Source of the DNA: Kibdelosporangium persicum
GTDB lineage: Bacteria > Actinomycetota > Actinomycetes > Mycobacteriales > Pseudonocardiaceae
Assembly (NCBI RefSeq): GCF_013280595.1
Contig: NZ_JAAATY010000024.1
Coordinates: 62,001 to 126,000 of the forward strand
Length of the DNA stretch: 64,000 nucleotides
Direction of reading: 5' to 3'
Made by a program: the position numbers and the translations under genes. Of this stretch, positions 1 through 64,000 are shown piece after piece (the first letter of the stretch is position 1; the number at the start of each line of letters is the position of its first letter). The notes under the pieces were generated by a model, which searched no databases, had not been told where the DNA came from, and saw only the letters and a program-made list of their open reading frames with translations.

Positions 1-651
1 GGTGGGCCAGGTCCCGGCACAGGGAATCCGGGCACCGCGAATCCCGGGACTGGGAATCCCGGGACTGGGAATCCCGGGACTGGGAATCCCGGTGACGGGC
101 CAGTCGCGCTCCCACCGTCAGGTCCGGGGCAAGTCATACCGCCGCCACAGCAAGGGACCGATCCCGGCAGCTTTGTGCCACCGTCGCCGGGAGGACCTGG
201 TGGCGGGTCGGGCGGACTGATCCAGCCGGGGAACGTTCCGGTCACCGGAGGGAACAGCGGCGGTTTCAGCCCGGTCGGCATTCTTGGGCCGACCGGCGCG
301 GGTCCCGGCGGCGGCTCGAACGGCCCAGGCGCAGGGTCTGGTCCGGGCGCAGGCGGCGGCCGCACGGGCGGTGGCCTGCCCGGCGTTGGCGGACAGCCGA
401 ACACTGGAGGACAACAACCCTTCGCTGGCCGCGGTGGGATTGGCCCGGTCACACCCGGTGAAGGCGGCGCTGTGGCCCGTGGAGCAGGTGCGCGCGGTGG
501 GCCGGGAGCGATGCCGATCGGTGGGATTGGTGCAGCTCGAGGCCAAGGCGGTGAGGACGAGGAGCACAAGCGGGCGTCGTTCTTGCAGGAGCCGGATCCG
601 GAAGCGATCTTCGGAACGGACGAGCGGACCGCGCCGCCGGTGATCGAATAG
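1..651 (+). CDS. C-terminal part of a Gly/Pro-rich PPE-like (type VII secretion-associated) protein; 5' end outside window
   Basis: The frame is open from the first base to TAG at 649-651, so this is the 3' end of a larger gene. The visible 216 residues are Gly-, Pro- and Asn-rich low-complexity sequence with four tandem NPGTG-type pentapeptides near the left edge. The protein ends in an acidic tail, EPDPEAIFGTDERTAPPVIE. Such a tail after a glycine-rich linker is what I know from PPE-domain proteins of Pseudonocardiaceae. The next gene encodes an EspG-like chaperone and its GTG start overlaps this stop by one base, which fits a PPE/EspG pair. The PPE or WXG domain itself lies outside the window, so the family call rests on the tail and the neighbour. 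A different Gly-rich secreted protein remains possible. Confidence 0.6.
   Translation, partial: GGPGPGTGNPGTANPGTGNPGTGNPGTGNPGDGPVALPPSGPGQVIPPPQQGTDPGSFVPPSPGGPGGGSGGLIQPGNVPVTGGNSGGFSPVGILGPTGAGPGGGSNGPGAGSGPGAGGGRTGGGLPGVGGQPNTGGQQPFAGRGGIGPVTPGEGGAVARGAGARGGPGAMPIGGIGAARGQGGEDEEHKRASFLQEPDPEAIFGTDERTAPPVIE
40..99 (+). repeat. 15-bp tandem repeat (about 4 units) encoding NPGTG pentapeptides
   Basis: Three identical units of aatcccgggactggg are followed by a fourth, diverged unit. They stay in frame with the PPE-like protein and encode NPGTG repeats. The array continues degenerate Gly/Pro/Asn sequence to its left and may be length-variable between strains. Confidence 0.8.
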
Positions 652-1433
652 TGCTACCGAGAGCAGCGCGGCTGCCAGTGGATGCGTTGGTACGCCTGCT
701 ACGGCAGGAGCAGATCGGTGAGTTGCCCGACGTACTGGCGCCTGCTGCGGTGTGGCGACCGCGCGACGAACTGGATGCCGCGCAGGCACAGGCCTACGAC
801 GAAGCAGCGCGACTTGGCTGGCTCGATCGTCGTGGCCGCCTGGATGTCGACGTGGCCGCGTCATTGTCGGTGGTGTGTCGGGCAGCTGTGGAGTGTTCGG
901 GCTGGATCGCGGCCGACGGGGTCGGGAAGCTGGGCGTGCTGGCCGCGGCGACCGGCCGCGAGGCGATTCTCGCGGTGCGAAACGGAAACGAAGTGCGATT
1001 GCGGCGCGCTCAACCGCGCAAACTCGCGGAAGCACTGGTCGCGCAGATACCCGAACTCCATCCAGGTTCCGGCACCCCCGTGTCGGTTCCCGTGGAAGAA
1101 CTGCGAGCGGCTGTGGCGTGGCAGGAGCCGAAGCCGGGCGCGGTGAGCGTGCGACCTGTCCCGCGCGCCGACCTGCGGCAGGTGCTGAAGATCATCGCTT
1201 TGCCTACATCGGGGAGTGGCGAGTTGTGGGTGGCCGTACGCGACGATCTCGGTCGTCGCAGGGAAATCCCCCATCCGCTGCGGTACGCGGACACCGAGTG
1301 GGGCAGGTTTCTCAACCACGCGAGTGCCACCGACAGTGGCGAGTTGTGGATGACAGTCGCACCTGCCCCGCCCACTGAACTCGTTGCCCGGCTGCGGAAA
1401 CTCGAGCACTCATTGGCTCGGTTCGCGCATTGA
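651..1433 (+). CDS. EspG family ESX (type VII) secretion-associated chaperone
   Basis: The protein has 260 aa, the usual size for actinobacterial EspG-like proteins (PF14011). In mycobacteria EspG binds the tip of PE-PPE heterodimers in the cytosol and hands them to the ESX machine. Family features seen are the N-terminal LPVDALVRLLRQEQ helix, a Trp/Arg-rich middle (VWRPRDELD), the alternating strands of the EspG fold, and a C-terminal segment with ADTEWGRFLNHAS followed by a final helix. The GTG start at 651 shares its first base with the last base of the upstream TAG, so the two genes are translationally coupled. No signal peptide or membrane segment is present. The specific PPE partner is inferred only from adjacency. 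Confidence 0.8.
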   Translation: MLPRAARLPVDALVRLLRQEQIGELPDVLAPAAVWRPRDELDAAQAQAYDEAARLGWLDRRGRLDVDVAASLSVVCRAAVECSGWIAADGVGKLGVLAAATGREAILAVRNGNEVRLRRAQPRKLAEALVAQIPELHPGSGTPVSVPVEELRAAVAWQEPKPGAVSVRPVPRADLRQVLKIIALPTSGSGELWVAVRDDLGRRREIPHPLRYADTEWGRFLNHASATDSGELWMTVAPAPPTELVARLRKLEHSLARFAH

Positions 1434-1703
1434 CCTGGTTCTGAGTTCGGTGAGCGCCTCGGGGAACTGCTCAACGCAGCGGGCGAGCGCACGTTCGGTC
1501 AGGTTGATGGTGAGGCTCTGTTTGTGGCCGAACGTGAATTCGACGGTCCCGTCGACGGGTGACACGTCATACTTGATCACGACATCATCGATTTCTGCCC
1601 AGGAATTCAGGTCCACGTCGCGGTACACGCCTCGCTCCTCAAGGTCTACTTGGGACGGAATAGAGTATTCACCAGAACGGCACCAATACTGACATGTGCA
1701 CAT
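1410..1703 (-). CDS. hypothetical protein, about 97 aa
   Basis: I do not recognise this family. The sequence from VDLEERGVYRDVDLNSW onward looks like a real small protein, with alternating beta strands (VIKYDVSPVDG, VEFTFGH) and a C-terminal amphipathic helix ending MREPSQ. The first about 18 residues hold three cysteines and look less protein-like, so the true start may be internal. Its stop lies 24 bp inside the 3' end of the convergent EspG gene. The start region faces the XRE regulator upstream, with a short, relatively AT-rich gap between them. It could be a small immunity or regulatory protein, but nothing in the sequence proves that. Confidence 0.5.
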   Translation of the reverse strand: MCTCQYWCRSGEYSIPSQVDLEERGVYRDVDLNSWAEIDDVVIKYDVSPVDGTVEFTFGHKQSLTINLTERALARCVEQFPEALTELRTRSMREPSQ

Positions 1704-1745
1704 AATAAGAGGAACCTAGTTCAGCGAAGTCGCACCGAAAGAGTG

Positions 1746-2621
1746 ATGCGGATGTCCGGGGTCGCGCAGACCATCCCGCGAAGGTTGCTGGGTAGCGAGT
1801 TGAAGCGGCTTCGGTTGCGGGCCGGGAAGAGCGGTGTCGAGGCCGCGGCGGCGATCAACAAGGACCAGAGCCGGATCTCCAAGGTGGAGGACGGCCGGGC
1901 GAACCTCTCCGCCGACGATCTGGCCACGCTGCTCGACCTGTTCGGCGTCAGCAAGGCCGAGCGCAAGAAGCTTCTCGCCATGGGTGTCGAAGCTCGGAAG
2001 CGCGAGCCGAAGAGGCGCGCCTATGTGGACACCCTGCCGGGTTCATACCGCCGCCTCTCGAACATGGAGGTCCAGGCCAGCCGCATCCTCAGCTACGAGA
2101 AGGGAATCTTCCCGGGCTTGCTCCAGTGCGATGACTACGCCGAGGCAGTGATCACGGCATGCGATGGTGTCTGGTGGGAAAGCTCGTACCAAGACCGAGC
2201 CAACCGCGTGTCCTTTCGGCTGGACCGGCAGCGCCTGGTGTTTCAAGCAGATCCGGCGAAAGAGCTGGAGTTCATCATCACCGATGATGCACTTCAAACA
2301 CCATTCGGTCGCCCACATGTACTACGACGGCAGATAGAGCATGTGCTCCAGTTGATCGATGAGCATCCCAAGCTCAGCATCCACGTGCTCTCAGCGACGA
2401 TCCCAGACAACCCAGCGCCACAAGGCGGGTTCGCTCTTATGCACTTCCCCGAGCCCGCACCTCCGATCGGTTTCATGTCGGTGCTGTACGGCCCATCGCC
2501 ATACCTCGATGACGCGGCCGACACCGATGCGCTGATCCGCGCGTTCGAACGACTTCGAGAAATGTCATCGGGCAAGGCAGAATCGAGAGTCATAGTCGAA
2601 CGATTCCTGACGAGGAGCTAG
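1746..2621 (+). CDS. XRE family transcriptional regulator with DUF5753 (Scr1-type antitoxin-like)
   Basis: This DNA-binding regulator has about 291 aa. Residues about 15-70 form an XRE helix-turn-helix (LGSELKRLRLRAG, then INKDQSRISKVEDGRANLS). The remainder is the DUF5753 domain typical of Streptomyces-type HTH proteins paired with a DUF397 protein. Start candidates are ATG 1746 and ATG 1752; an AAAGAG element at 1738-1743 is better spaced for 1752. The DUF397 gene starts 2 bases after the stop, giving the classic two-gene arrangement. Such pairs control development or secondary metabolism in some Streptomyces and have been described as toxin-antitoxin-like. The target here is unknown. Confidence 0.9.
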   Translation: MRMSGVAQTIPRRLLGSELKRLRLRAGKSGVEAAAAINKDQSRISKVEDGRANLSADDLATLLDLFGVSKAERKKLLAMGVEARKREPKRRAYVDTLPGSYRRLSNMEVQASRILSYEKGIFPGLLQCDDYAEAVITACDGVWWESSYQDRANRVSFRLDRQRLVFQADPAKELEFIITDDALQTPFGRPHVLRRQIEHVLQLIDEHPKLSIHVLSATIPDNPAPQGGFALMHFPEPAPPIGFMSVLYGPSPYLDDAADTDALIRAFERLREMSSGKAESRVIVERFLTRS

Positions 2622-2622
2622 C

Positions 2623-2811
2623 GTGATACGGGACACTGGCTGGTTCAAGAGCAGCTACAGCGCCGGTGCCTCAGACAACTGTGTCGAGGTCCGCGTCACC
2701 GAGTGCACCACCAGTGTCCGGGACACCAAGAACCGCAGCTCCCGTCTTGATGTCCCGACGGCCGCCTGGCTTGCCTTCATCGCGGCTGAACTGCGGGGTT
2801 TCGAGACCTGA
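2623..2811 (+). CDS. DUF397 domain small protein
   Basis: This 62-aa protein carries the DUF397 signature: WFKSSYSAG near the N terminus, the NCVEVR block and VRDTKNRSSRLDV, ending in an alpha-helical WLAFIAAE segment. It follows the XRE-DUF5753 gene with a 1-base gap and is presumably its functional partner, since in characterised pairs the DUF397 protein binds the HTH protein. The last 35 bp overlap the 3' end of the convergent membrane-protein gene at 2777-3295. GTG is the start. Confidence 0.88.
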   Translation: MIRDTGWFKSSYSAGASDNCVEVRVTECTTSVRDTKNRSSRLDVPTAAWLAFIAAELRGFET

Positions 2812-3295
2812 CCAGCGCGGCCTGCAGCTGGTCGTAGATGTCCACGACCTCGTGTTCGGCCATGAACATGCCCCGGACTGCCGGCAGTGCCTCCGCGTAG
2901 TGCACGGTCGTCTCGATCTCGGAGCCGTCGTGCAGGCGGATCCAGATCGCGTAACCGCCGAGCACACGCAGACCGGCCATCGGCTTGATCTTGAACTCCT
3001 GGACGGCCGCCCAGGACCAGGTCCGTTGGCGCAGGAAGGTCCGCTTGCGGACACCTTCCTTGCTGACGTAGAGGTCCATCCGGTAGAGCCGCAGCGCGGC
3101 GGCGGTCCACGCGATCAGGATCAGCACGGCGAACCCGTGTGTCGTGCCACCCGTGACGGCGTTCTTCAGTGAGTCCAACGCCACGATGGCCGCGAAGAGC
3201 CCGCCGAGGATCGCGAGACCCCCGGTGAGCGCCATGAAGGCCCAGCGCGGCGCGACCCGGCGCCATTTCAGTGTTACCAGCGGTAGCGGTACCAA
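2777..3295 (-). CDS. PH-like domain membrane protein, 172 aa
   Basis: Two adjacent hydrophobic segments lie near residues 20-40 (FMALTGGLAILGGLFAAIVAL) and 55-68 (AVLILIAWTAAALRL). They are followed by a soluble beta-rich region (LYVSKEGVRKRTFLRQRTWSWAAVQEF) characteristic of bacterial PH-like domains (bPH_6-type). The C-terminal helix runs AEALPAVRGMFMAEHEVVDIYDQLQAALV. Topology is probably two membrane helices with a cytoplasmic PH-like domain. Function is unknown. It is monocistronic, divergent from gluconokinase, and its 3' end runs 35 bp into the DUF397 gene on the other strand. Confidence 0.8.
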   Translation of the reverse strand: MVPLPLVTLKWRRVAPRWAFMALTGGLAILGGLFAAIVALDSLKNAVTGGTTHGFAVLILIAWTAAALRLYRMDLYVSKEGVRKRTFLRQRTWSWAAVQEFKIKPMAGLRVLGGYAIWIRLHDGSEIETTVHYAEALPAVRGMFMAEHEVVDIYDQLQAALVRSRNPAVQPR

Positions 3296-3360
3296 TCAGT
3301 CCCCCGACTCATTCGGCTTGCGCACAGTGTAGTGAAATCACGGTGTGGTCCGCCGCCGTC

Positions 3361-3366
3361 TAGGCT
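3361..3366 (+). promoter_or_regulatory. candidate -10 (TAGGCT) of a leaderless gluconokinase transcript
   Basis: TAGGCT fits the actinobacterial TANNNT -10 motif and lies 6 bases before the ATG at 3373, so transcription would begin at or next to the start codon. No Shine-Dalgarno sequence is visible. The assignment is by motif and spacing only; no convincing -35 was found. Confidence 0.45.
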
Positions 3367-3372
3367 TGGCGG

Positions 3373-3855
3373 ATGGTCATCGTGGTGATGGGCGTGTCCG
3401 GGTCCGGCAAGACGACAGTGGGCACCGCGCTGGCGCGGCGTCTGGGCGTGCAGTACGCCGAAGCCGACGAGTTCCACCCGCCGGAGAACGTCGCGAAGAT
3501 GTCGTCGGGCACCCCGCTGAACGACGACGACCGCTGGCCGTGGCTGCAGGCGATCGCGGTGTGGATTCGTGAGCACCAGCAGACCGGCGGCGTGGTCACG
3601 TCCTCGGCCCTCAAGCGCAAGTACCGGGACGTGCTGCAGACCGGCGGCGACGTGTTCTTCGTGCACCTGGACGGCACGCGGGAGCTGATCGCCGAACGGC
3701 TGGCGGGCCGCAAGGGCCATTTCATGCCGGCCGCGCTGCTGGACTCGCAGATCGCCGACCTGGAACCGCTGCAGCCGGACGAGCCGGGTGTCGTGCTCGA
3801 CATCGAGGCGGAACCCGACGAGATCGTCGAAGCGGCGGTCCGTGCGACTCGATGA
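3373..3855 (+). CDS. gntK: gluconokinase
   Basis: This 160-aa P-loop kinase phosphorylates D-gluconate to 6-phosphogluconate, feeding the pentose phosphate pathway. The Walker A motif GVSGSGKTT is at about residues 7-15. Further family motifs are the substrate-binding EADEFHPPENVAKMSSGTPL, the DRWPWL block, SSALKRKYRDVL and GHFMPAALLDSQIADLEPL. Length equals that of typical bacterial GntK. No gluconate permease or GntR regulator is adjacent. The last 14 bases overlap the GTG start of the oxidoreductase gene, suggesting co-translation, but the two functions are not obviously related. Confidence 0.93.
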   Translation: MVIVVMGVSGSGKTTVGTALARRLGVQYAEADEFHPPENVAKMSSGTPLNDDDRWPWLQAIAVWIREHQQTGGVVTSSALKRKYRDVLQTGGDVFFVHLDGTRELIAERLAGRKGHFMPAALLDSQIADLEPLQPDEPGVVLDIEAEPDEIVEAAVRATR

Positions 3856-4219
3856 CGCCAGGGTCGCGCGCCTGGCCACGGTCGACGCCGACGGGCAGCC
3901 GCACATCGTCCCGGTGACGTTCGCGGCCAGGGGCGACACCGTTGTCATCGCCGTCGACCACAAGCCGAAGTCGACGCGTGACCTCAAGCGGCTGCGCAAC
4001 ATCCGGGCGAACGAGAAGGTGTCGCTGCTGGTCGACCACTACGCCGAGGACTGGTCCGAGCTGTGGTGGATCCGTGCGGACGGAACCGCACGGATCCTCG
4101 AAACCACCGAGGCAAGCGCCTGGCTGATCGACAAGTACCCGCAGTACCGGGACAACCCGCCAGCGGGACCGTTCATCGTCATCGCCGTGACTCACCAAAC
4201 AGCCTGGTCACCCTCGTGA
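3842..4219 (+). CDS. PPOX-class, probably F420-dependent, oxidoreductase (TIGR03668-like)
   Basis: This about 125-aa split-barrel flavin/F420-binding protein opens with LDDARVARLATVDADGQPHIVPVTFA, the typical start of PPOX-class proteins. KSTRDLKRLRNI, VSLLVDHY, WSELWWIRADG and KYPQYRD are also characteristic of the small TIGR03668 subfamily. I placed the start at GTG 3842, inside the gntK 3' end; the longer in-frame extension upstream is out-of-frame gntK sequence. The last codons and the TGA stop (4217-4219) are supplied by the left arm of a palindromic repeat, so the protein ends -WSPS. Substrate is unknown. Confidence 0.85.
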   Translation: MRLDDARVARLATVDADGQPHIVPVTFAARGDTVVIAVDHKPKSTRDLKRLRNIRANEKVSLLVDHYAEDWSELWWIRADGTARILETTEASAWLIDKYPQYRDNPPAGPFIVIAVTHQTAWSPS

Positions 4220-4260
4220 GTGTTTATCAGGGTTAGAACACCGACAAACACTCACGAGGG
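4211..4260. repeat. palindromic repeat copy 1 (possible bidirectional terminator)
   Basis: Left arm CCCTCGTGAGTGTTTATC (4211-4228) pairs with 4243-4260 over 18 bp with one G-U pair, leaving a 14-base loop. It lies between two convergent genes and contributes the TGA stop of both: 4217-4219 on plus and 4254-4252 on minus. Three further copies occur at 11272, 29259 and 53267. Position and structure suit a terminator, but there is no U-tract, and high conservation of the sequence itself suggests a dispersed repeat family. Confidence 0.9.
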
Positions 4261-5211
4261 GTGGGCCCAGGATTCGAGCATGCGGCGGGCTATCGACGTG
4301 GGGCCGGGCAGGCCCAGCCAGAAGTCGCGGCCTTCGTCCTCCGCGGCGAGGGCTTCGCGGACGACGTCACGGGAGACCCAGTGCGCCTCCTCGATCTCGC
4401 CGTCGCTGAGCTTCGTCGGCTGGGACGGGTCCGCACTGGCCGCGAAGCCGAGCATCAGCGAACGCGGGAACGGCCACGGCTGGCTGCCGAGGTACCGGAT
4501 GTCCGCGACGTCCACGCCCACTTCCTCGCAGATCTCCCTGGCCACGCAGGCTTCCAGGGATTCGCCCGCCTCGACGAACCCGGCCAGCACCGAGTACCGG
4601 CCCTTCGGCCAGACCGGTTGACGCGCCAGCAGCACCTGGGAGCCGTCCGTGCCCTCACGGTCGTGCACGAGGCAGATCACGGCCGGGTCGGTCCGCGGAT
4701 ACTCCTCACGCCCGCAGTTCGGGCACTGCGTCGCCCAGCCGGACTTCACGCGATCCACCGCCGAGCCGCAGTTCGCGCAGAACCCGGCCCGGCGGTGCCA
4801 GTGCGTCAGGGCGACCGCGGTGGTGAACAGCCCGGCCGAGGTGTCGTCCAGAAAGGACCCGGCGGACCGCAGATCGAGCCACTGCTCCTCGTCGGACGAA
4901 CCGATGTCCTGCCAGGCACGCCAGTCCAGGCCGGTGTCCGGCGCCGGCGACTCGACGGGCAGCGCCCAGTAGCCGACGCCCTTCTCCTCGCCCAGCAGCA
5001 GCGCCTCCGGCGGCGGTTCGTCGCCGGAGGTCGCCTGGTACGCCAGCACAGTTCCGCCCGAACGGATCGGCGTCCGGCCGCGCGGGTCCACCAGCAGGAC
5101 CCGCCCTTCCGGCCAGAGTTCCGCCTGCCTGCGCGAATCCGCCCGCAACGTCTCCTCACGCTCCACAGTGGAACGGGAGAGCACCGGGAGGCCGTCGAGC
5201 TGGAACGTCAC
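4252..5211 (-). CDS. nudC: NAD+ diphosphatase (Nudix, NudC type)
   Basis: This 319-aa cytoplasmic enzyme hydrolyses NAD(H) to NMN(H) and AMP, and its family also decaps NAD-capped RNA. The N-terminal NUDIX-like domain is followed by a zinc ribbon (FCANCGS at about 145, QCPNCGREEYPR at about 162). The catalytic Nudix box GFVEAGESLEACVAREICEE follows, and then the NudC-specific SQPWPFPRSLM motif. Length matches actinobacterial NudC. It is the last gene of an operon with two M16 peptidase genes and overlaps the preceding stop by ATGA. Its stop codon is provided by palindromic repeat copy 1, giving the terminus -WAHPS. Confidence 0.95.
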   Translation of the reverse strand: MTFQLDGLPVLSRSTVEREETLRADSRRQAELWPEGRVLLVDPRGRTPIRSGGTVLAYQATSGDEPPPEALLLGEEKGVGYWALPVESPAPDTGLDWRAWQDIGSSDEEQWLDLRSAGSFLDDTSAGLFTTAVALTHWHRRAGFCANCGSAVDRVKSGWATQCPNCGREEYPRTDPAVICLVHDREGTDGSQVLLARQPVWPKGRYSVLAGFVEAGESLEACVAREICEEVGVDVADIRYLGSQPWPFPRSLMLGFAASADPSQPTKLSDGEIEEAHWVSRDVVREALAAEDEGRDFWLGLPGPTSIARRMLESWAHPS

Positions 5212-6572
5212 TGCTTCACGTCACCGAGCAGGCGCACGTTCCCGAACTGGGCCGAGTCGCCGACGATCACACCGGTCCAGTTCACCGGCGCGAAGAAGTC
5301 ACGGGCCGCGGCCGCGATCTCCTCGGCGGTGACCGCCTTCAGCCTGCCGGGGTACTCCACCAGCCATTCGACGCCAAGCCCTTGCGAGGCAAGGCCGATC
5401 AGCTGCGACGCGAGCCCGCCCTGCGAGGCCGTCGCGGTGAGCAGCTGCCCGATCGCGTACTGCCGCACAGTGTCCACTTCGGTCTCCGACGGCGGCGTCA
5501 GGACGATCCGCGCGAGCTCGTAGCGGATCTCCAGCAACGCGTTCGCGGTGACCTCACTGGCCGTGTCCGTGTCGATCAGCAGGGTGGCGCCACCCGGCGT
5601 GAACTCCAGATAGGACCGTGCGTGGTACGTGTACCCCTTGTCCTCACGGACGTTCTCGACCAGGCGGGACGAGAAGAAGCCGCCGAACGCCAGGTTCGCC
5701 AGCTGCAACGCCGGGTATCGCGGGTCCGTCCGGGTGATCGCCTGCGCACTGAGCCGGAACTGTGACTGAACAGCACCGGTCCGCGGCACGAACAACAAGT
5801 CGCCGCCGGAAACCACTGGCAGCTCAGGCAGTTCCGTCGCCGTGCGGTCGGACTTCCAGCCGCCGAGCGCCGACTCCAGCTTGGCCACGGCCTCGTCCGT
5901 CTCGACGTCACCGACCAGGACCAGCACGGACCCGCGCGGCAGCACGAAACCCTGGTGCAGCGCACGGACTTCCTCCGGCGTCACCTTGGCGACGTCCTCG
6001 GCCTCCGGCATCTCACGGGTCGCCGGGTGGTCGCCGTAGCGGTGCTTCTGCAGCGCCTGCCGGGCGATCACGCTCGGCTGCGACTTGGCCATCGCGATCC
6101 GCTCGACCAGCCGGCCCTTCTCGCGGCCGACCTCCTCGTCGGCGTACGAGGCTCCCCTCAGCGCGTCGCTGAGCACGTCGAGCAGCGTGTCCAGGCCGCT
6201 GGCCAGCGCGTTTCCGCCGATGCTGAGCCGTTCGGGGTCGACCGACGCGTCCAGTTCGCCGCCGACCAGCGCGAGGTCGGTGTCGATCGCGACCCGGTCA
6301 CGGCGTGCCGTGCCGGAGAAGAAGGTCGACGCCAGCACCTCGGCCTTGGCCGCGTGCATCAGGTCCGTGTCGGCGAACGGGATGCGCAGCCGCAGTTCGA
6401 CCATCGGCACGGTCGACTGCTTGACCACGACCACCCGCAGCCCGTTGGTCAACGTGGTGTCCACATGGGACAGACCGATGGCCGCGCGCTGCTCGCCCAA
6501 CGGCGGCAACGGGCGCGGCCCCAGCTCGGTACGGCCGATCTCCTCGGCGGAACGGTGTTCCTGAACGCTCAC
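5208..6572 (-). CDS. M16 family peptidase-like protein, inactive partner subunit
   Basis: This 454-aa protein has the M16 (pitrilysin/MPP) double-repeat fold, but the zinc-binding HXXEH motif is absent: the equivalent helix reads AAKAEVLASTFF. The substrate-binding region of the second half is kept (FSSRLVENVREDKGYTYHARS). Bacterial M16B enzymes commonly work as a catalytic plus non-catalytic pair, and the catalytic partner is the gene immediately upstream (6569-7852), overlapping by ATGA. It likewise overlaps nudC by ATGA. No signal peptide is present, so it is probably cytoplasmic. It is also similar to the R-Y motif subunit family. Confidence 0.88.
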   Translation of the reverse strand: MSVQEHRSAEEIGRTELGPRPLPPLGEQRAAIGLSHVDTTLTNGLRVVVVKQSTVPMVELRLRIPFADTDLMHAAKAEVLASTFFSGTARRDRVAIDTDLALVGGELDASVDPERLSIGGNALASGLDTLLDVLSDALRGASYADEEVGREKGRLVERIAMAKSQPSVIARQALQKHRYGDHPATREMPEAEDVAKVTPEEVRALHQGFVLPRGSVLVLVGDVETDEAVAKLESALGGWKSDRTATELPELPVVSGGDLLFVPRTGAVQSQFRLSAQAITRTDPRYPALQLANLAFGGFFSSRLVENVREDKGYTYHARSYLEFTPGGATLLIDTDTASEVTANALLEIRYELARIVLTPPSETEVDTVRQYAIGQLLTATASQGGLASQLIGLASQGLGVEWLVEYPGRLKAVTAEEIAAAARDFFAPVNWTGVIVGDSAQFGNVRLLGDVKQ

Positions 6573-7852
6573 TCGGCACCTCCAGCCGGGAAGACCTGCA
6601 GTACGGCACGGGAATCCGGGCGCAGCAGCTTGGCCGCGGCGGAGACGTCCTCCGGCGTGACGGCCGCGATGCGGTCCGGCAGTTGGTAGACCAGCCCGGG
6701 GTCGCCGTACAGCAGCTGGAAGCTGCCGAGCGCGAGCGTCCGGCTGACCAGCCGGTCGTGCTCCTTGTGCAGGCTGGAAACCCAGCGTGCGGTCACCTTC
6801 GCCAGCTCCTGCTCGGACGGCGGGGTGCTGGCCAGCAGTTCGAGCTCCTCGTCCAGCGCGCCGAGCACGCGGTCGACGGTCACCTCGGGCGAGTACATCG
6901 CGGTGACGCTGAACGTGTCCGGGTCGCGTGCCTCGAACGGGCCGAACAGCCCGGCACCGGCGTTGATGTCGGTGACCATGGCTTCCTTGTGCACCATGCG
7001 CTGCTGCAGCCGGGAGCCGTCGCCCTCGGTGAGCACCGAGGCCAGCACGAGGTGCGCCAGGTAGGCGTCCAGTTCGTTGATCGGGTCGGGCATCCGGTAG
7101 CCGACGGCCAGCGCGGGCAGCGGCGCGTGCGCGTCCTGGTGCTCGCCGCGCAGTTCACCCTGGGGCCGCGGCTCGGCGAACGACGGCCGGGCCGCGGTCT
7201 CCCGGGCCGGAACGTCCCCGAAGTGCTTTTCGACCAGGTCACGGGCCTGCTCGACGGTGAAATCACCGGCGACGGTGAGCACCGCGTTGCTGGGCGCGTA
7301 GTACGTGTCGAAGAAGGCCGCGCAGTCGTCCAGGCTGGCCTGTTCGAGGTCGGTGAAGTCGCCGTAACCGTTGTGCGCGTTGGGGAACGTCTGGTACAGC
7401 ACCGGCGGGAGCAGGATCCAGGGGAACCCGCCGTACGGCCGGTTCAGCACGTTCAGCCGGATCTCCTCCTTCACCACGTCGATCTGGTTGCGGAGGTTCT
7501 CCTCGGTCAGCTTGGGCGCGCGCATCCGGTCGGCTTCCAGGAACAACGCCCGCTCCAGCGCGGCGGACGGGAGCACCTCGAAGTAGTCGGTGTAGTCCGG
7601 GTGCGTCGAGCCGTTGAAGGTGCCGCCGGAGGACTGGACGTGCCGGAAGTGCGCCAGTTTCTCCAGGCTCTCGCTGCCCTGGAACATCAGGTGCTCGAAC
7701 AGGTGGGCGAAGCCCGTTCGCCCCTCCGGCTCGGATCGGAAGCCCACGTCGTAGTGCACGCTGACGCCGACCACCGGTGATGTGGTGTCCGGCGCGAGCA
7801 CCACACGCAAACCGTTCGGGAGAGTGAACGTGTGCAGGTCGGGTGCAGCCAT
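6569..7852 (-). CDS. M16 family zinc metallopeptidase, catalytic subunit
   Basis: The 427-aa protein contains the inverted zinc motif HLFEHLMF (HXXEH) at about residues 47-54, with the downstream glutamate in the helix EENLRNQIDVVKEEIRLN. The N-terminal LPNGLRVVLAPD and GFRSEPEGRTGFAHLFEH are standard M16B. It presumably forms a heterodimer with the downstream HXXEH-less protein and degrades peptides in the cytosol. It follows the DUF2207 gene with a 9-base gap, so all four genes likely form one operon. The start ATG 7852 is the only sensible one, directly before the conserved first strand. Confidence 0.93.
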   Translation of the reverse strand: MAAPDLHTFTLPNGLRVVLAPDTTSPVVGVSVHYDVGFRSEPEGRTGFAHLFEHLMFQGSESLEKLAHFRHVQSSGGTFNGSTHPDYTDYFEVLPSAALERALFLEADRMRAPKLTEENLRNQIDVVKEEIRLNVLNRPYGGFPWILLPPVLYQTFPNAHNGYGDFTDLEQASLDDCAAFFDTYYAPSNAVLTVAGDFTVEQARDLVEKHFGDVPARETAARPSFAEPRPQGELRGEHQDAHAPLPALAVGYRMPDPINELDAYLAHLVLASVLTEGDGSRLQQRMVHKEAMVTDINAGAGLFGPFEARDPDTFSVTAMYSPEVTVDRVLGALDEELELLASTPPSEQELAKVTARWVSSLHKEHDRLVSRTLALGSFQLLYGDPGLVYQLPDRIAAVTPEDVSAAAKLLRPDSRAVLQVFPAGGAE

Positions 7853-7861
7853 GGCACGAGC

Positions 7862-9487
7862 CTACTTGGCCACCGCCCGGTCCATCGCCGCGATGAAGCC
7901 CGGCAGGTTTCGCCCGCCGCTGAACCAGTAGAGCTCGGCCGAGGAACCGAACGCCTCCAGCCACCGCGGCGACTCACCGAGCACGACCGCGTACGGCAGG
8001 GAGCGGGAGAACACCAGCTCACGGTCGTTCTCGGGGATGCTGGACGGCGTGGCTGACTGAAGGTAACCGCGGAGGCTACGCACCTGTGCCAGCAGCACGC
8101 TGCCGCGCTTGGTACGCGCAGGCATCAGCCGTGCACCCAGAGCGAGCGCGACGCCGGCGATGACGACCGCCAGACCGAGCAGCGCGTTGCCCACTGTCAG
8201 CGCGAGCACAGCGGTCAGCCCGGCGCCGATGAACGCGAGCCCGATACCGACCGCCATCCACCGGGTGCGCTCCTGGTCGGGGCGTCGCTTGAACCACTCA
8301 CGGGCGACGACGTCGGTGTACATGGCTTCTTTGATGCGGCTGAGGTCGACGGACAGGGTGGACACGACCGCGCCCGCTTCGGGAACAGCGTCGTAGACCG
8401 CTCGTTCGTAGGCCGTCAGGGAGTCGTCCGCGGGGTTGCGGCGCATGATCTGCCAGTCGTTCCCGTTGATCTCCTGGATCCAGAGATAGTTGCGGACCGC
8501 GAGGTCGAGCACGGTCGCGGTGACGTCCACCGGGTCGACCCGTTCGTCGGTGACGGTCCCGATCTGCCCGGGAAGTACACCATCGGGTGAAGCGAAGGCC
8601 ACGCCGTTCTGGTCGTGCACGAGAACGTCGACCGGTCCGACGTCGGTCGCCAGCACCTTGGCGTCCCGGCCGCGCGCCACCCACAGCAGCACGAGACCGC
8701 CGAGCAACAACACCGTGAGGCCGAGCAGGCCGAACCCGGAGAAGGGGGTGAGGGCGAACGCGCCCGCCAGCTTCTCCGGCTCGGCGAACCTGGCGTTCGC
8801 CGGGACGGTCCCGGCGGGCAGGCCGATCGCCAGGTCGACACGATCACCGGCGGCGAGGTCCGACATGCTGACGCGGGTGATGCCGCCGTTGTCCGTCCTG
8901 GCGCGGTTGCACGGTTGCTCACTGCCGTACGGGCCGCCGTTGCAGCGCACCGAGATCGGGATCTCCGGCGCGATGAACGTGGCACGCAGCAAGCCGAGCC
9001 TGGCGTCCCAGCCCGCCGCCAGCTGCCAGCGCACCTCCTGGCGGTCGCCGAGGTCGATGACCGCGCCCTCGACCTGGTAGCGCAGTACCGACTTGCCTTG
9101 GCCGACGGAGACGGTGAACTCGTCGGCCGTGGCCTGCGCGCTGCCGTTGCCTTCCAGCTTCGGGTCTCGGACGACGAAGATCCGGTCGCGGTCGCCGGAC
9201 CTGATCCGCAGCGGCGAGCGCCGGTTGAGCTTCTCGCCGGACCGGACCGTGATCGTCTCCTCGACCGTCAGCAGCCCGTCCCGCTCCACTTTGAGCTGAA
9301 GCTGGGTGCGTGTCGGGAACTCGATCCCGTCCGGTGCCGCCCCGGGGTCCGATGAGGACGGAGGCTGCACCGGCCCGGTGGGCTCCGGGATGACGGGAAT
9401 ACTCGGGATCGACGGCGGTGGTTGCCCGACTGACAACCCGATCGCGGCGACCAGGCCCGCGGCCGCCACCCCCCAATTCGTCAACAC
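7862..9487 (-). CDS. DUF2207 domain membrane protein
   Basis: This about 541-aa membrane protein has a hydrophobic N terminus (WGVAAAGLVAAIGLSVG) followed by a Pro/Ser-rich linker. A large extracellular beta domain follows (DUF2207; LKVERDGLLTVEETITV, and the RRSPLRI block). Then come one membrane helix (FGLLGLTVLLLGGLVLLWV), a cytoplasmic part, and a closely spaced helix pair (MAVGIGLAFIGAGLTAVLAL, ALLGLAVVIAGVALALG). The C-terminal block SLPYAVVLGESPRWLEAFG is typical of the family. Function is unknown. The start is uncertain: I use GTG 9487 because the divergent gene begins at 9553. It heads the operon leading to the M16 pair and nudC. Confidence 0.8.
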   Translation of the reverse strand: MLTNWGVAAAGLVAAIGLSVGQPPPSIPSIPVIPEPTGPVQPPSSSDPGAAPDGIEFPTRTQLQLKVERDGLLTVEETITVRSGEKLNRRSPLRIRSGDRDRIFVVRDPKLEGNGSAQATADEFTVSVGQGKSVLRYQVEGAVIDLGDRQEVRWQLAAGWDARLGLLRATFIAPEIPISVRCNGGPYGSEQPCNRARTDNGGITRVSMSDLAAGDRVDLAIGLPAGTVPANARFAEPEKLAGAFALTPFSGFGLLGLTVLLLGGLVLLWVARGRDAKVLATDVGPVDVLVHDQNGVAFASPDGVLPGQIGTVTDERVDPVDVTATVLDLAVRNYLWIQEINGNDWQIMRRNPADDSLTAYERAVYDAVPEAGAVVSTLSVDLSRIKEAMYTDVVAREWFKRRPDQERTRWMAVGIGLAFIGAGLTAVLALTVGNALLGLAVVIAGVALALGARLMPARTKRGSVLLAQVRSLRGYLQSATPSSIPENDRELVFSRSLPYAVVLGESPRWLEAFGSSAELYWFSGGRNLPGFIAAMDRAVAK

Positions 9488-9552
9488 GCCTGCGGACGAT
9501 AGCGGAGCGCCCTTATGCTCACGCTCGGTTGAGAGCAAATGGGGGAAAGAAA

Positions 9553-10764
9553 GTGACGCGACCGCCGTACGGGCCAGGTCAGGGCGGCTTCCAGCCGCAG
9601 GGTTTCCCGCCACCGCGGCCCGTCGCACCGCCGCCGCGGCCCATGCCCGCGCCACCGATGTACCAGCCACGGCCGCCACACGGGCAGCCGCATTTCGGTC
9701 CGCCGCCGCCCCCTCCGCCACCGATGTGGCACCAGGCGCCGCCGTACCGCCCGAAGTCCAACACCGGCATGATCGTGACGATCACGCTGGTGAGCGTGCT
9801 CGTCGTGGTCGGCGGCCTGATCGGCGTGCTCGCCACGGTGGACGGAGGCAAGCGGAAACCCACCAGTGTCGCGGACTCCGGGTACGACTACCCGCCACCG
9901 GGCACTTCGTCGACGTCCGGCTCGCCGGCTTCGGCGACTCCCACTTCCGCGCAACGCCCGACGTCCTCCGCTCCCACCGCGCGGACGACTCCGCGCACGA
10001 CACGGACCACCACCAGCACGCCGAGCGGCCCGAAGCCGGTCTACCGGACCAAGGACAACCCGCTTTTCGCCGGGGAGAACGGCACCAACACCGTGACGTG
10101 CAACCTGCCGCGCTGGCAGAGCACACCCGCCGCCGCGCAGGCGTTCTTCAACGCGGCCATGCCGTGCATGGAGGCCGCGTGGGCGCCGGTGCTGCAACGC
10201 GCCAACCTCCCGTGGATCAGGCCGAAGATCGCCTTCCCGAGCGGCAAGCGGTGGGAGAGCGGCTGTGGCGTGGCCGACTCGACCAAAGAGGACGTCGCGG
10301 CCTTCTACTGCGCCCCTGACCTGACGATCTACATGCCGTTCGAAGGACTGCAGACCAACGTCAACGGCAGCAAGATCGGTGCCTACCTCGCGCTGTTCGC
10401 GCACGAGTACGGCCACCACGTCCAGTCGTTGAGCGGTTCGCTGAAAGCCGCGCACAACGAGTCGTACGAACTGGGCCCGGACTCCGCGGCCGGCCTGGAA
10501 ATCCAGCGCCGCAAGGAGTTACAGGCGCAGTGCTTCGGCGGGATGTGGTTCGCCGCGGCGTGGAACGGCAAGGGTTCGATCACCGACGCGGTCGTGCGCG
10601 ACATGCTGGCCGACGGCTACACCCGCGGCGACGACAACAACCCAGGCGCACCTCGCGACCACGGTAAACGCCAGAACTACGGCGCATGGCAGAAACAGGG
10701 CTACGAGAAGAACCGCACGTATCAGTGCAACACGTACCTGGCACCGGCCAACAGCGTCAGCTGA
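9553..10764 (+). CDS. neutral zinc metallopeptidase (YpfJ/PF04228 family), membrane-anchored
   Basis: This about 403-aa protein has a Pro/Gly/Gln-rich cytoplasmic N terminus (about 1-73), a single membrane helix (MIVTITLVSVLVVVGGLIGV, about 76-97) and a Thr/Ser-rich linker. The extracellular zinc-peptidase domain carries HEYGHH at 284-289. Other family features are AFFNAAMPCMEAAWAPVL, a cysteine pair around ESGCGVAD and FYCAPDLTIYMP, and RRKELQAQCFGGMWFAA. The GTG start at 9553 has a strong GGGGGAAAGAAA leader. It is transcribed away from the DUF2207 operon and converges with the small membrane protein gene after 12 bases. Substrate is unknown. Confidence 0.9.
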   Translation: MTRPPYGPGQGGFQPQGFPPPRPVAPPPRPMPAPPMYQPRPPHGQPHFGPPPPPPPPMWHQAPPYRPKSNTGMIVTITLVSVLVVVGGLIGVLATVDGGKRKPTSVADSGYDYPPPGTSSTSGSPASATPTSAQRPTSSAPTARTTPRTTRTTTSTPSGPKPVYRTKDNPLFAGENGTNTVTCNLPRWQSTPAAAQAFFNAAMPCMEAAWAPVLQRANLPWIRPKIAFPSGKRWESGCGVADSTKEDVAAFYCAPDLTIYMPFEGLQTNVNGSKIGAYLALFAHEYGHHVQSLSGSLKAAHNESYELGPDSAAGLEIQRRKELQAQCFGGMWFAAAWNGKGSITDAVVRDMLADGYTRGDDNNPGAPRDHGKRQNYGAWQKQGYEKNRTYQCNTYLAPANSVS

Positions 10765-10776
10765 GGCCCGCGGTGG

Positions 10777-11199
10777 TCAGGTGAGTTTGCCGTACAGGTA
10801 GGCGAAACCGCCGCCGGCGAAGCAGGCCAGGAGGAACAGGATGTACGCCACCGGTCTGCGTGCGCCGCTCTCGCCGGTGGCGGCTTCCGCACCGTGCACG
10901 GTGATCGTTCCGGCGAGCTCGGCGGGCACGCTCACGTCGACTTGCTCGCCTTCGCGGTGACCGCACGCGTCCAATGTGGCCTGATGTTCCTCGCCGTCGT
11001 GGACGAATGTGACGATTTCCCCGTTCGCGGTGTCGGCGCAGGACGAGCCCTTCGTCACTTTCGCCGTGATCCTGGTGGCGCCGGGTAACTCCGTGGACAG
11101 CCCGAAGAGACCCGGCGCCGATAACCACAGCGCGAGGCTGACAAAAACACCGAGCAGGACGACGACGGCAAGCCGGACCGCGTCCGGGCGAACCTCCAC
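10777..11199 (-). CDS. small two-helix membrane protein, 140 aa
   Basis: I do not recognise a named family. A first membrane helix (AVVVLLGVFVSLALWL) is followed by an extracytoplasmic domain of about 75 residues with two cysteines (SSCADT, DACGH) that could form a disulphide. A second helix follows (PVAYILFLLACFAGGGFAYLYG). The architecture resembles DUF3592-like proteins. The GTG start lies inside the left copy of a 65-bp direct repeat. The promoter region it shares with lexA has been interrupted by palindromic repeat copy 2. Confidence 0.78.
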   Translation of the reverse strand: MEVRPDAVRLAVVVLLGVFVSLALWLSAPGLFGLSTELPGATRITAKVTKGSSCADTANGEIVTFVHDGEEHQATLDACGHREGEQVDVSVPAELAGTITVHGAEAATGESGARRPVAYILFLLACFAGGGFAYLYGKLT

Positions 11200-11258
11200 A
11201 GGCAGGATGGTGTCAGACGACCCGCCGCCGCGTCACCGGTGTCCCCGCCACCACGGCC
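11194..11258. repeat. 65-bp direct repeat, left copy (flanks palindrome copy 2)
   Basis: This segment recurs at 11327-11391 with three mismatches over 65 bases. It starts at ctccacaggcagg and includes the start codon of the minus-strand membrane-protein gene. Between the two copies lies the 68-bp block 11260-11327 containing palindrome copy 2, so the block is bounded by a target-type duplication. Confidence 0.9.
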
Positions 11259-11271
11259 GACAGCCTGGTCA

Positions 11272-11321
11272 CCCTCGTGAGTGTTTATCAGGGTTAGAAC
11301 ACCGATAAACACTCACGAGGG
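11272..11321. repeat. palindromic repeat copy 2, with flanks identical to copy 1
   Basis: Arms 11272-11289 and 11304-11321 form a perfect 18-bp stem. The 68-bp block 11260-11327 matches 4199-4266 (copy 1) at 67 of 68 positions. The match includes sequence outside the palindrome that at copy 1 encodes the last residues of the oxidoreductase and NudC. Unlike the other copies it lies between divergent genes, directly upstream of lexA, and ends no gene. Confidence 0.9.
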
Positions 11322-11326
11322 GTGGG

Positions 11327-11391
11327 CTCCACAGGCAGGATGGTTTCAGACGACCCGCCGCCGCGTCACCGGTGTCCCGGTCACCACGGCC
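11327..11391. repeat. 65-bp direct repeat, right copy
   Basis: Partner of 11194-11258. It runs to just before the candidate -10 of lexA, so this copy presumably keeps the native lexA upstream sequence while the left copy keeps that of the divergent membrane-protein gene. Confidence 0.88.
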
Positions 11392-11393
11392 GG

Positions 11394-11399
11394 TAGTCT
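11394..11399 (+). promoter_or_regulatory. candidate -10 (TAGTCT) of a leaderless lexA transcript
   Basis: TAGTCT fits TANNNT and ends 7 bases before the GTG at 11407; no Shine-Dalgarno sequence is visible. No CGAAC-N4-GTTCG type SOS box is seen in the 200 bases upstream. Assigned by motif and spacing only. Confidence 0.4.
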
Positions 11400-11406
11400 T
11401 CGGCGG

Positions 11407-12048
11407 GTGACCGACATCTTCGACCACCTCGACGCTTCCGCCCTGCCGCCACGGCAACAGCAGATCCTCGCGACGATCCAGGACTGGGTGATCCGGCACG
11501 GGTATTCGCCGAGCACCCGGGAGATCGGCGACGCCGTGGGGCTGCGGTCGTCCTCGACGGTGTCGAAACACCTTGCCAGCCTGGAGGAGAAGGGGTTCCT
11601 GCGGCGCAGCGCCTCGGTCTCGCGGCCGATCGACGTCCGGATGTTCCTGCCGGAGCCGGCTTCGCGGGACGGCGAGTCCGTGCCGGTGCCGGTCGTCGGC
11701 GACATCGCCGCCGGTGTGCCGATCGCGGCCGAGGAGCACGTCGACGACGTCCTGAAGCTGCCGCGCGACCTGACCGGGCGGGGCACGGTCTTCGGGCTGC
11801 GGGTCCGCGGTGACTCGATGATCGACGCGGCCATCTGCGACGGTGACATCGTCGTCGTCCGTCAGCAGTCCGAGGCGCACTCGGGGCAGATCGTCGCCGC
11901 GATGATCGACGACGAGGCCACGGTCAAGGTGTACCGCCGCCGCAACGGGCACGTCTACCTTGAGCCGCGCAACCCGGACTACGACGTCATCGACGGTGAC
12001 AACGCCGTGATCCTCGGGACGGTCGTTTCCGTACTGCGGAGTGTCTAG
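11407..12048 (+). CDS. lexA: LexA-type transcriptional repressor (S24 autoprotease), possibly a paralogue
   Basis: The 213-aa protein has an N-terminal winged helix (LPPRQQQILATIQDWVIRHG, STREIGDAVGLRSSSTVSKH) and a C-terminal S24 peptidase domain. The Ala-Gly cleavage site is A102-G103 in GDIAAGV, the nucleophile is Ser137 in RGDSMID, and the general base is Lys174 in ATVKVYRR. All parts for RecA-stimulated self-cleavage are therefore present. The recognition helix (RSSSTVSKHLASLEEKGFLRR) differs from the TSTSSVAHQL form I know from mycobacterial LexA. It may therefore be a second LexA with its own operator. I start at GTG 11407; upstream in-frame sequence is repeat DNA. Its stop interlocks with the K+ channel stop at CTAG 12045-12048. 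Confidence 0.85.
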   Translation: MTDIFDHLDASALPPRQQQILATIQDWVIRHGYSPSTREIGDAVGLRSSSTVSKHLASLEEKGFLRRSASVSRPIDVRMFLPEPASRDGESVPVPVVGDIAAGVPIAAEEHVDDVLKLPRDLTGRGTVFGLRVRGDSMIDAAICDGDIVVVRQQSEAHSGQIVAAMIDDEATVKVYRRRNGHVYLEPRNPDYDVIDGDNAVILGTVVSVLRSV

Positions 12049-13115
12049 CTTTCCTCGGCGGGCGGGGTGACCTTGCGGACGTACAGCAACCGGTCGCCCG
12101 CCTCGACGGCGTCGGCCTCCGCCGAGTCCACGCGGTACAGCTTCTTGCCCCGCACCACGCCCAGCACGATGTCGGCCATGTGCCGTGGTGAGCCGCCGAT
12201 CTCGTCGGGCTCCACGTCCCGTTCGGCGATCGCCAGGCCGCTGTCCGGGGTGATCAGGTCCTCCACCATGTCCACGACGTTCGGCGTGTGCGTGGCCATG
12301 CCGAGCAGGCGGCCCGCCGTCTCGCTGGAGACCACGACCGAGTCCGCGCCGGACTGACGCAGCAGGTGCACGTTCTCCGCTTCCCGGACCGCGGACACGA
12401 TCTGCGCCTTCGGCGCCATCTCCCGCGCGGTCAACGTGATCAGCACGGCCGAGTCGTCCCGGTTGGCCGCCACGACCACCGCACGGGCCCGGTCGACACC
12501 CGCCACCCGCAGCACGTCCGACCGCGTGCCGGAGCCGTGCACGGTCACCAGACCGAGCGCCGAGGCCGCGTCGAGCGAGTTCTGGTCGGTGTCCACCACG
12601 ACGATCTGGCTGGGCTTCATGCCGTCCGTCAGCACCGCGCTGACCGCGGACCGGCCTTTCGTGCCGAACCCGATCACCACCACGTGGTCCCGCACCTTTT
12701 TCCTCCAAACCTGGATCTTGAAAGCCTGCCGGGACCGTTCGGTCAGCACCGCCAGGGTCGTGCCGACCAGCACGATCAGGAACAGCACGCGCAGCGGTGT
12801 GATCACCAGGACGTTGATCAGCCGCGCGGACGGGCTGAACGGGGTGATGTCGCCGTATCCGGTGGTCGACAGCGACACCGTCGCGTAGTAGATCGCGTCG
12901 AGCAGGGACAGCCCGTCGCCGTTGACGTCCCGGTAGCCGTCCCGGTCCAGGTACACGATCACGACCGCGGCGGCGAGCGCGAGCAGCGCGCCGATCACCC
13001 GCCGGACGATCGACGTGATCGGGCTGACGGTGCCCTCGGGGATCCGGATGACCCCGACAAGCGAGTGGTCCGGCCGGTCGGTGAGCCGGTCGGTGGCCTG
13101 CAACCGCCTGATCAT
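12045..13115 (-). CDS. potassium channel family protein with RCK (TrkA-N) domain
   Basis: This about 356-aa two-helix K+ channel subunit has a first helix RRVIGALLALAAAVVIVYL, the pore loop with selectivity filter TTGYGD, and a second helix INVLVITPLRVLFLIVLVGTTLAVL. A cytosolic RCK N-domain follows (HVVVIGFGTKGRSAVSAVL; acidic strand end VVVDTD), then a TrkA-C-like end. It should gate K+ flux across the cytoplasmic membrane in response to a nucleotide or ion. The ATG at 13115 has GGGGAG 7 bases upstream; ATG 13121 is the alternative. It is the apparent orthologue of the channel gene that lies next to the adnAB genes in mycobacteria. Confidence 0.9.
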   Translation of the reverse strand: MIRRLQATDRLTDRPDHSLVGVIRIPEGTVSPITSIVRRVIGALLALAAAVVIVYLDRDGYRDVNGDGLSLLDAIYYATVSLSTTGYGDITPFSPSARLINVLVITPLRVLFLIVLVGTTLAVLTERSRQAFKIQVWRKKVRDHVVVIGFGTKGRSAVSAVLTDGMKPSQIVVVDTDQNSLDAASALGLVTVHGSGTRSDVLRVAGVDRARAVVVAANRDDSAVLITLTAREMAPKAQIVSAVREAENVHLLRQSGADSVVVSSETAGRLLGMATHTPNVVDMVEDLITPDSGLAIAERDVEPDEIGGSPRHMADIVLGVVRGKKLYRVDSAEADAVEAGDRLLYVRKVTPPAEES

Positions 13116-13201
13116 GTGCATTCTCCCCGGTGGGACGCCAACGTGCGGCAGAGTAGCGCCGTGGCTCGCGGGCGTGGCTCGTGCGTCGGGCTACTGGCGG
13201 G

Positions 13202-13207
13202 TAACGT
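13202..13207 (+). promoter_or_regulatory. candidate -10 (TAACGT) of a leaderless transcript
   Basis: TAACGT ends 7 bases before the ATG at 13215 with no Shine-Dalgarno sequence between them, the same geometry as upstream of gntK and lexA. Motif-based only. Confidence 0.35.
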
Positions 13208-13214
13208 CCTCGCC

Positions 13215-13577
13215 ATGACCGAATCCCGGCGCGCGACACTGCTGGCCGTCCTGCTCGGCACCATGGGCACGCTGCACTTTCTCGTGCCGCGTCCCTTCGA
13301 CCGGCTGATCCCCCGCGCGCTGCCCGGCACCGCCCGCACCTGGACGTACGCCTCCGGCGTCGGTGAGCTCGGCACCGCCTTGCTGATCTCGGTCCCCCGG
13401 ACCCGGCGGCTCGGCGGTCTGCTGGCCGCGCTGCTGTTCGTGGCGGTGTTCCCCGGGAACGTCAAGATGGCCCTGGACGCGAAGACGACGCCGTCGAAGA
13501 TCGTCGCGATCACCCGGTTGCCGCTGCAATGGCCGCTTGTCGCATGGGCGCTACGCGTCCGTGACGGACGGGACTGA
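13215..13577 (+). CDS. DoxX-like small membrane protein
   Basis: This 120-aa protein has four hydrophobic segments (ATLLAVLLGTMGTLHFLVPR, TYASGVGELGTALLIS, RLGGLLAALLFVAVFPGNV, LPLQWPLVAWALRV) in the pattern of DoxX/DUF4267-like proteins. The FPGNVKMAL motif after the third helix is typical of actinobacterial DoxX-like proteins. Function is unknown; relatives act in membrane redox or thiosulphate-related processes. It is monocistronic, with its 3' end overlapping the convergent adnB gene by 27 bp. Confidence 0.75.
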   Translation: MTESRRATLLAVLLGTMGTLHFLVPRPFDRLIPRALPGTARTWTYASGVGELGTALLISVPRTRRLGGLLAALLFVAVFPGNVKMALDAKTTPSKIVAITRLPLQWPLVAWALRVRDGRD

Positions 13578-16500
13578 CCGGACCAACGCACGTAGCCCGT
13601 CGGCGTCGAGCAGGTCGGCGGGCTGCAAGGTGTGGTCGTGGCGGACGTAGTGGAACGCCGCACGGACCCGCTCGACCGGGACGTGCGCCAACTGCGCCCA
13701 GGCCAGCCGGTAGGCGGCGAGCTGCACGGCCAACGCGGGCAGCTGAGCCGCGTCGGGGACCCGTCCGGTCTTCCAGTCCACAACGGTCCAACCGCCGTCG
13801 TCGTCCGCGTACACGGCGTCCATCCGGCCACGGACCGACAGCCCGTCGACGTCGCACGTGAACGGCACCTCGACCTCGTGCGGAATCCGGTCGGCCCACG
13901 AACTGGCCAGGAACGCCGCCCGCAACGCCTCCAGCTCGTCGTCCTGAGCGGCGCTGTCGTCGGCCGCACCGGGCAGCTCGTCGAGGTCGAGCAGGCGGCC
14001 GGAGCCGAACCGCCGTTCCAGCCACGTGTGGAACGCGGTGCCGCGGCGGGCAACCGGGTTCGGCGGGAAAGGCAGCGGACGGCGCAGCCGGCGGGCCAGG
14101 GCATCCGGGTCGGCGGCCAGTTCGACGAGCTGGCTCACCGACAGCTGGCCGGGCAGCGCGATCTTCTCCCGTCTGGTCTGGGCCGCCGCGCGTTCGGCGA
14201 GCAGCACGTCCGTGTCCCGCTGCCAGCCGTCCGGGTCCTCGTCCTCCAGCGGGAGCAGCAACTGGTCCTCGTCGGGCGGTTTGCCGCGCTTCAGCTTCGC
14301 CAGTTCGGCGCGGACCTGGTCGGCGCCGTCCAGCACGTCCTGGCGCCGCTTGCCCAGCGGGTCGATCGGCCAGCGCGCGATCCGCGCCGCGTTCGCGATC
14401 GGGTTCTCCTCGTCCTCGGCGGGCGCGGGCGCCCAGTGGTCGACCGCCGCGACGTCCACTTCGGACAACTCGGTGAGGAACTCCGACGGGCCCTTGGGTT
14501 TCGCGCCGGTCCGGCCCCACCAGTGCCCGGACACCAGCAGGCTGCGCTCGGACCGGGTGAGCGCCACGTAGAACAGCCGTCGTTCCTCGGTCAGCGCGCG
14601 TTCGGCGAAGCCCTCGTTGTGCTCCTGCAGCGCCTCTTCGACTTCCTTGCGGTTCATGTCACCGGAAAGCCGCAGCTCCGGCAGGTCCTGTGCGTCACCG
14701 CGAAGCGAAGCGGGCAGTTCGGTCACCGCACGCAGCCAGCTCGATCCCCGGCGCTTGGACGGGAACACGTCCGTCACGACGTGCGGGATCGCGACGACCT
14801 CCCATTCCAGGCCCTTCGCGGAGTGGACGGTGACCACCTGCACGCGGTCCTCGGCGACTTCGACCTCACCGGGTTCCAGCCCGTCCTCGGCGTCCTCCGC
14901 GGCGGACAGATAGTCCAGAAAGGACATGAGGCTGGCCGACGGGCTGTGCTGCGCGTAGTCCGCGACCACGTCGGCGAACGCGTCGAGGTGCACACGGGAG
15001 ATCGGCCCGGGCCGCGCGGACGCCTCGATGTCCAGCTGCATGGTGCGCTCGACGTCCGCGACCAGTTCGGGCAGCGACTGGTCGAGCCGTCGCCGCAGCT
15101 GCGTGAGCTCGCCACCGAGGCCGCGGATGCGGTTGTACCCCTCGGTCGAGTACCGCTTCGGGTCGCCCGGGTCGTCCAAGGCGTCGACCAGCCCGGCCTG
15201 TTCGGCACGCTCCCCCGGCACCGCGCCCAGCAGCGGGTCCACCTGGTCGGGCGCGTGCAACCCGGCCAGTTCGGTCGCCCGGCGCCACAACGCGGCCAGG
15301 TCCGCGGCGGACAGCCGCCACCGTGAACCGGTGAGCAGCCGTGTCGCGGCTGTCCCGGCGAGCGGGTCGACGAGCACTCGCAGCGTGCTGACCAGGTCAC
15401 GGACTTCCGGCTCGTCCAGCAGGCCGCCCAGGCCGACGACCTCGACCGGCAGGCCACGGGTGCGCAGCGCGGTGGCGATGTCCGCCATGTCCGCTCTCCG
15501 GCGGACGAGGACCGCCGCGGTCGGCGGTCTGCCCTCGTTCTCGATCTTGGCCCGCCAGCGGCCCGCCACCGCGTCGGCCAGCCATTCCAGTTCCGCCTGG
15601 ATGTCCGGGAACAGCGCGCAGCGCACGTCGCCCTCGTCGGCGTCCTCCCGGGCCCGCAGCTCGTCCACCTCCAGGCCGGAACGGCGCAGCGGCTCGGAGA
15701 CCGTGTTCGCGAGTGTCAGCACTTCCGGCGGGTTGCGGAAGCTGGTGAGCAACCCGTACCTGGTGGCAGGCCGCTTGTCCTCGGTCGGGAAGTCCGTGGT
15801 GAACCTCGGGAGGTTGGCCGCGCTCGCGCCACGCCAGCCGTAGATCGCCTGCGCCGGGTCGCCGACAGCCGTGACGGGCATCGGATCGTCCCGGCCGAAC
15901 AACGACCTCAGCAGGACGCGTTGCGCGTGGCCCGTGTCCTGGTACTCGTCCAGCAGCACGGCCCCGTACTTGGCTCGTTCGCCTTTGGCGACTTCGGGAT
16001 GGTCGCGCGCGAGCCGTGCCGCGATCGCCATCTGGTCGGCGAAGTCCATCACGCCGTCCTTGCGCTTGCGCTCGGCGTACGCCTTCACCATCGGCAGCAG
16101 CGCGACCCGGAACCGTTGCGCCGCAATGATCTCCTTGAGCTTCTGGGACGGTTCCGCCGCCTGCCTCGGGCCTCGCGGGGCGGCCTCGATCAGCTGGCAG
16201 AGCCGTTCGGCGTGCTCGGCGAGCTTGTCCTCGTCGACCAGGTGCTCCCCCATCTCCCCGGCGAGGTCGAGGAGGTACCTCGTGATCGTCGCGGGCACGC
16301 GGTCGGTGTCGAGGTCCTGCGTCCACGTGCTGACCAGACGGTGTGCGAGCTGCCACGACGAGGTCTCGGTGAGCAGCCGCGCCGCGGGTTCCACCGGCAG
16401 CCGCAGACCGTGCTCGCCGACCAGGCGCCCGGCGTACGCGTGGTAGGTCAGGATCGTCGGTTCGCCGGTGATCACCGCGGCCTTGCGTTCACCGCTGGGA

Positions 16501-16799
16501 TCGAGCCGGTCCAGCACCCCGGAACCCACCAGCTTGCGCAGCCTGGCGCGGACACGGTCGGCCAGCTGACGGGCGGCCTTGCGGGTGAACGTCAGACCGA
16601 GAATCCGCTCGGGCACGACCAGGCCGTTGGCGACGAGCCACACCACGCGGCCCGCCATCGTCTCGGTCTTGCCCGCGCCCGCACCGGCCACGACCAACGC
16701 CGGTTCGGCAGGCGCCGCGATCACGGTCGCCTGCTCGTCGGTCGGGGCAGGCAGGCCGAGTGCCGAGGCCAGCTGCCGGGGGGTCATCCGGTCGTTCAC
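13551..16799 (-). CDS. adnB: AdnB subunit of the AdnAB helicase-nuclease (DSB end resection)
   Basis: This 1082-aa protein has a UvrD-type SF1 motor followed by a RecB-like nuclease module. Motor motifs are Walker A AGAGAGKTET (about 38-47), LTFTRKAARQLADRVRARL (Ia), Walker B LLDEYQDTGHAQ, GDPAQAIYGWRGA, and the late motifs VVTVHSAKGLEWEVVAIPHV and LFYVALTRSERSL. The nuclease motif is GRMDAVYADDDGGWTVVDWKTGR near residue 970. In mycobacteria AdnB is the leading motor of the heterodimer that resects double-strand breaks. The intact DEYQ box fits that role. adnA lies 134 bp upstream, a gap long enough for a separate promoter. The start may be GTG 16799 or ATG 16787. Confidence 0.93.
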   Translation of the reverse strand: MNDRMTPRQLASALGLPAPTDEQATVIAAPAEPALVVAGAGAGKTETMAGRVVWLVANGLVVPERILGLTFTRKAARQLADRVRARLRKLVGSGVLDRLDPSGERKAAVITGEPTILTYHAYAGRLVGEHGLRLPVEPAARLLTETSSWQLAHRLVSTWTQDLDTDRVPATITRYLLDLAGEMGEHLVDEDKLAEHAERLCQLIEAAPRGPRQAAEPSQKLKEIIAAQRFRVALLPMVKAYAERKRKDGVMDFADQMAIAARLARDHPEVAKGERAKYGAVLLDEYQDTGHAQRVLLRSLFGRDDPMPVTAVGDPAQAIYGWRGASAANLPRFTTDFPTEDKRPATRYGLLTSFRNPPEVLTLANTVSEPLRRSGLEVDELRAREDADEGDVRCALFPDIQAELEWLADAVAGRWRAKIENEGRPPTAAVLVRRRADMADIATALRTRGLPVEVVGLGGLLDEPEVRDLVSTLRVLVDPLAGTAATRLLTGSRWRLSAADLAALWRRATELAGLHAPDQVDPLLGAVPGERAEQAGLVDALDDPGDPKRYSTEGYNRIRGLGGELTQLRRRLDQSLPELVADVERTMQLDIEASARPGPISRVHLDAFADVVADYAQHSPSASLMSFLDYLSAAEDAEDGLEPGEVEVAEDRVQVVTVHSAKGLEWEVVAIPHVVTDVFPSKRRGSSWLRAVTELPASLRGDAQDLPELRLSGDMNRKEVEEALQEHNEGFAERALTEERRLFYVALTRSERSLLVSGHWWGRTGAKPKGPSEFLTELSEVDVAAVDHWAPAPAEDEENPIANAARIARWPIDPLGKRRQDVLDGADQVRAELAKLKRGKPPDEDQLLLPLEDEDPDGWQRDTDVLLAERAAAQTRREKIALPGQLSVSQLVELAADPDALARRLRRPLPFPPNPVARRGTAFHTWLERRFGSGRLLDLDELPGAADDSAAQDDELEALRAAFLASSWADRIPHEVEVPFTCDVDGLSVRGRMDAVYADDDGGWTVVDWKTGRVPDAAQLPALAVQLAAYRLAWAQLAHVPVERVRAAFHYVRHDHTLQPADLLDADGLRALVRSVPSVTDA

Positions 16800-16933
16800 A
16801 GCGACCCGACCCTACATCGGCAAACGGGGGATCGCGGTGTTCGGCATACGCACCTCCTCCGGAGCGGACCGGCGCGTCTGCCGGGGTCAGGCGGCCGGTG
16901 AGCGTGGGCGGCTCCGCACGACGTACGCCCTGG

Positions 16934-19900
16934 TCATTCCGTCACCTGCCGGCCTGCCGGGTGCAACGGGCAACTCGTCTTCGCCGGGCAGCGGGGGCAG
17001 TCCGGGTTCTCCCTGGCGTCGTAGTCGGGGCCGATGCTGTCGGCCGCCGCCTTGCGGACGACCGACAGCCACTCCTGGACAGCTTCCCCCTCGACCGGCT
17101 CCTGGACGCGTTCCGCCGCGCCGGTCCTGCGGTCTTTTTTCGCCACGAACACCAGGCGCGCACCACCCGGGGCGGTGTCCAGCCCGAGTTTGACGAACGC
17201 GCCGTACGCGGCGGCGAGCTGGTACACCGCGAGCTGCGGGTGCTGGGCGGCCTCGTCCTTGCTGACCGGGGTCTTGCCGCTCTTGATGTCGATCACGACC
17301 GGGCGTTTGTCCGCGTCGGCCTCGAGGCGGTCGACCCGGCCGCGCAGCCGGATCAACGGCCCGTCTTCCTCCTGCGGCAGGTCCACGCTGACGTCCTGCT
17401 CGATCGCGACCTGCGTGAGCTGGGACCGCGAGCCCGTCAGCCAGCTCAGGAACGTGTCGAGCATCCCGTGCACGCGTTGCCGTTCACGCTTGGAGTACCA
17501 GGGTGCGCCCGCGTCGACCTGTTTCCACGCCTCGTCGAGCTGCGCGCGCAGTTCCCGCTCGTTCGCGCCTTCCGCCGCGGCCTGGGCCAGCGCGTGCACG
17601 AGCGTCCCGGTGATCACGTGCAGTTCGACCGGGTCCTGGCCACCGTGCCGTTCGACCACCCAGCGCAGCGGGCACTTCGCCAGAACGTCCACAGTGGACG
17701 GTGAGACCTTGACGGGTTCGGTCTTCTCCCGCAACGCGGCGGCACTGGACAGCTCGGCCAGCCCGTACCAGGAGTCCGGGTGCGCGCCGGGCACCCCGGC
17801 TTCGGCCAGCCTGGCCAACTGCCGCGCGGCACGGCGGCGGCGCGGCGCGGGCTCCTCACCGTCGCACACGACCTTGCGCAGCTCGCCGACCAGATCAGCC
17901 AGCACCAGCGACCGCGTCCCGGACAGCGAGACGAAGGCCAACTCCTCGTCCTCGAACTCCGCCAGCTCACCGAGGAACCGGGACGGCTGTTCCTCTTCAC
18001 CACGGATGGCGCTGACCAGCAGCCGCCACCGGGCACGGCTCGCGGCCACCATGAACAAGCGGCGTTCCTCCGCCAGGATCGGCGCCGTCATGGAGACGTA
18101 TTCGTACGGGTCGGCGCCGTTCAGAACGTCCACCATCTGTTCGACACCCAGCAGCGAACCCCGCAACCGCAGGTCCGGCCAGGCGCCTTCCTGCACGCCG
18201 GGCACTGCGACGACCGTCCATTCACGCCCGGCGGCGGCGTGCGCGGTCAGCAACGCGACGGACTCGCCGATCGGCGCCTTCTGCGCGAGGCTGTCGCCCG
18301 CGATCTGTTGCGCGCCCAGGTATTCGGCGAACCGGCCGACACCGGCGCCCGGCAACCGGTCGGCGTACTTGGCGGCCGCGTGGAACAGGCCGACGATCGC
18401 GTCCAGGTCGCGATCCGCCTGTGCGCCGGAGGTTCCGCCTCGTTCCGCCTGCGCCACCCAGCGCCGTTCCAGACCACTGCCCTGCCATACGCCCCAGAGC
18501 ACCTGCTCCACGCCGGCGCCTTCGGCGATCGCCTTGCGCGCCTCGGCGAGCAACGCGCCCACACGGCGCAGCGGCGCGGCCTCGGCATCGTCCAACGCGG
18601 CAAGCCGGTCGTTCGAGTTGAGCGCCTCGACAAGCAGTTCATCGCTCGACCGGTCGCCCTCCGCGGCCAGTTCGAGCCGCCGGAGGCCACGGCGCAACCG
18701 GCGCAACGCCATCGGGTCCGCACCACCGAGCGGGGACGACAACAGCATCGCGGCCATCTCGGCGTCCAACGCGTTCGGGTCGGCGGCGCACTCCAGCAAC
18801 GCGAGGAACGGCCGGACGGCGGGTTGTTGCGCCAACGGCACCTCATCGGTCGGGATCGCGACCGGCACTCCGGCCGCCGCCAACGCCCGGTACAGCACCG
18901 GGATCGACCGTGTCGCGGAGCGGACGACAACCGCCATCTCCGACCACGGGATCTCGTCGATCAGGTGCGCCCGCCGTAGCTGGTCGGCGACCCAGCTGGC
19001 CTCGGCCGCGGCCGACGGGTGCAGCCGGAGCGCCACGTTGCCGTCGGCCGGGACGTCCCGCCCCTCGCGGATCTGGCGCTGCGGCCCGGTTCCCGGCAGG
19101 CGACCGGCGAGCCGCCCGACCGCCTCACGGATCTGAGTCGCCATCCGGTGGCCCGTGGTGAGCACGACTGTGTTGCCGCCGCTGGGATCGGCGTCGGCCA
19201 GCAGCCGGGGATCGGCACCACGGAACGAGAAGATCGCCTGGTCAGGGTCACCGGCGAGGACATACTCGGTGGCCCCCTCGGCCAACGTCTCCACCAGCTG
19301 GAACTGCAACGGGTCGAGGTGCTGCGCGTCGTCGACGTAGAGGTGGCGGACTCGCGTGCGCTCCTGGTCGAGCAGCTCCTCATCGGTCTCGAAGGCGACC
19401 AGCGCGCTGTCGACCAACTCGGCCGCGTCCAGCGCCGGGCCGCTCGCGTGCGCCACACCGGTGTCCGCCGCCGCGGCCAGCAACGTCACTTGTTCGTACT
19501 GCTTGCCGAACAGACCGGCCGCCACCCATTCGTCCCGGCTGTAGCGCCGCCCCAGTTCAGCGAGGTCCTCCGGGCCGACGCCACGCTCGGCCGCGCGCAG
19601 CAGCAAGTCGCGCAGCTCGTCGGCGAAGCCGGGAATGGTCAGCGCGGGCTTCAGCCGTTTCGGCCAGTAGTCCGCGCCTCGCTCCAGATCACCTTCGAGC
19701 AGGTCACGCACCACCGCGTCCTGCTCGGGACCACTCAGCAGCCGTGGCCCCGGTTCGTCCCGTAGCGATGCCTGCAACCGCAACACCGCGAACGCGTACG
19801 AGTGGACCGTCCGCACAAGCGGGTCACGGACCGTCCGCATGCCCATGTCGGTCAGCAGGCGCGTGATGTGCGTGCGCAGTGCGGTGGCCGCGCGCCTGCT

Positions 19901-20122
19901 CGCGGTGAGGATCAGCAGGCTTTCCGGATCGGCGCCGTCCTTGATCCGCTTCGCCGCCAGCTCGGCCAGCAGCGTGGTCTTGCCCGTGCCGGGCCCGCCG
20001 AGCACGCGGCAAAAACCGCCGCCGCCACCCTCGATCAGCTGGGTGGCCGCATCGTCCCAGCTCAGGTCCGCACGAGGGTGGTGCGGAGCCCGGACGAGGA
20101 GCGGCGCGGACTTCGTCACCAC
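16934..20122 (-). CDS. adnA: AdnA subunit of the AdnAB helicase-nuclease
   Basis: This 1062-aa protein has the same layout as AdnB: an N-terminal UvrD-like motor and a C-terminal RecB-family nuclease. Walker A is GGPGTGKTTL (about 42-51), but the Walker B segment reads LYVDDAQHLD, lacking the DEXQ glutamate. This agrees with the weak motor reported for mycobacterial AdnA. The nuclease motif is GRVDRLEADADKRPVVIDIKSGKT. A cysteine before the nuclease (AKCPLRW) and the terminal CPRCPAKTSC give the four cysteines expected for the Fe-S cluster of the AdnA nuclease. It works with AdnB in DNA end resection. It is the first gene of the pair and starts at a 658-bp non-coding gap. Confidence 0.93.
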   Translation of the reverse strand: MVTKSAPLLVRAPHHPRADLSWDDAATQLIEGGGGGFCRVLGGPGTGKTTLLAELAAKRIKDGADPESLLILTASRRAATALRTHITRLLTDMGMRTVRDPLVRTVHSYAFAVLRLQASLRDEPGPRLLSGPEQDAVVRDLLEGDLERGADYWPKRLKPALTIPGFADELRDLLLRAAERGVGPEDLAELGRRYSRDEWVAAGLFGKQYEQVTLLAAAADTGVAHASGPALDAAELVDSALVAFETDEELLDQERTRVRHLYVDDAQHLDPLQFQLVETLAEGATEYVLAGDPDQAIFSFRGADPRLLADADPSGGNTVVLTTGHRMATQIREAVGRLAGRLPGTGPQRQIREGRDVPADGNVALRLHPSAAAEASWVADQLRRAHLIDEIPWSEMAVVVRSATRSIPVLYRALAAAGVPVAIPTDEVPLAQQPAVRPFLALLECAADPNALDAEMAAMLLSSPLGGADPMALRRLRRGLRRLELAAEGDRSSDELLVEALNSNDRLAALDDAEAAPLRRVGALLAEARKAIAEGAGVEQVLWGVWQGSGLERRWVAQAERGGTSGAQADRDLDAIVGLFHAAAKYADRLPGAGVGRFAEYLGAQQIAGDSLAQKAPIGESVALLTAHAAAGREWTVVAVPGVQEGAWPDLRLRGSLLGVEQMVDVLNGADPYEYVSMTAPILAEERRLFMVAASRARWRLLVSAIRGEEEQPSRFLGELAEFEDEELAFVSLSGTRSLVLADLVGELRKVVCDGEEPAPRRRRAARQLARLAEAGVPGAHPDSWYGLAELSSAAALREKTEPVKVSPSTVDVLAKCPLRWVVERHGGQDPVELHVITGTLVHALAQAAAEGANERELRAQLDEAWKQVDAGAPWYSKRERQRVHGMLDTFLSWLTGSRSQLTQVAIEQDVSVDLPQEEDGPLIRLRGRVDRLEADADKRPVVIDIKSGKTPVSKDEAAQHPQLAVYQLAAAYGAFVKLGLDTAPGGARLVFVAKKDRRTGAAERVQEPVEGEAVQEWLSVVRKAAADSIGPDYDARENPDCPRCPAKTSCPLHPAGRQVTE

Positions 20123-20780
20123 GGCACGATCGAAGCACGGCCCACCGACAATCCCGTCGGCGACACCCCCGGCCTGGGGATTCGATCACTCGCCCGCGGG
20201 CAGGCGGAGGTGCCGACCCACGCGCCGGAGCCGGACCGGACGCCCCCGGTGCCCGCGTCCGGCGTCCCTATCCGGGAACGGATTGGCGGGGAAGATGCCG
20301 GACGTCATTCCCAGTTGCCTGTGAACGAAAGTGATCAGCTTCTTTTTTCAAGACGTGAAGGCAATTGCCACCCATTCGGCCGAGACATGCCGACTGCGTC
20401 GTCCACCTCAGTCGTCACACCCGGACGGCAGGCTCCGGAATACTCCGTCCGGTCCAGGCGACGCCGGCCGGTTCAGCGAAAACCGAGGTCACCGGATACC
20501 GGGAAACCGTTGCCGGCTCAAGCATCCACGCACCCGCGATGATCCACTGAAAAGTGACGGTTCCGGCGTGTAACAACCGGACATCCGGCGACGAACCCCT
20601 AAGTGCCGTCGCGCCTGTATCGATCATTGCTGCCCGCCCTGCAACTGGGAGGCTCATGCCCGGCTGAGCGTTTCCGCGTCTCGTTCCCCTGAACAGGAAT
20701 ACCTCTTCTCCACTTCAGCGAGTGGGCGCGCTCGCCATGCCGCCATGCCCGAATAACCACGCCACTTGAAGGGTTCCTCC
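20123..20780. other. 658-bp non-coding region between adnA and the exopolysaccharide operon
   Basis: No convincing gene is present: short open frames here have Arg/Pro-rich shadow composition and no start signal. The part around 20330-20370 is locally AT-rich, with a run of six T. The region presumably carries the promoter of adnA (leftward) and the promoter and controls of the exopolysaccharide operon (rightward). I see no riboswitch or clear -35/-10 pair. Confidence 0.5.
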
Positions 20781-22859
20781 ATGAAAAGGATCAGGGCACG
20801 GGTATTACCTGTCCTGCTAGCAGCCGTTGTCGCCGGTTCCGTCGCCACTTCCGCGAGCGGCGTTCCGGCCAGTGCCGCGCACGCCGAACACGCGCACGAA
20901 CATCCGTTGATCCGGGCCGCGGTGGCCCGGCCGAAACAGCCACCGGCGCCCAAGTTGCCTGTGGTGAATGGGCCGGTAATGAGCACGGCCGCACTGGTCC
21001 AGGATGTGAACGCCAAGTCGAAGGTCGCCCTTCGCGTACTGGTTGTCGCCAGTTCGTCGGCTGATTTCGGACTGCCGACATGGAAGTCCACGCTCGATCG
21101 CATCGGGCAGCCGTACGACGTCATCTTGGCGAAGAACACGACACTTCGCGCCGGCCAGCTGGTGAACGCCGACGGAACACCGAAATACAGCGCGGTCCTG
21201 CTCACCGACAACGCCCTGATCAGCGAAGGGACCAGCGCCTTCGACACAGCCGAGTGGTCGGTCCTGTGGTCCTATGAAAGGACCCACGGGATCCGTCAAG
21301 TGTCGTTGTACACGTCGTACGGAACATTTCCCGAGGACTACTGCTTGCGGCCCGGCAGTGAAGGACCGATCACCACACCCGCGCAGGCCACACTGACGCA
21401 GGCAGGCGCGGCGTTCTTCGACTACCTGAAGGCGTCGGCGCGCATTCCCATCACCCAGTCGTACGCATACCGGTCACGGCTCCAGTCCGGCTGTTCGGCG
21501 CAACCGCTGCTGACGATCGGCAACGACGTGCTCGGAGTGACCTCGACGACCGCGGACGGGCGTGAGCGCGCGGCGCTGACGTTCTCCTCGGGCGAGTACC
21601 AGGTGCACACCGACCTGCTGAGCTACGGCCTGGTGCGCTGGGCCACGAACGGCGTTTTTGTCGGCGAGCAGCGGCACTGGCTGAACGTCGACATCGACGA
21701 CTGGTTCAACCACACCGCGCACCTGTACCCCGACGGCAGGCTGGAGACCGACCCCGGCTTCCGGCTGTCCGGCGTCGAGGCCTCGGCCACACACGCGCAA
21801 CAGAACTCGCTGCGCGACCGGTTCCCGCTGGCGGACGAGTTCACCCTGAACATCCCGTACAACGCCGGCGGGTTCGACCCGGCCGCGCCGTCCCGGTGCA
21901 GCGCGACGAACACACCCGACCCGCTGAGCAGCTTCTCCCGGTGTGAGGCCAACAACTTCCGGTGGATCAACCACACCCTGACCCACCCGACGATGGACTT
22001 CCTGACCTACGCCGAGAGTTTCAGCGAGATCCGCGACAACCTGGCGCCGGTTCGCGAAGCGGGATTCGTCGTGCCGACCGAGATCCTGAAGACCCCGGCG
22101 TACTCCGGGCTCGGCGTCTACTCGCCCACGCCGAACGGCCCGCTGAAGGACTTCGGCCTGACCGGCTCGAACCCGAACCTGCTGCGGGCGGCGAAGGACC
22201 TCGGGGTGAAGTACCTGCACGGCAACATGTCCTTCGAAGGACACCAGCCGCCGTGCTTCAACTGCGCGATCACGCACCCGCTCGAACCGGCGGTCTCGGT
22301 GGTGCCGGACTGGCCGGTCAACATCGGCTACCAGGTCACCACGCCCGCCGAGCAGACCTATCTGTACAACAGCCTTTACGGCCCGGACGGCCAGTTCCCC
22401 ACCCACCCGAGGAACCTGACGTACGCCGAGATCCTCGCGCTGGAAGCGGAGGTCGGCCTGTCGCACGTGCTGAGCGGATCGGTGTACTCGCACACGTTCC
22501 ACCAGGGCAACGCCCACCACTACGCGCCCGGCAAGAGCCTGATCTTCGACTGGACCGAGGAGATCGTCCGGCAGTACAGCAGCTTTTACCAGGTTCCGTT
22601 GAAAGGCCCGGACTGGAGCAGGCTCGCCGGGTACACCAAGGCCCGCGCCGCGCACTTCGCCGAGATCCGGACCGGGCCGGACGTCGTGTGGGACCGGCTG
22701 ACCAACATCGTCACGATCAACGCCGACACCACCGGCACGCTCTTCCTCACCGGGGCGAGCCTGGTGACCGTGCCGTCCGAACGGTACGGCGCCGACCTGA
22801 TCTCCCAGGCAAGCGTCCGCCCCGGCCTGCCCCAGATCCTGCTCGCCCAGCCGAGGTAG
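20781..22859 (+). CDS. secreted exopolysaccharide deacetylase, Agd3-like (CE18), paralogue A
   Basis: The 692-aa protein has a signal peptide (VLPVLLAAVVAGSVATSASG, cleavage probably after SASGVPASA). The N-terminal domain (about 75-290) starts VALRVLVVASSSADFG and resembles the carbohydrate-binding domain of fungal Agd3. The catalytic NodB-like domain contains the Asp pair Asp306-Asp307 (DIDDWF) and the metal-binding HTLTH (His398, His402). Agd3 deacetylates N-acetylgalactosamine in Aspergillus galactosaminogalactan and defines family CE18. I infer the same chemistry on a polymer made by the downstream genes, outside the membrane. ATG 20781 has GAAGGG 7 bases upstream. Paralogue B follows after 4 bases. 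The family call is from memory of the motifs and architecture. Confidence 0.8.
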   Translation: MKRIRARVLPVLLAAVVAGSVATSASGVPASAAHAEHAHEHPLIRAAVARPKQPPAPKLPVVNGPVMSTAALVQDVNAKSKVALRVLVVASSSADFGLPTWKSTLDRIGQPYDVILAKNTTLRAGQLVNADGTPKYSAVLLTDNALISEGTSAFDTAEWSVLWSYERTHGIRQVSLYTSYGTFPEDYCLRPGSEGPITTPAQATLTQAGAAFFDYLKASARIPITQSYAYRSRLQSGCSAQPLLTIGNDVLGVTSTTADGRERAALTFSSGEYQVHTDLLSYGLVRWATNGVFVGEQRHWLNVDIDDWFNHTAHLYPDGRLETDPGFRLSGVEASATHAQQNSLRDRFPLADEFTLNIPYNAGGFDPAAPSRCSATNTPDPLSSFSRCEANNFRWINHTLTHPTMDFLTYAESFSEIRDNLAPVREAGFVVPTEILKTPAYSGLGVYSPTPNGPLKDFGLTGSNPNLLRAAKDLGVKYLHGNMSFEGHQPPCFNCAITHPLEPAVSVVPDWPVNIGYQVTTPAEQTYLYNSLYGPDGQFPTHPRNLTYAEILALEAEVGLSHVLSGSVYSHTFHQGNAHHYAPGKSLIFDWTEEIVRQYSSFYQVPLKGPDWSRLAGYTKARAAHFAEIRTGPDVVWDRLTNIVTINADTTGTLFLTGASLVTVPSERYGADLISQASVRPGLPQILLAQPR

Positions 22860-22863
22860 GCCG

Positions 22864-24915
22864 ATGAATCCACGCAGGCTGGGCCGGAATCTGCCCATTC
22901 CGCTGCTGATCGTGGTCGCGCTCGGGCTCGTCGCCGTCACGCTGTCCAGCCCGTCCGGGCTCGGCACACCGCGTGGCACGGCCACGTCAGCGCAGCCCTT
23001 GTTGCCCGAACAGCCGCCACTGCCTCGCAAGAACCGTGTCCCGGTGCGCGCCGCGTCGGCCGACACCGGGCCGGGGACCCGCGTCGCCCTACGGCAGCTG
23101 GTGGTGGCGACGGACGCGGAGGACTTCGGCCTGGCCGCGTGGAAATCGGTCCTCGACGCGATCGGCACACCGTACGACGTTCTGCTGGCGAGGACCGAGC
23201 GGCTCACGCCCGAGCGCTTGGTCCGGCCGGACGGCGCCGGCCGGTACAACGCGATCCTGTTGAGCAACAACGCCTTGCTGTACTCGTCGAACGGCACCTA
23301 CCGCAGCGCCTTCGACGATCCACAGTGGAACGCCCTATGGGACTACGAGCGTGGGTTCCAGGTACGGCAGGTCTCGCTGAACACCTTTCCCGGGCAGACA
23401 CCGGAGGACCACTGCCTGCGGCCGGTGCGGGAGAGTTCGATCGGGACCAAGCCGGAGCCCGCCACGCTGACCGGTGCCGGGGCGCAGGTCTTCGACTACC
23501 TGCACCAGGACGCCAAGGTCCCGATCGTTCAGTCCTATCTGTACCGGACCAAGCTCGGGTGCGCCGCGGAACCTTTGCTCAAGGTGGGTCCGGACATCGC
23601 CGGTGTGCTCAGCAAGGCACCGGACGGCAGGGAACGGGCCGCGGTGACGTTCTCGCTCGGCCCGGACGCCGTGTCGACAAAGCTCCTTGGACCGGGCCTG
23701 GTGCGCTGGGCCACCCGGGGCGTTTTCCTCGGCGAGCAACGGCACTGGTTCGGCGTGGACGTCGACGACTGGTTCAGCAGCACCATGCGGCAGCACCCGG
23801 ACGGCACCAAGGACGTCTACCGGCTGACCGGTGCCGAGGCGGCCGAAGTCGCCGCCCAGCAGAAAAAAGTACGTCAGAACCATCCGCTGGCGAAAGACTT
23901 CACGCTCAACCTGCCCTACAACGCCAGTAAATTCGACGCCCGTGCGCCCGCGAAGTGCAGTTCGGACACCCCCGAACCGTTGAGCAGCTACACCAAGTGC
24001 CTGGCCGACGAGTTCCGGTGGATCAACCACACCAGCACCCATCCGCAGATGAACGACACCTCCTACGACCGCAGCCACACCGAGATCCGGCGCAACCTCA
24101 CCGACGCCGCGATCGCCGGGCTGCGGGTGCCGCACACCGTGCTGAAGACCCCGGAGTACTCGGGTCTCGGCGTCTACAACCCTGATCCGGTCTCGCCCGA
24201 TCCGCCGACCGACCACGGACTCGGCGGTTCCAACAAGGAGATGCTCAAGGCGGCGAGTGACCTCGGCGTGAAGTACGTGCAGGGCAACATGTCCTTCGCC
24301 GGGCATCGGCCGTCGTGTTTCAACTGCGGCATCCACCACCCGTTGCAGCCGGACGTGTTCGTGGTCCCGGACTGGCCGACCAACATCGCGTTCGAGGCCG
24401 TGACCCCGGAAGAACAGACAGCGCTGTACAACGCCGAATACGGCCAGCACACGTACGAGGCGATCGTCGCCAACGAGGCCGAAGTCGCGCTACAGCACGT
24501 GATCAGCGGTTCCGCGTACGTCCACACGCTGCACCAAGGCAACCTCCACCAATACGCCGAGGGCAAGAGCCTGGCGTTCGACTGGATCGAGGCGGTTCTG
24601 GCCGGATACAGCTCGTACTACCGGGTTCCGCTGAAGAACACCGACTGGATCACGCTGGCGAACTACGTCGAGAACCGCACCTCGCACTTCACCCAGCTGA
24701 CCGAGGACGCGGTCTGGAACCGGGTCACGAACGCCGTCACCTACACCCCGAAGAACGACGGGTCCCTGTTCATCACGGGAATCGAGACCCGCGAAGCGAC
24801 CGAGGAGGACCAGAAAGGACCGGACGAGGCCGAACTCTACGGCACCGACGCGGTGTCCCGGCTCGGTGTGACCGCGGGCCAGGCGGTCACCCTCACGGCG
24901 AGCCCGCGATCATGA
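22864..24915 (+). CDS. membrane-anchored or secreted exopolysaccharide deacetylase, Agd3-like (CE18), paralogue B
   Basis: This 683-aa protein is a tandem paralogue of the previous gene and is collinear over its whole length. Its N terminus RRLGRNLPIPLLIVVALGLV has a hydrophobic helix without an obvious AXA cleavage site, so it may stay anchored while paralogue A is released. It has the same N-terminal domain (VALRQLVVATDAEDFG), catalytic Asp301-Asp302 (DVDDWF) and HTSTH (His389, His393). Cysteines in MSFAGHRPSCFNCG match those of paralogue A. Its stop overlaps the start of the PelF-like gene by ATGA, tying deacetylation to synthesis in one operon. Confidence 0.8.
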   Translation: MNPRRLGRNLPIPLLIVVALGLVAVTLSSPSGLGTPRGTATSAQPLLPEQPPLPRKNRVPVRAASADTGPGTRVALRQLVVATDAEDFGLAAWKSVLDAIGTPYDVLLARTERLTPERLVRPDGAGRYNAILLSNNALLYSSNGTYRSAFDDPQWNALWDYERGFQVRQVSLNTFPGQTPEDHCLRPVRESSIGTKPEPATLTGAGAQVFDYLHQDAKVPIVQSYLYRTKLGCAAEPLLKVGPDIAGVLSKAPDGRERAAVTFSLGPDAVSTKLLGPGLVRWATRGVFLGEQRHWFGVDVDDWFSSTMRQHPDGTKDVYRLTGAEAAEVAAQQKKVRQNHPLAKDFTLNLPYNASKFDARAPAKCSSDTPEPLSSYTKCLADEFRWINHTSTHPQMNDTSYDRSHTEIRRNLTDAAIAGLRVPHTVLKTPEYSGLGVYNPDPVSPDPPTDHGLGGSNKEMLKAASDLGVKYVQGNMSFAGHRPSCFNCGIHHPLQPDVFVVPDWPTNIAFEAVTPEEQTALYNAEYGQHTYEAIVANEAEVALQHVISGSAYVHTLHQGNLHQYAEGKSLAFDWIEAVLAGYSSYYRVPLKNTDWITLANYVENRTSHFTQLTEDAVWNRVTNAVTYTPKNDGSLFITGIETREATEEDQKGPDEAELYGTDAVSRLGVTAGQAVTLTASPRS

Positions 24916-26333
24916 CCACACCCGGCACGCTGCTCAAACCCGCCGGCCTGGCCAGCCGGAGCCTGCGGATCGCGTTGATCTCCGAAGGAGCGTACCCGTT
25001 CCACCCCGGCGGCGTCAGCCTGTGGTGCGACCAGTTGATCAACGGCATGCCGGAGCACCGGTTCACCGCGGTCGCGTTGACCGTCGACGGATCGGAACGC
25101 AGCACCTGGCCCGCGCCCGGCAACCTGGCCAAGGTGGTGAACCTTCCCCTCTGGGGCGAACCACCCGAGGACCGGAGCAGGCGCAAGGGATTCGCCGAGA
25201 TCCATTCGGCGTTCCTGGAAGCCCTGCGGCCACCGGGCGACGCGGACGCACTGCTCGCCGTACTCCCGGCCATGTTCGCGTACGCCCAGAATGCGGACCT
25301 TGGCAAAGCGATGCTGTCCAACGACGCCATCGACAGGCTGATGACACAGTGGACGCCTCCGCTGCGCCTGCGTGACGCACTGACCGCCGCTGATCTGCTG
25401 GAACACATGCTGCGGCCGTTGTCGTACCGGCCGATCCAGGCCGACATCTGCCACCTGTCGATGAACGGCCTGAGCGCCCTGGTCGCGATGGCCGCGAAAT
25501 GGACCTACGGCACCCCGATCCTGATGTCCGAGCACGGCGTCTACCTCAGGGAGCGCTACCTCGGCATCGTCGACGAACCCGCGCCGCACACCGTGAAAGT
25601 GCTGCTGCTCAGCTTCTTCCGGGCACTGGCGGGCGCGGCCTACCGCGCCGCGGACATGCTCGCACCGCACTCCAGCTACAACCGTCGCTGGCAGTTGCAC
25701 AACGGCGCGGACGAACGCCGCATGCGCACGATGTACAACGGGATCGACCCGGCGGACTTCCCGCCCGTCGAACACGAGCCGGACGAGCCGACCATCGTGT
25801 TCGTCGGCCGGATCGACCCGTTGAAGGACCTGCACACCCTGATCAGGGCGTTCCACCTGGTGCGCGCGGAGATCCCGGACGCACGACTGCGGATGTTCGG
25901 GCCGGTCACGCCGGTCAACGAGGGCTACCACGCCAGTTGCGTCGAGCTGATCGGCCACCTGGGCCTCACCGGCGCCGCGGTCTTCGAAGGCCGGGTCCCC
26001 CGGCAGATCGACGCCTACCACGCGGGGCACCTGGTCGCGTTGACCAGCGTGTCCGAAGGTTTCCCGTTCACCGTCGTCGAATCGATGTCGGCCGGCCGGC
26101 CCCAGGTGTGTACCAACGTCGGCGGCGTGTCCGAGGCCGTCGGCGACGCGGGATTCGTCGTACCGCCCCGTGATCACGCCGCGGTCGCACGAGCGTGCGT
26201 CAAGTTGCTCACCGACACGTCCTTACGGCGCAGGCTCGGCCGGGTCGCCCGGCAACGGGTGCTGGAGAACTTCACCTTGCAGCAGTGGAACGACACGTAC
26301 CGCGGCATCTACAACGAGTTGGTGGCGCGGTGA
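24912..26333 (+). CDS. PelF-like GT4 family glycosyltransferase
   Basis: The 473-aa cytosolic GT-B enzyme has the start ALISEGAYPFHPGGVSLWCDQLI and the internal SEHGVYLRERYLGI, which are diagnostic of PelF (EGTYPY..GGVS..., TEHGIYTRER). PelF polymerises UDP-linked hexosamine in the Pel system. The nucleotide-binding half contains YNGIDPADFP, VFVGRIDPLKDLHTLIRAF and SVSEGFPFTVVESMSAGRPQV (EX7E-type). The length is close to PelF. ATG 24912 overlaps the preceding TGA, and the stop overlaps the next GTG. I infer that it is the polymer synthase of the locus, probably using UDP-GalNAc or UDP-GlcNAc. The donor is not determinable from sequence. Confidence 0.85.
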   Translation: MTTPGTLLKPAGLASRSLRIALISEGAYPFHPGGVSLWCDQLINGMPEHRFTAVALTVDGSERSTWPAPGNLAKVVNLPLWGEPPEDRSRRKGFAEIHSAFLEALRPPGDADALLAVLPAMFAYAQNADLGKAMLSNDAIDRLMTQWTPPLRLRDALTAADLLEHMLRPLSYRPIQADICHLSMNGLSALVAMAAKWTYGTPILMSEHGVYLRERYLGIVDEPAPHTVKVLLLSFFRALAGAAYRAADMLAPHSSYNRRWQLHNGADERRMRTMYNGIDPADFPPVEHEPDEPTIVFVGRIDPLKDLHTLIRAFHLVRAEIPDARLRMFGPVTPVNEGYHASCVELIGHLGLTGAAVFEGRVPRQIDAYHAGHLVALTSVSEGFPFTVVESMSAGRPQVCTNVGGVSEAVGDAGFVVPPRDHAAVARACVKLLTDTSLRRRLGRVARQRVLENFTLQQWNDTYRGIYNELVAR

Positions 26334-27655
26334 ACGAGATCGAGGCGGTGGACGAGCTCGCGGACCGGGTGGCGCCGATGATCGGCCGGGCCGTGGACGA
26401 GTTGCAGATCGCGGCGGTGCTGGAAAGCCAGGGTTTCACCGACCAGGTCGCCAGGGAACGGTACGGCGTCAAGGATGTCTTCGCCTTGGCGAGCGTGGTG
26501 TTCCGGCACCTGCCTCGGGACGTGGAAGCACTGCCGGACGCGCAGCGGGCGCGAAGGACGTTCCGGGTACTGTCGCACGGACCGCTCTTCTTGTTGCCGA
26601 GCCTCGGTTATCCAGCGGTCTACGACTGGCTCGGCGGCCTGCCCATGGTCCGCGGCCTGGTCTTCACCACCGCGATCGGCTGGTGGTGGGCGATGGGCAT
26701 GAGCCTGGTGGCCTACCGCTTGCTCGGCCATGGTCTCGACCATGCCGCGGGCCGCTCGTTGCGGTTGCTCGGCGGCATCGGGCTGGGGGTAGTCGCCGCG
26801 GGCTCGCTCGTCATCGACACCCGGCTGTGGGTGTTCTGTCTGGCACAGATGGGTTTTCAGGTTTCGTCCTGTGTGATGGTGATCTACAAACGGGAAGCAC
26901 GGCTCGCGCTGCTGATGCTGCCCGCGTGCGCAGGTGGACTGGCGCACCTGGTGTTCGACATGATGCTCGTGGCGCTGTGCTGCGGTGCGCTGTCCATTGT
27001 GCTCGTTCTGGTCGAGTCGTGGCGCTCGGCAGGCAAAGCGGCGCCGGACACCCGTAAACCGCCACGCATGCCCATGTTGCTCCGGCTGACCGCGCCGAGC
27101 GTGGCGTACTCGGCCTTGTGCGCGGCTTTCCTGTTGAACACCGACGCACGGTTCGTGCTGGCCGAACTGGATCTCGGTCTGGCGGTCGCTCCGCTGGTCC
27201 TCGGCATGGGAGCCGTGGAGTGGCGGGCACACCGGTACTCCGAGCAGGCGTTGGACCAGCTGGACCACAGCCGGGACGTGACGGCTTTCCGGCGGTGCAT
27301 CCAGTGGCTGCTGATCCGGGAACTGGCGCACTGCCTGGTGATCATCGGCTGCATCGCGCTGCTGATGCTCGGCGTGCTCGCCCAGTTCGGCCTGCTCACC
27401 ACCCGGGGTTCGTTGCTCGTCGACGCCCATGTGCTGCTGGGCGGCGTGTTCTTCCTCGGGTTCGTGCTGATGCGCTACGAGGGACTGCGGTCGTCGCTGG
27501 TGATCATGCCGGTCGTGGTGATCGCCAACGTGGTCGTCAACCTCGTCGTGCCCGGTTACGAAATCCAGGTTTTCCTCACGGGCTGTGCCGTCCTGCTCGT
27601 GCTGTTCCTGCTGGTCTCGCTGGTGACGGCCGGCGAGGTCCGGCGTTACCGATGA
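26330..27655 (+). CDS. polytopic membrane protein in the PelG position, candidate polysaccharide exporter
   Basis: The about 441-aa protein has a soluble N-terminal region of about 80 residues (VDELADRVAPMIGRAVDELQ...). About ten hydrophobic helices follow, including GLVFTTAIGWWWAMGMSLVAY, SLRLLGGIGLGVVAAGSLVI, AHLVFDMMLVALCCGALSIV, CLVIIGCIALLMLGVLAQFG and FLTGCAVLLVLFLLVSLV. In Pel loci PelF is followed by PelG, a 12-helix MATE/Wzx-like transporter. Gene order and topology match, but I do not recognise PelG sequence motifs. The long soluble N terminus is also unusual. It could instead be a distinct exporter or a PelE-like scaffold. The GTG start overlaps the PelF-like stop (GTGA). Confidence 0.65.
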   Translation: MNEIEAVDELADRVAPMIGRAVDELQIAAVLESQGFTDQVARERYGVKDVFALASVVFRHLPRDVEALPDAQRARRTFRVLSHGPLFLLPSLGYPAVYDWLGGLPMVRGLVFTTAIGWWWAMGMSLVAYRLLGHGLDHAAGRSLRLLGGIGLGVVAAGSLVIDTRLWVFCLAQMGFQVSSCVMVIYKREARLALLMLPACAGGLAHLVFDMMLVALCCGALSIVLVLVESWRSAGKAAPDTRKPPRMPMLLRLTAPSVAYSALCAAFLLNTDARFVLAELDLGLAVAPLVLGMGAVEWRAHRYSEQALDQLDHSRDVTAFRRCIQWLLIRELAHCLVIIGCIALLMLGVLAQFGLLTTRGSLLVDAHVLLGGVFFLGFVLMRYEGLRSSLVIMPVVVIANVVVNLVVPGYEIQVFLTGCAVLLVLFLLVSLVTAGEVRRYR

Positions 27656-27676
27656 TCTGAAAAGGAGGGCCACACC

Positions 27677-28396
27677 ATGCATGCGGTGATACTCGCTGGG
27701 GGACGGGGGGTACGACTGCGCCCGTACACGACGGCACTGCCGAAGCCACTGGTGCCGATCGGCGAGGAGTACGCGATCCTCGACATCATCATGCAGCAAC
27801 TGCGATCACAGGGCTTCACCCGCGCGACGTTGGCGATCGGGCACCTCGGGTCGTTGATCCAGGCGTTCGTCGGCGACGGCTCGCGGTGGAACATCTCGGT
27901 GGACTACTCCCAGGAGGAGTCGCCGCTGTCCACCATCGGGCCGCTGCTCAACTTCCTGGACCAGCTGCCGGAGCACTTCCTGGTGATGAACGGCGACGTG
28001 CTGACGGATCTGGACTATGTGGCGTTGCTGAACCACCACACCGAGACCCGGGCACCGCTGACCATCGCGACCTACCAGCGCCAGGTGAAGATCGACTTCG
28101 GGACACTGGAGACGACCGACGGCCGGATCGTCCGGTTCGTGGAGAAGCCCACGTTGTCGTACGGTGTCAGCATGGGCGTCTACGCGATGTCCCGCAAGAC
28201 ACTGGCGCCGTATCCCCGCAATGTCCCTTTTGGCCTCGACGAGCTTGTGCTCGACCTGCTGGCGAAGAACGAACCTCCCGCGGCGTACGACTTCGGCGGG
28301 TACTGGCTGGACATCGGCCGGCCGGACGACTACGACGAGGCGAACCGCGAGTTCGAACGGCTCCGCCCGATCCTGGTGCCGGAGGCGGTGCGGTGA
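27677..28396 (+). CDS. sugar-1-phosphate nucleotidyltransferase
   Basis: This 239-aa NTP_transferase-family enzyme has MHAVILAGGRGVRLRPYT (pyrophosphorylase loop), the LPKPLVPIG lysine motif, NGDVLTDLDY (metal-binding Asp), VEKPTLSYGVSMGVY and the C-terminal GGYWLDIGRPDDYDEAN. It activates a hexose-1-phosphate as an NDP-sugar in the cytosol. Substrate specificity (Glc, Man or an amino sugar) cannot be read from sequence; short single-domain members are often glucose- or mannose-1-phosphate transferases. A strong AAGGAGG ribosome site precedes ATG 27677. It belongs to the operon, 21 bases after the membrane protein. Confidence 0.88.
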   Translation: MHAVILAGGRGVRLRPYTTALPKPLVPIGEEYAILDIIMQQLRSQGFTRATLAIGHLGSLIQAFVGDGSRWNISVDYSQEESPLSTIGPLLNFLDQLPEHFLVMNGDVLTDLDYVALLNHHTETRAPLTIATYQRQVKIDFGTLETTDGRIVRFVEKPTLSYGVSMGVYAMSRKTLAPYPRNVPFGLDELVLDLLAKNEPPAAYDFGGYWLDIGRPDDYDEANREFERLRPILVPEAVR

Positions 28397-29256
28397 AACG
28401 AGTTCTGCTCTTCGGCGGAACCGGATTCCTGGGCAGCAAGGTCGTCACGGCGCTGGACGGCCGTGCCACGGTGATCCAGGCAGGCCGGCGGTCCGCGCTG
28501 CGGCACGACTTGGTCAACGATGACGTGACCAAGCTGATGACGTTGCTGCGGGAAGTCAAGCCGGACGTCGTGGTGAACTGCACCGGCCTGCTATCCGGTT
28601 CCGCCGCGGATCTGGTGTCGGCCAACGTGCTGACCACCGCGTACCTGCTCGACGCGATCGGCTCGGCGACGGCCGGGACCAGGTTGGTGGTGATGGGGTC
28701 GGCCGGTGAGTACGGCGTTGTGCCGGTGGGAAAGCCGGTCACCGAAGACAGTCCGACCGCTCCCGTCGCCGCGTATGGGGTGACGAAGCTGGCCAGCACC
28801 ATGATGGTCGCCTCGTCGCCTGTGGACGCTGTGTCGCTGCGCGTCTTCAACCCGATCGGGCCTGGTGTCGGCGCGGACACCGTGCTCGGCCGGGCCGCCG
28901 CGAGCATCCGCACGGCACTGCACCACGGCGAGACCAAGATCTTGCTTGGCCCGCTGGACTCGTACCGGGACTTCGTGGACGTCCGGGATGTGGCGAGTGC
29001 GATCGCCACCGTCGCCCTCGCCGACGCCGTCCCGCACCGTGTGCTGAACGTCGGCAGCGGACACCCGGTGCTGATCAGGGACGCGGTCAAGCTGCTCGCC
29101 GAAGTGGCCGGGTTCACCGGCGAGATCTCCGAAGCCGACCCGCCGGTCAGCCGGTCCGGCGCGGTCACCTGGATCGCCGCCGACACCACCCGGCTCACCG
29201 CCCTCGGCTGGCGCCCGCAGCACGACCTTGCCACCGCCATCCGCACCCTCTGGTAA
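28393..29256 (+). CDS. NAD-dependent epimerase/dehydratase (extended SDR)
   Basis: The about 287-aa SDR has the nucleotide-binding motif LFGGTGFLGSK at its start and VVNCTGLLSGSAADLVSANV. The catalytic serine region is MGSAGEYGVVPVG and the catalytic pair is YGVTK (Tyr-X3-Lys). Substrate-side motifs are RVFNPIGPGVG and DSYRDFVDVRDVASAI. It is the last gene of the plus arm, started at GTG by GTGA overlap with the nucleotidyltransferase, and is probably a C4-epimerase, reductase or dehydratase acting on the NDP-sugar made by that enzyme. Palindrome copy 3 begins 2 bases after its stop. Confidence 0.85.
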   Translation: MKRVLLFGGTGFLGSKVVTALDGRATVIQAGRRSALRHDLVNDDVTKLMTLLREVKPDVVVNCTGLLSGSAADLVSANVLTTAYLLDAIGSATAGTRLVVMGSAGEYGVVPVGKPVTEDSPTAPVAAYGVTKLASTMMVASSPVDAVSLRVFNPIGPGVGADTVLGRAAASIRTALHHGETKILLGPLDSYRDFVDVRDVASAIATVALADAVPHRVLNVGSGHPVLIRDAVKLLAEVAGFTGEISEADPPVSRSGAVTWIAADTTRLTALGWRPQHDLATAIRTLW

Positions 29257-29258
29257 CC

Positions 29259-29310
29259 CCCCTCGTGAGTGTTTGTCAGGGTTCTAACCCTGATAAACAC
29301 TCACGAGGGG
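29259..29310. repeat. palindromic repeat copy 3, longest stem
   Basis: Arms 29259-29283 and 29286-29310 can pair over 25 bp with one G-U pair around a 2-base centre, making an almost perfect 52-bp palindrome. It separates the two convergent arms of the exopolysaccharide locus. The TGA stop of the minus-strand GH114-like gene lies in the right arm (29303-29301), giving the terminus -PAHPS. The plus-strand epimerase ends just outside it. It is a plausible bidirectional terminator. Confidence 0.9.
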
Positions 29311-30017
29311 TGAGCAGGGATTATGGTGAGGTCCCGGGTGCTGACGAAGCAGGGCATGCCGAACCGGGCCGCTCGCTGCCGCGCGAACTCCGCCAGCCGC
29401 GGGGTGTCGGCGTAGTCCAGTGCGAAGACTTCGACGTCCAGGCCCAGCAGGGTTTCGGCGTACCGGGCGTGGACGTCGAGCACGTCCGGGGGCCAGGGCG
29501 CGTAACCGCCTTCGACCCACCGGGACGTGAACGACTCGAACAGCACACCGTCGACCAGTTCGGCCAGGTGCGGCAGCAACCCGAAACCCCGGTTGGCGAG
29601 CAGGTAGTCCGGGTAGGTCAGTTCCCGCAACGCCGCGACCAAGGTCAGCAGATGCGGCAGGTCCTCGGGGAACGTCAGCTCGATGTTCAACGTGTCGAGG
29701 AAGAACCCCCGGTAGCCGCGCCTGCGCATCTCCTCCGCCTGGTCGAGCACGTGCTCGCTCCAGCCAGGGTGTCCAACGTGGACGAAGTGGCCGCCCCAGT
29801 CCGGATTGCGGTCGCCACGTTGCCACGCGGCAGGCGGTCCCGTGTCCTCGGTCATCGAGAGGTAGCAGAGCGGCCGCACTCCCCGTACCACAAGCGACGC
29901 GATGTCCTGTTCGGAGTACGCGTCGCCTTGCAGCACCACACGGTCGAACGCGGCGAGCCGATCGATCTGGTCCGTTCCGTAGTAGAACGCGATCGGCCCG
30001 CCGCGCGGATGGTTCAC
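29301..30017 (-). CDS. GH114-like endo-alpha-1,4-polygalactosaminidase (Ega3 / PelA-hydrolase type)
   Basis: This 238-aa TIM-barrel-type protein matches the PF03537/TM1410 pattern: IAFYYGTDQIDRLAAFD, the acidic RGYRGFFLDTLN (Asp108 as candidate catalytic residue), LLANRGFGLLPHLAELVDGVLFES (Glu161) and a late VFALDYAD strand. GH114 includes fungal Ega3 and the hydrolase domain of PelA, which cleave galactosamine-rich polymers. No signal peptide is present, so it would act inside the cell or leave by another route. GTG 30017 overlaps the epimerase stop (GTGA); an ATG at 30032 is the alternative. The stop codon is provided by palindrome copy 3. Confidence 0.78.
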   Translation of the reverse strand: MNHPRGGPIAFYYGTDQIDRLAAFDRVVLQGDAYSEQDIASLVVRGVRPLCYLSMTEDTGPPAAWQRGDRNPDWGGHFVHVGHPGWSEHVLDQAEEMRRRGYRGFFLDTLNIELTFPEDLPHLLTLVAALRELTYPDYLLANRGFGLLPHLAELVDGVLFESFTSRWVEGGYAPWPPDVLDVHARYAETLLGLDVEVFALDYADTPRLAEFARQRAARFGMPCFVSTRDLTIIPAHPS

Positions 30018-30952
30018 GCGTTCCCGCGATACCATTCGAACGTCCGTCTGACTCCCTCTGCCAAGGACACCGCGGGTTCGTACCCGGTGAGCGCACGCAG
30101 TTTCGTCAGGTCCGGGCACCGCCTGGCGACCGAACCCGCCGGCGCGCTTTCGACGTCGAGCGCCGGGTCGTGGTCGGCGATACGCAGCACGAGTTTGGTC
30201 AGATCGCCGATGTTCGTCTCCTCGTCGTTTCCGATGTGGACGATCTCGCCGGTCACCTTGTCCATCGCCAGCAGCATCGCCGTCACGGCGTCGTCGACGT
30301 AGCAGAACGCGCGGTACTGATCGGTGCCGTAGACCTTGAACGGATCTTCCCGGCGCACGGCACGCAACGACAGCTCGGGGATCACGTGGTCCGTGCCCAT
30401 CCGAGGACCGTAGACGTTGTGGAACCGGCCGATCACGAACTGAAGGCTCTTCGCACGGCCGATGTGCACGACCGCTTCTTCGCCCAGGAGTTTGCTGGCG
30501 GCGTACGCGAACCTCGGCGCGGTGACGTCGTCGATCATCACCGGCACGGTCTCCGGCGTCGGCACCTCGACGATGCCCGCGCTCACGCCTCCCGCGTACA
30601 CCTCGCTGGTCGACGCGAAGAACAGCTTCTCCTCCGGCCGGATCCAGTCCAAAGTGTTCAGTACGACCAAGGTGTTGACGCGGACCACCTTGCCCGGGTC
30701 CTTCTCGACGTTGCGCACGCCGACCACGGCCGCGAGCAGGTACACCTGGTCCCAGCCGTGCGGAATCCGGTCGAACGCCTCCGCGTCGGTGAGATCCGCC
30801 GAGATGACCGGGACTTCGAGCGCCGCGAGGTCCGGATCGTTGCGGCCACGGGAGAAGTCGTCGACCACGGTGACGTCGTGACCGTCCGCGAGCAAACGCC
30901 TGGTCAGGTGCACGCCGATGAACCCGGCACCACCGAGGACGAGGACCCTCAT
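30014..30952 (-). CDS. UDP-sugar C4-epimerase type SDR
   Basis: The 312-aa extended SDR begins MRVLVLGGAGFIGVHLTRRLL. It carries the DDFSRG motif typical of UDP-glucose/UDP-GlcNAc C4-epimerases and UDP-xylose synthases, FASTSEVYAGGVS, YAASKLLGEEAV (catalytic Tyr/Lys), RFHNVYGPRMG and RAFCYVDDAVTAML. It probably interconverts UDP-GlcNAc with UDP-GalNAc, or glucuronate forms supplied by the upstream dehydrogenase. In Aspergillus the equivalent step is Uge3. A UDP-glucuronate decarboxylase is an alternative because it sits beside a UDP-sugar dehydrogenase. ATGA overlap with the upstream dehydrogenase; GTGA overlap with the GH114-like gene. Confidence 0.85.
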   Translation of the reverse strand: MRVLVLGGAGFIGVHLTRRLLADGHDVTVVDDFSRGRNDPDLAALEVPVISADLTDAEAFDRIPHGWDQVYLLAAVVGVRNVEKDPGKVVRVNTLVVLNTLDWIRPEEKLFFASTSEVYAGGVSAGIVEVPTPETVPVMIDDVTAPRFAYAASKLLGEEAVVHIGRAKSLQFVIGRFHNVYGPRMGTDHVIPELSLRAVRREDPFKVYGTDQYRAFCYVDDAVTAMLLAMDKVTGEIVHIGNDEETNIGDLTKLVLRIADHDPALDVESAPAGSVARRCPDLTKLRALTGYEPAVSLAEGVRRTFEWYRGNA

Positions 30953-32250
30953 GCGGGCACCTCGTATCCCAGCGCCGCGTAGCGCACGCCGTGGGCCGTG
31001 ATCTTGTCGGCGTCCAGGATCCGCCACGAGTCGTAGACCACACGGACGTTCCCGCCCGGCAGCAGTTCGTCGATGTCAATGGCCTTGTAGTCGGGGTGGT
31101 CGGTGATCACGAGCACCGCGTCCGCGGCCCGGAAACCCTCGGCGAGAGTGACCGGTTCGCCGCCGTACTCACGGATCACCCTCGGCAGCACGAGCGGATC
31201 GTGGCCGAGCACCCGGATTCCGGCTTCGGTGAACACCGGCATCATCGACGCGATCGGCGTGCCGCGCATGTCGTCCGTGGGCGGATGTCCTTTGTAGGCC
31301 CAGCCGAGGACCATCAGCGTCTTCGCGCCGTCCATGAGGTCGACCATCCGGTGCGCGACGTGCACCGGCGTCTCCTCGTTGAGCGTACGGGCCGCGGCGA
31401 TCAGCTTCGGTACGTAACCGTTGCGTTCACCGCTGGTGAGCATGATGTACGGGTCCTTCGACAGACATCCGCCGCCGACGTAACCCGGCTTGGCGATGTC
31501 CGGCCGGGGGTAGTCGATGTTGGTCGCCCGGATGACCTCCAGCGGATCAAGGCCCAGCCGTTCGGTGAGCATCGCGACCTCGTTGCCGAACGAGTAGATC
31601 ACGTCGGTGTGGCAGTTGTTGGTCAGCTTGACCAGCTCAGCGGTTTCCAGTGTGGACACCGGGACGACCTGGGCGGACAGCCCGGCGAACAGCCTGACGC
31701 CCAGTTCCCGGCTCTCGTCGTCCAGACCGCCGACGACCTGCGGCAACTCGACGAGCTCGCGCAGCGCCTGACCTTGGATCGTGCGTTCCGGCGCCATCAC
31801 CAGCCGCGCGCTGTGCCACTTCTCGATCAGCGGCGGCAGCACCACTTCGCGGCTGGCGCCGACCGGAACCGTGCTGCGGACGACCACCAACGTCGTCGGC
31901 GCGCACCGGTCGGCCACGTGTTCCGCCGCGGCGGCCAGGTTCTTCAACCTGGGTTCGTGGGTTCTTTCATCGACCGGAGTCGACACGCAGATGATGGCCG
32001 CGTCGACGCCGTCCCGCGGCAGTTCGCGGGAGATGAAGATGTTCCTGCCGATCAATTCCGTGAACGTCTCGGTGACGCCCGGCTCGAAGATGTGCGGTTT
32101 TCCGCGGGACAACGATTCGAGCACCAGTGGATCGGTGTCCACGCCGTGCACTTCGAAGCCCTTGCGGGCCATCGCGGCCGCCAGCGTCAAGCCGACATAG
32201 CCCATTCCAACGATGCCGATTCTGCGTAAATCCGGCATGTGAACAGTCAC
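30949..32250 (-). CDS. UDP-glucose/UDP-GlcNAc 6-dehydrogenase family protein
   Basis: This about 433-aa UDP-sugar dehydrogenase has the N-terminal NAD domain (IGIVGMGYVGLTLAAAMARKG), VSTPVDER, RSTVPVGAS, the middle helix with KLTNNCHTDVIYSFGNE, the catalytic cysteine motif GYVGGGCLSKDP, and a C-terminal UDP-binding domain with LGWAYKGHPPTDDMRGTP. It oxidises C6 of a UDP-hexose or UDP-HexNAc to the uronate, so the polymer or a side branch may contain a uronic acid. GTG 32250 has AAGGAG 5 bases upstream and is preferred to GTG 32256. Confidence 0.88.
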   Translation of the reverse strand: MTVHMPDLRRIGIVGMGYVGLTLAAAMARKGFEVHGVDTDPLVLESLSRGKPHIFEPGVTETFTELIGRNIFISRELPRDGVDAAIICVSTPVDERTHEPRLKNLAAAAEHVADRCAPTTLVVVRSTVPVGASREVVLPPLIEKWHSARLVMAPERTIQGQALRELVELPQVVGGLDDESRELGVRLFAGLSAQVVPVSTLETAELVKLTNNCHTDVIYSFGNEVAMLTERLGLDPLEVIRATNIDYPRPDIAKPGYVGGGCLSKDPYIMLTSGERNGYVPKLIAAARTLNEETPVHVAHRMVDLMDGAKTLMVLGWAYKGHPPTDDMRGTPIASMMPVFTEAGIRVLGHDPLVLPRVIREYGGEPVTLAEGFRAADAVLVITDHPDYKAIDIDELLPGGNVRVVYDSWRILDADKITAHGVRYAALGYEVPA

Positions 32251-32345
32251 GCTCACTCCTTGAGGATTTCAAACACCGGCCACTGTGTTCGTCGGTGTGA
32301 CCCAAGGATGTGTTAGCGATTTCCGGCTGGTCCTGCCGAGTGAAT

Positions 32346-33875
32346 TCAGCAGACCGGAACCTGCTCCACGGTAATCGCCGCGCTGTACTCCTCCGGTGGA
32401 TCTTCCGCGGTGAATCCGCTGAACACGACGACCTGCCTGGACTGACCGGCGGCCGGGACACGCCAGTGGAAAGAACCTGCTTTTTCCGCTACCAGCGGCC
32501 GCACGTCCGGCACTCGTTCCCACGCCCAGCCCGGCCCGGTGTGCCGATAGAGAAACGCGTTCTCGATCATGAGGTCGACACCGGCGGGCAAACCGGGCGG
32601 CAGGTGCCAGCCGGTGGCCGGATTGTCGTCCGAGTCGATGAACACCCGATGATGGGAGAACGTCGCCCCGAAACTCACCCGGTAATCCGCGGCCGTCGGG
32701 CTCAGACACACGGACGCGTCCGTCAGCGGCGGGCCGCCGGACGGCGTCGTGATCACCAGCGGCGCGCTCGCGGCGGAGAGGTTCCCGGCCGCGTCCCGCG
32801 CTTTCACCGCGAACTCGTGCTGGGTCGTATGCGGCAGACCTGTTGCCTGGTAAGCGTTGTCGTACGTGTCCGCGATCTTGGCGCCGTTCACGAACACCTC
32901 GTAACCCGCCACGGCGACGTCATCCGAAGGCGTCGGCCAGGTCAGTCGAACCTTCGCGCCGGACGGGTTCGCCCGGGTCGTCGCCGTCAGGCCGACCGGC
33001 GCCTGCGGTGGTGTCACGTCGGCGATCCCCGACGCGGCAACGAGTTGATCGTCCCAGTAGGACGTGAGCCCGCTCCACGGGTACGGGTCCATCCGCAGCT
33101 CGGTGGTGTAGACGAAGCCGGCGTTGTTGACCTTGCTGCGGGCGATGACCGTACGCATGTCGTCCGCGGTCGGGACGTTGTGGATCAGGTGCCAGAACTT
33201 GCGTGGGTTCGGATGATCACGTTGCCAGTCCGGCGAAGTGTGCGTCTGATAGGTGGCGAAGTCGCCCTCGAAGGAGACTATCGTGTCCGCGACGTCCTCA
33301 TAACACCGTTCGGCCGGCGCGCCGGGATTGATCACGACGTACGCTTCCGGATGCCTGGCCCTGATGTGATCACGAATCCCGGCGTAGAGCCGGGCGTAGT
33401 CGTCGTCCTTGCCGCAGTTCAGAATCGTCTGGTCGAGAAAGACGCCGCTGATCCCGTGCGCGCCATAAGCGGCATACCAGTCGTCGATGTCCCTGCGGAT
33501 TTGCGCGGACCATTCCGGAATCGAGGTCCCGCCTTCCCTGGTGCGGTGACCGCCCTGTCCGAAGTCGATGCCGTGATAGCCGGTGTCGACGTAGACCAGT
33601 GTCGTGGTGCCGGTCGCGGCCAGCCTGCCGATCGCCGCCGCCCAGGCGGGATGAAACGGCAACTCCGGCATGCTGCGGCTGCCGTTGAGCACGACGATTC
33701 CGTTTGTCGGCCGGTTCTGCGCCAATCGGTGGAAGATCGCCATGCCTTCTGGCGTATCCGGTCCCCAATATGCCGGAACGGCGGTCTGCTGGCGATCGGC
33801 GGTCGCCCCGGCCGGGACCGGCAAGAACAGGGCGATCGCGATCAGGACGCAGGTCAGGGCGAGCTTTCGGGCCAT
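32346..33875 (-). CDS. secreted spherulin-4/Sph3-like (GH135) glycosidase with FN3 domain
   Basis: The 509-aa protein has a clear signal peptide (LALTCVLIAIALFLPVPAGATA). The catalytic-type domain (about 30-235) has the spherulin-4 pattern: VPAYWGPDTPEGMAIFHRLA, GIVVLNGS, TTTLVYVDTGYHG, GISGVFLDQTILNCG and DTIVSFEGDFATY. A fibronectin type III domain (about 255-345) and a beta-rich C-terminal domain ending VEQVPVC follow. Fungal Sph3 (GH135) is an endo-N-acetylgalactosaminidase needed for galactosaminogalactan. A secreted homologue here supports a GalNAc-containing polymer. A GGAGG ribosome site precedes ATG 33875. It heads the minus arm, 95 bp before the dehydrogenase. Confidence 0.78.
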   Translation of the reverse strand: MARKLALTCVLIAIALFLPVPAGATADRQQTAVPAYWGPDTPEGMAIFHRLAQNRPTNGIVVLNGSRSMPELPFHPAWAAAIGRLAATGTTTLVYVDTGYHGIDFGQGGHRTREGGTSIPEWSAQIRRDIDDWYAAYGAHGISGVFLDQTILNCGKDDDYARLYAGIRDHIRARHPEAYVVINPGAPAERCYEDVADTIVSFEGDFATYQTHTSPDWQRDHPNPRKFWHLIHNVPTADDMRTVIARSKVNNAGFVYTTELRMDPYPWSGLTSYWDDQLVAASGIADVTPPQAPVGLTATTRANPSGAKVRLTWPTPSDDVAVAGYEVFVNGAKIADTYDNAYQATGLPHTTQHEFAVKARDAAGNLSAASAPLVITTPSGGPPLTDASVCLSPTAADYRVSFGATFSHHRVFIDSDDNPATGWHLPPGLPAGVDLMIENAFLYRHTGPGWAWERVPDVRPLVAEKAGSFHWRVPAAGQSRQVVVFSGFTAEDPPEEYSAAITVEQVPVC

Positions 33876-33983
33876 CGCTGGACCTCCATACCCGTGCGGT
33901 CCCCCTAACCGTAATGGGCGGGCCGGAATTCGGGAACACGTACCGAAAAGGGATCATCACCGCCGCCGTGGGATCATGGAGCG

Positions 33984-34754
33984 GTGAGCCCGATGTTGCA
34001 TGTGCGCCAGTTCGGTCCCGAGGACGGCGTGCCAGTGCTGATGCTGCACGGCGTGACCGGCCATGGTGGACGGTGGAAGCGGCTCGCCGAGGAGTTCCTT
34101 CACGGCCACCGCGTGATCGCGCCTGACCTGCGCGGGCACGGGCATTCCACGCACCTTCCACCGTGGACACTCGAACAGCACGCCGCGGACCTGCTGACCG
34201 TGTTGGACAGTCTGGCGGTGACCGGGCTGCCGGTGATCGGCCACTCCTTCGGTGGTGCGGCGGCGATCCACCTGGCGCGGCTGGCGCCGCAGCGGGTGAC
34301 GAAGCTCGTGCTGCTCGATCCGGCGATCGGCCTCGACCCGCAGTTCGTGCTCGAGACGATGCAGCCGTGGCCGCAGGTCTTCCAGTCCCTCGAAGAGGCA
34401 GGCGAGTGGCAACGCGACAAGTGGGCGGGCATCAGCCTGCGTGACGTCGAAGAGGAACTGCTCGAGAACTTCGTGCAGACGGGCGACGGCCGCTGGATGC
34501 CCCGGTACAGCTATGCGGCGGCGACGACCGCGTGGAGCGAGATGAGCCGCGCGGCCCAGCTTCCGCCGCCGACCACGCACACGATGCTCGTCACGGCCAC
34601 CCGCTCGCCGTTCGTCCGGCCACAGTTCGTGCACGCCTGCAAGGTCACGATGCGGGACAACCTGGAGACGACCGAGTTCGACAGCGGCCACATGCTCCAG
34701 TTCGAGCACCCGATCGAGACGGCCGAGCTGATCATGGACTTCCTCGGCCGGTGA
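33984..34754 (+). CDS. alpha/beta hydrolase (LipV-like)
   Basis: The 256-aa cytosolic hydrolase has the oxyanion-hole block VLMLHGVTGHGGRWKRLAEE, the acid-turn region APDLRGHGHST, the nucleophile elbow GHSFGGA, and the catalytic His in DSGHMLQFEHP. No signal peptide is present. In M. tuberculosis the gene upstream of the ATL gene is lipV, which has a similar HGVTGHGGRW-type start as I recall, so this is probably its orthologue. It is an esterase or lipase of unknown substrate. It is divergent from the Sph3-like gene. Confidence 0.85.
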   Translation: MSPMLHVRQFGPEDGVPVLMLHGVTGHGGRWKRLAEEFLHGHRVIAPDLRGHGHSTHLPPWTLEQHAADLLTVLDSLAVTGLPVIGHSFGGAAAIHLARLAPQRVTKLVLLDPAIGLDPQFVLETMQPWPQVFQSLEEAGEWQRDKWAGISLRDVEEELLENFVQTGDGRWMPRYSYAAATTAWSEMSRAAQLPPPTTHTMLVTATRSPFVRPQFVHACKVTMRDNLETTEFDSGHMLQFEHPIETAELIMDFLGR

Positions 34755-34873
34755 CCCCCGACCCCCCGTGTCCACCATTGCGGCACCTCGTGTCGACCTT
34801 TCCGGCACCCCGAAATTCCCCAGCATGCGGCCTTGATCGTGGCGGATCCCGGTTGCCCGAGTTGCCCGCCCGG

Positions 34874-34879
34874 TAGGGT
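34874..34879 (+). promoter_or_regulatory. candidate -10 (TAGGGT) of a leaderless response-regulator transcript
   Basis: TAGGGT lies 6 bases before GTG 34886 and no Shine-Dalgarno is present. Same TANNNT-plus-6/7-base geometry as gntK and lexA. Motif-based only. Confidence 0.35.
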
Positions 34880-34885
34880 CTTGGC

Positions 34886-35539
34886 GTGCGAGTTGTCCTT
34901 GGGGAGGATCTGGCCCTGCTGCGCGACGGGCTGATCCGGTTGCTGGCCGCGCACGACTTCGAGGTGGTCGAAGCCGTCGACAGCGGCCCGGCGCTGCTGG
35001 AGGCGCTGGTGCGGCACAAGCCGGACGTGGCGGTGGTCGACGTGCGGATGCCGCCGACCTTCACCGACGAGGGCCTGAAGGCCGCGATCGAGGCCCGCAA
35101 ACAGGTGCCCGGCCTGCCGATCCTGGTGCTGTCGCAGTACGTCGAGCAGCTCTACGCCAGGGAACTGCTGTCCGACCGGGCCGGGGGCGTCGGCTACCTG
35201 CTGAAGGACCGGGTTTCCGAGGTGGGTCAGTTCGTCGACGCGGTGCGCCGGGTGGCGGCGGGCGGAACGGCGATGGACCCGGACGTGATCTCGCAGCTGC
35301 TGGCCCGCCGGGAACGCGACGAACCGCTGGGCTCGCTCACGCCGCGTGAACGCGAGGTGCTGTCGCTGATGGCGGAAGGCCGTTCGAACGCGGCGATCGC
35401 GGCCCGGATGTTCGTCACCGAGAAGGCGGTCAGCAAGCACACCAACAACATCTTCAGCAAGCTGATGCTGCCGCCGTCGGAGGACGACAACCGGCGCGTG
35501 CTGGCAGTCTTGGCGTACCTGAACGACATGAACGGCTGA
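34886..35539 (+). CDS. orphan NarL/FixJ (LuxR-type) response regulator
   Basis: The 217-aa regulator has a receiver domain (VRVVLGEDLALLRDGLIRLLA; phospho-acceptor Asp in VAVVDVRMPP; conserved Lys in YLLKDRV) and a C-terminal LuxR helix-turn-helix (LGSLTPREREVLSLMAEGRSNAAIAARMFVTEKAVSKHTNNIF). No histidine kinase gene is adjacent, so its partner is elsewhere or absent. The ATL gene starts 2 bases after its stop, suggesting co-transcription. Regulated targets are unknown. Confidence 0.92.
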   Translation: MRVVLGEDLALLRDGLIRLLAAHDFEVVEAVDSGPALLEALVRHKPDVAVVDVRMPPTFTDEGLKAAIEARKQVPGLPILVLSQYVEQLYARELLSDRAGGVGYLLKDRVSEVGQFVDAVRRVAAGGTAMDPDVISQLLARRERDEPLGSLTPREREVLSLMAEGRSNAAIAARMFVTEKAVSKHTNNIFSKLMLPPSEDDNRRVLAVLAYLNDMNG

Positions 35540-35541
35540 CG

Positions 35542-35868
35542 ATGGACGAACAACTCCACGAACGCATCCGGGAAGTCATCGCGACGGTTCCCGCAGGTTC
35601 CGTCGCCTCCTATGGGGACATCGCGGCGATCGCGGGCGCGCCGTCACCGCGACTGGTGGGCAGGATTCTCGCCGAGGACGGACACGACCTGCCATGGCAC
35701 CGAATCCTGCGCGCGGACGGCACGCCCGCACCGCACCTCGAAGAGGAGCAGTTGGAGCGGCTACGCGCGGAAGGCGTTCTGGCGGACGGCAATCGCGTCA
35801 GTATGCGCCAGTATCGCTGGACCGCGGCGGCTCAGCAAGAAGATGCCGAGCCGCCTGGCCTGTTCTAG
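35542..35868 (+). CDS. alkyltransferase-like (ATL) DNA-binding protein
   Basis: This 108-aa protein resembles the C-terminal domain of O6-alkylguanine-DNA alkyltransferase. The acceptor cysteine of the PCHR motif is replaced by tryptophan: LPWHRILRADG. That replacement defines ATL proteins, which bind and flag O6-alkylguanine for nucleotide excision repair rather than reverse it. The DNA-reading SYGDIAAIAGAPSPRLVGRIL helix-turn-helix with its Arg finger is intact. The TAG stop interlocks with that of the convergent HAF-repeat gene at CTAG 35865-35868. Confidence 0.9.
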   Translation: MDEQLHERIREVIATVPAGSVASYGDIAAIAGAPSPRLVGRILAEDGHDLPWHRILRADGTPAPHLEEEQLERLRAEGVLADGNRVSMRQYRWTAAAQQEDAEPPGLF

Positions 35869-36821
35869 CCGCAACTCCATTCGGCCGCACGCAGAGTGCT
35901 GTTCTCTATGTACGTTCCGACAAGCGTGTCCCGCCCGGTGACGAAGGTCGAATAGTAGAGGGGCGACGGGTCGGGCAGCGGGACACGGAGACCCGCACGC
36001 CACAAGTGGGCATCGAAGCTGCCACTCACGGTTCCGAGGACGGTGCCCTGGGCGTTCGCCGAATATCCCAGGCCGTCAGGCAGTGAGTAGCGGAGCGAGC
36101 CGTCAGGGTTCCACAGCAGCAGGTGGTCGCCGCCGTTGAACGTGGTCCACCCGACTGCCAGGCCGTTGTCGTAGGACTGCACGTAGACACCGGTGGCACC
36201 GGCGGGTTTCGCGAGCGGCCAAGCGAATCCGGGAGTCACGTACCTGGCGCCGTACCGGGTCACGATGACGCCGGAATCGTCGATGCCCGCGGGGACCGTG
36301 TTGCCGAAGAGCCTCGGCGGCCCGTAGTCCGGGCCGGTCCACAGGGCGATCCTGACTCCTTCGGGGCCGGAGGCGTATCCGACGACATCACCACGGCCGT
36401 TGATCGCCACGGCTGTTCCAGCCCACCCGGCTGCCGGATCGGCCAGGAACTTGTGTGTCCCGTCAGGCTTGGTGACGTACGGACGACCCGCGCCGGGGGC
36501 CGTCAACGGAGTCAGCGCGGCCAGGACTGTCCCATCGGCACCGACGTCGATCGGTGCGCCGAAGAAGTCAGGCTCCGTCGTGGGCAGTCCGATGAGCGTG
36601 GCCGCTCCGTTGTGCCAACGGACAATGCCCGGTGCCGGCGAATTGATCTGCCCGACGGCGTAGTCACCGCCGATCCCACGCACCTCCGGCATGCTGTGCC
36701 CAGGCGGCAGCGGCAGCTCTGTCCGCTGCCAGGTACAAGCCGTCTGCGCTTCGGCCGTCGCCGGAAGCACCAGTCCTAAAGTGACAATCACGCCTGCGAG
36801 CAGGCGCACGGATTTCCTCAC
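35865..36821 (-). CDS. secreted HAF-repeat protein, paralogue 1
   Basis: This 318-aa predicted exported protein has a signal peptide (VRLLAGVIVTLGLVLPATAEA, GTG start 36821 with a G-rich GAGGGGGG leader). The mature part is made of beta-propeller-like repeats of the HAF extracellular type: EVRGIGGDYAVGQ, AINGRGDVVGYAS, GIDDSGVIVTRYGARYVTP, NGLAVGWTTF and GYSANAQGTVLGTVSG. The last motif AEWSCG and an early CTWQR suggest a disulphide between the ends. Function is unknown. It is a tandem paralogue of the next gene upstream. It may form a repeat-based surface or adhesive protein. Confidence 0.78.
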   Translation of the reverse strand: MRKSVRLLAGVIVTLGLVLPATAEAQTACTWQRTELPLPPGHSMPEVRGIGGDYAVGQINSPAPGIVRWHNGAATLIGLPTTEPDFFGAPIDVGADGTVLAALTPLTAPGAGRPYVTKPDGTHKFLADPAAGWAGTAVAINGRGDVVGYASGPEGVRIALWTGPDYGPPRLFGNTVPAGIDDSGVIVTRYGARYVTPGFAWPLAKPAGATGVYVQSYDNGLAVGWTTFNGGDHLLLWNPDGSLRYSLPDGLGYSANAQGTVLGTVSGSFDAHLWRAGLRVPLPDPSPLYYSTFVTGRDTLVGTYIENSTLRAAEWSCG

Positions 36822-36844
36822 TTGACCCCCCTCGTAAAGCGGCT

Positions 36845-37771
36845 CTAGCCGCAACTCCATTCGGCGACACGTGGATCCCACATGCCCTGGTCCAGGTACG
36901 AACCGACAAGCGTGTCCCGCTCGGTCACGAAGCCCGCGTGGTACATCGGCCACGGGTTCGGCAGCGGAACCTGTTCCCCAGCGCGCCAGATGGTCGGCAG
37001 GTTCACGCCGGTCAGACCGAAAACGGTTCCCTGGCTGCTGCCCGAATACCCGATGCCGGACGGCATGACGTAGCGGATCGTCCCGTTGGCTCCCCACAAC
37101 ACCGCCCGGTCACGGTCGTCCACGCGGGCCGAACCGACAGCCACGCCGTTCTCGTAGCTGGAGACGAACACCGACGTCGCGCCCGCGGGTTTGGGCAGCG
37201 GCCACGCGAATCCGGGAGACAGGTATCTCGCCGCGTTCTTCGTCACGATGACACCGGTGTCGTCGATACCCGCGGGCATGCCGTTGCCGACGATCCGAGC
37301 CTCGTCATAGCCGGGTGCCGACCACAGCACGAGTTTGGCGTCCCCGTTCACGGTGGCATAACCAGCCACATCGCCGCGGCCGTTGATGGCCACCGGTGTG
37401 GCGCTCACGTCCGGCTGCGGGTCGGGCAGGAACTTGTGCATGCCGTCAAGCGAGGTCACGTAACCGCGGCCATCCCGCGTCGCCAGAACTGTCCCATTGG
37501 AACTCACGTCGACCGGCGAGTGGAAGCCTTCCGCGGACGGCGTGCCCACCACAGCGACCTGACCCCGGTACCACCGAAGGATCTTGTGCCCCTGGTAACT
37601 CGCCGATGCCACCGTGTAGTCGCCGCCGATGCCCTTGACCAAGGGATTCTGGTGGTCCGGCGGGATCGGCAGCTCGGCCTGCCGCCAGACGCAGTCCGGT
37701 TGGGCCGAGGCCGAGGTCGCCGGAAGGACCAGTCCAGTTGCGACGATCGCAGCAACGACGAGCCTGCGCAT
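36845..37771 (-). CDS. secreted HAF-repeat protein, paralogue 2
   Basis: The 308-aa protein is collinear with the neighbouring paralogue: signal peptide (RRLVVAAIVATGLVLPATSASA), CVWRQAELPIPPDH, VKGIGGDYTVAS, AINGRGDVAGYAT, GIDDTGVIVTKNAARYLSPG, GYSGSSQGTVFG and the same C-terminal AEWSCG. ATG 37771 is 9 bases after GGGGGAAG and gives a standard signal peptide, so I prefer it to GTG 37780. The two genes are 23 bases apart and look like a tandem duplication that has diverged. No enzymatic motif is visible. Confidence 0.78.
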   Translation of the reverse strand: MRRLVVAAIVATGLVLPATSASAQPDCVWRQAELPIPPDHQNPLVKGIGGDYTVASASYQGHKILRWYRGQVAVVGTPSAEGFHSPVDVSSNGTVLATRDGRGYVTSLDGMHKFLPDPQPDVSATPVAINGRGDVAGYATVNGDAKLVLWSAPGYDEARIVGNGMPAGIDDTGVIVTKNAARYLSPGFAWPLPKPAGATSVFVSSYENGVAVGSARVDDRDRAVLWGANGTIRYVMPSGIGYSGSSQGTVFGLTGVNLPTIWRAGEQVPLPNPWPMYHAGFVTERDTLVGSYLDQGMWDPRVAEWSCG

Positions 37772-37900
37772 GGGAATCACCTTCCCCCAGGAGGCGCTTG
37801 CGGTGAAACGCTGTCAATGCCGGGATCGTTGGTCACTCTTTGGTCGTTACTGCCGTCAATTGTGTGTACAGCGTGTATTCGCATCCCTCATCATGCTTGC

Positions 37901-38611
37901 GTGACGCAACCACCTCCCGGCCCCATGATGCCGCCGCCGCCCGAAGGCGTCGCGCCGCCTGCGGGTTACTACCCTCCGCCACCGAACCTGCCGCCGCCGT
38001 CCGGCCGCACGAACGGGTTCGCCATCGCCTCGCTGGTCTTCGGCATCATCGGCGGCGTCCTGCTGGCGGTGATCTTCGGTTTCGTCGCGCTGAGCCAGAT
38101 CCGCAAGCGCGGTGACAAGGGCCGCGGCATGGCGATCGCCGGTCTGGTCCTCTCGGCCGTCTGGGTCCTGCTGCTGGTCGCCGTGTTCGTCGTCGGTGAC
38201 GGCCTCGGCGCCAAGCGCGACACCAGCACCGGCCAGGTGACCGAGAGCGGCAAGCTCGAGGTGTTCGACCTCAAGGACGGCGACTGCTTCAACAACGTCC
38301 CGGCCGAGGACAAGGAGATCATGGCGGTGGACGCGGTGCCCTGCACCCAGCCGCATGACGCCGAGGTCCTCAGCCAGGTCCAGGTCAGCAGCACCGGCGA
38401 GTACCCCGGCGTGGACAAGATCGCCGGCGAGATCGAGAAGCTCTGCGTCGACAAGGTCGGCGCGCGGGTCGAGGCCAGCCCGATCGCCGACCAGCTGGGC
38501 ATCTTCTACTTCTACCCGACCAAGGAGTCCTGGGCGCGCGGTGACCGGGCAGGCACCTGCGTGGCCGTGGCCAGCACCAACGGCAAACTCACCGCGCCGG
38601 TCGGCAAGTAG
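37901..38611 (+). CDS. DUF4190 and septum-formation domain membrane protein
   Basis: This 236-aa protein has a Pro-rich N terminus (GPMMPPPPEGVAPPAGYYPPP), then the DUF4190 two-helix region (GFAIASLVFGIIGGVLLAVIFG, GMAIAGLVLSAVWVLLLVAV) with the internal FVALSQIRKRGDKGRG loop. The extracytoplasmic C-terminal Septum_form-type domain has VFDLKDGDCFNN, VPCTQPHDAEVL and two further cysteines (KLCVDK, GTCVAV). The exact role is unknown. Its last 100 bp overlap the 3' end of the sirohydrochlorin chelatase gene on the other strand. Confidence 0.85.
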   Translation: MTQPPPGPMMPPPPEGVAPPAGYYPPPPNLPPPSGRTNGFAIASLVFGIIGGVLLAVIFGFVALSQIRKRGDKGRGMAIAGLVLSAVWVLLLVAVFVVGDGLGAKRDTSTGQVTESGKLEVFDLKDGDCFNNVPAEDKEIMAVDAVPCTQPHDAEVLSQVQVSSTGEYPGVDKIAGEIEKLCVDKVGARVEASPIADQLGIFYFYPTKESWARGDRAGTCVAVASTNGKLTAPVGK

Positions 38612-39252
38612 GCATTGCGGTAACGACGGACCACGAGCTCGACGGCGCCGGGATGGGCGCCGATCGGCCCGGCGGCGACGCGGGCTCCAGCGTCACGCAC
38701 GACTCGATGGAACAGCCCAGGAGCCAGCAGCCACGAAGCGATGGCAAGCCTCCGGTCGCGGACCAGATCCGTGACTCGGGGGCTTGCTGTCGTTATGTAC
38801 CCGACCTCGACGTCCACACCGGTCCGGGTGTGCAGCAGCTTCGCGGCACGCCCGACGTCGGCCAGCGCACGGGAGTCGGACGACCCAGCAGCGGCGAGCA
38901 CGATCGGCTCACCGTCCCAACCGGCCTCGACAAGCCGCTCGTGCACGACGGCCACAAGGGACGGTGACGGTCCAAAAGGTTCGGTCACCACTGTCTGCGG
39001 ATGCCCGGCTTCCTTGATCTGAGCCGGAATGTCGACCCGCACATGGTAGCCGGACGCGAGGAACGCGGGGACCACGACAGCCGGACCGTCGACACGGCGC
39101 AGGACATCGGTCACGCTCGGCGAGCAGACGTCGGCGAACGCCACCCAGACGTCCACATCGGGCAGCCGGTCACGGACGCGCTCCGCCAGGTCACTGATCA
39201 CGCGGGCGCCCGCCGGGTCACGAGTCCCGTGGGCGGCAAGCACAAGAGTCAT
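38512..39252 (-). CDS. sirohydrochlorin chelatase / CbiX-type protein
   Basis: This 246-aa CbiX/SirB-family protein has MTLVLAAHGTRDPAGARVI with the metal-site His in AAHGT, DVWVAFADVCSPSV, VVVPAFLASGYHVRVDIP (second His), and a second repeat IVLAAAGSSDSRAL. It inserts Fe2+ (or Co2+) into sirohydrochlorin to make siroheme, the cofactor of the NirB nitrite reductase in this operon. The last about 33 residues (VVRRYRNAYLPTG onward) are encoded in the stretch that overlaps the convergent DUF4190 gene. ATGA overlap with the upstream uroporphyrinogen synthase. Confidence 0.88.
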   Translation of the reverse strand: MTLVLAAHGTRDPAGARVISDLAERVRDRLPDVDVWVAFADVCSPSVTDVLRRVDGPAVVVPAFLASGYHVRVDIPAQIKEAGHPQTVVTEPFGPSPSLVAVVHERLVEAGWDGEPIVLAAAGSSDSRALADVGRAAKLLHTRTGVDVEVGYITTASPRVTDLVRDRRLAIASWLLAPGLFHRVVRDAGARVAAGPIGAHPGAVELVVRRYRNAYLPTGAVSLPLVLATATQVPARSPRAQDSLVG

Positions 39253-40385
39253 ACCGGAATCGCCAACCTGTACCCCCGTTTGACAACGGTCTGGACAAGG
39301 GTCGAATCCCCCAGCGCCGACCGGAGCCGGGCGATTGCCGTCTCCACCGCGTGGGTGTCCACGTCCTCGTCACGCCCGGAATGCCGGCGCAGCACGCCGA
39401 CCAACGCAGGCCTGGACAGCACACGTCCAGGTGTCGCTGTCAGGGCACGGAGAACAGCCATGGGCGCGGGCGGTACGACTCGCAGTTCGCCGTCGACCAC
39501 AACGCCTTGGCCCCGAATCTCCAGAGTGCACTCGCCGACACGCAGCCGGGTCGCCCGGGCTGGCAGTTCGGTCGCGACTGTCCTGGCCAGTGCGCCGATC
39601 CTCGGCCGTTCCGGCTGCGACACCGTGATTCCCGCGTCCACCAGCGGCCCGGCGGTCACTGAGCCGACACAGACCGGCAACACCGGGCCGCGCAGGGCGT
39701 TCAGCAACGCGTCCTGCCGATTCTGGCGCCGCGCCATCGTCAGGAGGCTTGCCGCGGCGGGTGCGCTGGTGAACGTCAACGCGTCGACAGATCCGGCCAG
39801 CACGGCGTCGAGCAAGCGCTCGAGCGGTCCGACGTCCGCGGGCAACGTCCAGCGGTACACCGGGATCTCGACCACCTCGGCGCCCGCCCCACGCAGCGAG
39901 TCGACGAAGTGCGGCAACGGTTCGCCGTGCAGCTGCACCGCGATCCGCTTGCCGTCCACTCCGGACTCCAGCAGGTACTCCAGCACCTCGGAGTTGCTCT
40001 CCGAGGCCGGGGACCAGCTTTCCACCAGGCCGGCGGCCCGGACCGCGCCCTTGGCCTTGGGACCACGGGCGAACACGTCCGCCTTGCCGAGCACGCCGAG
40101 CAGGTCCGGCCCCAGCCCCCAGCCTTCGGCCGCCTCCACCCAGCCACGGAACCCGATCCCGGTGGTGACCACGACGTAGTCGACCGGGTCGGCGATCATG
40201 CCCTCGGTCGCCGCCTGCAACTGGGCGTCGTCGGGCAACGGCACGATCCGGATCGCCGGACCGTGGACGACGGTGGCGCCGCGGCGTTCCAGCAGAACCG
40301 CCAGTTCGTCGGCACGGCGGGCAGCGGTGATGCCGACCGTGTACCCGGCCAGCGGCGGAACCTCGGTCTCGACCATCGACGTCAC
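39249..40385 (-). CDS. uroporphyrinogen-III synthase (HemD) fused to a winged-helix DNA-binding domain
   Basis: The about 378-aa protein has two domains. The N-terminal part (about 12-265) is HemD-like: LAGYTVGITAARRADELAVLLERRG, VDYVVVTTGIGFRGW and DALTFTSAPAAASL. It cyclises hydroxymethylbilane to uroporphyrinogen III, the branch point towards siroheme. The C-terminal part (about 290-378) is an OmpR-type winged helix (LRVVPPAPMAVLRALTATPGRVLSRPALVGVLRR, TAIARLRSALG, VKRGYRLAI). The same fusion occurs in mycobacteria (Rv0260c-type). It may regulate the operon as well as supply siroheme. The start is GTG 40385, overlapping the nirD stop, or ATG 40376. Confidence 0.85.
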   Translation of the reverse strand: MTSMVETEVPPLAGYTVGITAARRADELAVLLERRGATVVHGPAIRIVPLPDDAQLQAATEGMIADPVDYVVVTTGIGFRGWVEAAEGWGLGPDLLGVLGKADVFARGPKAKGAVRAAGLVESWSPASESNSEVLEYLLESGVDGKRIAVQLHGEPLPHFVDSLRGAGAEVVEIPVYRWTLPADVGPLERLLDAVLAGSVDALTFTSAPAAASLLTMARRQNRQDALLNALRGPVLPVCVGSVTAGPLVDAGITVSQPERPRIGALARTVATELPARATRLRVGECTLEIRGQGVVVDGELRVVPPAPMAVLRALTATPGRVLSRPALVGVLRRHSGRDEDVDTHAVETAIARLRSALGDSTLVQTVVKRGYRLAIPV

Positions 40386-40717
40386 GGAGCCCCAACCATG
40401 ACCATGCCCGCGTCCACCCGCACCGGATACACCTCGAGCGAAACGTCCGGATCGTCCACGCACACCCCTGTGCGCAGGTCAAAGGCGTTCTTGTGCATCG
40501 GCGAGACCGCGACGGGCACTCCGCCGCGGTCTCCCACGATCCCCCTCGACATCACCGCCGCCCGTGCGAACGGGTCTATGTTGGACAGTGCGAAGACCTG
40601 GTCGTCGTGCGTGCGGAACACGGCAACCTGGATCTCGCCGGGCAGCAGCACCGCCGCGCCTCGGTTGGGCTGCAACCGGGCCAGGGGGAACACCACCGAC
40701 GTGGTTGTCGCGGTCAT
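40382..40717 (-). CDS. nirD: nitrite reductase (NADH) small subunit
   Basis: This 111-aa protein has the Rieske-like NirD beta fold: FPLARLQPNRGAAVLLPGEIQVAVFRTHDDQVFALSNIDPFARAAVMSRGIVGDRGG and SPMHKNAFDLRTGVCVDDPDVSLEVYPVRV. It lacks the Rieske Cys-His cluster ligands, as is usual for NirD. It associates with NirB to reduce nitrite to ammonium with NADH in the cytosol. It overlaps nirB by ATGA and the HemD-like gene by GTGA. Confidence 0.93.
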   Translation of the reverse strand: MTATTTSVVFPLARLQPNRGAAVLLPGEIQVAVFRTHDDQVFALSNIDPFARAAVMSRGIVGDRGGVPVAVSPMHKNAFDLRTGVCVDDPDVSLEVYPVRVDAGMVMVGAP

Positions 40718-43203
40718 CGGGACAGCACCTCCGGAATACCCAGCTGGACCGGAACACGCTGACCGCGTTCCTCGCGGAACGTGATCGTCGGGTCAGGCGT
40801 TCCCGGCGCGTTGACGAACGAGGTGAACCGGGCCAGTTTCTCGGGGTCCTCCAGCACCCCACGCCATTCGTCGGCGTACGTGCCGACATGCCGTTCCATC
40901 GCGGCCTCCAGCTCCGCGCAGATGCCGAGGCTGTCGTCGACGATCACCTCACGCAGGTGGTCCAGACCGCCCTCCATCGCCTCGATCCAGGCCGCGGTGC
41001 GCTGCAGCCGGTCAGCCGTCCGGATGTAGAACATCAGGAACCGGTCGATCAGCCTGACCAGGGTCTCGCTGTCCACGTCGGACACGAGCAGGTCGGCGTG
41101 GCGTGGCTTGAACCCGCCGTTGCCGCCGACGTACAGGTTCCAGCCGTGCTCGGTGGCGATCACGCCGAAGTCCTTGCCGCGTGCCTCGGCGCATTCCCTG
41201 GCGCAGCCGGAGACCGCCGACTTCAGCTTGTGCGGCGACCGCAGCCCGCGGTAGCGCAGCTCCAGCTGGATCGCCATGGCGACCGAATCCTGTACGCCGT
41301 AACGGCACCAGGTCGTGCCGACGCAGGACTTGACGGTACGCAGCGCCTTTCCGTAGGCGTGGCCGGACTCCATCCCCGCGTCCACTAACCGCCGCCAGAT
41401 GTGCGGCAACTGGTCGACGGTCGCGCCGAACAGGTCGATCCGCTGCCCGCCGGTGATCTTGGTGTACAGGCCGAAGTCCCTGGCCACCTCGGCGATCACC
41501 ATCAGCTTGTCCGGGGTGATCTCCCCGCCGGGGATTCGCGGCACCACCGAGTAGGTCCCGTTGCGCTGCAGGTTGGCCAGGAAGTGGTCGTTGGTGTCCT
41601 GCAACGAAGCCTGTTCGCCGTCCAGCACGTGCCCGTTGCCCAGCGAGGCGAGGATGGACGCCACCGCGGGCTTGCAGAGGTCGCAGCCGAGCCCCTTGCC
41701 GTGCTTGGCGATCAGCTCACTGAACGTGCGGATCCCGGTGCCGCGGATGATCTCGAACAGCTCGGCCCGGCTGTACTCGAAGTGCTCACACAGGGCCTTC
41801 GACTGCTCGACGCCGGCCTCGGCGAGCAACTGCTTGAGCATCGGAACGCACGAACCACAGGTCGTTCCGGCCTTCGTGCAGCTCTTCAGACCGGGGACGT
41901 CCGCGCAGCCCCCGGCGATCGCGCCTTTGATCGTGGCCTTGGTGACGGCGTTGCAGGAACAGACCTGCGCGTCGTCGGGCAGCGAGCCCATCGCGACGTC
42001 GGTCCCCGCCGGGGCGATGAGCGCGGCCGGGTCGCCGGAGATCGCCCGGCCGACCATCGGGCGCAGCATGGTGTACGCGCTCGCGTCGCCCACCAGGATG
42101 CCGCCCAGCAACGTCTTCGCGTCGTCGGAGACCACGACCTTCGCGTAGGTCCCGGCGACCGCGTCGTTGAAGACGACCTCAAGCGCGCCTTCAGTGGCGC
42201 CGTGTGCGTCACCGAAGCTGGCGACGTCCACGCCCAGCAGCTTCAGCTTGGTGGACGTGTCCGCGCCCGGGAAGGTGGCCGTGCCGCCAAGCAGGCGGTC
42301 GGCCACGACCTCGGCCATGGCGTAGCCGGGCGCCACGAGTCCGTAGACCATTCCGTCGATGCAGGCGCATTCGCCGATGGCGTAGATGTTCTCGTCGTCC
42401 GTCCGGCAACCTTCGTCCACCACAACGCCGCCACGCGCGCCCGTCGCCAGGCCCATTCGCCTGGCCAGGTCGTCACGCGGCCGGATACCTGCGGAGAACA
42501 CGACCACGTCGACGTCGAGCTCGACGCCGGAGGTCAGCTTGACGATCATCCGGCCGCCGTCGCGCTCGATCACCTCGGCGGACGTTCCGGTGTGGACGGT
42601 CAGGTCCAGCTTCTGGACCAGGTTCTTCAACAGGCCCGCGCCGCCCTCGTCGACCTGGATCGGCATCAGCCGCGGCGCCAGTTCGACCACGTGCGGGGAC
42701 AGCCCCATGCCGCGCAGGGCGTTCGCGGCCTCCAGGCCGAGCAGACCGCCGCCGAGCACCATGCCTGCCCGCCTGCCAGGACGATCGGCTTTCTCGACGG
42801 CCGCCCGGATGGCGTCGAGATCCTCGATCGTGCGGTAGACGAAGCAGCCCGGCAGGTCCCGGCCGGGAACGGGGGGCACGAACGGCGTCGAGCCGGTCGC
42901 CAGGACCAGCGCGTCGTAGTGGACGCGCTCGCCCCTGCTCGTGATGATCTCGCGCTTCTCGCGGTCGATCTCCAGCGCGGTCTCGCCGAGCCGGACGTGC
43001 ACGCCGTCGATGTCCGGCAGCGTCAGGTCATCGGCGTTCCAGGTGTCCACATAGGAGGACAGGGCGACCCGGTCGTACGCCGGGCGTGGCTCCTCGGCGA
43101 GCACTTCGATCCGCCATGCGCCGTTGACGTCCCGGTCCCGCATCGCCTGCGCGAGGCGGTGACCGACCATGCCGTATCCGACGACGACCAATGTCCGTGT
43201 CAT
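40714..43203 (-). CDS. nirB: assimilatory nitrite reductase (NADH) large subunit
   Basis: This 829-aa siroheme protein has an N-terminal FAD/NAD(P)H-binding half (TLVVVGYGMVGHRLAQAM, LGGGLLGLEAANALRGMG, IYAIGECACIDG) and a BFD-like [2Fe-2S] domain (CSCNAVTKATIKGAI, CTKAGTTCGSC). The C-terminal sulfite/nitrite reductase repeats carry the 4Fe-4S/siroheme cysteines in KSCVGTTWCRYG and SGCARECAEARG. It reduces nitrite to ammonium. I start at ATG 43203, just before the FAD motif, with GGAGG about 11 bases upstream. The 105-bp gap before it holds a candidate GlnR box, so nirB may have its own promoter. Confidence 0.95.
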   Translation of the reverse strand: MTRTLVVVGYGMVGHRLAQAMRDRDVNGAWRIEVLAEEPRPAYDRVALSSYVDTWNADDLTLPDIDGVHVRLGETALEIDREKREIITSRGERVHYDALVLATGSTPFVPPVPGRDLPGCFVYRTIEDLDAIRAAVEKADRPGRRAGMVLGGGLLGLEAANALRGMGLSPHVVELAPRLMPIQVDEGGAGLLKNLVQKLDLTVHTGTSAEVIERDGGRMIVKLTSGVELDVDVVVFSAGIRPRDDLARRMGLATGARGGVVVDEGCRTDDENIYAIGECACIDGMVYGLVAPGYAMAEVVADRLLGGTATFPGADTSTKLKLLGVDVASFGDAHGATEGALEVVFNDAVAGTYAKVVVSDDAKTLLGGILVGDASAYTMLRPMVGRAISGDPAALIAPAGTDVAMGSLPDDAQVCSCNAVTKATIKGAIAGGCADVPGLKSCTKAGTTCGSCVPMLKQLLAEAGVEQSKALCEHFEYSRAELFEIIRGTGIRTFSELIAKHGKGLGCDLCKPAVASILASLGNGHVLDGEQASLQDTNDHFLANLQRNGTYSVVPRIPGGEITPDKLMVIAEVARDFGLYTKITGGQRIDLFGATVDQLPHIWRRLVDAGMESGHAYGKALRTVKSCVGTTWCRYGVQDSVAMAIQLELRYRGLRSPHKLKSAVSGCARECAEARGKDFGVIATEHGWNLYVGGNGGFKPRHADLLVSDVDSETLVRLIDRFLMFYIRTADRLQRTAAWIEAMEGGLDHLREVIVDDSLGICAELEAAMERHVGTYADEWRGVLEDPEKLARFTSFVNAPGTPDPTITFREERGQRVPVQLGIPEVLSR

Positions 43204-43273
43204 ACCGTTCCAGTCCTCCCTGTCGGGCACGTTCCATGCTGGTTCGCGAGCGTGTCGAACCGGGATCTGCCGT

Positions 43274-43289
43274 GTTTCCGGCGCGTTAA
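43274..43289 (-). promoter_or_regulatory. candidate GlnR box upstream of nirB
   Basis: Read on the operon strand the site is TTAAC-GCGCCG-GAAAC. It matches the actinobacterial GlnR consensus gTnAC-N6-GaAAC at 9 of the 10 counted positions (wildcard n included), and lies 71 bp before the nirB start codon. A second, degenerate half-site follows. GlnR control of nitrate assimilation is established in other actinomycetes; here it is motif-based inference. Confidence 0.5.
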
Positions 43290-43308
43290 AGCAACCTCCC
43301 GCCGCAGG

Positions 43309-44655
43309 TCACACCTTTGCGAGAACCGGCTCCCCGGTCGTGGCGGCCGACGGTTTGCGCAGGTAGACCACCCACGTGACGACAAAACAGACGCCGTAGA
43401 AGACCAGGAACGCCACGAACGCGGGGATTCCGGTCCTGGCCGTCATGAAGGACTCGCGGAAGGCGAGGTTGATGAACACGCCGCCCAGCGCACCGACGGC
43501 GCCCGCCAGCCCGATCAGGGCGCCGGACAGCCGCCGGGCCCGCAGCAGGGTGGCCTTCTCCCCGGCTCCGGCCTCGATCGCCGACTGCGCCCTGGCGCGG
43601 AAGATCGCCGGGATCATCTTGTACGTGGAGCCGTTGCCCAGTCCGGAGAAGACGAACAGCGAGATGAACCCGACCACGAACAGCGGCAGGGATTTCAGGT
43701 TCGACGCGAGGATCGTCACGCTGGTCCCCACGGCCAGCGCGAGGAACGTCCAGAGCGTGACCTTCGCGCCGCCGATCCGGTCGGCCAGCCAGCCGCCGAC
43801 CGGCCTGATCAGCGAGCCCACCAGCGGTCCGAGGAACGTCAGCGACGCCGCCTGCAACGGCGTGCGGCCGAACTGGTTCTGCAGCACCAGGCCGAAGGCG
43901 AAGCTGTACCCGATGAACGAGCCGAACGTGCCGATGTAGAGGAACGACATCACCCACGACTGCGGGTCCTTGACGACCTCGCGCAACGCCTTCGTGTCGC
44001 CGCTCATCGTGCCGAGGTTGTCCATGAACAGCAACGCGCCGACGGCGGCCACGATGAGCAGCGGCATGTAGATGTACAGGATGATCCGCGGTGCGCCTGC
44101 GCCCGCCGTGCTGATCACCACCAGGCCGATCACCTGGATCGCGGCCACGCCGAGGTTCCCGCCGCCCGCGTTCAGGCCGAGCGCCCACCCCTTGCTGCGC
44201 TCGGGGAAGAACGCGTTGATGTTGGCCATCGAGGAGGCGAAGTTGCCGCCGCCGACCCCGCCCAGCGCGGCGACGAGCATGAACGTGCCGAGCGACGTGC
44301 CTGGCTGCATCACGACCGCGGCGAGGATCGTCGGGACGAGCAGCAGGCCCGCCGAGAAGATCGTCCAGTTGCGGCCGCCGAACTTGGCCGGCGCGAACGT
44401 GTACGGGATCCGGATCAGCGCGCCGATCACGGTCGGCGTGGAGACCAGCAGGAACTTGTCCGCGGCGGACAGGCCGTACTCCGGTCCCATGAACAGGACC
44501 ATGACCGACCACAGTGTCCAGACCGAGAAGCCGAGGTGCTCGGCGAAGATCGAGAACCACAGGTTGCGGGTGGCGACCCGGCGGCCGCCGCTGTCCCAGA
44601 ACCGCTGGTCCTCAGGCTCCCACTGGTCGATCCACCGTCCACCGATACGCTTCAT
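43309..44655 (-). CDS. nitrate/nitrite transporter, NarK/NasA (NNP, MFS) family
   Basis: This 448-aa, 12-helix major facilitator protein has the N-terminal WDSGGRRVATRNLWFSIFAEHLGFSVWTLWSVM that is typical of actinobacterial NarK. The two nitrate-signature glycine-rich helices are present (ALGGVGGGNFASSMANINAFFP with GWALGLNAGGGNLG; second repeat near GLVLQNQFGRTPLQAASLTFLGPLVGSLIRPVGGWLADRIGG). It imports nitrate, and perhaps exchanges nitrite, across the cytoplasmic membrane. It starts 9 bases after the stop of the oxidoreductase gene, so it is part of the operon from the nitrate reductase. Confidence 0.93.
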   Translation of the reverse strand: MKRIGGRWIDQWEPEDQRFWDSGGRRVATRNLWFSIFAEHLGFSVWTLWSVMVLFMGPEYGLSAADKFLLVSTPTVIGALIRIPYTFAPAKFGGRNWTIFSAGLLLVPTILAAVVMQPGTSLGTFMLVAALGGVGGGNFASSMANINAFFPERSKGWALGLNAGGGNLGVAAIQVIGLVVISTAGAGAPRIILYIYMPLLIVAAVGALLFMDNLGTMSGDTKALREVVKDPQSWVMSFLYIGTFGSFIGYSFAFGLVLQNQFGRTPLQAASLTFLGPLVGSLIRPVGGWLADRIGGAKVTLWTFLALAVGTSVTILASNLKSLPLFVVGFISLFVFSGLGNGSTYKMIPAIFRARAQSAIEAGAGEKATLLRARRLSGALIGLAGAVGALGGVFINLAFRESFMTARTGIPAFVAFLVFYGVCFVVTWVVYLRKPSAATTGEPVLAKV

Positions 44656-44664
44656 GTTCTTCCT

Positions 44665-46083
44665 TTACGTCGTGGTCGAGAGCCATTCGGCGATACCGCA
44701 CACCGCATCACGGCAACTGCCGCATCCCGTCGTCGCCCTCGTTGCCGACGCCAGTTCCGTCACGCTGGTGGCGCCGGTCCGCCACGCCGTGACCAGTTGC
44801 GCTTTTGTCACCGAGTTGCATCGGCACACCAACGCGTTGGCGGGCAACTCGGCTGGGCTTCCGGCAGGCGTGGCCTCCGACGGCAACGCCCGTCCCAAGA
44901 GGACCGCCAGCCTGTCCGACGGCACAGGCACCCGGCTGTCGTACAGCTGTGTGATCGTCGCCGCCGCGTCGGGTGCTCCGATCAGGATCGCTCCGGCGAC
45001 CCGGTCCTGCCTGATGACCAGCTTGGCGTACCGGCCGCGGGTGGGATCGTTGAGACACAGGACTTCCGCGTCGTCGGCGTCGGTCCCGGTGTGCACGTCG
45101 CCCAGTGCCGCGAGGTCGACGTCCCTGGCCTTGAGCCTGGTGACGACCGGCGTCCCGCGGTACCGCTTCGAGACGTCCTTGCCGGTCAACAAGTCCGCCA
45201 GGACTTCGGCCTGTTCCCACGCGGACTGCACGAGCCCGGCCACGGTCCCCGGGTGCTGCGCGCAGTCCCCGATCGCGTGGACGCGGGGATCGCTGGTGCG
45301 CAGGCAGTCGTCGATCACGATGCCACGGTCGACCTCGATCCCGGCCCGCACGGCCAGTTCGGTCTCGGCCTTGACGCCTGCCGTGACCACCACCATGTCC
45401 GCGGGCACCAGGCCGTCGTCCAGCTTGAGACCGTCGCCGGGGACATAGCCGTTCACCTTGGCGTCCAGCTTGACCTCGACGCCCAAAGTGGACAGCTGGT
45501 TGGCCAGGACCCGGCCGGCGGCCAGGTCGAGCTGGCGTTCCATCAGGTGGCTGACCGGGTGCACGACTGTCACCTGGCAGCCTCTGCCGACCAGTCCACG
45601 CGCGGCCTCGATCCCGAGCAGACCGCCGCCGAGGACCGCGACCGGAGCGCCGGGACGGGCCGCCGCGAGGATTCCGGCGCAGTCGTCGAGGGTACGGAAG
45701 GTATGCACCCCAGGGGCTTCCGGGCTCAGACCTTCGACCGGCGGAATCCACGCCCGGCTTCCGGTCGCCAGGACCAGCGCGTCGTAGCCGATCGTGCTGC
45801 CGTCGGTGAGAGTCACCTTGCGGGCGTCGCGGTCGATTTCCGTGACACTGACGCCGAGGCGCACCTTCTTGTGCCACTCCTGGCCGTGCAGGGTGACGTT
45901 CTCCGGTTTCATGGTCCCGGCGACGACTCCGGACAACAGCACACGGTTGTACGCCAGGTGCTGTTCCTCGCCGAGGATCGTGAGGGATACGCGCTCACCT
46001 TCCGGATCGCGCCGCAGTATCTCCTCGGCGAACCGGGCACCGGCCATGCCATAGCCGGCGACGACGATCTGACGTGGACTCAT
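44665..46083 (-). CDS. FAD/NAD(P)H-dependent reductase with BFD-like [2Fe-2S] domain (NasB-type electron donor)
   Basis: The 472-aa protein resembles the front half of NirB: QIVVAGYGMAGARFAEEIL, LGEEQHLAYNRVLLSGVVAG, VLGGGLLGIEAARGLVGRG, VHAIGDCAQHPG. It ends in a BFD-like cluster domain VCRCNSVTKAQLV and GCGSCRDAVCGIAEWL. It most likely passes electrons from NAD(P)H to the adjacent molybdopterin nitrate reductase, as NasB-type subunits do. It overlaps the nitrate reductase stop by ATGA and is followed by the transporter after 9 bases. Confidence 0.87.
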   Translation of the reverse strand: MSPRQIVVAGYGMAGARFAEEILRRDPEGERVSLTILGEEQHLAYNRVLLSGVVAGTMKPENVTLHGQEWHKKVRLGVSVTEIDRDARKVTLTDGSTIGYDALVLATGSRAWIPPVEGLSPEAPGVHTFRTLDDCAGILAAARPGAPVAVLGGGLLGIEAARGLVGRGCQVTVVHPVSHLMERQLDLAAGRVLANQLSTLGVEVKLDAKVNGYVPGDGLKLDDGLVPADMVVVTAGVKAETELAVRAGIEVDRGIVIDDCLRTSDPRVHAIGDCAQHPGTVAGLVQSAWEQAEVLADLLTGKDVSKRYRGTPVVTRLKARDVDLAALGDVHTGTDADDAEVLCLNDPTRGRYAKLVIRQDRVAGAILIGAPDAAATITQLYDSRVPVPSDRLAVLLGRALPSEATPAGSPAELPANALVCRCNSVTKAQLVTAWRTGATSVTELASATRATTGCGSCRDAVCGIAEWLSTTT

Positions 46084-48107
46084 GAATCCCCCCACGGGGC
46101 TAGGCGTACCGCGCAGACTTTGAACTCCGGCATCCGGCTGACCGGATCGAGCGCCGGATTGGTCAATCGGTTGGCACTGTTCGCACCGGGGAAGTGGAAC
46201 GGCAGGAAGACGGTGTCCGGCCGCATCGAGGAAACACACCGCACGCGTGCCTGGACCTCCCCGCGTCGTGACTCGACTTTCGCCATGTCACCCTCGGTCA
46301 GACCGGCCCGCTCGGCGGTGTCCGGGTGAACCTCTACATAGGACTCGGGGGCGGCCTTGACGAGTTCGTCGATCCGGCGCGTCTGCGCACCGGACTGGTA
46401 GTGCGCCAGGACCCGGCCGGTGGTGGCGTACAACGGGAAGTCCTCGTCCGGTGCTTCCGCCGGGCCTTTGTGGTCGACCGGGACGAATCTCGCCCGGCCG
46501 TCCGGGTGGGCGAACGCCTCGGTGAAAAGCCGTGGCGTGCCAGGGTGTTGCGTGCTGGGCACCGGCCAGTGCAGGGCTTCACCGTCCCGCAGGCGGGCGT
46601 AGGTGATGCCGGAGTAGTCGGCGATGCCGCCCCGGGATGCCCTGGCCAGTTCGTCGAAGACCTCCTCCGGGATGGTCGGGAACGCCTTCGCCGGTGTGCC
46701 GAGCCTGGTCGCCAGCTCTTGCAGGACTTCCAGATCCGAACGCACCTCCGGCGGCGGCAACAGCGCGGGCCTGCGGTGCAGGACACGGCCTTCCAGGTTG
46801 GTCAGCGTTCCCTCCTCCTCGGCCCACTGCGTGACCGGCAGGACGACGTCCGCCAGCGCCGTGGTCTCGTTCGGCACGAAGTCCGCGACGACAAGCAGGT
46901 CAAGCGCCTTCAGGCGGTCGGTGACGTGCCTCGCGCGCGGCGCCGACACGACCGGGTTGCTGCCGAAGACAAGCAGGCCCTTCGGTCCGTCCGGCCGGCC
47001 CAGCGCGTCGAGCAGTTCGTAGGCCGACCGGCCGGGCCCCGGTAGAGAATCCGGGTCGACGCCCCAGACTCCCGCCACGTACTCGCGTGCCTGGGGATCG
47101 TCGATCCTGCGATAGCCCGGGAGCTGGTCCGCCTTCTGGCCGTGTTCCCGGCCGCCCTGGCCGTTTCCCTGGCCCGTCAGGCAGCCGTAACCACTGCCTG
47201 GCCGCCCGGGGAGGCCCAGAGCAAGCGCCAGGTTGATCCACGCGCTGACGGTGTCGGTGCCTGACGCGTGCTGTTCCGTGCCGCGTGCGGTGAGGATGTA
47301 GGCGTTCTTGGCTTTCGCCAGCATCCGTGCCACCGCGCGCTGATCCGTCGCGGACACGCCCGTGACCCGCTCCACACGCTCCGGCCACCACTTCGCCGCG
47401 ATCCGCCAGGCGTCCGCAAAGCCCTGAGTTCTGTGTTCGATGTAACTGTGTTCCGCATATCCCTCGCTGAACACTGAATGCAGAATTCCCAGTGCCAGCG
47501 CGAGGTCCGTGCCAGGGGCGGGCTTGAGGTGGAGCATGGCGCGCTCGGCGGTGGCCGTCCGGCGCGGGTCCACGACGATCAGGCCCGACTTCACGTGCTG
47601 CATGAACGGCGGCATCGTCTCCGCGGGGTTGGCGCCCACCAGGAGGATGACGTCGGCGTCGTCGAGATCCGTGACCGGAAAGGGCATCCCACGGTCCACT
47701 CCGAACGCCTTGTTGCCCGCCGCGGCTGCTGACGACATGCAGAAGCGGCCGTTGTAGTCGATTTGGGACGTCCGCAACGCGACACGGGCGAACTTCCCGA
47801 GCGCGTAGGCCTTCTCGTTGGTCAGTCCCCCGCCGCCGAAGACGGCCATGCCGTCACGGCCGTGCTCCTCTTGGATGCCTTGGATTCGTTCGGCCACGAA
47901 GTCAAGCGCCGTGTCCCAGCTCACAGGGTTGCCGTGCAGTAACGGCTTCGTCAGCCGCATGGGGTTGGTCAGCAACGCACCGGACGTCCAGCCCTTCTGG
48001 CACAACCCGCCGCGGTTCGTGGGGAACTCGCGAGGCGTGACCTGGGCACCGTCCAGCGTCATTCCGCACTGCAGTGCGCAGTACGGGCAATGCGTCTCGA
48101 CCGTCAC
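46080..48107 (-). CDS. assimilatory nitrate reductase catalytic subunit (molybdopterin)
   Basis: This about 675-aa NasC/NarB-type bis-MGD enzyme binds [4Fe-4S] through CPYCALQCGM and GLCQKGW at the N terminus. Cofactor contacts lie in RFCMSSAAAAGNKAFG, VGANPAETMPPFM and GCLTGQGNGQGGREHGQKADQLPG. The C-terminal molydop-binding barrel is VYATTGRVLAHYQSGAQT-like, with VEVHPDTAERAGL. It reduces nitrate to nitrite in the cytosol. It is the first gene of the nitrate operon. The start is GTG 48107; TTG 48113 is possible. No twin-arginine signal is present, as expected for an assimilatory enzyme. Confidence 0.93.
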   Translation of the reverse strand: MTVETHCPYCALQCGMTLDGAQVTPREFPTNRGGLCQKGWTSGALLTNPMRLTKPLLHGNPVSWDTALDFVAERIQGIQEEHGRDGMAVFGGGGLTNEKAYALGKFARVALRTSQIDYNGRFCMSSAAAAGNKAFGVDRGMPFPVTDLDDADVILLVGANPAETMPPFMQHVKSGLIVVDPRRTATAERAMLHLKPAPGTDLALALGILHSVFSEGYAEHSYIEHRTQGFADAWRIAAKWWPERVERVTGVSATDQRAVARMLAKAKNAYILTARGTEQHASGTDTVSAWINLALALGLPGRPGSGYGCLTGQGNGQGGREHGQKADQLPGYRRIDDPQAREYVAGVWGVDPDSLPGPGRSAYELLDALGRPDGPKGLLVFGSNPVVSAPRARHVTDRLKALDLLVVADFVPNETTALADVVLPVTQWAEEEGTLTNLEGRVLHRRPALLPPPEVRSDLEVLQELATRLGTPAKAFPTIPEEVFDELARASRGGIADYSGITYARLRDGEALHWPVPSTQHPGTPRLFTEAFAHPDGRARFVPVDHKGPAEAPDEDFPLYATTGRVLAHYQSGAQTRRIDELVKAAPESYVEVHPDTAERAGLTEGDMAKVESRRGEVQARVRCVSSMRPDTVFLPFHFPGANSANRLTNPALDPVSRMPEFKVCAVRLAPWGDS

Positions 48108-48151
48108 GCGCAAGACGCTAAGCAGCCGTTGTTACCTAGGGATGCGGTCGT

Positions 48152-48167
48152 GTTTCGAGCGTGCGAC
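48152..48167 (-). promoter_or_regulatory. candidate GlnR box upstream of the nitrate reductase operon
   Basis: On the operon strand the site reads GTCGC-ACGCTC-GAAAC, matching gTnAC-N6-GaAAC at 9 of the 10 counted positions (wildcard n included), 45 bp before GTG 48107. A weak second half may follow at the 6-base spacing. Together with the nirB site it suggests nitrogen-limitation control. Motif-based inference. Confidence 0.45.
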
Positions 48168-48205
48168 ATTGCCTGCTCAGCAGGATGATATTTGCGGTGA
48201 GGGTG

Positions 48206-49000
48206 CTAAAGGAGCTGGTCGACCTGTTCGGCGACCCGGGCCAGGCCCTTCAGCGACTCCGCCGTCGAACGCGGGTGCAACGCGTGCACGGCAAGGCGGA
48301 AAAGCAACGCCTGCAGCATGGTTTGCGGCCACTCGGCCAGGTGGGACCACCGGCCGATGATGCCGTCGTCCGCACCGCCCCACGCCAGCGCGTCCACCAC
48401 GACCACCGCGGCGGCCCACTCCGGCGGCCGCCAGTACGGCCGGAAGTCGATCAGACCCGGGTCGGCCTCGCCGACGAACAGGACGTTGCCGAACAGATCA
48501 CCGTGCACGACCTGCTTGGTCAGCTTCGTCGGCTTGCTCTTGGCCTGCAGCTCGGCGAACAGGTCGCCACCACGGTCGGGCTTCAGCGGCACGTCCAGTT
48601 CGCCGCTCGAGACCCGGTCGGCGACGGCGAAGACATCCTGACGGGCATCGATGAAGCGCGGCCGCGGCTGGCCCTTCAGGGCCTCGTGCAGCGTGAGCGA
48701 GACGGAGATGACCTCGTCGTGGCGCGGCTCCGCGTGGCCCTCGATGAACCGGTACGCCGCCCAGCCGCCGACGACCCACCGGCCGTCCGTGCTCCTTAAC
48801 GGCCGCCCGATCCGCAGGCCGGGCACGTGCAGCTCGCCCATGGCCTTGGCGACCCATGCGGCCTCGGCGGGACTGCTCGCCGGCTTGAAGGCGCCGTCCC
48901 CGCATCGCCACATCGGACCGGCGTCAATCAACTCCGGCTCCGCGTCCCTGGCACCGAACGCGGCGCGGACGTGTGGTGGAGGCGGCTTCGGAGTACCCAT
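48206..49000 (-). CDS. TIGR02569-type aminoglycoside-phosphotransferase-like protein
   Basis: The 264-aa protein has a degenerate protein-kinase/APH fold: PPHVRAAFGARD, DGRWVVGGWAAYRFIEGHAEPRHDEV, the catalytic-loop motif QVVHGDLFGNVLF and the metal motif LIDFRPYWRPPEWAAAVVVVDAL. In mycobacteria the gene beside moeZ (Rv3205c) belongs to the same family, from memory. Substrate is unknown and no antibiotic role is implied. It is transcribed in the same direction as moeZ but 159 bp downstream of that gene. Confidence 0.85.
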   Translation of the reverse strand: MGTPKPPPPHVRAAFGARDAEPELIDAGPMWRCGDGAFKPASSPAEAAWVAKAMGELHVPGLRIGRPLRSTDGRWVVGGWAAYRFIEGHAEPRHDEVISVSLTLHEALKGQPRPRFIDARQDVFAVADRVSSGELDVPLKPDRGGDLFAELQAKSKPTKLTKQVVHGDLFGNVLFVGEADPGLIDFRPYWRPPEWAAAVVVVDALAWGGADDGIIGRWSHLAEWPQTMLQALLFRLAVHALHPRSTAESLKGLARVAEQVDQLL

Positions 49001-49159
49001 CGGCAGGCACGCTACCGCGTCCAGGCCGGAATCAGGCATCCCGCCACGCCTTTGTCGCGACGCAGTCCACCGGCTGGCGGCAAACACGCCGGTCGCGGCC
49101 GGCCACTTCCGAGCACGAACGTGGCCCCACGGTCCACCCGTGGGGCCACTTCGGCGAAC

Positions 49160-50341
49160 TCAGTACGTCGGCAGGCTCGGGTCCACGTCCCTGGCCCAGC
49201 CGAGCACACCGCTGCCCACGTGCACCGCGTCGGCGAAACCCGCCTTGTGCAGCGCGGCCAGCGCCTCCGCCGACCGGGCGCCGGACTTGCAGTGCAGCAC
49301 GATCGGCTTGTCCTGCGGCAACTCCGCCAGTGCCTCGCCGGACAGAATCCGGTCCTTCGGGATCAGCACCGCGCCGGGGATCCTGACGATCTCGTACTCG
49401 TGCGGCTCGCGGACGTCGATCAGGGCGAAGTTGTCGCCCCGGTCGAACTTCTCCTTCAGCTCGCGCGGCGTGATCGTCGAACCGGCCGCCGCCTTCTGCG
49501 CGTCGTCCGAGACGACACCGCAGAACGCCTCGTAGTCGATCAGTTCCGTGATCTTCGGGCTTTCCGGGTCCTTGCGGATCTTGATCGTCCGGTAGGTCAT
49601 CTCCAGCGCGTCGTACACCATCAGGCGACCCAGCAGCGGCTCACCGATGCCGGTCAGCAGCTTGATCGCCTCGGTCACCATGACCGAACCGATCGACGCG
49701 CACAGCACGCCGAGCACGCCGCCTTCCGCGCAGGACGGGACCATGCCGGGCGGCGGGGGCTCCGGGTAGAGGTCCCGGTAGTTCAGGCCCTGGCCGTTCG
49801 GCGCGTCCTCCCAGAAGACACTCACCTGGCCTTCGAAGCGGAAGATCGAGCCCCAGACGTACGGCTTGCCCAGCAGCACCGCGGCGTCGTTCACCAGGTA
49901 CCGGGTCGCGAAGTTGTCCGTGCCGTCCAGGATCAGGTCGTAGTCACGGAAGATGTCGAGCGCGTTCTCCGAGCTCAGATGCGTCTCGTGCAGGTTGACC
50001 TGAACATACGGGTTGATCTCCGCGATCGATTCGCGCGCCGAGACCGCCTTGGGCTTGCCGACGTCGGACACGCCGTGAATCACCTGACGCTGCAGGTTCG
50101 ACTCGTCCACCACGTCGAAGTCCACGATCCCGAGCGTGCCCACCCCCGCGGCCGCGAGGTACAGCAGCGCGGGGCTGCCGAGGCCACCCGCACCGACGAC
50201 GAGCACCTTCGCGTTCTTCAGCCGCTTCTGACCGTCGACTCCGACATCCGGGATGATCAGGTGCCTGCTGTAGCGGGCCACCTCGTCCTTGGTCAGCTCC
50301 GCGGCGGGCTCCACCAGCGGCGGCAGCGAACTACCTGGCAT
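49160..50341 (-). CDS. moeZ: adenylyltransferase/sulfurtransferase MoeZ
   Basis: This 393-aa two-domain enzyme has a ThiF/MoeB-type adenylation domain (about 15-260: ARYSRHLIIPDVGVDGQKRL, VLVVGAGGLGSPALLYLAAAGVG, ESNLQRQVIHG, LDGTDNFATRYLVND). A rhodanese domain follows (about 290-393) with active-site Cys in VLHCKSGARSAEAL. It activates the C-terminal glycine of sulfur-carrier proteins (MoaD, CysO, ThiS types) and transfers sulfur to them, for molybdopterin, cysteine and thioquinolobactin-like routes. It links well with the molybdopterin nitrate reductase nearby. ATG 50341 has an AGGAGGAG ribosome site. Confidence 0.95.
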   Translation of the reverse strand: MPGSSLPPLVEPAAELTKDEVARYSRHLIIPDVGVDGQKRLKNAKVLVVGAGGLGSPALLYLAAAGVGTLGIVDFDVVDESNLQRQVIHGVSDVGKPKAVSARESIAEINPYVQVNLHETHLSSENALDIFRDYDLILDGTDNFATRYLVNDAAVLLGKPYVWGSIFRFEGQVSVFWEDAPNGQGLNYRDLYPEPPPPGMVPSCAEGGVLGVLCASIGSVMVTEAIKLLTGIGEPLLGRLMVYDALEMTYRTIKIRKDPESPKITELIDYEAFCGVVSDDAQKAAAGSTITPRELKEKFDRGDNFALIDVREPHEYEIVRIPGAVLIPKDRILSGEALAELPQDKPIVLHCKSGARSAEALAALHKAGFADAVHVGSGVLGWARDVDPSLPTY

Positions 50342-50420
50342 CGACTCCTCCTCAGCGTCCGCTCCAATCCAACACCGCCGGAGCCCGGAACCTTCCGGAT
50401 GTCCACAATGCGGGACGCGA

Positions 50421-51512
50421 TCAGGTGCCCGGCGCCTTGCCCTGCGGGTTGGGCCAGGGGTTGGTCTTGCAGACCTTGCCGTCCTTCTTCACCGGATCCG
50501 GTGAACCCGGGACAGCGTCGTTGAGCAGGGCGACGTAGTCGTTGGCGACGCCGAACGTCTGCTGCATCATCACCGGCGCCAGCGCTTCGTTCTGCGCGCA
50601 GCCCTCGTGACCACGGCCGAACGCGTGACCAACTTCATGGTTGATCGCGTAGATGCGGTAGCTGCCGATGTCGCCGTTGAACGCCAACGCGCCGCGCACC
50701 CAGCGCGAGAGGTTGATGACCACGCGCCCGTCGCGGGACAACCGGCACGACGACTCGTACGGGATGGTCCGTCCGCACAGCCTGTGCGTCGTCTCGGGCG
50801 TCGCGAGCGTGATGCGCACGAGCGGCTTGTCCGCCACGCGCTGCACCGCGATACGGGGGTCGCTGGTCCACCCACGCGGCTCGGCCAGCGTCGAGTCGAC
50901 GAGTCCGGCGAACGCGTCGTCACCACCGCCCATCTCCGCGGCGCTGATGCCGTTCTCGACCTCGATCGTGTACGTGTACGTCTTCTGCGTGCCCTGGCCG
51001 ACCTTCGGGCCGCTGCCGGGGACCACACGGAAGGTGCCCGCGCCGGCCTGGGTGAAGTCACGGCCGGGCGGCAGGTCGGCGGTCGGGATCTTGGCGTCGA
51101 TCGGGGTCACCGGGCGCTCGGTGGCGTCCGGAGTGTCCGTCGGCACTTCCGGTCCGTTGAACGCCGCCGCCTGCCGCGGATCGCCGTTGACGGCCTGCGC
51201 TTCACCGGGCGGACCGGCTTTGGTCGTGTCCCACACGACAAGGGCGGTGATCACCAGCAGGACCGGGAGCGCGTACAACCGCCAGCCGTACACGGCCAGA
51301 ATGCCGCGCTTCTGAACAGGGGGGATGCGCCGGTACGACTCCTCAGCGGTCTGCGCGTCCGGCTTCCATGCCGCGGCCAGCGGCTCGCCGGACACGCGAC
51401 GCGCGCCACGCTCGTATCGCTCGTCACTGGCAGGGCCCTGTGGTCCACCCGCTGCTCCGGAGCGTGACTTTTTCGGCGGCGAGACTTCTCCTCCTTGCGT
51501 CATCCGGCTCAC
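50421..51512 (-). CDS. DUF3152 membrane-anchored protein with metzincin-like zinc motif
   Basis: The 363-aa protein has a cytoplasmic N terminus (about 1-75), one membrane helix (LYALPVLLVITALVVW), a Pro/Thr-rich linker and an extracytoplasmic DUF3152 domain. The domain carries HEVGHAFGRGH, an HEXXHXXGXXH zinc signature, followed by the turn VMMQQTFG. A disulphide is likely between LCGRT and SSCRL. This points to a secreted-side metalloprotease, though the family has no assigned function that I know. It corresponds to mycobacterial Rv3207c by position. The start may be GTG 51512 or ATG 51503. Confidence 0.85.
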   Translation of the reverse strand: MSRMTQGGEVSPPKKSRSGAAGGPQGPASDERYERGARRVSGEPLAAAWKPDAQTAEESYRRIPPVQKRGILAVYGWRLYALPVLLVITALVVWDTTKAGPPGEAQAVNGDPRQAAAFNGPEVPTDTPDATERPVTPIDAKIPTADLPPGRDFTQAGAGTFRVVPGSGPKVGQGTQKTYTYTIEVENGISAAEMGGGDDAFAGLVDSTLAEPRGWTSDPRIAVQRVADKPLVRITLATPETTHRLCGRTIPYESSCRLSRDGRVVINLSRWVRGALAFNGDIGSYRIYAINHEVGHAFGRGHEGCAQNEALAPVMMQQTFGVANDYVALLNDAVPGSPDPVKKDGKVCKTNPWPNPQGKAPGT

Positions 51513-51563
51513 GGCTAACAGGGTGCCACATCACTCTTCGCTAACGAATGAGCGACTGGCCGA

Positions 51564-52541
51564 CTACCACCCACCCGTGCGTTCGGCCTCCCAGAGGCCC
51601 AACGCGGCCCGTGCGACCGTCTCCGGCCGTTCCATTTGCGCGACATGCCCGGTTCTGGGCAGCACGAGCAGCCTGCCTCGCGGCAACAGCCTCGCGGTCC
51701 GGGGAGCCTTACGGACAGTGACCAACTTGTCCTCGGCGCCCCAGATCACCAGAGTCGGTGCCGTGATCTGTGGCACGACCCGCCACAGCGACTGCGACGG
51801 CGGCACGAGCCACGCCCGGAACAGCCCGAGCGTCATGCCGATCAGGGACTGCGCGGCCCAGGCGATCTTGGCGCGTTCGGCGAACTCGTTGGCGGTCTCG
51901 TCCATCCGGTGCGGCGGGACGAGCGACGGGTTGGCGAAGCACAGCCTGACCAGCTGCTCGGCGCGCTGCATGGGCGTCAGGGCAGCGAGTTGCCGCCGGA
52001 ACCGGGAGCCGACGAACGGCAACATCGCGAACGGGATGCGTGGATCCGACATCCGGTTGGGGAACGGCCGCAGGTCCGGCACGGCCGGTGAGATCAGCGT
52101 CAACGTCTTGACCAGCTCAGGGTGCTTGGCCGCGAGGATCATCACGATCGCGCCGCCCATCGAGTTGCCGAACAGGTGCACCGGCCCGTGCCCCAGCCCG
52201 GCGATGAACTTCGCCAACGTGCCGGCGTGGTCGGCCAGGTCGAAGGTGTACCCGGTGGGCGGCTCGGTCCGGCCCGCACCGGGCAGGTCGACCGCGATGC
52301 CCTGCGCGTGCAGGGACAGCTGCGCGGCGAGGTCCGTCCAGTTGACCGACGACCCGCCGAGGCCGTGCACGAAGACCGCCGTCTCGTCGGCCGGGCCCGG
52401 CGTCCTGCGGATGTGCAGCCGTACGCCGCCCGCTTCGCAGTGCTCGGCGGGCCACGGAGGCTGGTGAAGATCCAGCGGCGGCCGTGGCGCGTCGGACAGC
52501 GGGACACGAGTCAACGGGGCGCGCTCACTGGTCACGTTCAT
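51564..52541 (-). CDS. alpha/beta hydrolase
   Basis: The 325-aa hydrolase contains HGLGGSSVNWTDLAAQL (oxyanion hole), AVDLPGAGRTEPP, the nucleophile elbow HLFGNSMGGAIVM, the acid strand VIWGAEDKLV and catalytic His in LPRTGHVAQME. No signal peptide. The start ATG 52541 lies 106 bp from the divergent TetR gene (52648), so that TetR may control it. Substrate is unknown; FGNSMGG-type elbows occur in lipases and epoxide hydrolase-like enzymes. Confidence 0.87.
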   Translation of the reverse strand: MNVTSERAPLTRVPLSDAPRPPLDLHQPPWPAEHCEAGGVRLHIRRTPGPADETAVFVHGLGGSSVNWTDLAAQLSLHAQGIAVDLPGAGRTEPPTGYTFDLADHAGTLAKFIAGLGHGPVHLFGNSMGGAIVMILAAKHPELVKTLTLISPAVPDLRPFPNRMSDPRIPFAMLPFVGSRFRRQLAALTPMQRAEQLVRLCFANPSLVPPHRMDETANEFAERAKIAWAAQSLIGMTLGLFRAWLVPPSQSLWRVVPQITAPTLVIWGAEDKLVTVRKAPRTARLLPRGRLLVLPRTGHVAQMERPETVARAALGLWEAERTGGW

Positions 52542-52647
52542 CTGTCCAGTGTGCATGCGAGCCGTCACATCCACGCGACTGCGAACATGTGACTGCCACC
52601 TGCGGGACATACCGGCGAGTAAGGTTGTGGCGAAGCGAGGAGGCCGT

Positions 52648-53274
52648 ATGTCGGAGACGATGCAGCAGAGCACGAAGAGCGCGAGGCTGCCCAGAAATGC
52701 CCGGCGCGCGCAGCTGCTCGCCGCGGCGCAGGACGTGTTCGCCGCCAACGGCTACCACGCGGCCGCGATGGACGAGATCGCCGAGCGGGCCGGTGTCAGC
52801 AAGCCGGTGCTCTACCAGCACTTCCCCGGCAAGCTCGAGCTGTACATGGCGCTGCTGCAGACCCACGCCGACGAGCTGATCGCGGGCGTGACCGGCGCGC
52901 TGGAGTCCACCACCGACAACAAGCTGCGCGTGCAGGCGGCCGTGGGCGCGTACTTCGACTTCGTCGACAAGGAAGGCGAGGCGTTCCGCCTGGTGTTCCA
53001 GTCGGACATCCGCGGCGAGCCGGTCGTGCACGAGACGATCGAGCGCGCGACCAAGACCTGCGTCGACGCCATCACCGCGACCATCACCGCCGACGCGGGC
53101 ATGGACGAGGAGCGGGCGCGTCTGCTGGCCGTCGGCCTCGTCGGCACCAGCCAGGTCGCGGCGCAGTCGTGGCTGGCCAGCAACCGCCCGATCGACAAGG
53201 ACGAGGCCGTCAAGCTGATCTCGGCCCTGGCCTGGCGCGGCATCGGCGGCTACCCCCTCCAACCCTCCTCGTGA
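52648..53274 (+). CDS. TetR family transcriptional regulator
   Basis: This 208-aa regulator has the N-terminal HTH RRAQLLAAAQDVFAANGYHAAAMDEIAERAGVSKPVLYQHFPGKLELYMALL and an all-helical C-terminal ligand domain (VGAYFDFVDKEGEAFRLVFQSDIRGEPVV...). GAGGAGG lies 5 bases before ATG 52648. It appears to be the Rv3208-type TetR that neighbours the DUF3107 gene in mycobacteria. The last codon and TGA come from palindrome copy 4, giving terminus -LQPSS. It may regulate the divergent hydrolase. Confidence 0.92.
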   Translation: MSETMQQSTKSARLPRNARRAQLLAAAQDVFAANGYHAAAMDEIAERAGVSKPVLYQHFPGKLELYMALLQTHADELIAGVTGALESTTDNKLRVQAAVGAYFDFVDKEGEAFRLVFQSDIRGEPVVHETIERATKTCVDAITATITADAGMDEERARLLAVGLVGTSQVAAQSWLASNRPIDKDEAVKLISALAWRGIGGYPLQPSS

Positions 53275-53314
53275 GTGTTTATCGGGGTTAGAACCCTGAT
53301 AAACACTCACGAGG
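53267..53314. repeat. palindromic repeat copy 4
   Basis: Arms 53267-53289 and 53292-53314 pair over 23 bp with one mismatch. It begins inside the last codons of the TetR gene and supplies its TGA (53272-53274). The convergent AurF-like gene ends at 53327, outside the palindrome. After the palindrome the sequence gagctggggttatgg resembles that after copy 3 (gagcagggattatgg), so copies 3 and 4 share their right flank. Confidence 0.9.
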
Positions 53315-53326
53315 GTTGAGCTGGGG

Positions 53327-54235
53327 TTATGGGAGCAGGAAGGACGCTTTCCACCAGCGCGTGCCGGGTGCGCCGACCAGCCCGGCCTCGTCGAGGAACT
53401 TCATGATCCGCTCGCCGGACCACCGCAGCGTCTCCTGGTGGTGCGGGTTCTTCAGGGCGACCTCGGCGGCGTGCTTCGGGTCGAGCCCGACCGCCTGGTA
53501 GACGCGCGGGTTGATCAAGCTGCGGGTGATCGCGAACGCCACGATCGAGATCAGCAGACGCTGGTACGGCAGCTCCCACTTGCGCAGGTTCGCCATGCCG
53601 CGCACCACCTCCTGGCGCGCGAACGTGACGTGCCTGGCCTCTTCGAGGACGTGGATCCGGTTGACCATCCGGACGAGCGGCTGGACCTTCTCGTCGGCCA
53701 TGCTCTCCCGCTGGATGCGGTCGAGGATCTCCTCGGCGATCAGGATCGAGCCGTACAGCGCGGGACCGTAACCGATGACCGGCAGCAGTCTGCCCAGCTT
53801 GTGCAGGATCGGCGGCGGACCGTACGCGGGCGCACCGACCTTCTCGATGGCACGGGCGAACATGGTCGAGTGCCGGCACTCGTCGGCGATCTCGGTCAGC
53901 GCGTACTGGGCGTGCCGAGTGGTCGGGTCGATCCGGTAGACCTCCTTGAGCAGCATCTGCATCAGCAGCACCTCGAACCAGATGCCGTTGCTGGCGATGC
54001 TGGCGACCTCGTGCTTGCCGAGTTCGATCCGCTGCCCCGGCGTCAGCTGATCCCACAACTCCGTGCCGTACAGGGAGATCCTGTGGTCCGGCGCGTAGTA
54101 CATGCCGTCCTGCAACGGTGCGTTCCAGTCGATGTCGACCTCAGGGTCGTAGAACTTGTCGGCCGACGAGTTCAGCAGCCGCTCTGCGGTCTTCTCGCGG
54201 TCAGAACCCTGGGCAACTCGCAACGCGCGGCTCAT
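53327..54235 (-). CDS. AurF-like di-iron oxygenase
   Basis: The 302-aa helical ferritin-like protein carries metal-ligand motifs: a first Glu in LGKHEVASIASNGIWFE, EIADECRHSTMFARAIE (EXXH-type), EEILDRIQRESMADE and VLEEARHVTFARQEVVRG (EXXH-type). These match AurF (PF11583), which N-oxygenates arylamines. The paralogues in many actinomycetes have unknown substrates. It is divergent from a TetR gene whose operator lies between them, and a DUF4873 gene follows that TetR, making a small regulated oxygenase module. Confidence 0.85.
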   Translation of the reverse strand: MSRALRVAQGSDREKTAERLLNSSADKFYDPEVDIDWNAPLQDGMYYAPDHRISLYGTELWDQLTPGQRIELGKHEVASIASNGIWFEVLLMQMLLKEVYRIDPTTRHAQYALTEIADECRHSTMFARAIEKVGAPAYGPPPILHKLGRLLPVIGYGPALYGSILIAEEILDRIQRESMADEKVQPLVRMVNRIHVLEEARHVTFARQEVVRGMANLRKWELPYQRLLISIVAFAITRSLINPRVYQAVGLDPKHAAEVALKNPHHQETLRWSGERIMKFLDEAGLVGAPGTRWWKASFLLP

Positions 54236-54255
54236 CGGAACACCCCTTTAAGCGT

Positions 54256-54282
54256 TACCGGAAGTAACAGTTACTTCTGGTA
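54256..54282. promoter_or_regulatory. 27-bp palindromic TetR operator between the AurF-like and TetR genes
   Basis: Half-sites TACCGGAAGTAAC and GTTACTTCTGGTA are complementary at 12 of 13 positions around a central A. It sits 20 bp before the AurF-like start and overlaps the candidate -10 of the tetR gene, so one site could repress both divergent promoters. The repressor is presumably the adjacent TetR. Confidence 0.8.
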
Positions 54283-54286
54283 GCAT
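54281..54286 (+). promoter_or_regulatory. candidate -10 (TAGCAT) of a leaderless tetR transcript
   Basis: TAGCAT fits TANNNT and lies 8 bases before ATG 54295; it overlaps the right end of the operator. Motif-based. Confidence 0.35.
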
Positions 54287-54294
54287 GCAGCCGC

Positions 54295-54999
54295 ATGGGC
54301 GAAGGTGTCAAGGGACAGGGTGGCGACGCGCGGCGCGAACGCTGGCGCGAACACCGCGCCGCCCGCCGTGCGGAATTCGTCGAAGCGGCGCTGCGCGCAC
54401 TCGACGAACACGGCCCCGAACTCGGCATGGAACACGTGGCGGCAGCGGCGGGCGTGACAAAACCCGTGCTGTACCGGCACTTCACGGACAAAGCAGACCT
54501 GTTCGTCGCATTGGGACAACGCGGCACGGAGATCCTCTTCGAACGGCTGATCCCCGCGATCAACCGCGAAGAGGCCCCGGTCCCGCGGATCCGCAAGAGC
54601 CTCGACGCCTTCTTCAGCGTGATCGAGGACTACCCGAACCTCTACCGGCTGCTGGCCCGGCGTTCGTTCGGCGACCGGCCCGTGGACTCCGACCCGGTCC
54701 GCGAGGACAAGGAGATGATCGCCGCGGCGCTGACCAGCCTGCTCGGCGACTACATGCGTGCGTTGAACCTGGATTCCGGCGCGGCTGAACCGTGGGCGTA
54801 CTCGATCGTCGGCATGGTCCAGACGACCGGCGAGTGGTGGCTGGAACGCCGCTCGATGACCCGCGACGCGGTCGTGGAGTACCTGACCACGATCATCTGG
54901 GCCGCGATCGACGGGTTCCTGCGCCAGCAGGGCGTGCAGATAGCGCCCGACAAACCCTTCGAAGTGAACAAAGTGGTCCAGTTGAGGAGAGTCCAGTGA
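54295..54999 (+). CDS. TetR family regulator of the AurF-like/DUF4873 module
   Basis: This 234-aa protein has HTH residues RRAEFVEAALRALDEHGPELGMEHVAAAAGVTKPVLYRHFTDKADLFVALG. The ligand domain resembles TetR_C-type 13 or similar (SVIEDYPNLYRLLARRSFGDRP, VGMVQTTGEWWLERRSMTRDAVVEYLTTIIW). It is divergent from the AurF-like gene with the palindromic operator between, so autoregulation and control of the oxygenase are likely. Its stop overlaps the DUF4873 start by GTGA. The N terminus is extended and basic. Confidence 0.9.
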   Translation: MGEGVKGQGGDARRERWREHRAARRAEFVEAALRALDEHGPELGMEHVAAAAGVTKPVLYRHFTDKADLFVALGQRGTEILFERLIPAINREEAPVPRIRKSLDAFFSVIEDYPNLYRLLARRSFGDRPVDSDPVREDKEMIAAALTSLLGDYMRALNLDSGAAEPWAYSIVGMVQTTGEWWLERRSMTRDAVVEYLTTIIWAAIDGFLRQQGVQIAPDKPFEVNKVVQLRRVQ

Positions 55000-55316
55000 G
55001 CGATCACGACGAAGAGGGCTACACCGGCCCGGCGACCCTGCTGGTCCAGGACAGGGAACTGGCGGTGGAAGTGGAGCTGCGCGGCTACTTCCAGCCGATC
55101 GACGGCTACTACCGCTGGTACGGCCGCATCAAGGCGAACACGGAGCTGTCCGCACTGGCGGGCGGGAAGAAGACGGCGGTGAAAGTCCGCACGCCGCAAG
55201 GCGAAGCAGCCGCCGAACTGTCCGATCCGGACCCGTGGAACCGCTACCGCATCATGGGAACGAGCAGGCCCCCGTTCACCACCGAGCTCACCTCGGCCCT
55301 CACGGCCCCTGAATAG
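54996..55316 (+). CDS. DUF4873 domain protein, 106 aa
   Basis: This small beta-rich protein has EGYTGPATLLVQDRELAVEVELRGYFQPIDGYYRWYGRIKAN, the core of DUF4873, and WNRYRIMGTSRPPF. The domain often occurs alone or attached to flavin monooxygenases in actinomycetes. Here it is translationally coupled to the TetR that faces the AurF-like oxygenase, which suggests an accessory role in that reaction. Function is unknown. Confidence 0.82.
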   Translation: MSDHDEEGYTGPATLLVQDRELAVEVELRGYFQPIDGYYRWYGRIKANTELSALAGGKKTAVKVRTPQGEAAAELSDPDPWNRYRIMGTSRPPFTTELTSALTAPE

Positions 55317-55852
55317 CCCCCACCACGCCCGGTAGGGGTCGGCAAAGTGTCCATGGGGCGGGCACGGTCACAGTCCCATGATCATGGTGAGATCCGTGCC
55401 CTGCCCGCCTGATCGCTGGTGCGTTCGATCGCCTGGCCCGTCCGGTGACGTGTCGGCCGAGTCCGCGATGGACGGCGATCATCCCGCTGACCAGTGGAAA
55501 TGCCGGGGGCAGGCGTCGGACCCGCCTGCTCGGCGGGTTCGATCCGAACGCTGACCACGGCGCCGGTCGGGGCCCGAACGCGCTCCTTCGGCCCGATCGG
55601 GACATGGACTGCCGCTGCCCCGTCACGACCCGGCCCGGCCCCTGACCAGCCCCCACCGCTCCCGGGGGGCGACCCCGGACCCAGTCTACCGGGAAAAGGC
55701 CTGGCCAGGAGGGTTACCGGCGGGTTGTGGACAACTGGATTCGCCGAAGGTGCCATCACTACGGACCGGCACGCCCGCTGTGGTGTCCGGGCACGTCGGC
55801 GGAAACGACAAACCGGCTCGTGCGCCAGGCACGAGCCGGTTCGCGTCGGGTG
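55317..55852. other. 536-bp non-coding region with an imperfect direct repeat
   Basis: No credible gene was found; open frames here are Arg/Pro-rich and lack start signals. About 28 bases around 55305-55332 (the end of the DUF4873 gene) recur imperfectly at about 55635-55662 (ggcccctga..agcccccacc). About 330 bp lie between the two. The right end holds a strong hairpin (55811-55841). Confidence 0.45.
55811..55841 (-). terminator. strong hairpin, probable terminator of the DUF3107 gene
   Basis: A perfect 13-bp stem (AACCGGCTCGTGC / GCACGAGCCGGTT) with a 5-base loop lies 12 bp beyond the DUF3107 stop. It has no clear U-tract on either strand, which is common for actinobacterial terminators. 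It could also act on plus-strand transcripts. Confidence 0.75.
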
Positions 55853-56083
55853 TCAGGCCTTGACCGAGAACCCGACCTTGCGGGCGTCGGCGGTGCCGAT
55901 CTCCACGTAGGCCACCCGACCCGCCGGGATGATGTAGCGACGGCCCTTGTCGTCGACCAGGGTCAGTTGGCCCGCGGGGTTCTTCAGCGCGTCGGCCACC
56001 AGCGCCTCAACCTCGTCGGGCGACAGGTTGCTCGTGAGGAGCAGCTCCCTCGGGCTGTCCACCACGCCGATCTTGACCTCCAC
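55853..56083 (-). CDS. DUF3107 family small protein (TB9.4-like)
   Basis: The 76-aa protein begins EVKIGVVDSPRELLLTSNLSPDEVEALVADAL and ends AYVEIGTADARKVGFSVKA, the full DUF3107 length and pattern. Orthologues (Rv3208A/TB9.4 in M. tuberculosis) are nearly universal in actinobacteria and of unknown function. An alpha/beta fold is predicted. It is followed by a strong terminator hairpin. Confidence 0.92.
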   Translation of the reverse strand: MEVKIGVVDSPRELLLTSNLSPDEVEALVADALKNPAGQLTLVDDKGRRYIIPAGRVAYVEIGTADARKVGFSVKA

Positions 56084-56122
56084 GCTGACCTCCAGCTTGT
56101 GCCTCTTGGTGATGACGAAAGG

Positions 56123-56794
56123 TTATCCGAGTCCGAGCGCTGTCATCCGCTTGCCGTGCGCCTGCTGCAGCCGCCGGAACAACGCCGCGATGCCCGCCAG
56201 GTCGCCCGAGCCGGTCACGATCAGCTCGGTCAGCCCGTCCCGTTCGGCCACGATGTACTGGGCCTGCGTCAATCCCTCGCCCAGCAGCCTGCGGCCCCAC
56301 AGGGTCAGTCTGTCGCGCAGCGTCCGGTCCGCCTCGCAGGCCGCGCTGACTTCGCGCTCAGCGAACGCGGAGTGCCCTGTGTCGGCGAGCACATCGAGCA
56401 CCAGTTGCTTGGTCGACTCGTCGAGCCAGTTCGCCAGCTGGCTGTAGAGGTCCGCGGCGAGACCGTCGAACACGTACGCCTTCACCAGCGACTCGTGCCA
56501 GCTGCGCGGCGGCGTCGACGCGTGGAACGCCTCGAAGTGCTGGATGAACGGTTCCATCGCCTCGGTCGGCCGCACGCCGTGCGCGACGAGGTACTGCTCG
56601 ATCTTGCTGTAGTGCCCGATCTCGGCGGCCGCCATCACCGCCAGTGCCGCGCGCCCGGCCAGTGTCGGGGCGCTGCGGGCGTCCTCGGCCAGCCGGTCGA
56701 ACGCGGAGAGTTCGCCGTACGCCAGCACGCCGAGTAGATCAACAACTCCGTCCTGTAGCCGTGCGGAGTCCACCACAGAATCAGCCTCGCTCAT
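56123..56794 (-). CDS. ferritin-like (MiaE-like) protein
   Basis: This 223-aa all-helical protein has [21 protein letters not shown] (Glu), [20 protein letters not shown] (EXXH-type), [21 protein letters not shown] and [12 protein letters not shown]. These are ferritin-fold helices resembling tRNA hydroxylase MiaE (MiaE_2). Some metal ligands seem altered, so di-iron activity is uncertain. It matches the gene between TB9.4 and rhlE in mycobacteria (Rv3210c). I start at ATG 56794. It is divergent from the DEAD-box gene. Confidence 0.85.
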
Positions 56795-56880
56795 GGCGGT
56801 GAGCGTAACGGCAGGACTGCCCAGGTAGACTCGGTATGACGCCCGGCGTACCCAACGCCGTGAGGCGACGTTATGAAGAC

Positions 56881-56902
56881 CGTGACGGCAAGGCCCGTCA
56901 CG
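56881..56902 (+). other. hairpin in the untranslated leader of the DEAD-box helicase gene
   Basis: CGTGACGG and CCGTCACG pair over 8 bp around a 6-base loop, about 110 bp before the helicase start. The 219-bp region from 56795 contains no other gene. Long structured leaders are common for RNA-helicase genes and may mediate autoregulation; here this is only a structural observation. Confidence 0.4.
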
Positions 56903-57013
56903 CGGAGGGTGTGTGCACGCCAAGCTGGCCCTCCCGCGCAGGTGCCCCAGCGCCATGCAGCGGTCGAGCGGCCCGACCAGGGCAGTGCGCACTGGTAAAG
57001 AGAGGCGATCACC

Positions 57014-58672
57014 CTGAGTTCAACCCACAACGACAAGCTGGATCCGCTGGTACTGGAACACAGCGAGGCCGGCGTTCCCGACACCGACACTTCGCATCCG
57101 CTGCTGGCGGATGCCCCGGTCGCGTCCGACTCCCCGACGTTCGCCGAGTTCGGCGTCCGTGAGGAGATCGTCAAGGCGCTGACCGCCGCGGGCATCGAGC
57201 GCACGTTCGCCATCCAGGAGCTGACGCTCCCGCTGGCCATGGCCGGCGAGGACATCATCGGCCAGGCCCGGACCGGCATGGGCAAGACCCTCGGTTTCGG
57301 CGTTCCGGTCCTGCACCGCCTGCAGACGCCGGGTGACGGCACCCCGCAGGCCCTCATCGTCGTCCCGACCCGCGAGCTGTGCCTGCAGGTCACGCACGAC
57401 CTCACCGACGCGAGCAAGCACCTGGGTGTGCGGATGCTCGCCATCTACGGCGGCCGCCCGTACGAGCAGCAGATCTCCGCGTTGCGCAAGGGCGTCGACG
57501 TGGTCGTCGGCACCCCCGGACGGCTGCTCGACCTGGCCGAACAGCGTCACCTGGTGCTCGGCAAGGTCCGCTCGCTCGTGCTCGACGAGGCCGACGAGAT
57601 GCTCGACCTCGGCTTCCTGCCCGACATCGAGCGGATCCTCGGCATGGTGCCCGACGAGCGGCAGACCATGCTGTTCTCGGCCACGATGCCGGGCCCGATC
57701 ATCACGCTGGCCCGCACGTTCCTGCAGCAGCCGACGCACATCCGGGCGGAGGAGAACGACCAGGGCGCCATCCACGAGCGCACCCGTCAGTTCGTCTACC
57801 GCGCCCACTCGCTGGACAAGGAGGAGATCGTCGCGCGGGCGCTGCAGTCCCAGGACCGCGGCCTGACGATGATCTTCGCCCGGACCAAGCGGACCGCCCA
57901 GAAGGTCGCCGACGACCTGACCGAGCGGGGGTTCGCCGCCGCGGCCGTGCACGGTGACCTGGGCCAGGGCGCCCGGGAGAAGGCGCTGCGCGCGTTCCGG
58001 GCCGGCAAGGTGGACGCGCTGGTCGCGACCGACGTGGCGGCGCGCGGTATCGACATCGACGACGTCACGCACGTGATCAACTTCCAGTGCCCGGAGGACG
58101 AGAAGACCTACGTGCACCGGATCGGCCGCACCGGCCGGGCCGGGCGCACCGGCGTCGCGATCACCCTGGTCGACTGGGACGAGGAGTACCGCTGGAAGGC
58201 CATCAACGACGCCCTCAAGCTGGGCATGCCCGAGCCGGTGGAGACGTACTCGACCTCCGAGCACCTGTTCACCGACCTGGGCATCCCCGCGGACGCCACC
58301 GGCAGGCTGCCGGAGAACATGCAGACCCGCGCCGGCCTGGACGCCGAGCAGGAGGAAGACCTCTCTGGCGGCAAGAAGCAGCGCCGTCGGCGCAGCGGCG
58401 GTGGCAGTGGCGGTGGCGGGTCGCGCAGCACGCGGTCGTCGTCACGCACGAACGACACTCCGGCGGGTGACGGCGAGGAGCGTCCGCCCAGGCAGCGTCA
58501 GCGCAGGCGCCGCCGGGCCGGTCAGGACGTCACGGCCGACGTCACCGCGACCGAGGAGGCACCCGCGGCCTCGTCGGACACCGGTGAGAAGGCCGCTGAC
58601 CAGCCGCCCCGCCAGCGCCGGCGCCGCCGTGGCGGTGTCGAGGTGGTCCGTGACGCGGGCGAAACCTCGTGA
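57014..58672 (+). CDS. rhlE: DEAD-box RNA helicase, probably CTG-initiated
   Basis: The about 552-aa helicase has the Q motif ([28 protein letters not shown]), motif I ARTGMGKT, Ia [46 protein letters not shown] and [13 protein letters not shown]. The C-terminal tail is Arg/Gly-rich ([16 protein letters not shown]), typical of RNA-binding extensions. The frame contains no ATG, GTG or TTG between the in-frame stop at 56996 and ATG 57239, which is too late because it removes the Q motif. CTG 57014, preceded by AGAGAGG at an 8-9 base distance, is the best start. It corresponds to mycobacterial rhlE. Confidence 0.9.
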
Positions 58673-58716
58673 GTACCGTGAAGTAAGGACTTTGCGAGCA
58701 TCTCGAGGAGGGCGAC

Positions 58717-60078
58717 GTGCCGGAGACCGCCGAGCACGACGGGCACGGCACGGCCGTCTCACACGAGGATGTCCTTGACGGACCGGTGCACGAGGAGCCG
58801 CCGAGGCCGCCGCGTACGTCGTTCCACCGCCGCCGTGACTTCGTCGGGGTGTTGCTCATCGTCGTCGCGGTGGTGGCCGGCTGGGTGCTGATCGGCACGA
58901 ACAGCGACTTCGCCGCGACGTCGTCGCAGACCGGCCCGGCGGACGTCGAGGTGCCGGAGGCGCCCAGCACGCTGCCGCCGTCGTTCGGCGAGGCGTGGCG
59001 GGCGCCCAGCGGCGCCACTCCCATCCCCGTCGCCGTGGGCCCGGCAGTGGTCACCGGCGACGGCACCGAGGTCGTCGGGCGTGACCCGTACACCGGGAAG
59101 GTCCGTTGGCGTTACGCCCGCGACATTCCACTGTGCACGGTCGGCGAGGGCTGGAGTGACGTGGTCGCGGTGTACCGCAAGCCTGCCAACTTCCTGCCGT
59201 CGGACGACCCGTTCAAGAACGGCAACTGCAGCGAGGTGACCTCGCTCAAAGCCGCCAGCGGCGAACGGGACCGGCAACGCAACGGCGACGCCGAAGCGGA
59301 TACGCAGTTGGTGTCCGACGGCGCGCACGTGACGGCGACCGGGAAGCGCCTGATCAACACGTGGCGCAGCGACCTGGTGCAGACCATGGAGTACGGCGCC
59401 GTGCCGGACATCGTGAACCCGGACAAACAGCCTCGGGCCGGCTGCACGTACGGCTCGATCGCGGTGACGCAGGGCCGTATCGGTGTGATCGAACGATGCC
59501 CTGCCAAGGCCGACCCGGCAGCGACCGGGGACGACCGGCTCACGGTGTACAAGCCGACGGGCAAGGAGAACGAGAGCGACACCCCCATCGTCGACTTCAG
59601 CATCACCGTCGGCGGCACCAACGCTCAGGTGCTGGCGATGAACGAGACCTACACGGCGATCGCGATGCCCAACCCGTCCCGGATCCTGGTGTACGACGGC
59701 CAGGGCAACAAGGTGCGGGAATACCCGGTCTCGGTGCCCGATGCCGACCTCGCCGCCGATCCGGCCCGCGGCGTGGCCTCGGTGACCAGGGGAACCGACG
59801 CCGTGTTCTGGTTCACCGGGACCCGCACGATCGCACTGTCCACTCAGGACCTGCGACCACTGTGGACGATCGAGAACACGCTCGGTACCGGCACGGTGTT
59901 CGCCGGATACCTGCTACTACCGGTGAAGGACGCCTACGTGGTGACCGACCAGGTGACCGGCGCGCGTGTCGCGCAGACCGCGGTGAACCGCGACGGGTAC
60001 AACGGCCCCGTGCGGATGTCGACGCTCGGCCCCATGGTCCTGGAACAGCGTGGCCCGACTCTGGTCGCACTGCGATGA
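58717..60078 (+). CDS. membrane-anchored beta-propeller (PQQ-like) protein
   Basis: The 453-aa protein has a cytoplasmic N terminus (about 1-41), one helix (FVGVLLIVVAVVAGWVLIG) and a large extracytoplasmic domain. The domain's repeated strands (TEVVGRDPYTGKVRWRYARDIPLC, GSIAVTQGRIGVIERCP, RILVYDGQGNKVREYPV, DLRPLWTIENTLGTGTVFAGYLLLPV) look like a PQQ-type beta-propeller. Rv3212 occupies the same place after rhlE in M. tuberculosis. Function is unknown. GTG 58717 has GAGGAGGGCGAC upstream. Its stop overlaps the hydrolase start by ATGA. Confidence 0.87.
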   Translation: MPETAEHDGHGTAVSHEDVLDGPVHEEPPRPPRTSFHRRRDFVGVLLIVVAVVAGWVLIGTNSDFAATSSQTGPADVEVPEAPSTLPPSFGEAWRAPSGATPIPVAVGPAVVTGDGTEVVGRDPYTGKVRWRYARDIPLCTVGEGWSDVVAVYRKPANFLPSDDPFKNGNCSEVTSLKAASGERDRQRNGDAEADTQLVSDGAHVTATGKRLINTWRSDLVQTMEYGAVPDIVNPDKQPRAGCTYGSIAVTQGRIGVIERCPAKADPAATGDDRLTVYKPTGKENESDTPIVDFSITVGGTNAQVLAMNETYTAIAMPNPSRILVYDGQGNKVREYPVSVPDADLAADPARGVASVTRGTDAVFWFTGTRTIALSTQDLRPLWTIENTLGTGTVFAGYLLLPVKDAYVVTDQVTGARVAQTAVNRDGYNGPVRMSTLGPMVLEQRGPTLVALR

Positions 60079-60944
60079 CCGCCTCGCAGATCACCGCGCA
60101 CGGCGCCGACCACGTCGAACTGCCCGGCCGCCACGGCCCGCTCGCCGCACTTCGCCGGCCGGTCCCTGGCCAGACGCCGATCGCCTTGCTGGTACCGGGT
60201 TACACGGGGTCCAAAGAGGACTTCGCACCGCTGATCGACCCGATCGCGGACGCGGGCATCGAGCCGATCGCGATCGACCTGCCCGGGCAGTACGACTCCC
60301 CCGGGCCGATCGATCTCGAAGCGTATCTGCCCGCGTCGCTGGGAGGCATGGTCGCCGAGGTCGTCGGAAAGCTCGCTGCCGACGGGCGGCCCGTGCTTCT
60401 GCTCGGGCATTCGTACGGCGGGTTGGTGTCCCGTGGCGCCGTCCTGGCCGGGGCGCCTGTTCGCGGGTTGACGTTGCTCAGCAGCGGACCTGGCGAACTG
60501 CCGGTCGGCCCACGACGCAAGATGCTCGACTTGGCCGAGCCGGTGCTGCGCGAGCACGGGATCGAGACACTGGCGGAGTTCCGCCGGGCGATGTACGAGA
60601 ACGACCCCGCTTGGCTTCAGTTGCCCGCGGAGTTGCGGGAGTTCCTGACGTACCGGTTCCGCCGGACGAGCCGGGAATGCCTGCTGGGCATGGCCGTCGG
60701 CCTGCGGACCGAGCCCGACCTCGTGGACAGTCTCGCGCGGCGACTGGAAACCAGCGCCACGCCGTGCCTCGTGGCCTGCGGCGCCGCCGACGACGCCTGG
60801 CCGATCTCCGCCCAGCGGGACATGGCCGAGCGGCTGGACGCCGACTTCGCCGTGATCCCAGGCGCTCGGCATTCGCCGGCCGTCGAGAATCCCGAGGCGC
60901 TGCTGGGTGTTCTGCTGTCGACGTGGCGAATGTGGCTGGCCTAG
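60075..60944 (+). CDS. alpha/beta hydrolase
   Basis: The 289-aa hydrolase shows LLVPGYTGSKEDFAPLIDPIADAG, AIDLPGQYDSPGP, the nucleophile elbow LLLGHSYGGLVSRG, CGAADDAWPISAQ and catalytic His in IPGARHSPAVENP. No signal peptide. It is translationally coupled to the propeller protein. Its TAG stop (60942-60944) lies in a CTAG that forms the left target duplication of a small mobile element; the convergent TetR gene uses the other CTAG copy. Confidence 0.87.
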   Translation: MTASQITAHGADHVELPGRHGPLAALRRPVPGQTPIALLVPGYTGSKEDFAPLIDPIADAGIEPIAIDLPGQYDSPGPIDLEAYLPASLGGMVAEVVGKLAADGRPVLLLGHSYGGLVSRGAVLAGAPVRGLTLLSSGPGELPVGPRRKMLDLAEPVLREHGIETLAEFRRAMYENDPAWLQLPAELREFLTYRFRRTSRECLLGMAVGLRTEPDLVDSLARRLETSATPCLVACGAADDAWPISAQRDMAERLDADFAVIPGARHSPAVENPEALLGVLLSTWRMWLA

Positions 60945-61133
60945 GCCGTGTTTCAAATGCCCGATCGCGATAGCCGGGCCGGATGCGGCCCCTGACGCCA
61001 CCGCGGGACCGCCCAAAGACAACCAGTATTCGCGGCGATCCCGCGGCGACGCCAGGAACCACCCCACCGAGCCGATTCCGGCCTCCGGCCGGGGCAGACT
61101 CTCATCGACCGGGACATCCGAAACACGACCTAG
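60941..61133. mobile_element. 185-bp MITE-like element (60945-61129) flanked by CTAG duplications
   Basis: The ends are inverted repeats: GCCGTGTTTCAAATGCCC from the left and GTCGTGTTTCGGATGTCC from the right, 14 of 18 identical. CTAG flanks the element on both sides (60941-60944, 61130-61133), as expected for a 4-bp target duplication. There is no room for a transposase. The ends resemble those of IS5-family elements that target CTAG in actinomycetes. The interior contains further short inverted repeats. Confidence 0.75.
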
Positions 61134-61705
61134 GTCAGTCCGAATCCCGCCAGGGTCGCGTCGAGCATCGCCGACTGTACGGCAGCCGGGTAGGCGGCTG
61201 GGTCTGTGGACGCGAGGGCGGCCGCGCCTTCCACCATCGCGATCAGCGCGAAAGCCGTTGTCGTGACTCGTTCTTCCGGCCAGTCCGGCTCGGTCGCGGA
61301 GACCAGCCTGCTGATCCGTACCCGCCAGGCCTTGTTGTTCGTGCGGTGCAACGTGAGCAGGTCTTCGTCGCCGACTGCCGCGGCCAGGAACCCCATCCAG
61401 ACAATGCTTTCGGCCGCGGTCCTCTCGTCCAGTGCCATTCCCTGCGCGAGAACGGCCCGTAGCGCGGCGCGCGGGTTTCCGGCTTCGGCTTCGAGCGCAT
61501 CGGCTCGCTCCCGGGTCCGTTCGTGCAGGAGCTGACGGGCATGCTTCAGCAGCGCATGCCGGTTGGGAAACCGATGCATGACCAGGCCTGTCGTGCAGCC
61601 GGCCGCGGCGGCGACCGCGCGGATCGTGAGGCGTTCGATTCCCTGGCTGGCCAGCACGTCCCACACCGCACGGGAAAGCTCGACCTGGTGGGCGGTTCGT
61701 GACAC
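61130..61705 (-). CDS. TetR family transcriptional regulator
   Basis: This about 191-aa regulator has HTH segments AVWDVLASQGIERLTIRAVAAAAGCTTGLVMHRFPNRHALLKHA and an all-helical C-terminal domain. GTG 61705 is 9 bases after GAGGGGAG and is better than GTG 61714, which abuts it. Divergent from the GNAT gene, with two operator-like palindromes between. Its TAG stop lies in the right CTAG duplication of the MITE-like element. Confidence 0.9.
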   Translation of the reverse strand: MSRTAHQVELSRAVWDVLASQGIERLTIRAVAAAAGCTTGLVMHRFPNRHALLKHARQLLHERTRERADALEAEAGNPRAALRAVLAQGMALDERTAAESIVWMGFLAAAVGDEDLLTLHRTNNKAWRVRISRLVSATEPDWPEERVTTTAFALIAMVEGAAALASTDPAAYPAAVQSAMLDATLAGFGLT

Positions 61706-61725
61706 GGATCGCACTCCCCTCGAAG

Positions 61726-61756
61726 CCGTAACAGCTGTTACGGTAACAGATGTTAC
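61726..61756. promoter_or_regulatory. double palindromic TetR operator between the TetR and GNAT genes
   Basis: The first site CCGTAACAGCTGTTACGG (61726-61743) is a perfect 18-bp palindrome. The second, GTAACAGATGTTAC (61743-61756), repeats the same half-sites GTAACA/TGTTAC with an inexact centre. Two adjacent sites in a short divergent promoter suggest that the TetR represses both itself and the acetyltransferase gene. Confidence 0.82.
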
Positions 61757-61769
61757 GAGGGAGTGGATG

Positions 61770-62258
61770 ATGCTGATCGAAACGCGACGGTGGGACGACC
61801 CGGAAGGCGCTGAGCTGCGACGACAGCAACGCGTCGAACTCGACGCACGCTACGGCAGCTCGGACCACGAGCCCGGCCCGCCGCCGTCAGCGGCCGACAC
61901 GGACGTCTTCCTCGTCGCGGTGAGCGATGGGAAGGCCGTCGGGTGCGGCGCGCTGCGGCAGTTGGACTCCGGATCAGCCGAGATCAAACGTATGTACGTG
62001 GTGCCGCAGATGCGCGGGACCGGGGTCGCGACCAGCCTGCTGCGCGCGTTGGAGGCAGCCGCCGTCGAGCGGGGCTGGCACACGGTACGTCTGGAGACTG
62101 GCACCGCACAGCCTGACGCCCTGCGGTTCTACCGCCGTGAGGGCTACCGCGAAATCCCGCTCTTCGGCAACTACATCGGCTCGACGCTGTCCGTCTGCTT
62201 CGAGCGTGACCTCACGCCCGACAGGACCGGGTCGCGTTGCGAACGTTCCCCGCGGTAG
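61770..62258 (+). CDS. GNAT family N-acetyltransferase
   Basis: The about 162-aa acetyltransferase has IKRMYVVPQMRGTGVATSLLRALEAAA (motif A, acetyl-CoA pyrophosphate loop RGTGVA), WHTVRLETGTAQPDALRFYRREGYREI (motif B) and a final strand. The N-terminal region includes PEGAELRRQQRVELDARYG. The second ATG (61770) is 6 bases after GAGGGAG and is preferred to 61767. It is probably controlled by the divergent TetR through the double operator; substrate unknown. Its stop is 1 base from the stop of the convergent membrane-protein gene. Confidence 0.88.
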   Translation: MLIETRRWDDPEGAELRRQQRVELDARYGSSDHEPGPPPSAADTDVFLVAVSDGKAVGCGALRQLDSGSAEIKRMYVVPQMRGTGVATSLLRALEAAAVERGWHTVRLETGTAQPDALRFYRREGYREIPLFGNYIGSTLSVCFERDLTPDRTGSRCERSPR

Positions 62259-62259
62259 T

Positions 62260-62607
62260 TCAGATCCACCAGAAGAGGACCAGGACCAGCACCACGGTCG
62301 CGGCTAAGCCGAAGCCCGCGAGCAGAGCCGGGCGGCCGGGTCTGCGGTCGATCACGCGTTGGGCGTAGACCGCGACGCCCGCGCCGACGATGTGGCCGAT
62401 CAGCTCGACCACGCCGAGGCCGGGGACGCCGTTCGCCCAGGAGATGATCTGCAGGACGAGCACGGCCAGGGCGAGGACGACCAGGCCCGCCGCCAGCGCG
62501 CCGGTCAGCTCTCGCCAGAAACGGCCCTTGCGGCGCCGGGGTTCTTCTTCGGCCACCGCCGCCGAATCCTGGGTGGAAAGTTCCTCGGTCGCCTGCTCGG
62601 AGATCAT
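62260..62607 (-). CDS. small three-helix membrane protein, 115 aa
   Basis: I do not recognise a specific family. An acidic N terminus (ISEQATEELSTQDSAAVAEEEPRRRKG) leads to helices ALAAGLVVLALAVLVLQII, VELIGHIVGAGVAVYAQRV and LAGFGLAATVVLVLVLFWW. ATG 62607 overlaps the stop of the RecB-like nuclease gene (ATGA), so it is the second gene of that unit. Function is unknown. Confidence 0.8.
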   Translation of the reverse strand: MISEQATEELSTQDSAAVAEEEPRRRKGRFWRELTGALAAGLVVLALAVLVLQIISWANGVPGLGVVELIGHIVGAGVAVYAQRVIDRRPGRPALLAGFGLAATVVLVLVLFWWI

Positions 62608-63437
62608 GGGGGCAACATCCCCCACGGGGCCGTCGGCGGCCCTGCCGCCTGGCCTTCTGGGCAGTGGCGACGGAAGTCGCACCATGAACATTGCCTTCCC
62701 ACTTGCGGCGGGAACAACACGTCGGGATCGCCGCCTGCTTCGAGTGTGTCGGTCGCGAGCTGCAGTTCCTCGGCTGTCTCCTCCGCTCGTGCCTGGTGGC
62801 GCGCCAACGACTCGTCGGTGTGCTCCCACACTGCGACTTCGCCCGTGGGCAGGTGGTGGAGTTCCACACGCCTGCACTTGCGCCGCAGCGTTCGGGTGGT
62901 CGCGATGGCGTACATCGCCAACGCCTGCGAGCCGCGGGCGTCGTCGGTGGTCAGCGCCTGCCTGCCGGTCTTGTAGTCGATGATCACCAGTTCGCCCTGG
63001 CGGTCGTCGATGCGGTCGACCCGGCCCTCGGCCACGATCGTGCCCGCCGGCGCCGAGACCCAGCGTTCGAGCCCGACCGGGTCGACCGTCACGTCCGTCT
63101 CGGCCAGGTAGCGGGCGACCCACTCACGGGCGCGGTCGCGGTAGGTCGCGGCTTGCGCCGAGTCGGCGAAACCGTCGTCCTTCCAATGGGTCGTCACGAG
63201 TGCCGCACCGGCCTCGGGCGTGCGCTTCTCCAACGGCAGGTCGAAGAAGGCGCGCAACGCGTTGTGCACGACGGCACCCAATGTCGAGTGCGCGTACGCG
63301 CCGCCGCGTTGCGGAGCCGGGCGGTCCACGTAAGTCATCCGGTAGCGGCGTGGACAGTCCATCCACGTCGCCAGCTTCGACGGGGTGACCCGCACCAGCT
63401 TCTTCGGCATGCTGTCGAATCCGAGCTGCCCTTGCAC
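62604..63437 (-). CDS. RecB family PD-(D/E)XK exonuclease
   Basis: This 277-aa stand-alone nuclease domain has RVTPSKLATWMDCPRRYRMTYVDRP (first Cys of the Fe-S ligand set), HSTLGAVVHNALRAFF (His motif), the catalytic AEGRVDRIDDRQGELVIIDYKTGR, and the terminal cluster CSWCDFRRHC. Four cysteines fit an AddB/Cas4-type iron-sulfur nuclease. It probably acts in DNA repair. The start is GTG 63437; ATG 63410 would shorten it by 9 residues. Coupled to the small membrane protein downstream. Confidence 0.87.
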   Translation of the reverse strand: MQGQLGFDSMPKKLVRVTPSKLATWMDCPRRYRMTYVDRPAPQRGGAYAHSTLGAVVHNALRAFFDLPLEKRTPEAGAALVTTHWKDDGFADSAQAATYRDRAREWVARYLAETDVTVDPVGLERWVSAPAGTIVAEGRVDRIDDRQGELVIIDYKTGRQALTTDDARGSQALAMYAIATTRTLRRKCRRVELHHLPTGEVAVWEHTDESLARHQARAEETAEELQLATDTLEAGGDPDVLFPPQVGRQCSWCDFRRHCPEGQAAGPPTAPWGMLPP

Positions 63438-63446
63438 ACGTCCAAG

Positions 63447-64000
63447 TTACCCGGAGCCACTGACAAAACCGCGAACGGAGTCGGCCAGGAGTTGCACCGC
63501 GATCGCGGCGAGCAGCAGACCTGCGATCTTGGCCAGCAGGACGATCCCGCTCTCCTTGATCAACCGGATCACCACGCCGGAGAAGCGCAGGCAGATCCAC
63601 AACAGGAAGTGCACGGCCAGGATCGCGAGTCCGAGCGCGACGTACGCGCCCGTCTGGCCTTCCGCCTGCCTGACGAACACGATCGTGGCCGCGATCGCCC
63701 CAGGCCCGGCGAGCAACGGCGTGCCGAGCGGCACCAGGGCGACGTTGACGTCCTCGACTTCCTGCGCCTCGGTCGTACCGCTGCCGTGCAGCAGGTCCAA
63801 CGCGATGAGCAGCAACAACAGCCCACCCGCGCCCTGCAACGCCGGGATGCCGATGTGCAGGTACGACAGGATCGCCTGGCCGCCGATGGCGAACAGGCTG
63901 ATCACCGCGAGCGAGACGAGCACGGCCTGCCGGGCCGCCTTGGCCCGCGCCGCCCGTGACTTGCGGCCGACCAGGCTGAGGAACACCGGGATGGTGCCCG
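63447..64000 (-). CDS. MarC family membrane protein, partial (5' end beyond window)
   Basis: The visible 183 residues continue an open frame to the window edge, beginning GTIPVFLSLVGR, which is the usual MarC (UPF0056) loop after the first helix; the true start is outside. Helices seen include AVLVSLAVISLFAIGGQAIL, AGGLLLLLIALDLLHG, PLGTPLLAGPGAIAATIVFV, YVALGLAILAVHFLLWICL and IVLLAKIAGLLLAAIAVQLL. MarC proteins were once linked to multiple antibiotic resistance but have no proven transport role. Confidence 0.88.
   Translation of the reverse strand, partial: GTIPVFLSLVGRKSRAARAKAARQAVLVSLAVISLFAIGGQAILSYLHIGIPALQGAGGLLLLLIALDLLHGSGTTEAQEVEDVNVALVPLGTPLLAGPGAIAATIVFVRQAEGQTGAYVALGLAILAVHFLLWICLRFSGVVIRLIKESGIVLLAKIAGLLLAAIAVQLLADSVRGFVSGSG

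Follow-up and report, generated by a model that had tools for sequence, protein, structure and literature searches.

The Aspergillus galactosaminogalactan (GAG) cluster comprises uge3, gtb3, agd3, ega3 and sph3, and Pel operons, both Gram-negative pel and Gram-positive pelDEADAFG, place a PelF-type GT4 gene before a membrane protein gene and encode a PelA-type hydrolase domain (PMC7112168, available portion). Bacterial operons with agd3 relatives are also in print (Bamford 2020; PMC7229062); the available text describes CE18 genes accompanied by a cytoplasmic glycosyltransferase (GT), a multi-spanning membrane protein and a GH114-type gene, with spherulin-4 in some Actinobacteria, also mentions Deinococcus-Thermus members, and suggests that many bacteria make Pel/GAG-like polymers. 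Here we describe a locus of the soil actinomycete Kibdelosporangium persicum that we rate as a distinct class of known Pel/GAG-type system, and that most likely would make and trim a sticky galactosamine-type surface polymer.

The window is the whole stretch of 64,000 nucleotides that was analysed (GCF_013280595.1, contig NZ_JAAATY010000024.1, positions 62,001 to 126,000 of the forward strand), and the locus occupies its positions 20781-33875. There are ten genes, six in a plus arm and four in a convergent minus arm:

20781..22859, plus strand: agdA, secreted CE18-like (Agd3) protein, 692 aa, CBM87 and CE domain (Pfam; PDB 6nwz, E 3e-10)
22864..24915, plus strand: agdB, second CE18-like protein, 683 aa, N-terminal hydrophobic segment (Pfam; PDB 6nwz, E 3.7e-11)
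24912..26333, plus strand: gt4, PelF-type GT4 glycosyltransferase, 473 aa, DUF3492 N-terminal domain (PF11997, 163 bits; NF038011)
26330..27655, plus strand: mem, polytopic membrane protein, 441 aa, MOP/Wzx/MATE-like fold, in the PelG position
27677..28396, plus strand: ntp, sugar-1-phosphate nucleotidyltransferase, 239 aa (PF00483, 127 bits)
28393..29256, plus strand: sdr1, extended SDR (epimerase or 4-keto reductase), GSAxEYG motif (PF01370, 118 bits)
29301..30017, minus strand: GH166-like hydrolase of PelA type, 238 aa, lacking a signal sequence, with conserved Asp and Glu that align to those of PelA
30014..30952, minus strand: sdr2, SDR, probable UDP-glucuronate decarboxylase, T-S-E triad (PDB UDP-glucuronate decarboxylase, E 3.6e-36)
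30949..32256, minus strand: ugd, nucleotide-sugar 6-dehydrogenase (TIGR03026, 292 bits; PDB CalS8, E 3.6e-47)
32346..33875, minus strand: secreted GH135 (Sph3/spherulin-4-like) protein, 509 aa, FN3-like and further C-terminal part

Compared to the Aspergillus cluster, the locus shares the GT, CE18 and GH135 components, but the GT and the membrane part are encoded separately, no GalE-type Uge3 is identified, the second hydrolase is GH166-like rather than GH114, the CM3 motif of the deacetylases differs, and a dehydrogenase, a decarboxylase-type SDR and a nucleotidyltransferase are additional. It departs from Pel operons in that the genome has no PelG detectable with the PF16933 profile, the hydrolase is a separate protein, and the deacetylases are CE18-like and not CE21 or CE26 (PMC13254593, available portion). 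A search of the genome for PelD, the c-di-GMP receptor, gave no match, but no control matched either. The original prediction described the locus as combining the fungal GAG toolkit with PelF; given the published bacterial agd3 operons (PMC7229062, in the part available) this combination is not novel. The available text of that paper makes no mention of the ntp-sdr1-ugd-sdr2 genes, of a CM3-Asp subfamily or of a signal-less GH166 protein, although its Figure 8c may show members of the class, and literature searches covering open-licence PMC papers listed none on this gene set.

The positions and order of the ten genes agree with those first predicted, as does the tightness of their junctions. 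In order, those of the plus arm measure +4, -4, -4, +21 and -4 bp and those of the minus arm -4, -4 and +89 bp, such that 6 of the 8 have a value of +4 or -4 bp. Scans for promoters and terminators found no signal exceeding shuffles. That the ten genes would form one system, as was also proposed, is strongly supported, because there is a co-linear paralogous locus, the set recurs in further genera and in a second phylum, and its genes co-occur phyletically. The paralogous copy lies on another contig of the same genome, all on a single strand, in the order agd-gt4-mem-ntp-sdr1-GH114-ugd-sdr2-GH166, with GH166 only partly covered, where the examined sequence ends. The expected co-occurrence is found in homologous loci, with a seven-gene core complete in 21 of the 25 outside the window, and part of it absent from the stretch examined in the other 4; Meiothermus and another Thermaceae contig carry all seven core genes in a rearranged order. 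Both gt4 and mem are present in 24/25 loci, with the exception of the decaying L014, and at least one GH166-, GH114- or GH135-type gene in 23/25; the biosynthetic genes, including ntp, are among the most conserved of the set. Among 200 genomes of the family, ntp is found in all 24 that carry gt4 versus 2 of the 176 others, and ugd (E<=1e-140) in 10/10 of those whose gt4 is of class A (at least 68% identity) versus 2/190 others. We reject the possibility that the genes of the convergent arm are merely unrelated neighbours, given the single-strand arrangements in L004, L010, L018, L019, L021, L022 and L042.

The gt4 product scores about 160 bits (160.5) against the PelF NCBIfam equivalog NF038011, for which the cut-off is 100, with DUF3492 at full length; together with PF11997 this bears out its prediction as a PelF-like GT4. 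The GRxxPxK and EX7E motifs are kept in 25/25 rows, and only two PelF-type genes in the whole genome exceed the cut-off, both belonging to this system. PelG is a member of the MOP superfamily. The mem protein has no Pfam match, and specifically none to PelG PF16933 (hhalign profile-profile probability 0.3%), a profile that as a control does match in Thermotoga and exceeds its cut-off in 7 of 396 actinomycetes. The modelled structure of mem points to a Wzx-like protein, the best Foldseek match being the lipid III flippase WzxE (E 1.8e-4, TM about 0.5); there are three matches at E<=0.001, and of the 41 that rank highest, 40 have WzxE, MATE, MurJ or MOP in their titles and 5c6n has only 'protein A'. 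The description of mem as a PelG-position protein holds for its place in the locus, and its fold is of MOP/Wzx type, but membership of PelG is not borne out by sequence. An apparent mem gene fusion in Saccharothrix (L013) is unlikely to be real; the downstream translation is low-complexity and arginine-rich, as expected of antisense readthrough, and it is overlapped by large frames on the minus strand.

The two predicted Agd3-like deacetylases, 53-54% identical to each other, both exceed the Pfam cut-offs for CBM87_Agd3 and Agd3_CE (36.5 and 39 bits for the latter), and the AlphaFold model of agdB (pLDDT 85.1) aligns with Agd3 6nwz (E 2e-37, TM 0.73) across its three-domain fold. Metal and catalytic residues are kept in both: CM1 Asp-Asp and CM2 HxxxH occur in 40/40 rows, and the CM4 His in 39/40 (one is gapped). 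In Agd3 the CM3 Arg (R613) and CM4 M666 are both required for activity, and most bacterial homologues, though not every one, retain CM3 (PMC7229062, available text). With these as reference residues, and the site compared without the fungal sequence itself, the CM3 Arg position is Asp510 in agdA and Asp503 in agdB, and class A rows have CM3 Asp and Thr in place of M666 in 39/40 (one gapped); a 41st class A row, L042, has Cys at CM3. Loci L038-L041 keep both the CM3 Arg and the M666 Met, and six class B rows have the CM3 Arg with Tyr at the M666 position. GalNAc deacetylation by agdA and agdB is therefore not assured. For the partly deacetylated GalNAc/GalN polymer originally proposed, family membership supports a putative Pel/GAG-type chemistry.

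The GH166-like protein had been called GH114 (Ega3/PelA-type), and the PelA side of this is retained. It falls just under the GH114 PF03537 cut-off (25.7 versus 27 bits), which argues against an Ega3-type GH114 assignment, while its Meiothermus relative passes at 34.9 bits; the only PDB matches at E<=0.001 are three PelA entries (best E 1e-20), and an Asp and a Glu align with the PelA catalytic residues in 14/14 rows. The catalytic Glu of PelA, which we take to be residue 218, is 58 residues past the Asp in the PelA sequence used here. The available text of PMC12054363 prints Asp160 and Glu223, 63 apart, and reports that no action of the T. maritima TM1410-type enzyme on GAG oligomers was found. 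None of the 14 GH166-like rows has an N-terminal hydrophobic segment, and because it lacks a signal sequence the protein is probably cytoplasmic. The other hydrolase has such a segment and proves to be Sph3-like GH135 as predicted (PF12138, 120 bits, E 1.5e-34; PDB spherulin-4, E 3.9e-8). One Asp and one Glu are invariant in 10/10 rows and are taken as the catalytic pair from family membership rather than from an alignment to Sph3.

Of the nucleotide-sugar genes, ntp and ugd are the nucleotidyltransferase and UDP-sugar dehydrogenase originally named, and NCBIfam matches of ntp and sdr1 are far under the cut-offs. The ugd substrate is most likely of the UDP-glucose type, although a UDP-ManNAcA dehydrogenase is as good a PDB match (E 3.9e-47) as CalS8. 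The original prediction took the minus-arm SDR for a C4-epimerase and suggested that the polymer might contain a uronic acid, with sdr2 acting as a UDP-glucuronate 4-epimerase. This is unlikely in our view. It accords with ugd adjoining sdr2 in 22/22 loci holding both, and with a near-equal sdr2 match to the UDP-glucose 4-epimerase 4zrm (E 3e-33), but in 23/23 rows sdr2 has the T-S-E triad of UDP-glucuronate decarboxylases, with the YxxxK Tyr and Lys and a conserved Arg (the RAF Arg, equated with the ArnA-type Arg without alignment), and none has the T-S-S of UDP-glucuronate 4-epimerases, in which Ser replaces the decarboxylase Glu (PMC7984243, available part). MoeE5, the structural basis for UGA epimerases in the same source, also scores lower against sdr2 (74.7 versus 128.3 bits). 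The decarboxylase assignment, which draws as well on the available part of PMC10338323, is thus probable, although a LegB-like SDR found in class B (4 rows) has T-S-E as well, so the motif is not unique to decarboxylases. Because sdr2 combines this triad with a dehydrogenase partner, the pair more likely would make a UDP-pentose than a uronic acid; the dehydrogenase part of the earlier proposal stands, with a pentose favoured as end sugar. In G527 ugd and sdr2 (66-69%) occur without gt4 in the stretch, so the pair can serve other pathways.

Somewhat less probable still is a wall-linked or capsule-like, teichuronic-acid-like glycopolymer, in which mem would flip a lipid-linked unit like Wzx and the CE18-like proteins would act on another N-acyl sugar. 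The WzxE match of mem, the changes at CM3 and M666 in class A, and the likeness of the nucleotide-sugar genes to those of antibiotic and surface-sugar pathways are consistent with it, but among the ten genes no Wzy-kind polymerase, initiating transferase or second GT is recognised, and GH135, GH166 and GH114/191, families with endo-galactosaminidase members (PMC12054363, available part), recur with the set. We consider it very improbable that the locus is a degradation island, its hydrolases and deacetylases attacking fungal GAG or the Pel of other bacteria and its GT making a self-coat; although the GH135 and CE18-like proteins are secreted and actinomycetes presumably meet GAG-making fungi in soil, no sugar importer or catabolic gene is recognised among the ten, and the strong conservation of the biosynthetic genes, with gt4 and mem nearly always kept, argues against it.

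We favour, as reasonably probable, a dedicated system that synthesises, exports and trims an exopolysaccharide containing GalNAc/GalN, Pel/GAG-like in kind but of a distinct class. Here ugd and sdr2 would convert UDP-glucose to UDP-glucuronate and then UDP-pentose, and ntp and sdr1 may supply or finish another activated sugar; the cytoplasmic GT4 would polymerise UDP-GalNAc, probably with an extra sugar, and the MOP-type mem would move the chain out of the cell, where the two CE18 proteins may remove acetyl groups and GH135 may trim acetylated stretches. The GH166-like protein probably acts on cytoplasmic chains or oligosaccharides. Counting against this reading, if sdr2 is a decarboxylase then no dedicated UDP-GlcNAc 4-epimerase is certain in the set. 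Also against it stand the altered CM3 and M666 positions, the UDP-ManNAcA dehydrogenase match of ugd, the missing sequence link between mem and PelG, the 4 loci with an incomplete core, the ugd-sdr2 pair apart from gt4 in G527, the T-S-E triad outside decarboxylases and the negative GAG result for the T. maritima TM1410-type enzyme. More tentatively, and on balance doubtful, the product may be an undescribed exopolysaccharide class common to rare actinomycetes and Thermaceae: a galactosamine polymer bearing a pentose, or another sugar derived by decarboxylation. Its machinery would be a PelF synthase with a Wzx-like exporter lacking detectable PelG sequence kinship, a CE18 subfamily with a rewired (Arg to Asp) site, and a cytoplasmic PelA-type hydrolase in a monitoring or priming role.

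The general kind is known, and this version is set apart by having dedicated sugar-supply genes and by changes in its enzymes; if the favoured reading is true, bacteria make cationic galactosamine polymers with several systems that differ in their equipment. The gene set and the natural two-copy genome offer a testbed for the extra sugar, for deacetylases without the CM3 Arg and for an internal hydrolase. Among bacterial loci the one in the window does not match fungal GAG best, and closer loci exist in other actinomycetes. These class C loci (L040 and L041) share CE18, PelF-type GT4 and GH135, but have a true PelG (459 and 470.6 bits) and score higher on Agd3_CE (93.6 bits in L040). Separating class C, near fungal Agd3 by score, from other bacterial loci bears on the proposal that the fungal cluster came from bacteria.

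The locus lies in a genome of 10.35 Mb, in the window on contig C24, and is organized as follows:

20781-33875, two convergent arms: ten-gene locus
Plus strand, 5′ to 3′: agdA and agdB (CE18/Agd3-like), gt4 (PelF-type), mem (membrane protein), ntp (nucleotidyltransferase), sdr1
Minus strand, from its own 5′ end: gh135 (spherulin-4-like), ugd (dehydrogenase), sdr2, GH166-like hydrolase gene

The plus-arm genes are separated by +4, −4, −4, +21 and −4 bp, and those of the minus arm, in plus-strand order, by −4, −4 and +89 bp. The locus most likely directs synthesis of an exopolysaccharide of the GalNAc/GalN type that includes a further building block, probably a pentose. Directly upstream, at 13551-20122, are two adjacent genes encoding UvrD-helicase/PD-(D/E)XK proteins, an AdnAB-like pair.

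Gene families, conservation and linkage are established here, and the original prediction that the genes form one system is upheld by a second copy, a conserved core and co-occurrence. The second copy, on contig C29 of the host, occupies a single strand and contains agd, gt4, mem, ntp, sdr1, a GH114-type gene, ugd, sdr2 and, truncated where the stretch ends, a GH166-like gene; GH135 was not seen in this stretch. A neighbourhood survey of 25 loci (24 from a scan of named genomes, plus L004) found the seven-gene core of agd, gt4, mem, ntp, sdr1, ugd and sdr2, counting genes of at least 60% of query length, complete in 21. Among incomplete loci, L013 and L024 have agd, gt4 and mem only, with an additional GH166-like gene in L024, and ugd and sdr2 are absent from L015 within its stretch. 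In L025 (Meiothermus) and L028 (a Thermaceae contig), all seven core genes are present, the ugd-sdr2 pair being divergent from the others. The locus of K. philippinense (L014:10001-17905) is decaying: agdA is frame-split, only 89 residues of agdB remain, gh135 is split and sdr1 is reduced to a fragment; gt4 and mem were not found there. Among 200 genomes of the family, 24 have gt4 (E≤1e-60); all of these, and two more, have ntp (E≤1e-75), which makes 26 (Fisher p 5e-29, kinship ignored). At genus level the two genes share an identical distribution, 11 of 46 (p 7e-11). The two genomes with ntp only are G558 and G482, the former fitting the decayed K. philippinense locus by place and order. The surroundings of gt4 were examined at 26 of 28 places, 13 in class A loci (those of the window type) and 13 in class B loci (with a LegB-like SDR); the remaining two, G406 and G491, lie at contig ends. 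Every one of the 26 has mem, ntp and sdr1 as well as a CE18-like gene.

Both AgdA and AgdB score above the Pfam cut-offs for CBM87_Agd3 and Agd3_CE, bearing out their assignment to the Agd3-like CE18 family. A model of AgdB (pLDDT 85.1) matches the Agd3 crystal structure (E 2e-37, TM 0.73, 699 alignment columns), followed by chains of human heparan sulfate N-deacetylase, at E 1.6e-19 or weaker. Among 40 class A rows of both types (two from the window and 38 from other loci), the residues of CE18 motifs CM1 and CM2 do not vary, and the CM4 His is present in 39, the remaining row being gapped. The putative CM3 position is Asp in 39/40 of these rows (one gapped), Cys in L042, and Arg in L038-L041 and six class B rows; two positions ahead of the catalytic His, class A has Thr, L038-L041 have Met and class B has Tyr. 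We tentatively equate the Arg of L038-L041 with Agd3 R613 because it is spaced at 95 and 59 residues, close to the 103 and 55 derived from the published residue numbering (PMC7229062). Since the adhesion-forming activity of Agd3 is described as requiring both R613 and M666 (PMC7229062), and these are altered in class A, the class A proteins may, judging from these residues, have a changed mechanism or substrate. By profile, Agd3_CE is rare, with matches in 6 of the 396 genomes sampled across the phylum, but the profile misses the sole class B protein scanned (L082; no Agd3_CE match, CBM87 23.8 bits against a cut-off of 27.6).

The gt4 product exceeds the NCBIfam PelF cut-off and is PelF-like, as proposed. 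The membrane protein had been assigned to the PelG position, and its place after PelF stands; by sequence it is not PelG, profile-profile alignment against four PelG proteins giving 0.3% probability. Apart from one chance-level hit, none of 25 Mem proteins matched in a Pfam search, and a PDB search by profile gave no match. A Mem model (pLDDT 86.5) matches chains of WzxE, MATE and MurJ, with three matches at E≤0.001, the best of them at E 1.8e-4. The protein may work like PelG. Gram-positive Pel operons are described as having PelD, PelE and PelG (PMC7112168). No PelG was found in the host genome; a PelD search of this genome gave no match, but no control matched either.

The spherulin protein is indeed a Sph3-like GH135, with PF12138 at 120 bits and matches to spherulin-4 structures. 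The minus-arm hydrolase does not hold up as a GH114: its PF03537 score of 25.7 bits falls short of the cut-off (27), and its PDB matches at E≤0.001 are three PelA chains (best E 1e-20). The Asp and Glu aligning with PelA are retained in 14/14 GH166-like rows, and residue 218 is presumably the catalytic Glu of PelA. The Asp-to-Glu distance in PelA is 58 residues by our count and 63 as printed (PMC12054363). None of the 14 rows contains a hydrophobic segment, the proteins starting near the first strand (best 12-residue hydropathy 0.29-1.44), with a bias in that starts outside the window were picked by script near the alignment start; alternative upstream starts of the window gene (30035, 30119) add no hydrophobic stretch. 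Such a segment (hydropathy 1.71-3.34) is present in 11 of 12 GH114-type rows, in the AgdA and AgdB rows and in the window GH135, the twelfth GH114 row (L012, 0.95) being cut by the locus end. The GH114-type protein of the C29 copy is lipoprotein-like and matches PF03537 at 112 bits and the TM1410 family at 146.8 bits (cut-off 181); the TM1410 structure is reported as TmGH191 (PMC12054363).

The ugd product is a nucleotide-sugar dehydrogenase (TIGR03026, 292 bits), for which CalS8 (E 3.6e-47) and UDP-ManNAcA dehydrogenase (E 3.9e-47) tie in the PDB. Its neighbour Sdr2, first read as a C4-epimerase, is more probably a UDP-glucuronate decarboxylase: a T-S-E triad is present in 23/23 rows, and the top four PDB matches are UDP-glucuronate decarboxylases. 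Epimerases are described as having T-S-S and decarboxylases a Glu for the last Ser (PMC7984243), with T-S-E in most decarboxylases (PMC10338323). As a caveat, the triad is also present in the class B LegB-like SDR, of the 4,6-dehydratase type, in all four rows printed (L082 scores 451 bits with TIGR04180, cut-off 475). Both enzymes could yield 4-keto sugars, and Sdr1, common to classes A and B, could be a subsequent reductase or epimerase. We infer the catalytic steps, sugar identities and polymer: Mem, as a MOP-type protein, would export the product, which the CE18-like proteins and GH135 would trim outside the cell and the GH166-like protein inside it. At L109:8639-10896, ugd and sdr2 (66-69% identical) are paired without gt4, next to genes for an ABC-2 transporter and a further SDR, and the pair is therefore able to exist apart from this system.

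Bamford et al. 2020 describe bacterial operons in which agd3 is accompanied by genes for a GT, a multi-spanning membrane protein and GH114, joined in some Actinobacteria by spherulin-4, and use them as support for transfer to fungi (PMC7229062); in general terms, the headline gene combination has thus been published before. In literature searches limited to the text of open-licence articles, we came across no account of the ntp-sdr1-ugd-sdr2 set.

The class B loci are:

L081-L090 and L111-L113: PelF-type GT4, n=13, eight genera of the family

All 13 contain agd-like, gt4, mem, LegB-like SDR, ntp, sdr1 and GH135 genes, 12 contain GH114, and none contains ugd; their mem and CE18-like matches are weak (only 56-84 bits and often partial for mem). 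Class C (L040 and L041) has PelF, a true PelG, GH135 and a CE18 protein retaining the CM3 Arg and M666, with an Agd3_CE score of 93.6 bits in L040 compared to 36.5 and 39 in the window, and is a closer counterpart of the fungal cluster than the window locus. In a GT4 tree, for which the program warned of long branches, a branch (99/99) separates 28 class A rows from nine class B rows (70/77) and from five further rows: L039, where PelG was not seen, and four belonging to loci with PelG. The GT4s of L005 and L019 (JOAA01000016.1 and JOAA01000024.1), titled Rhodococcus rhodnii NRRL B-16535, fall beside those of Kibdelosporangium aridum in this tree, and the title looks wrong.
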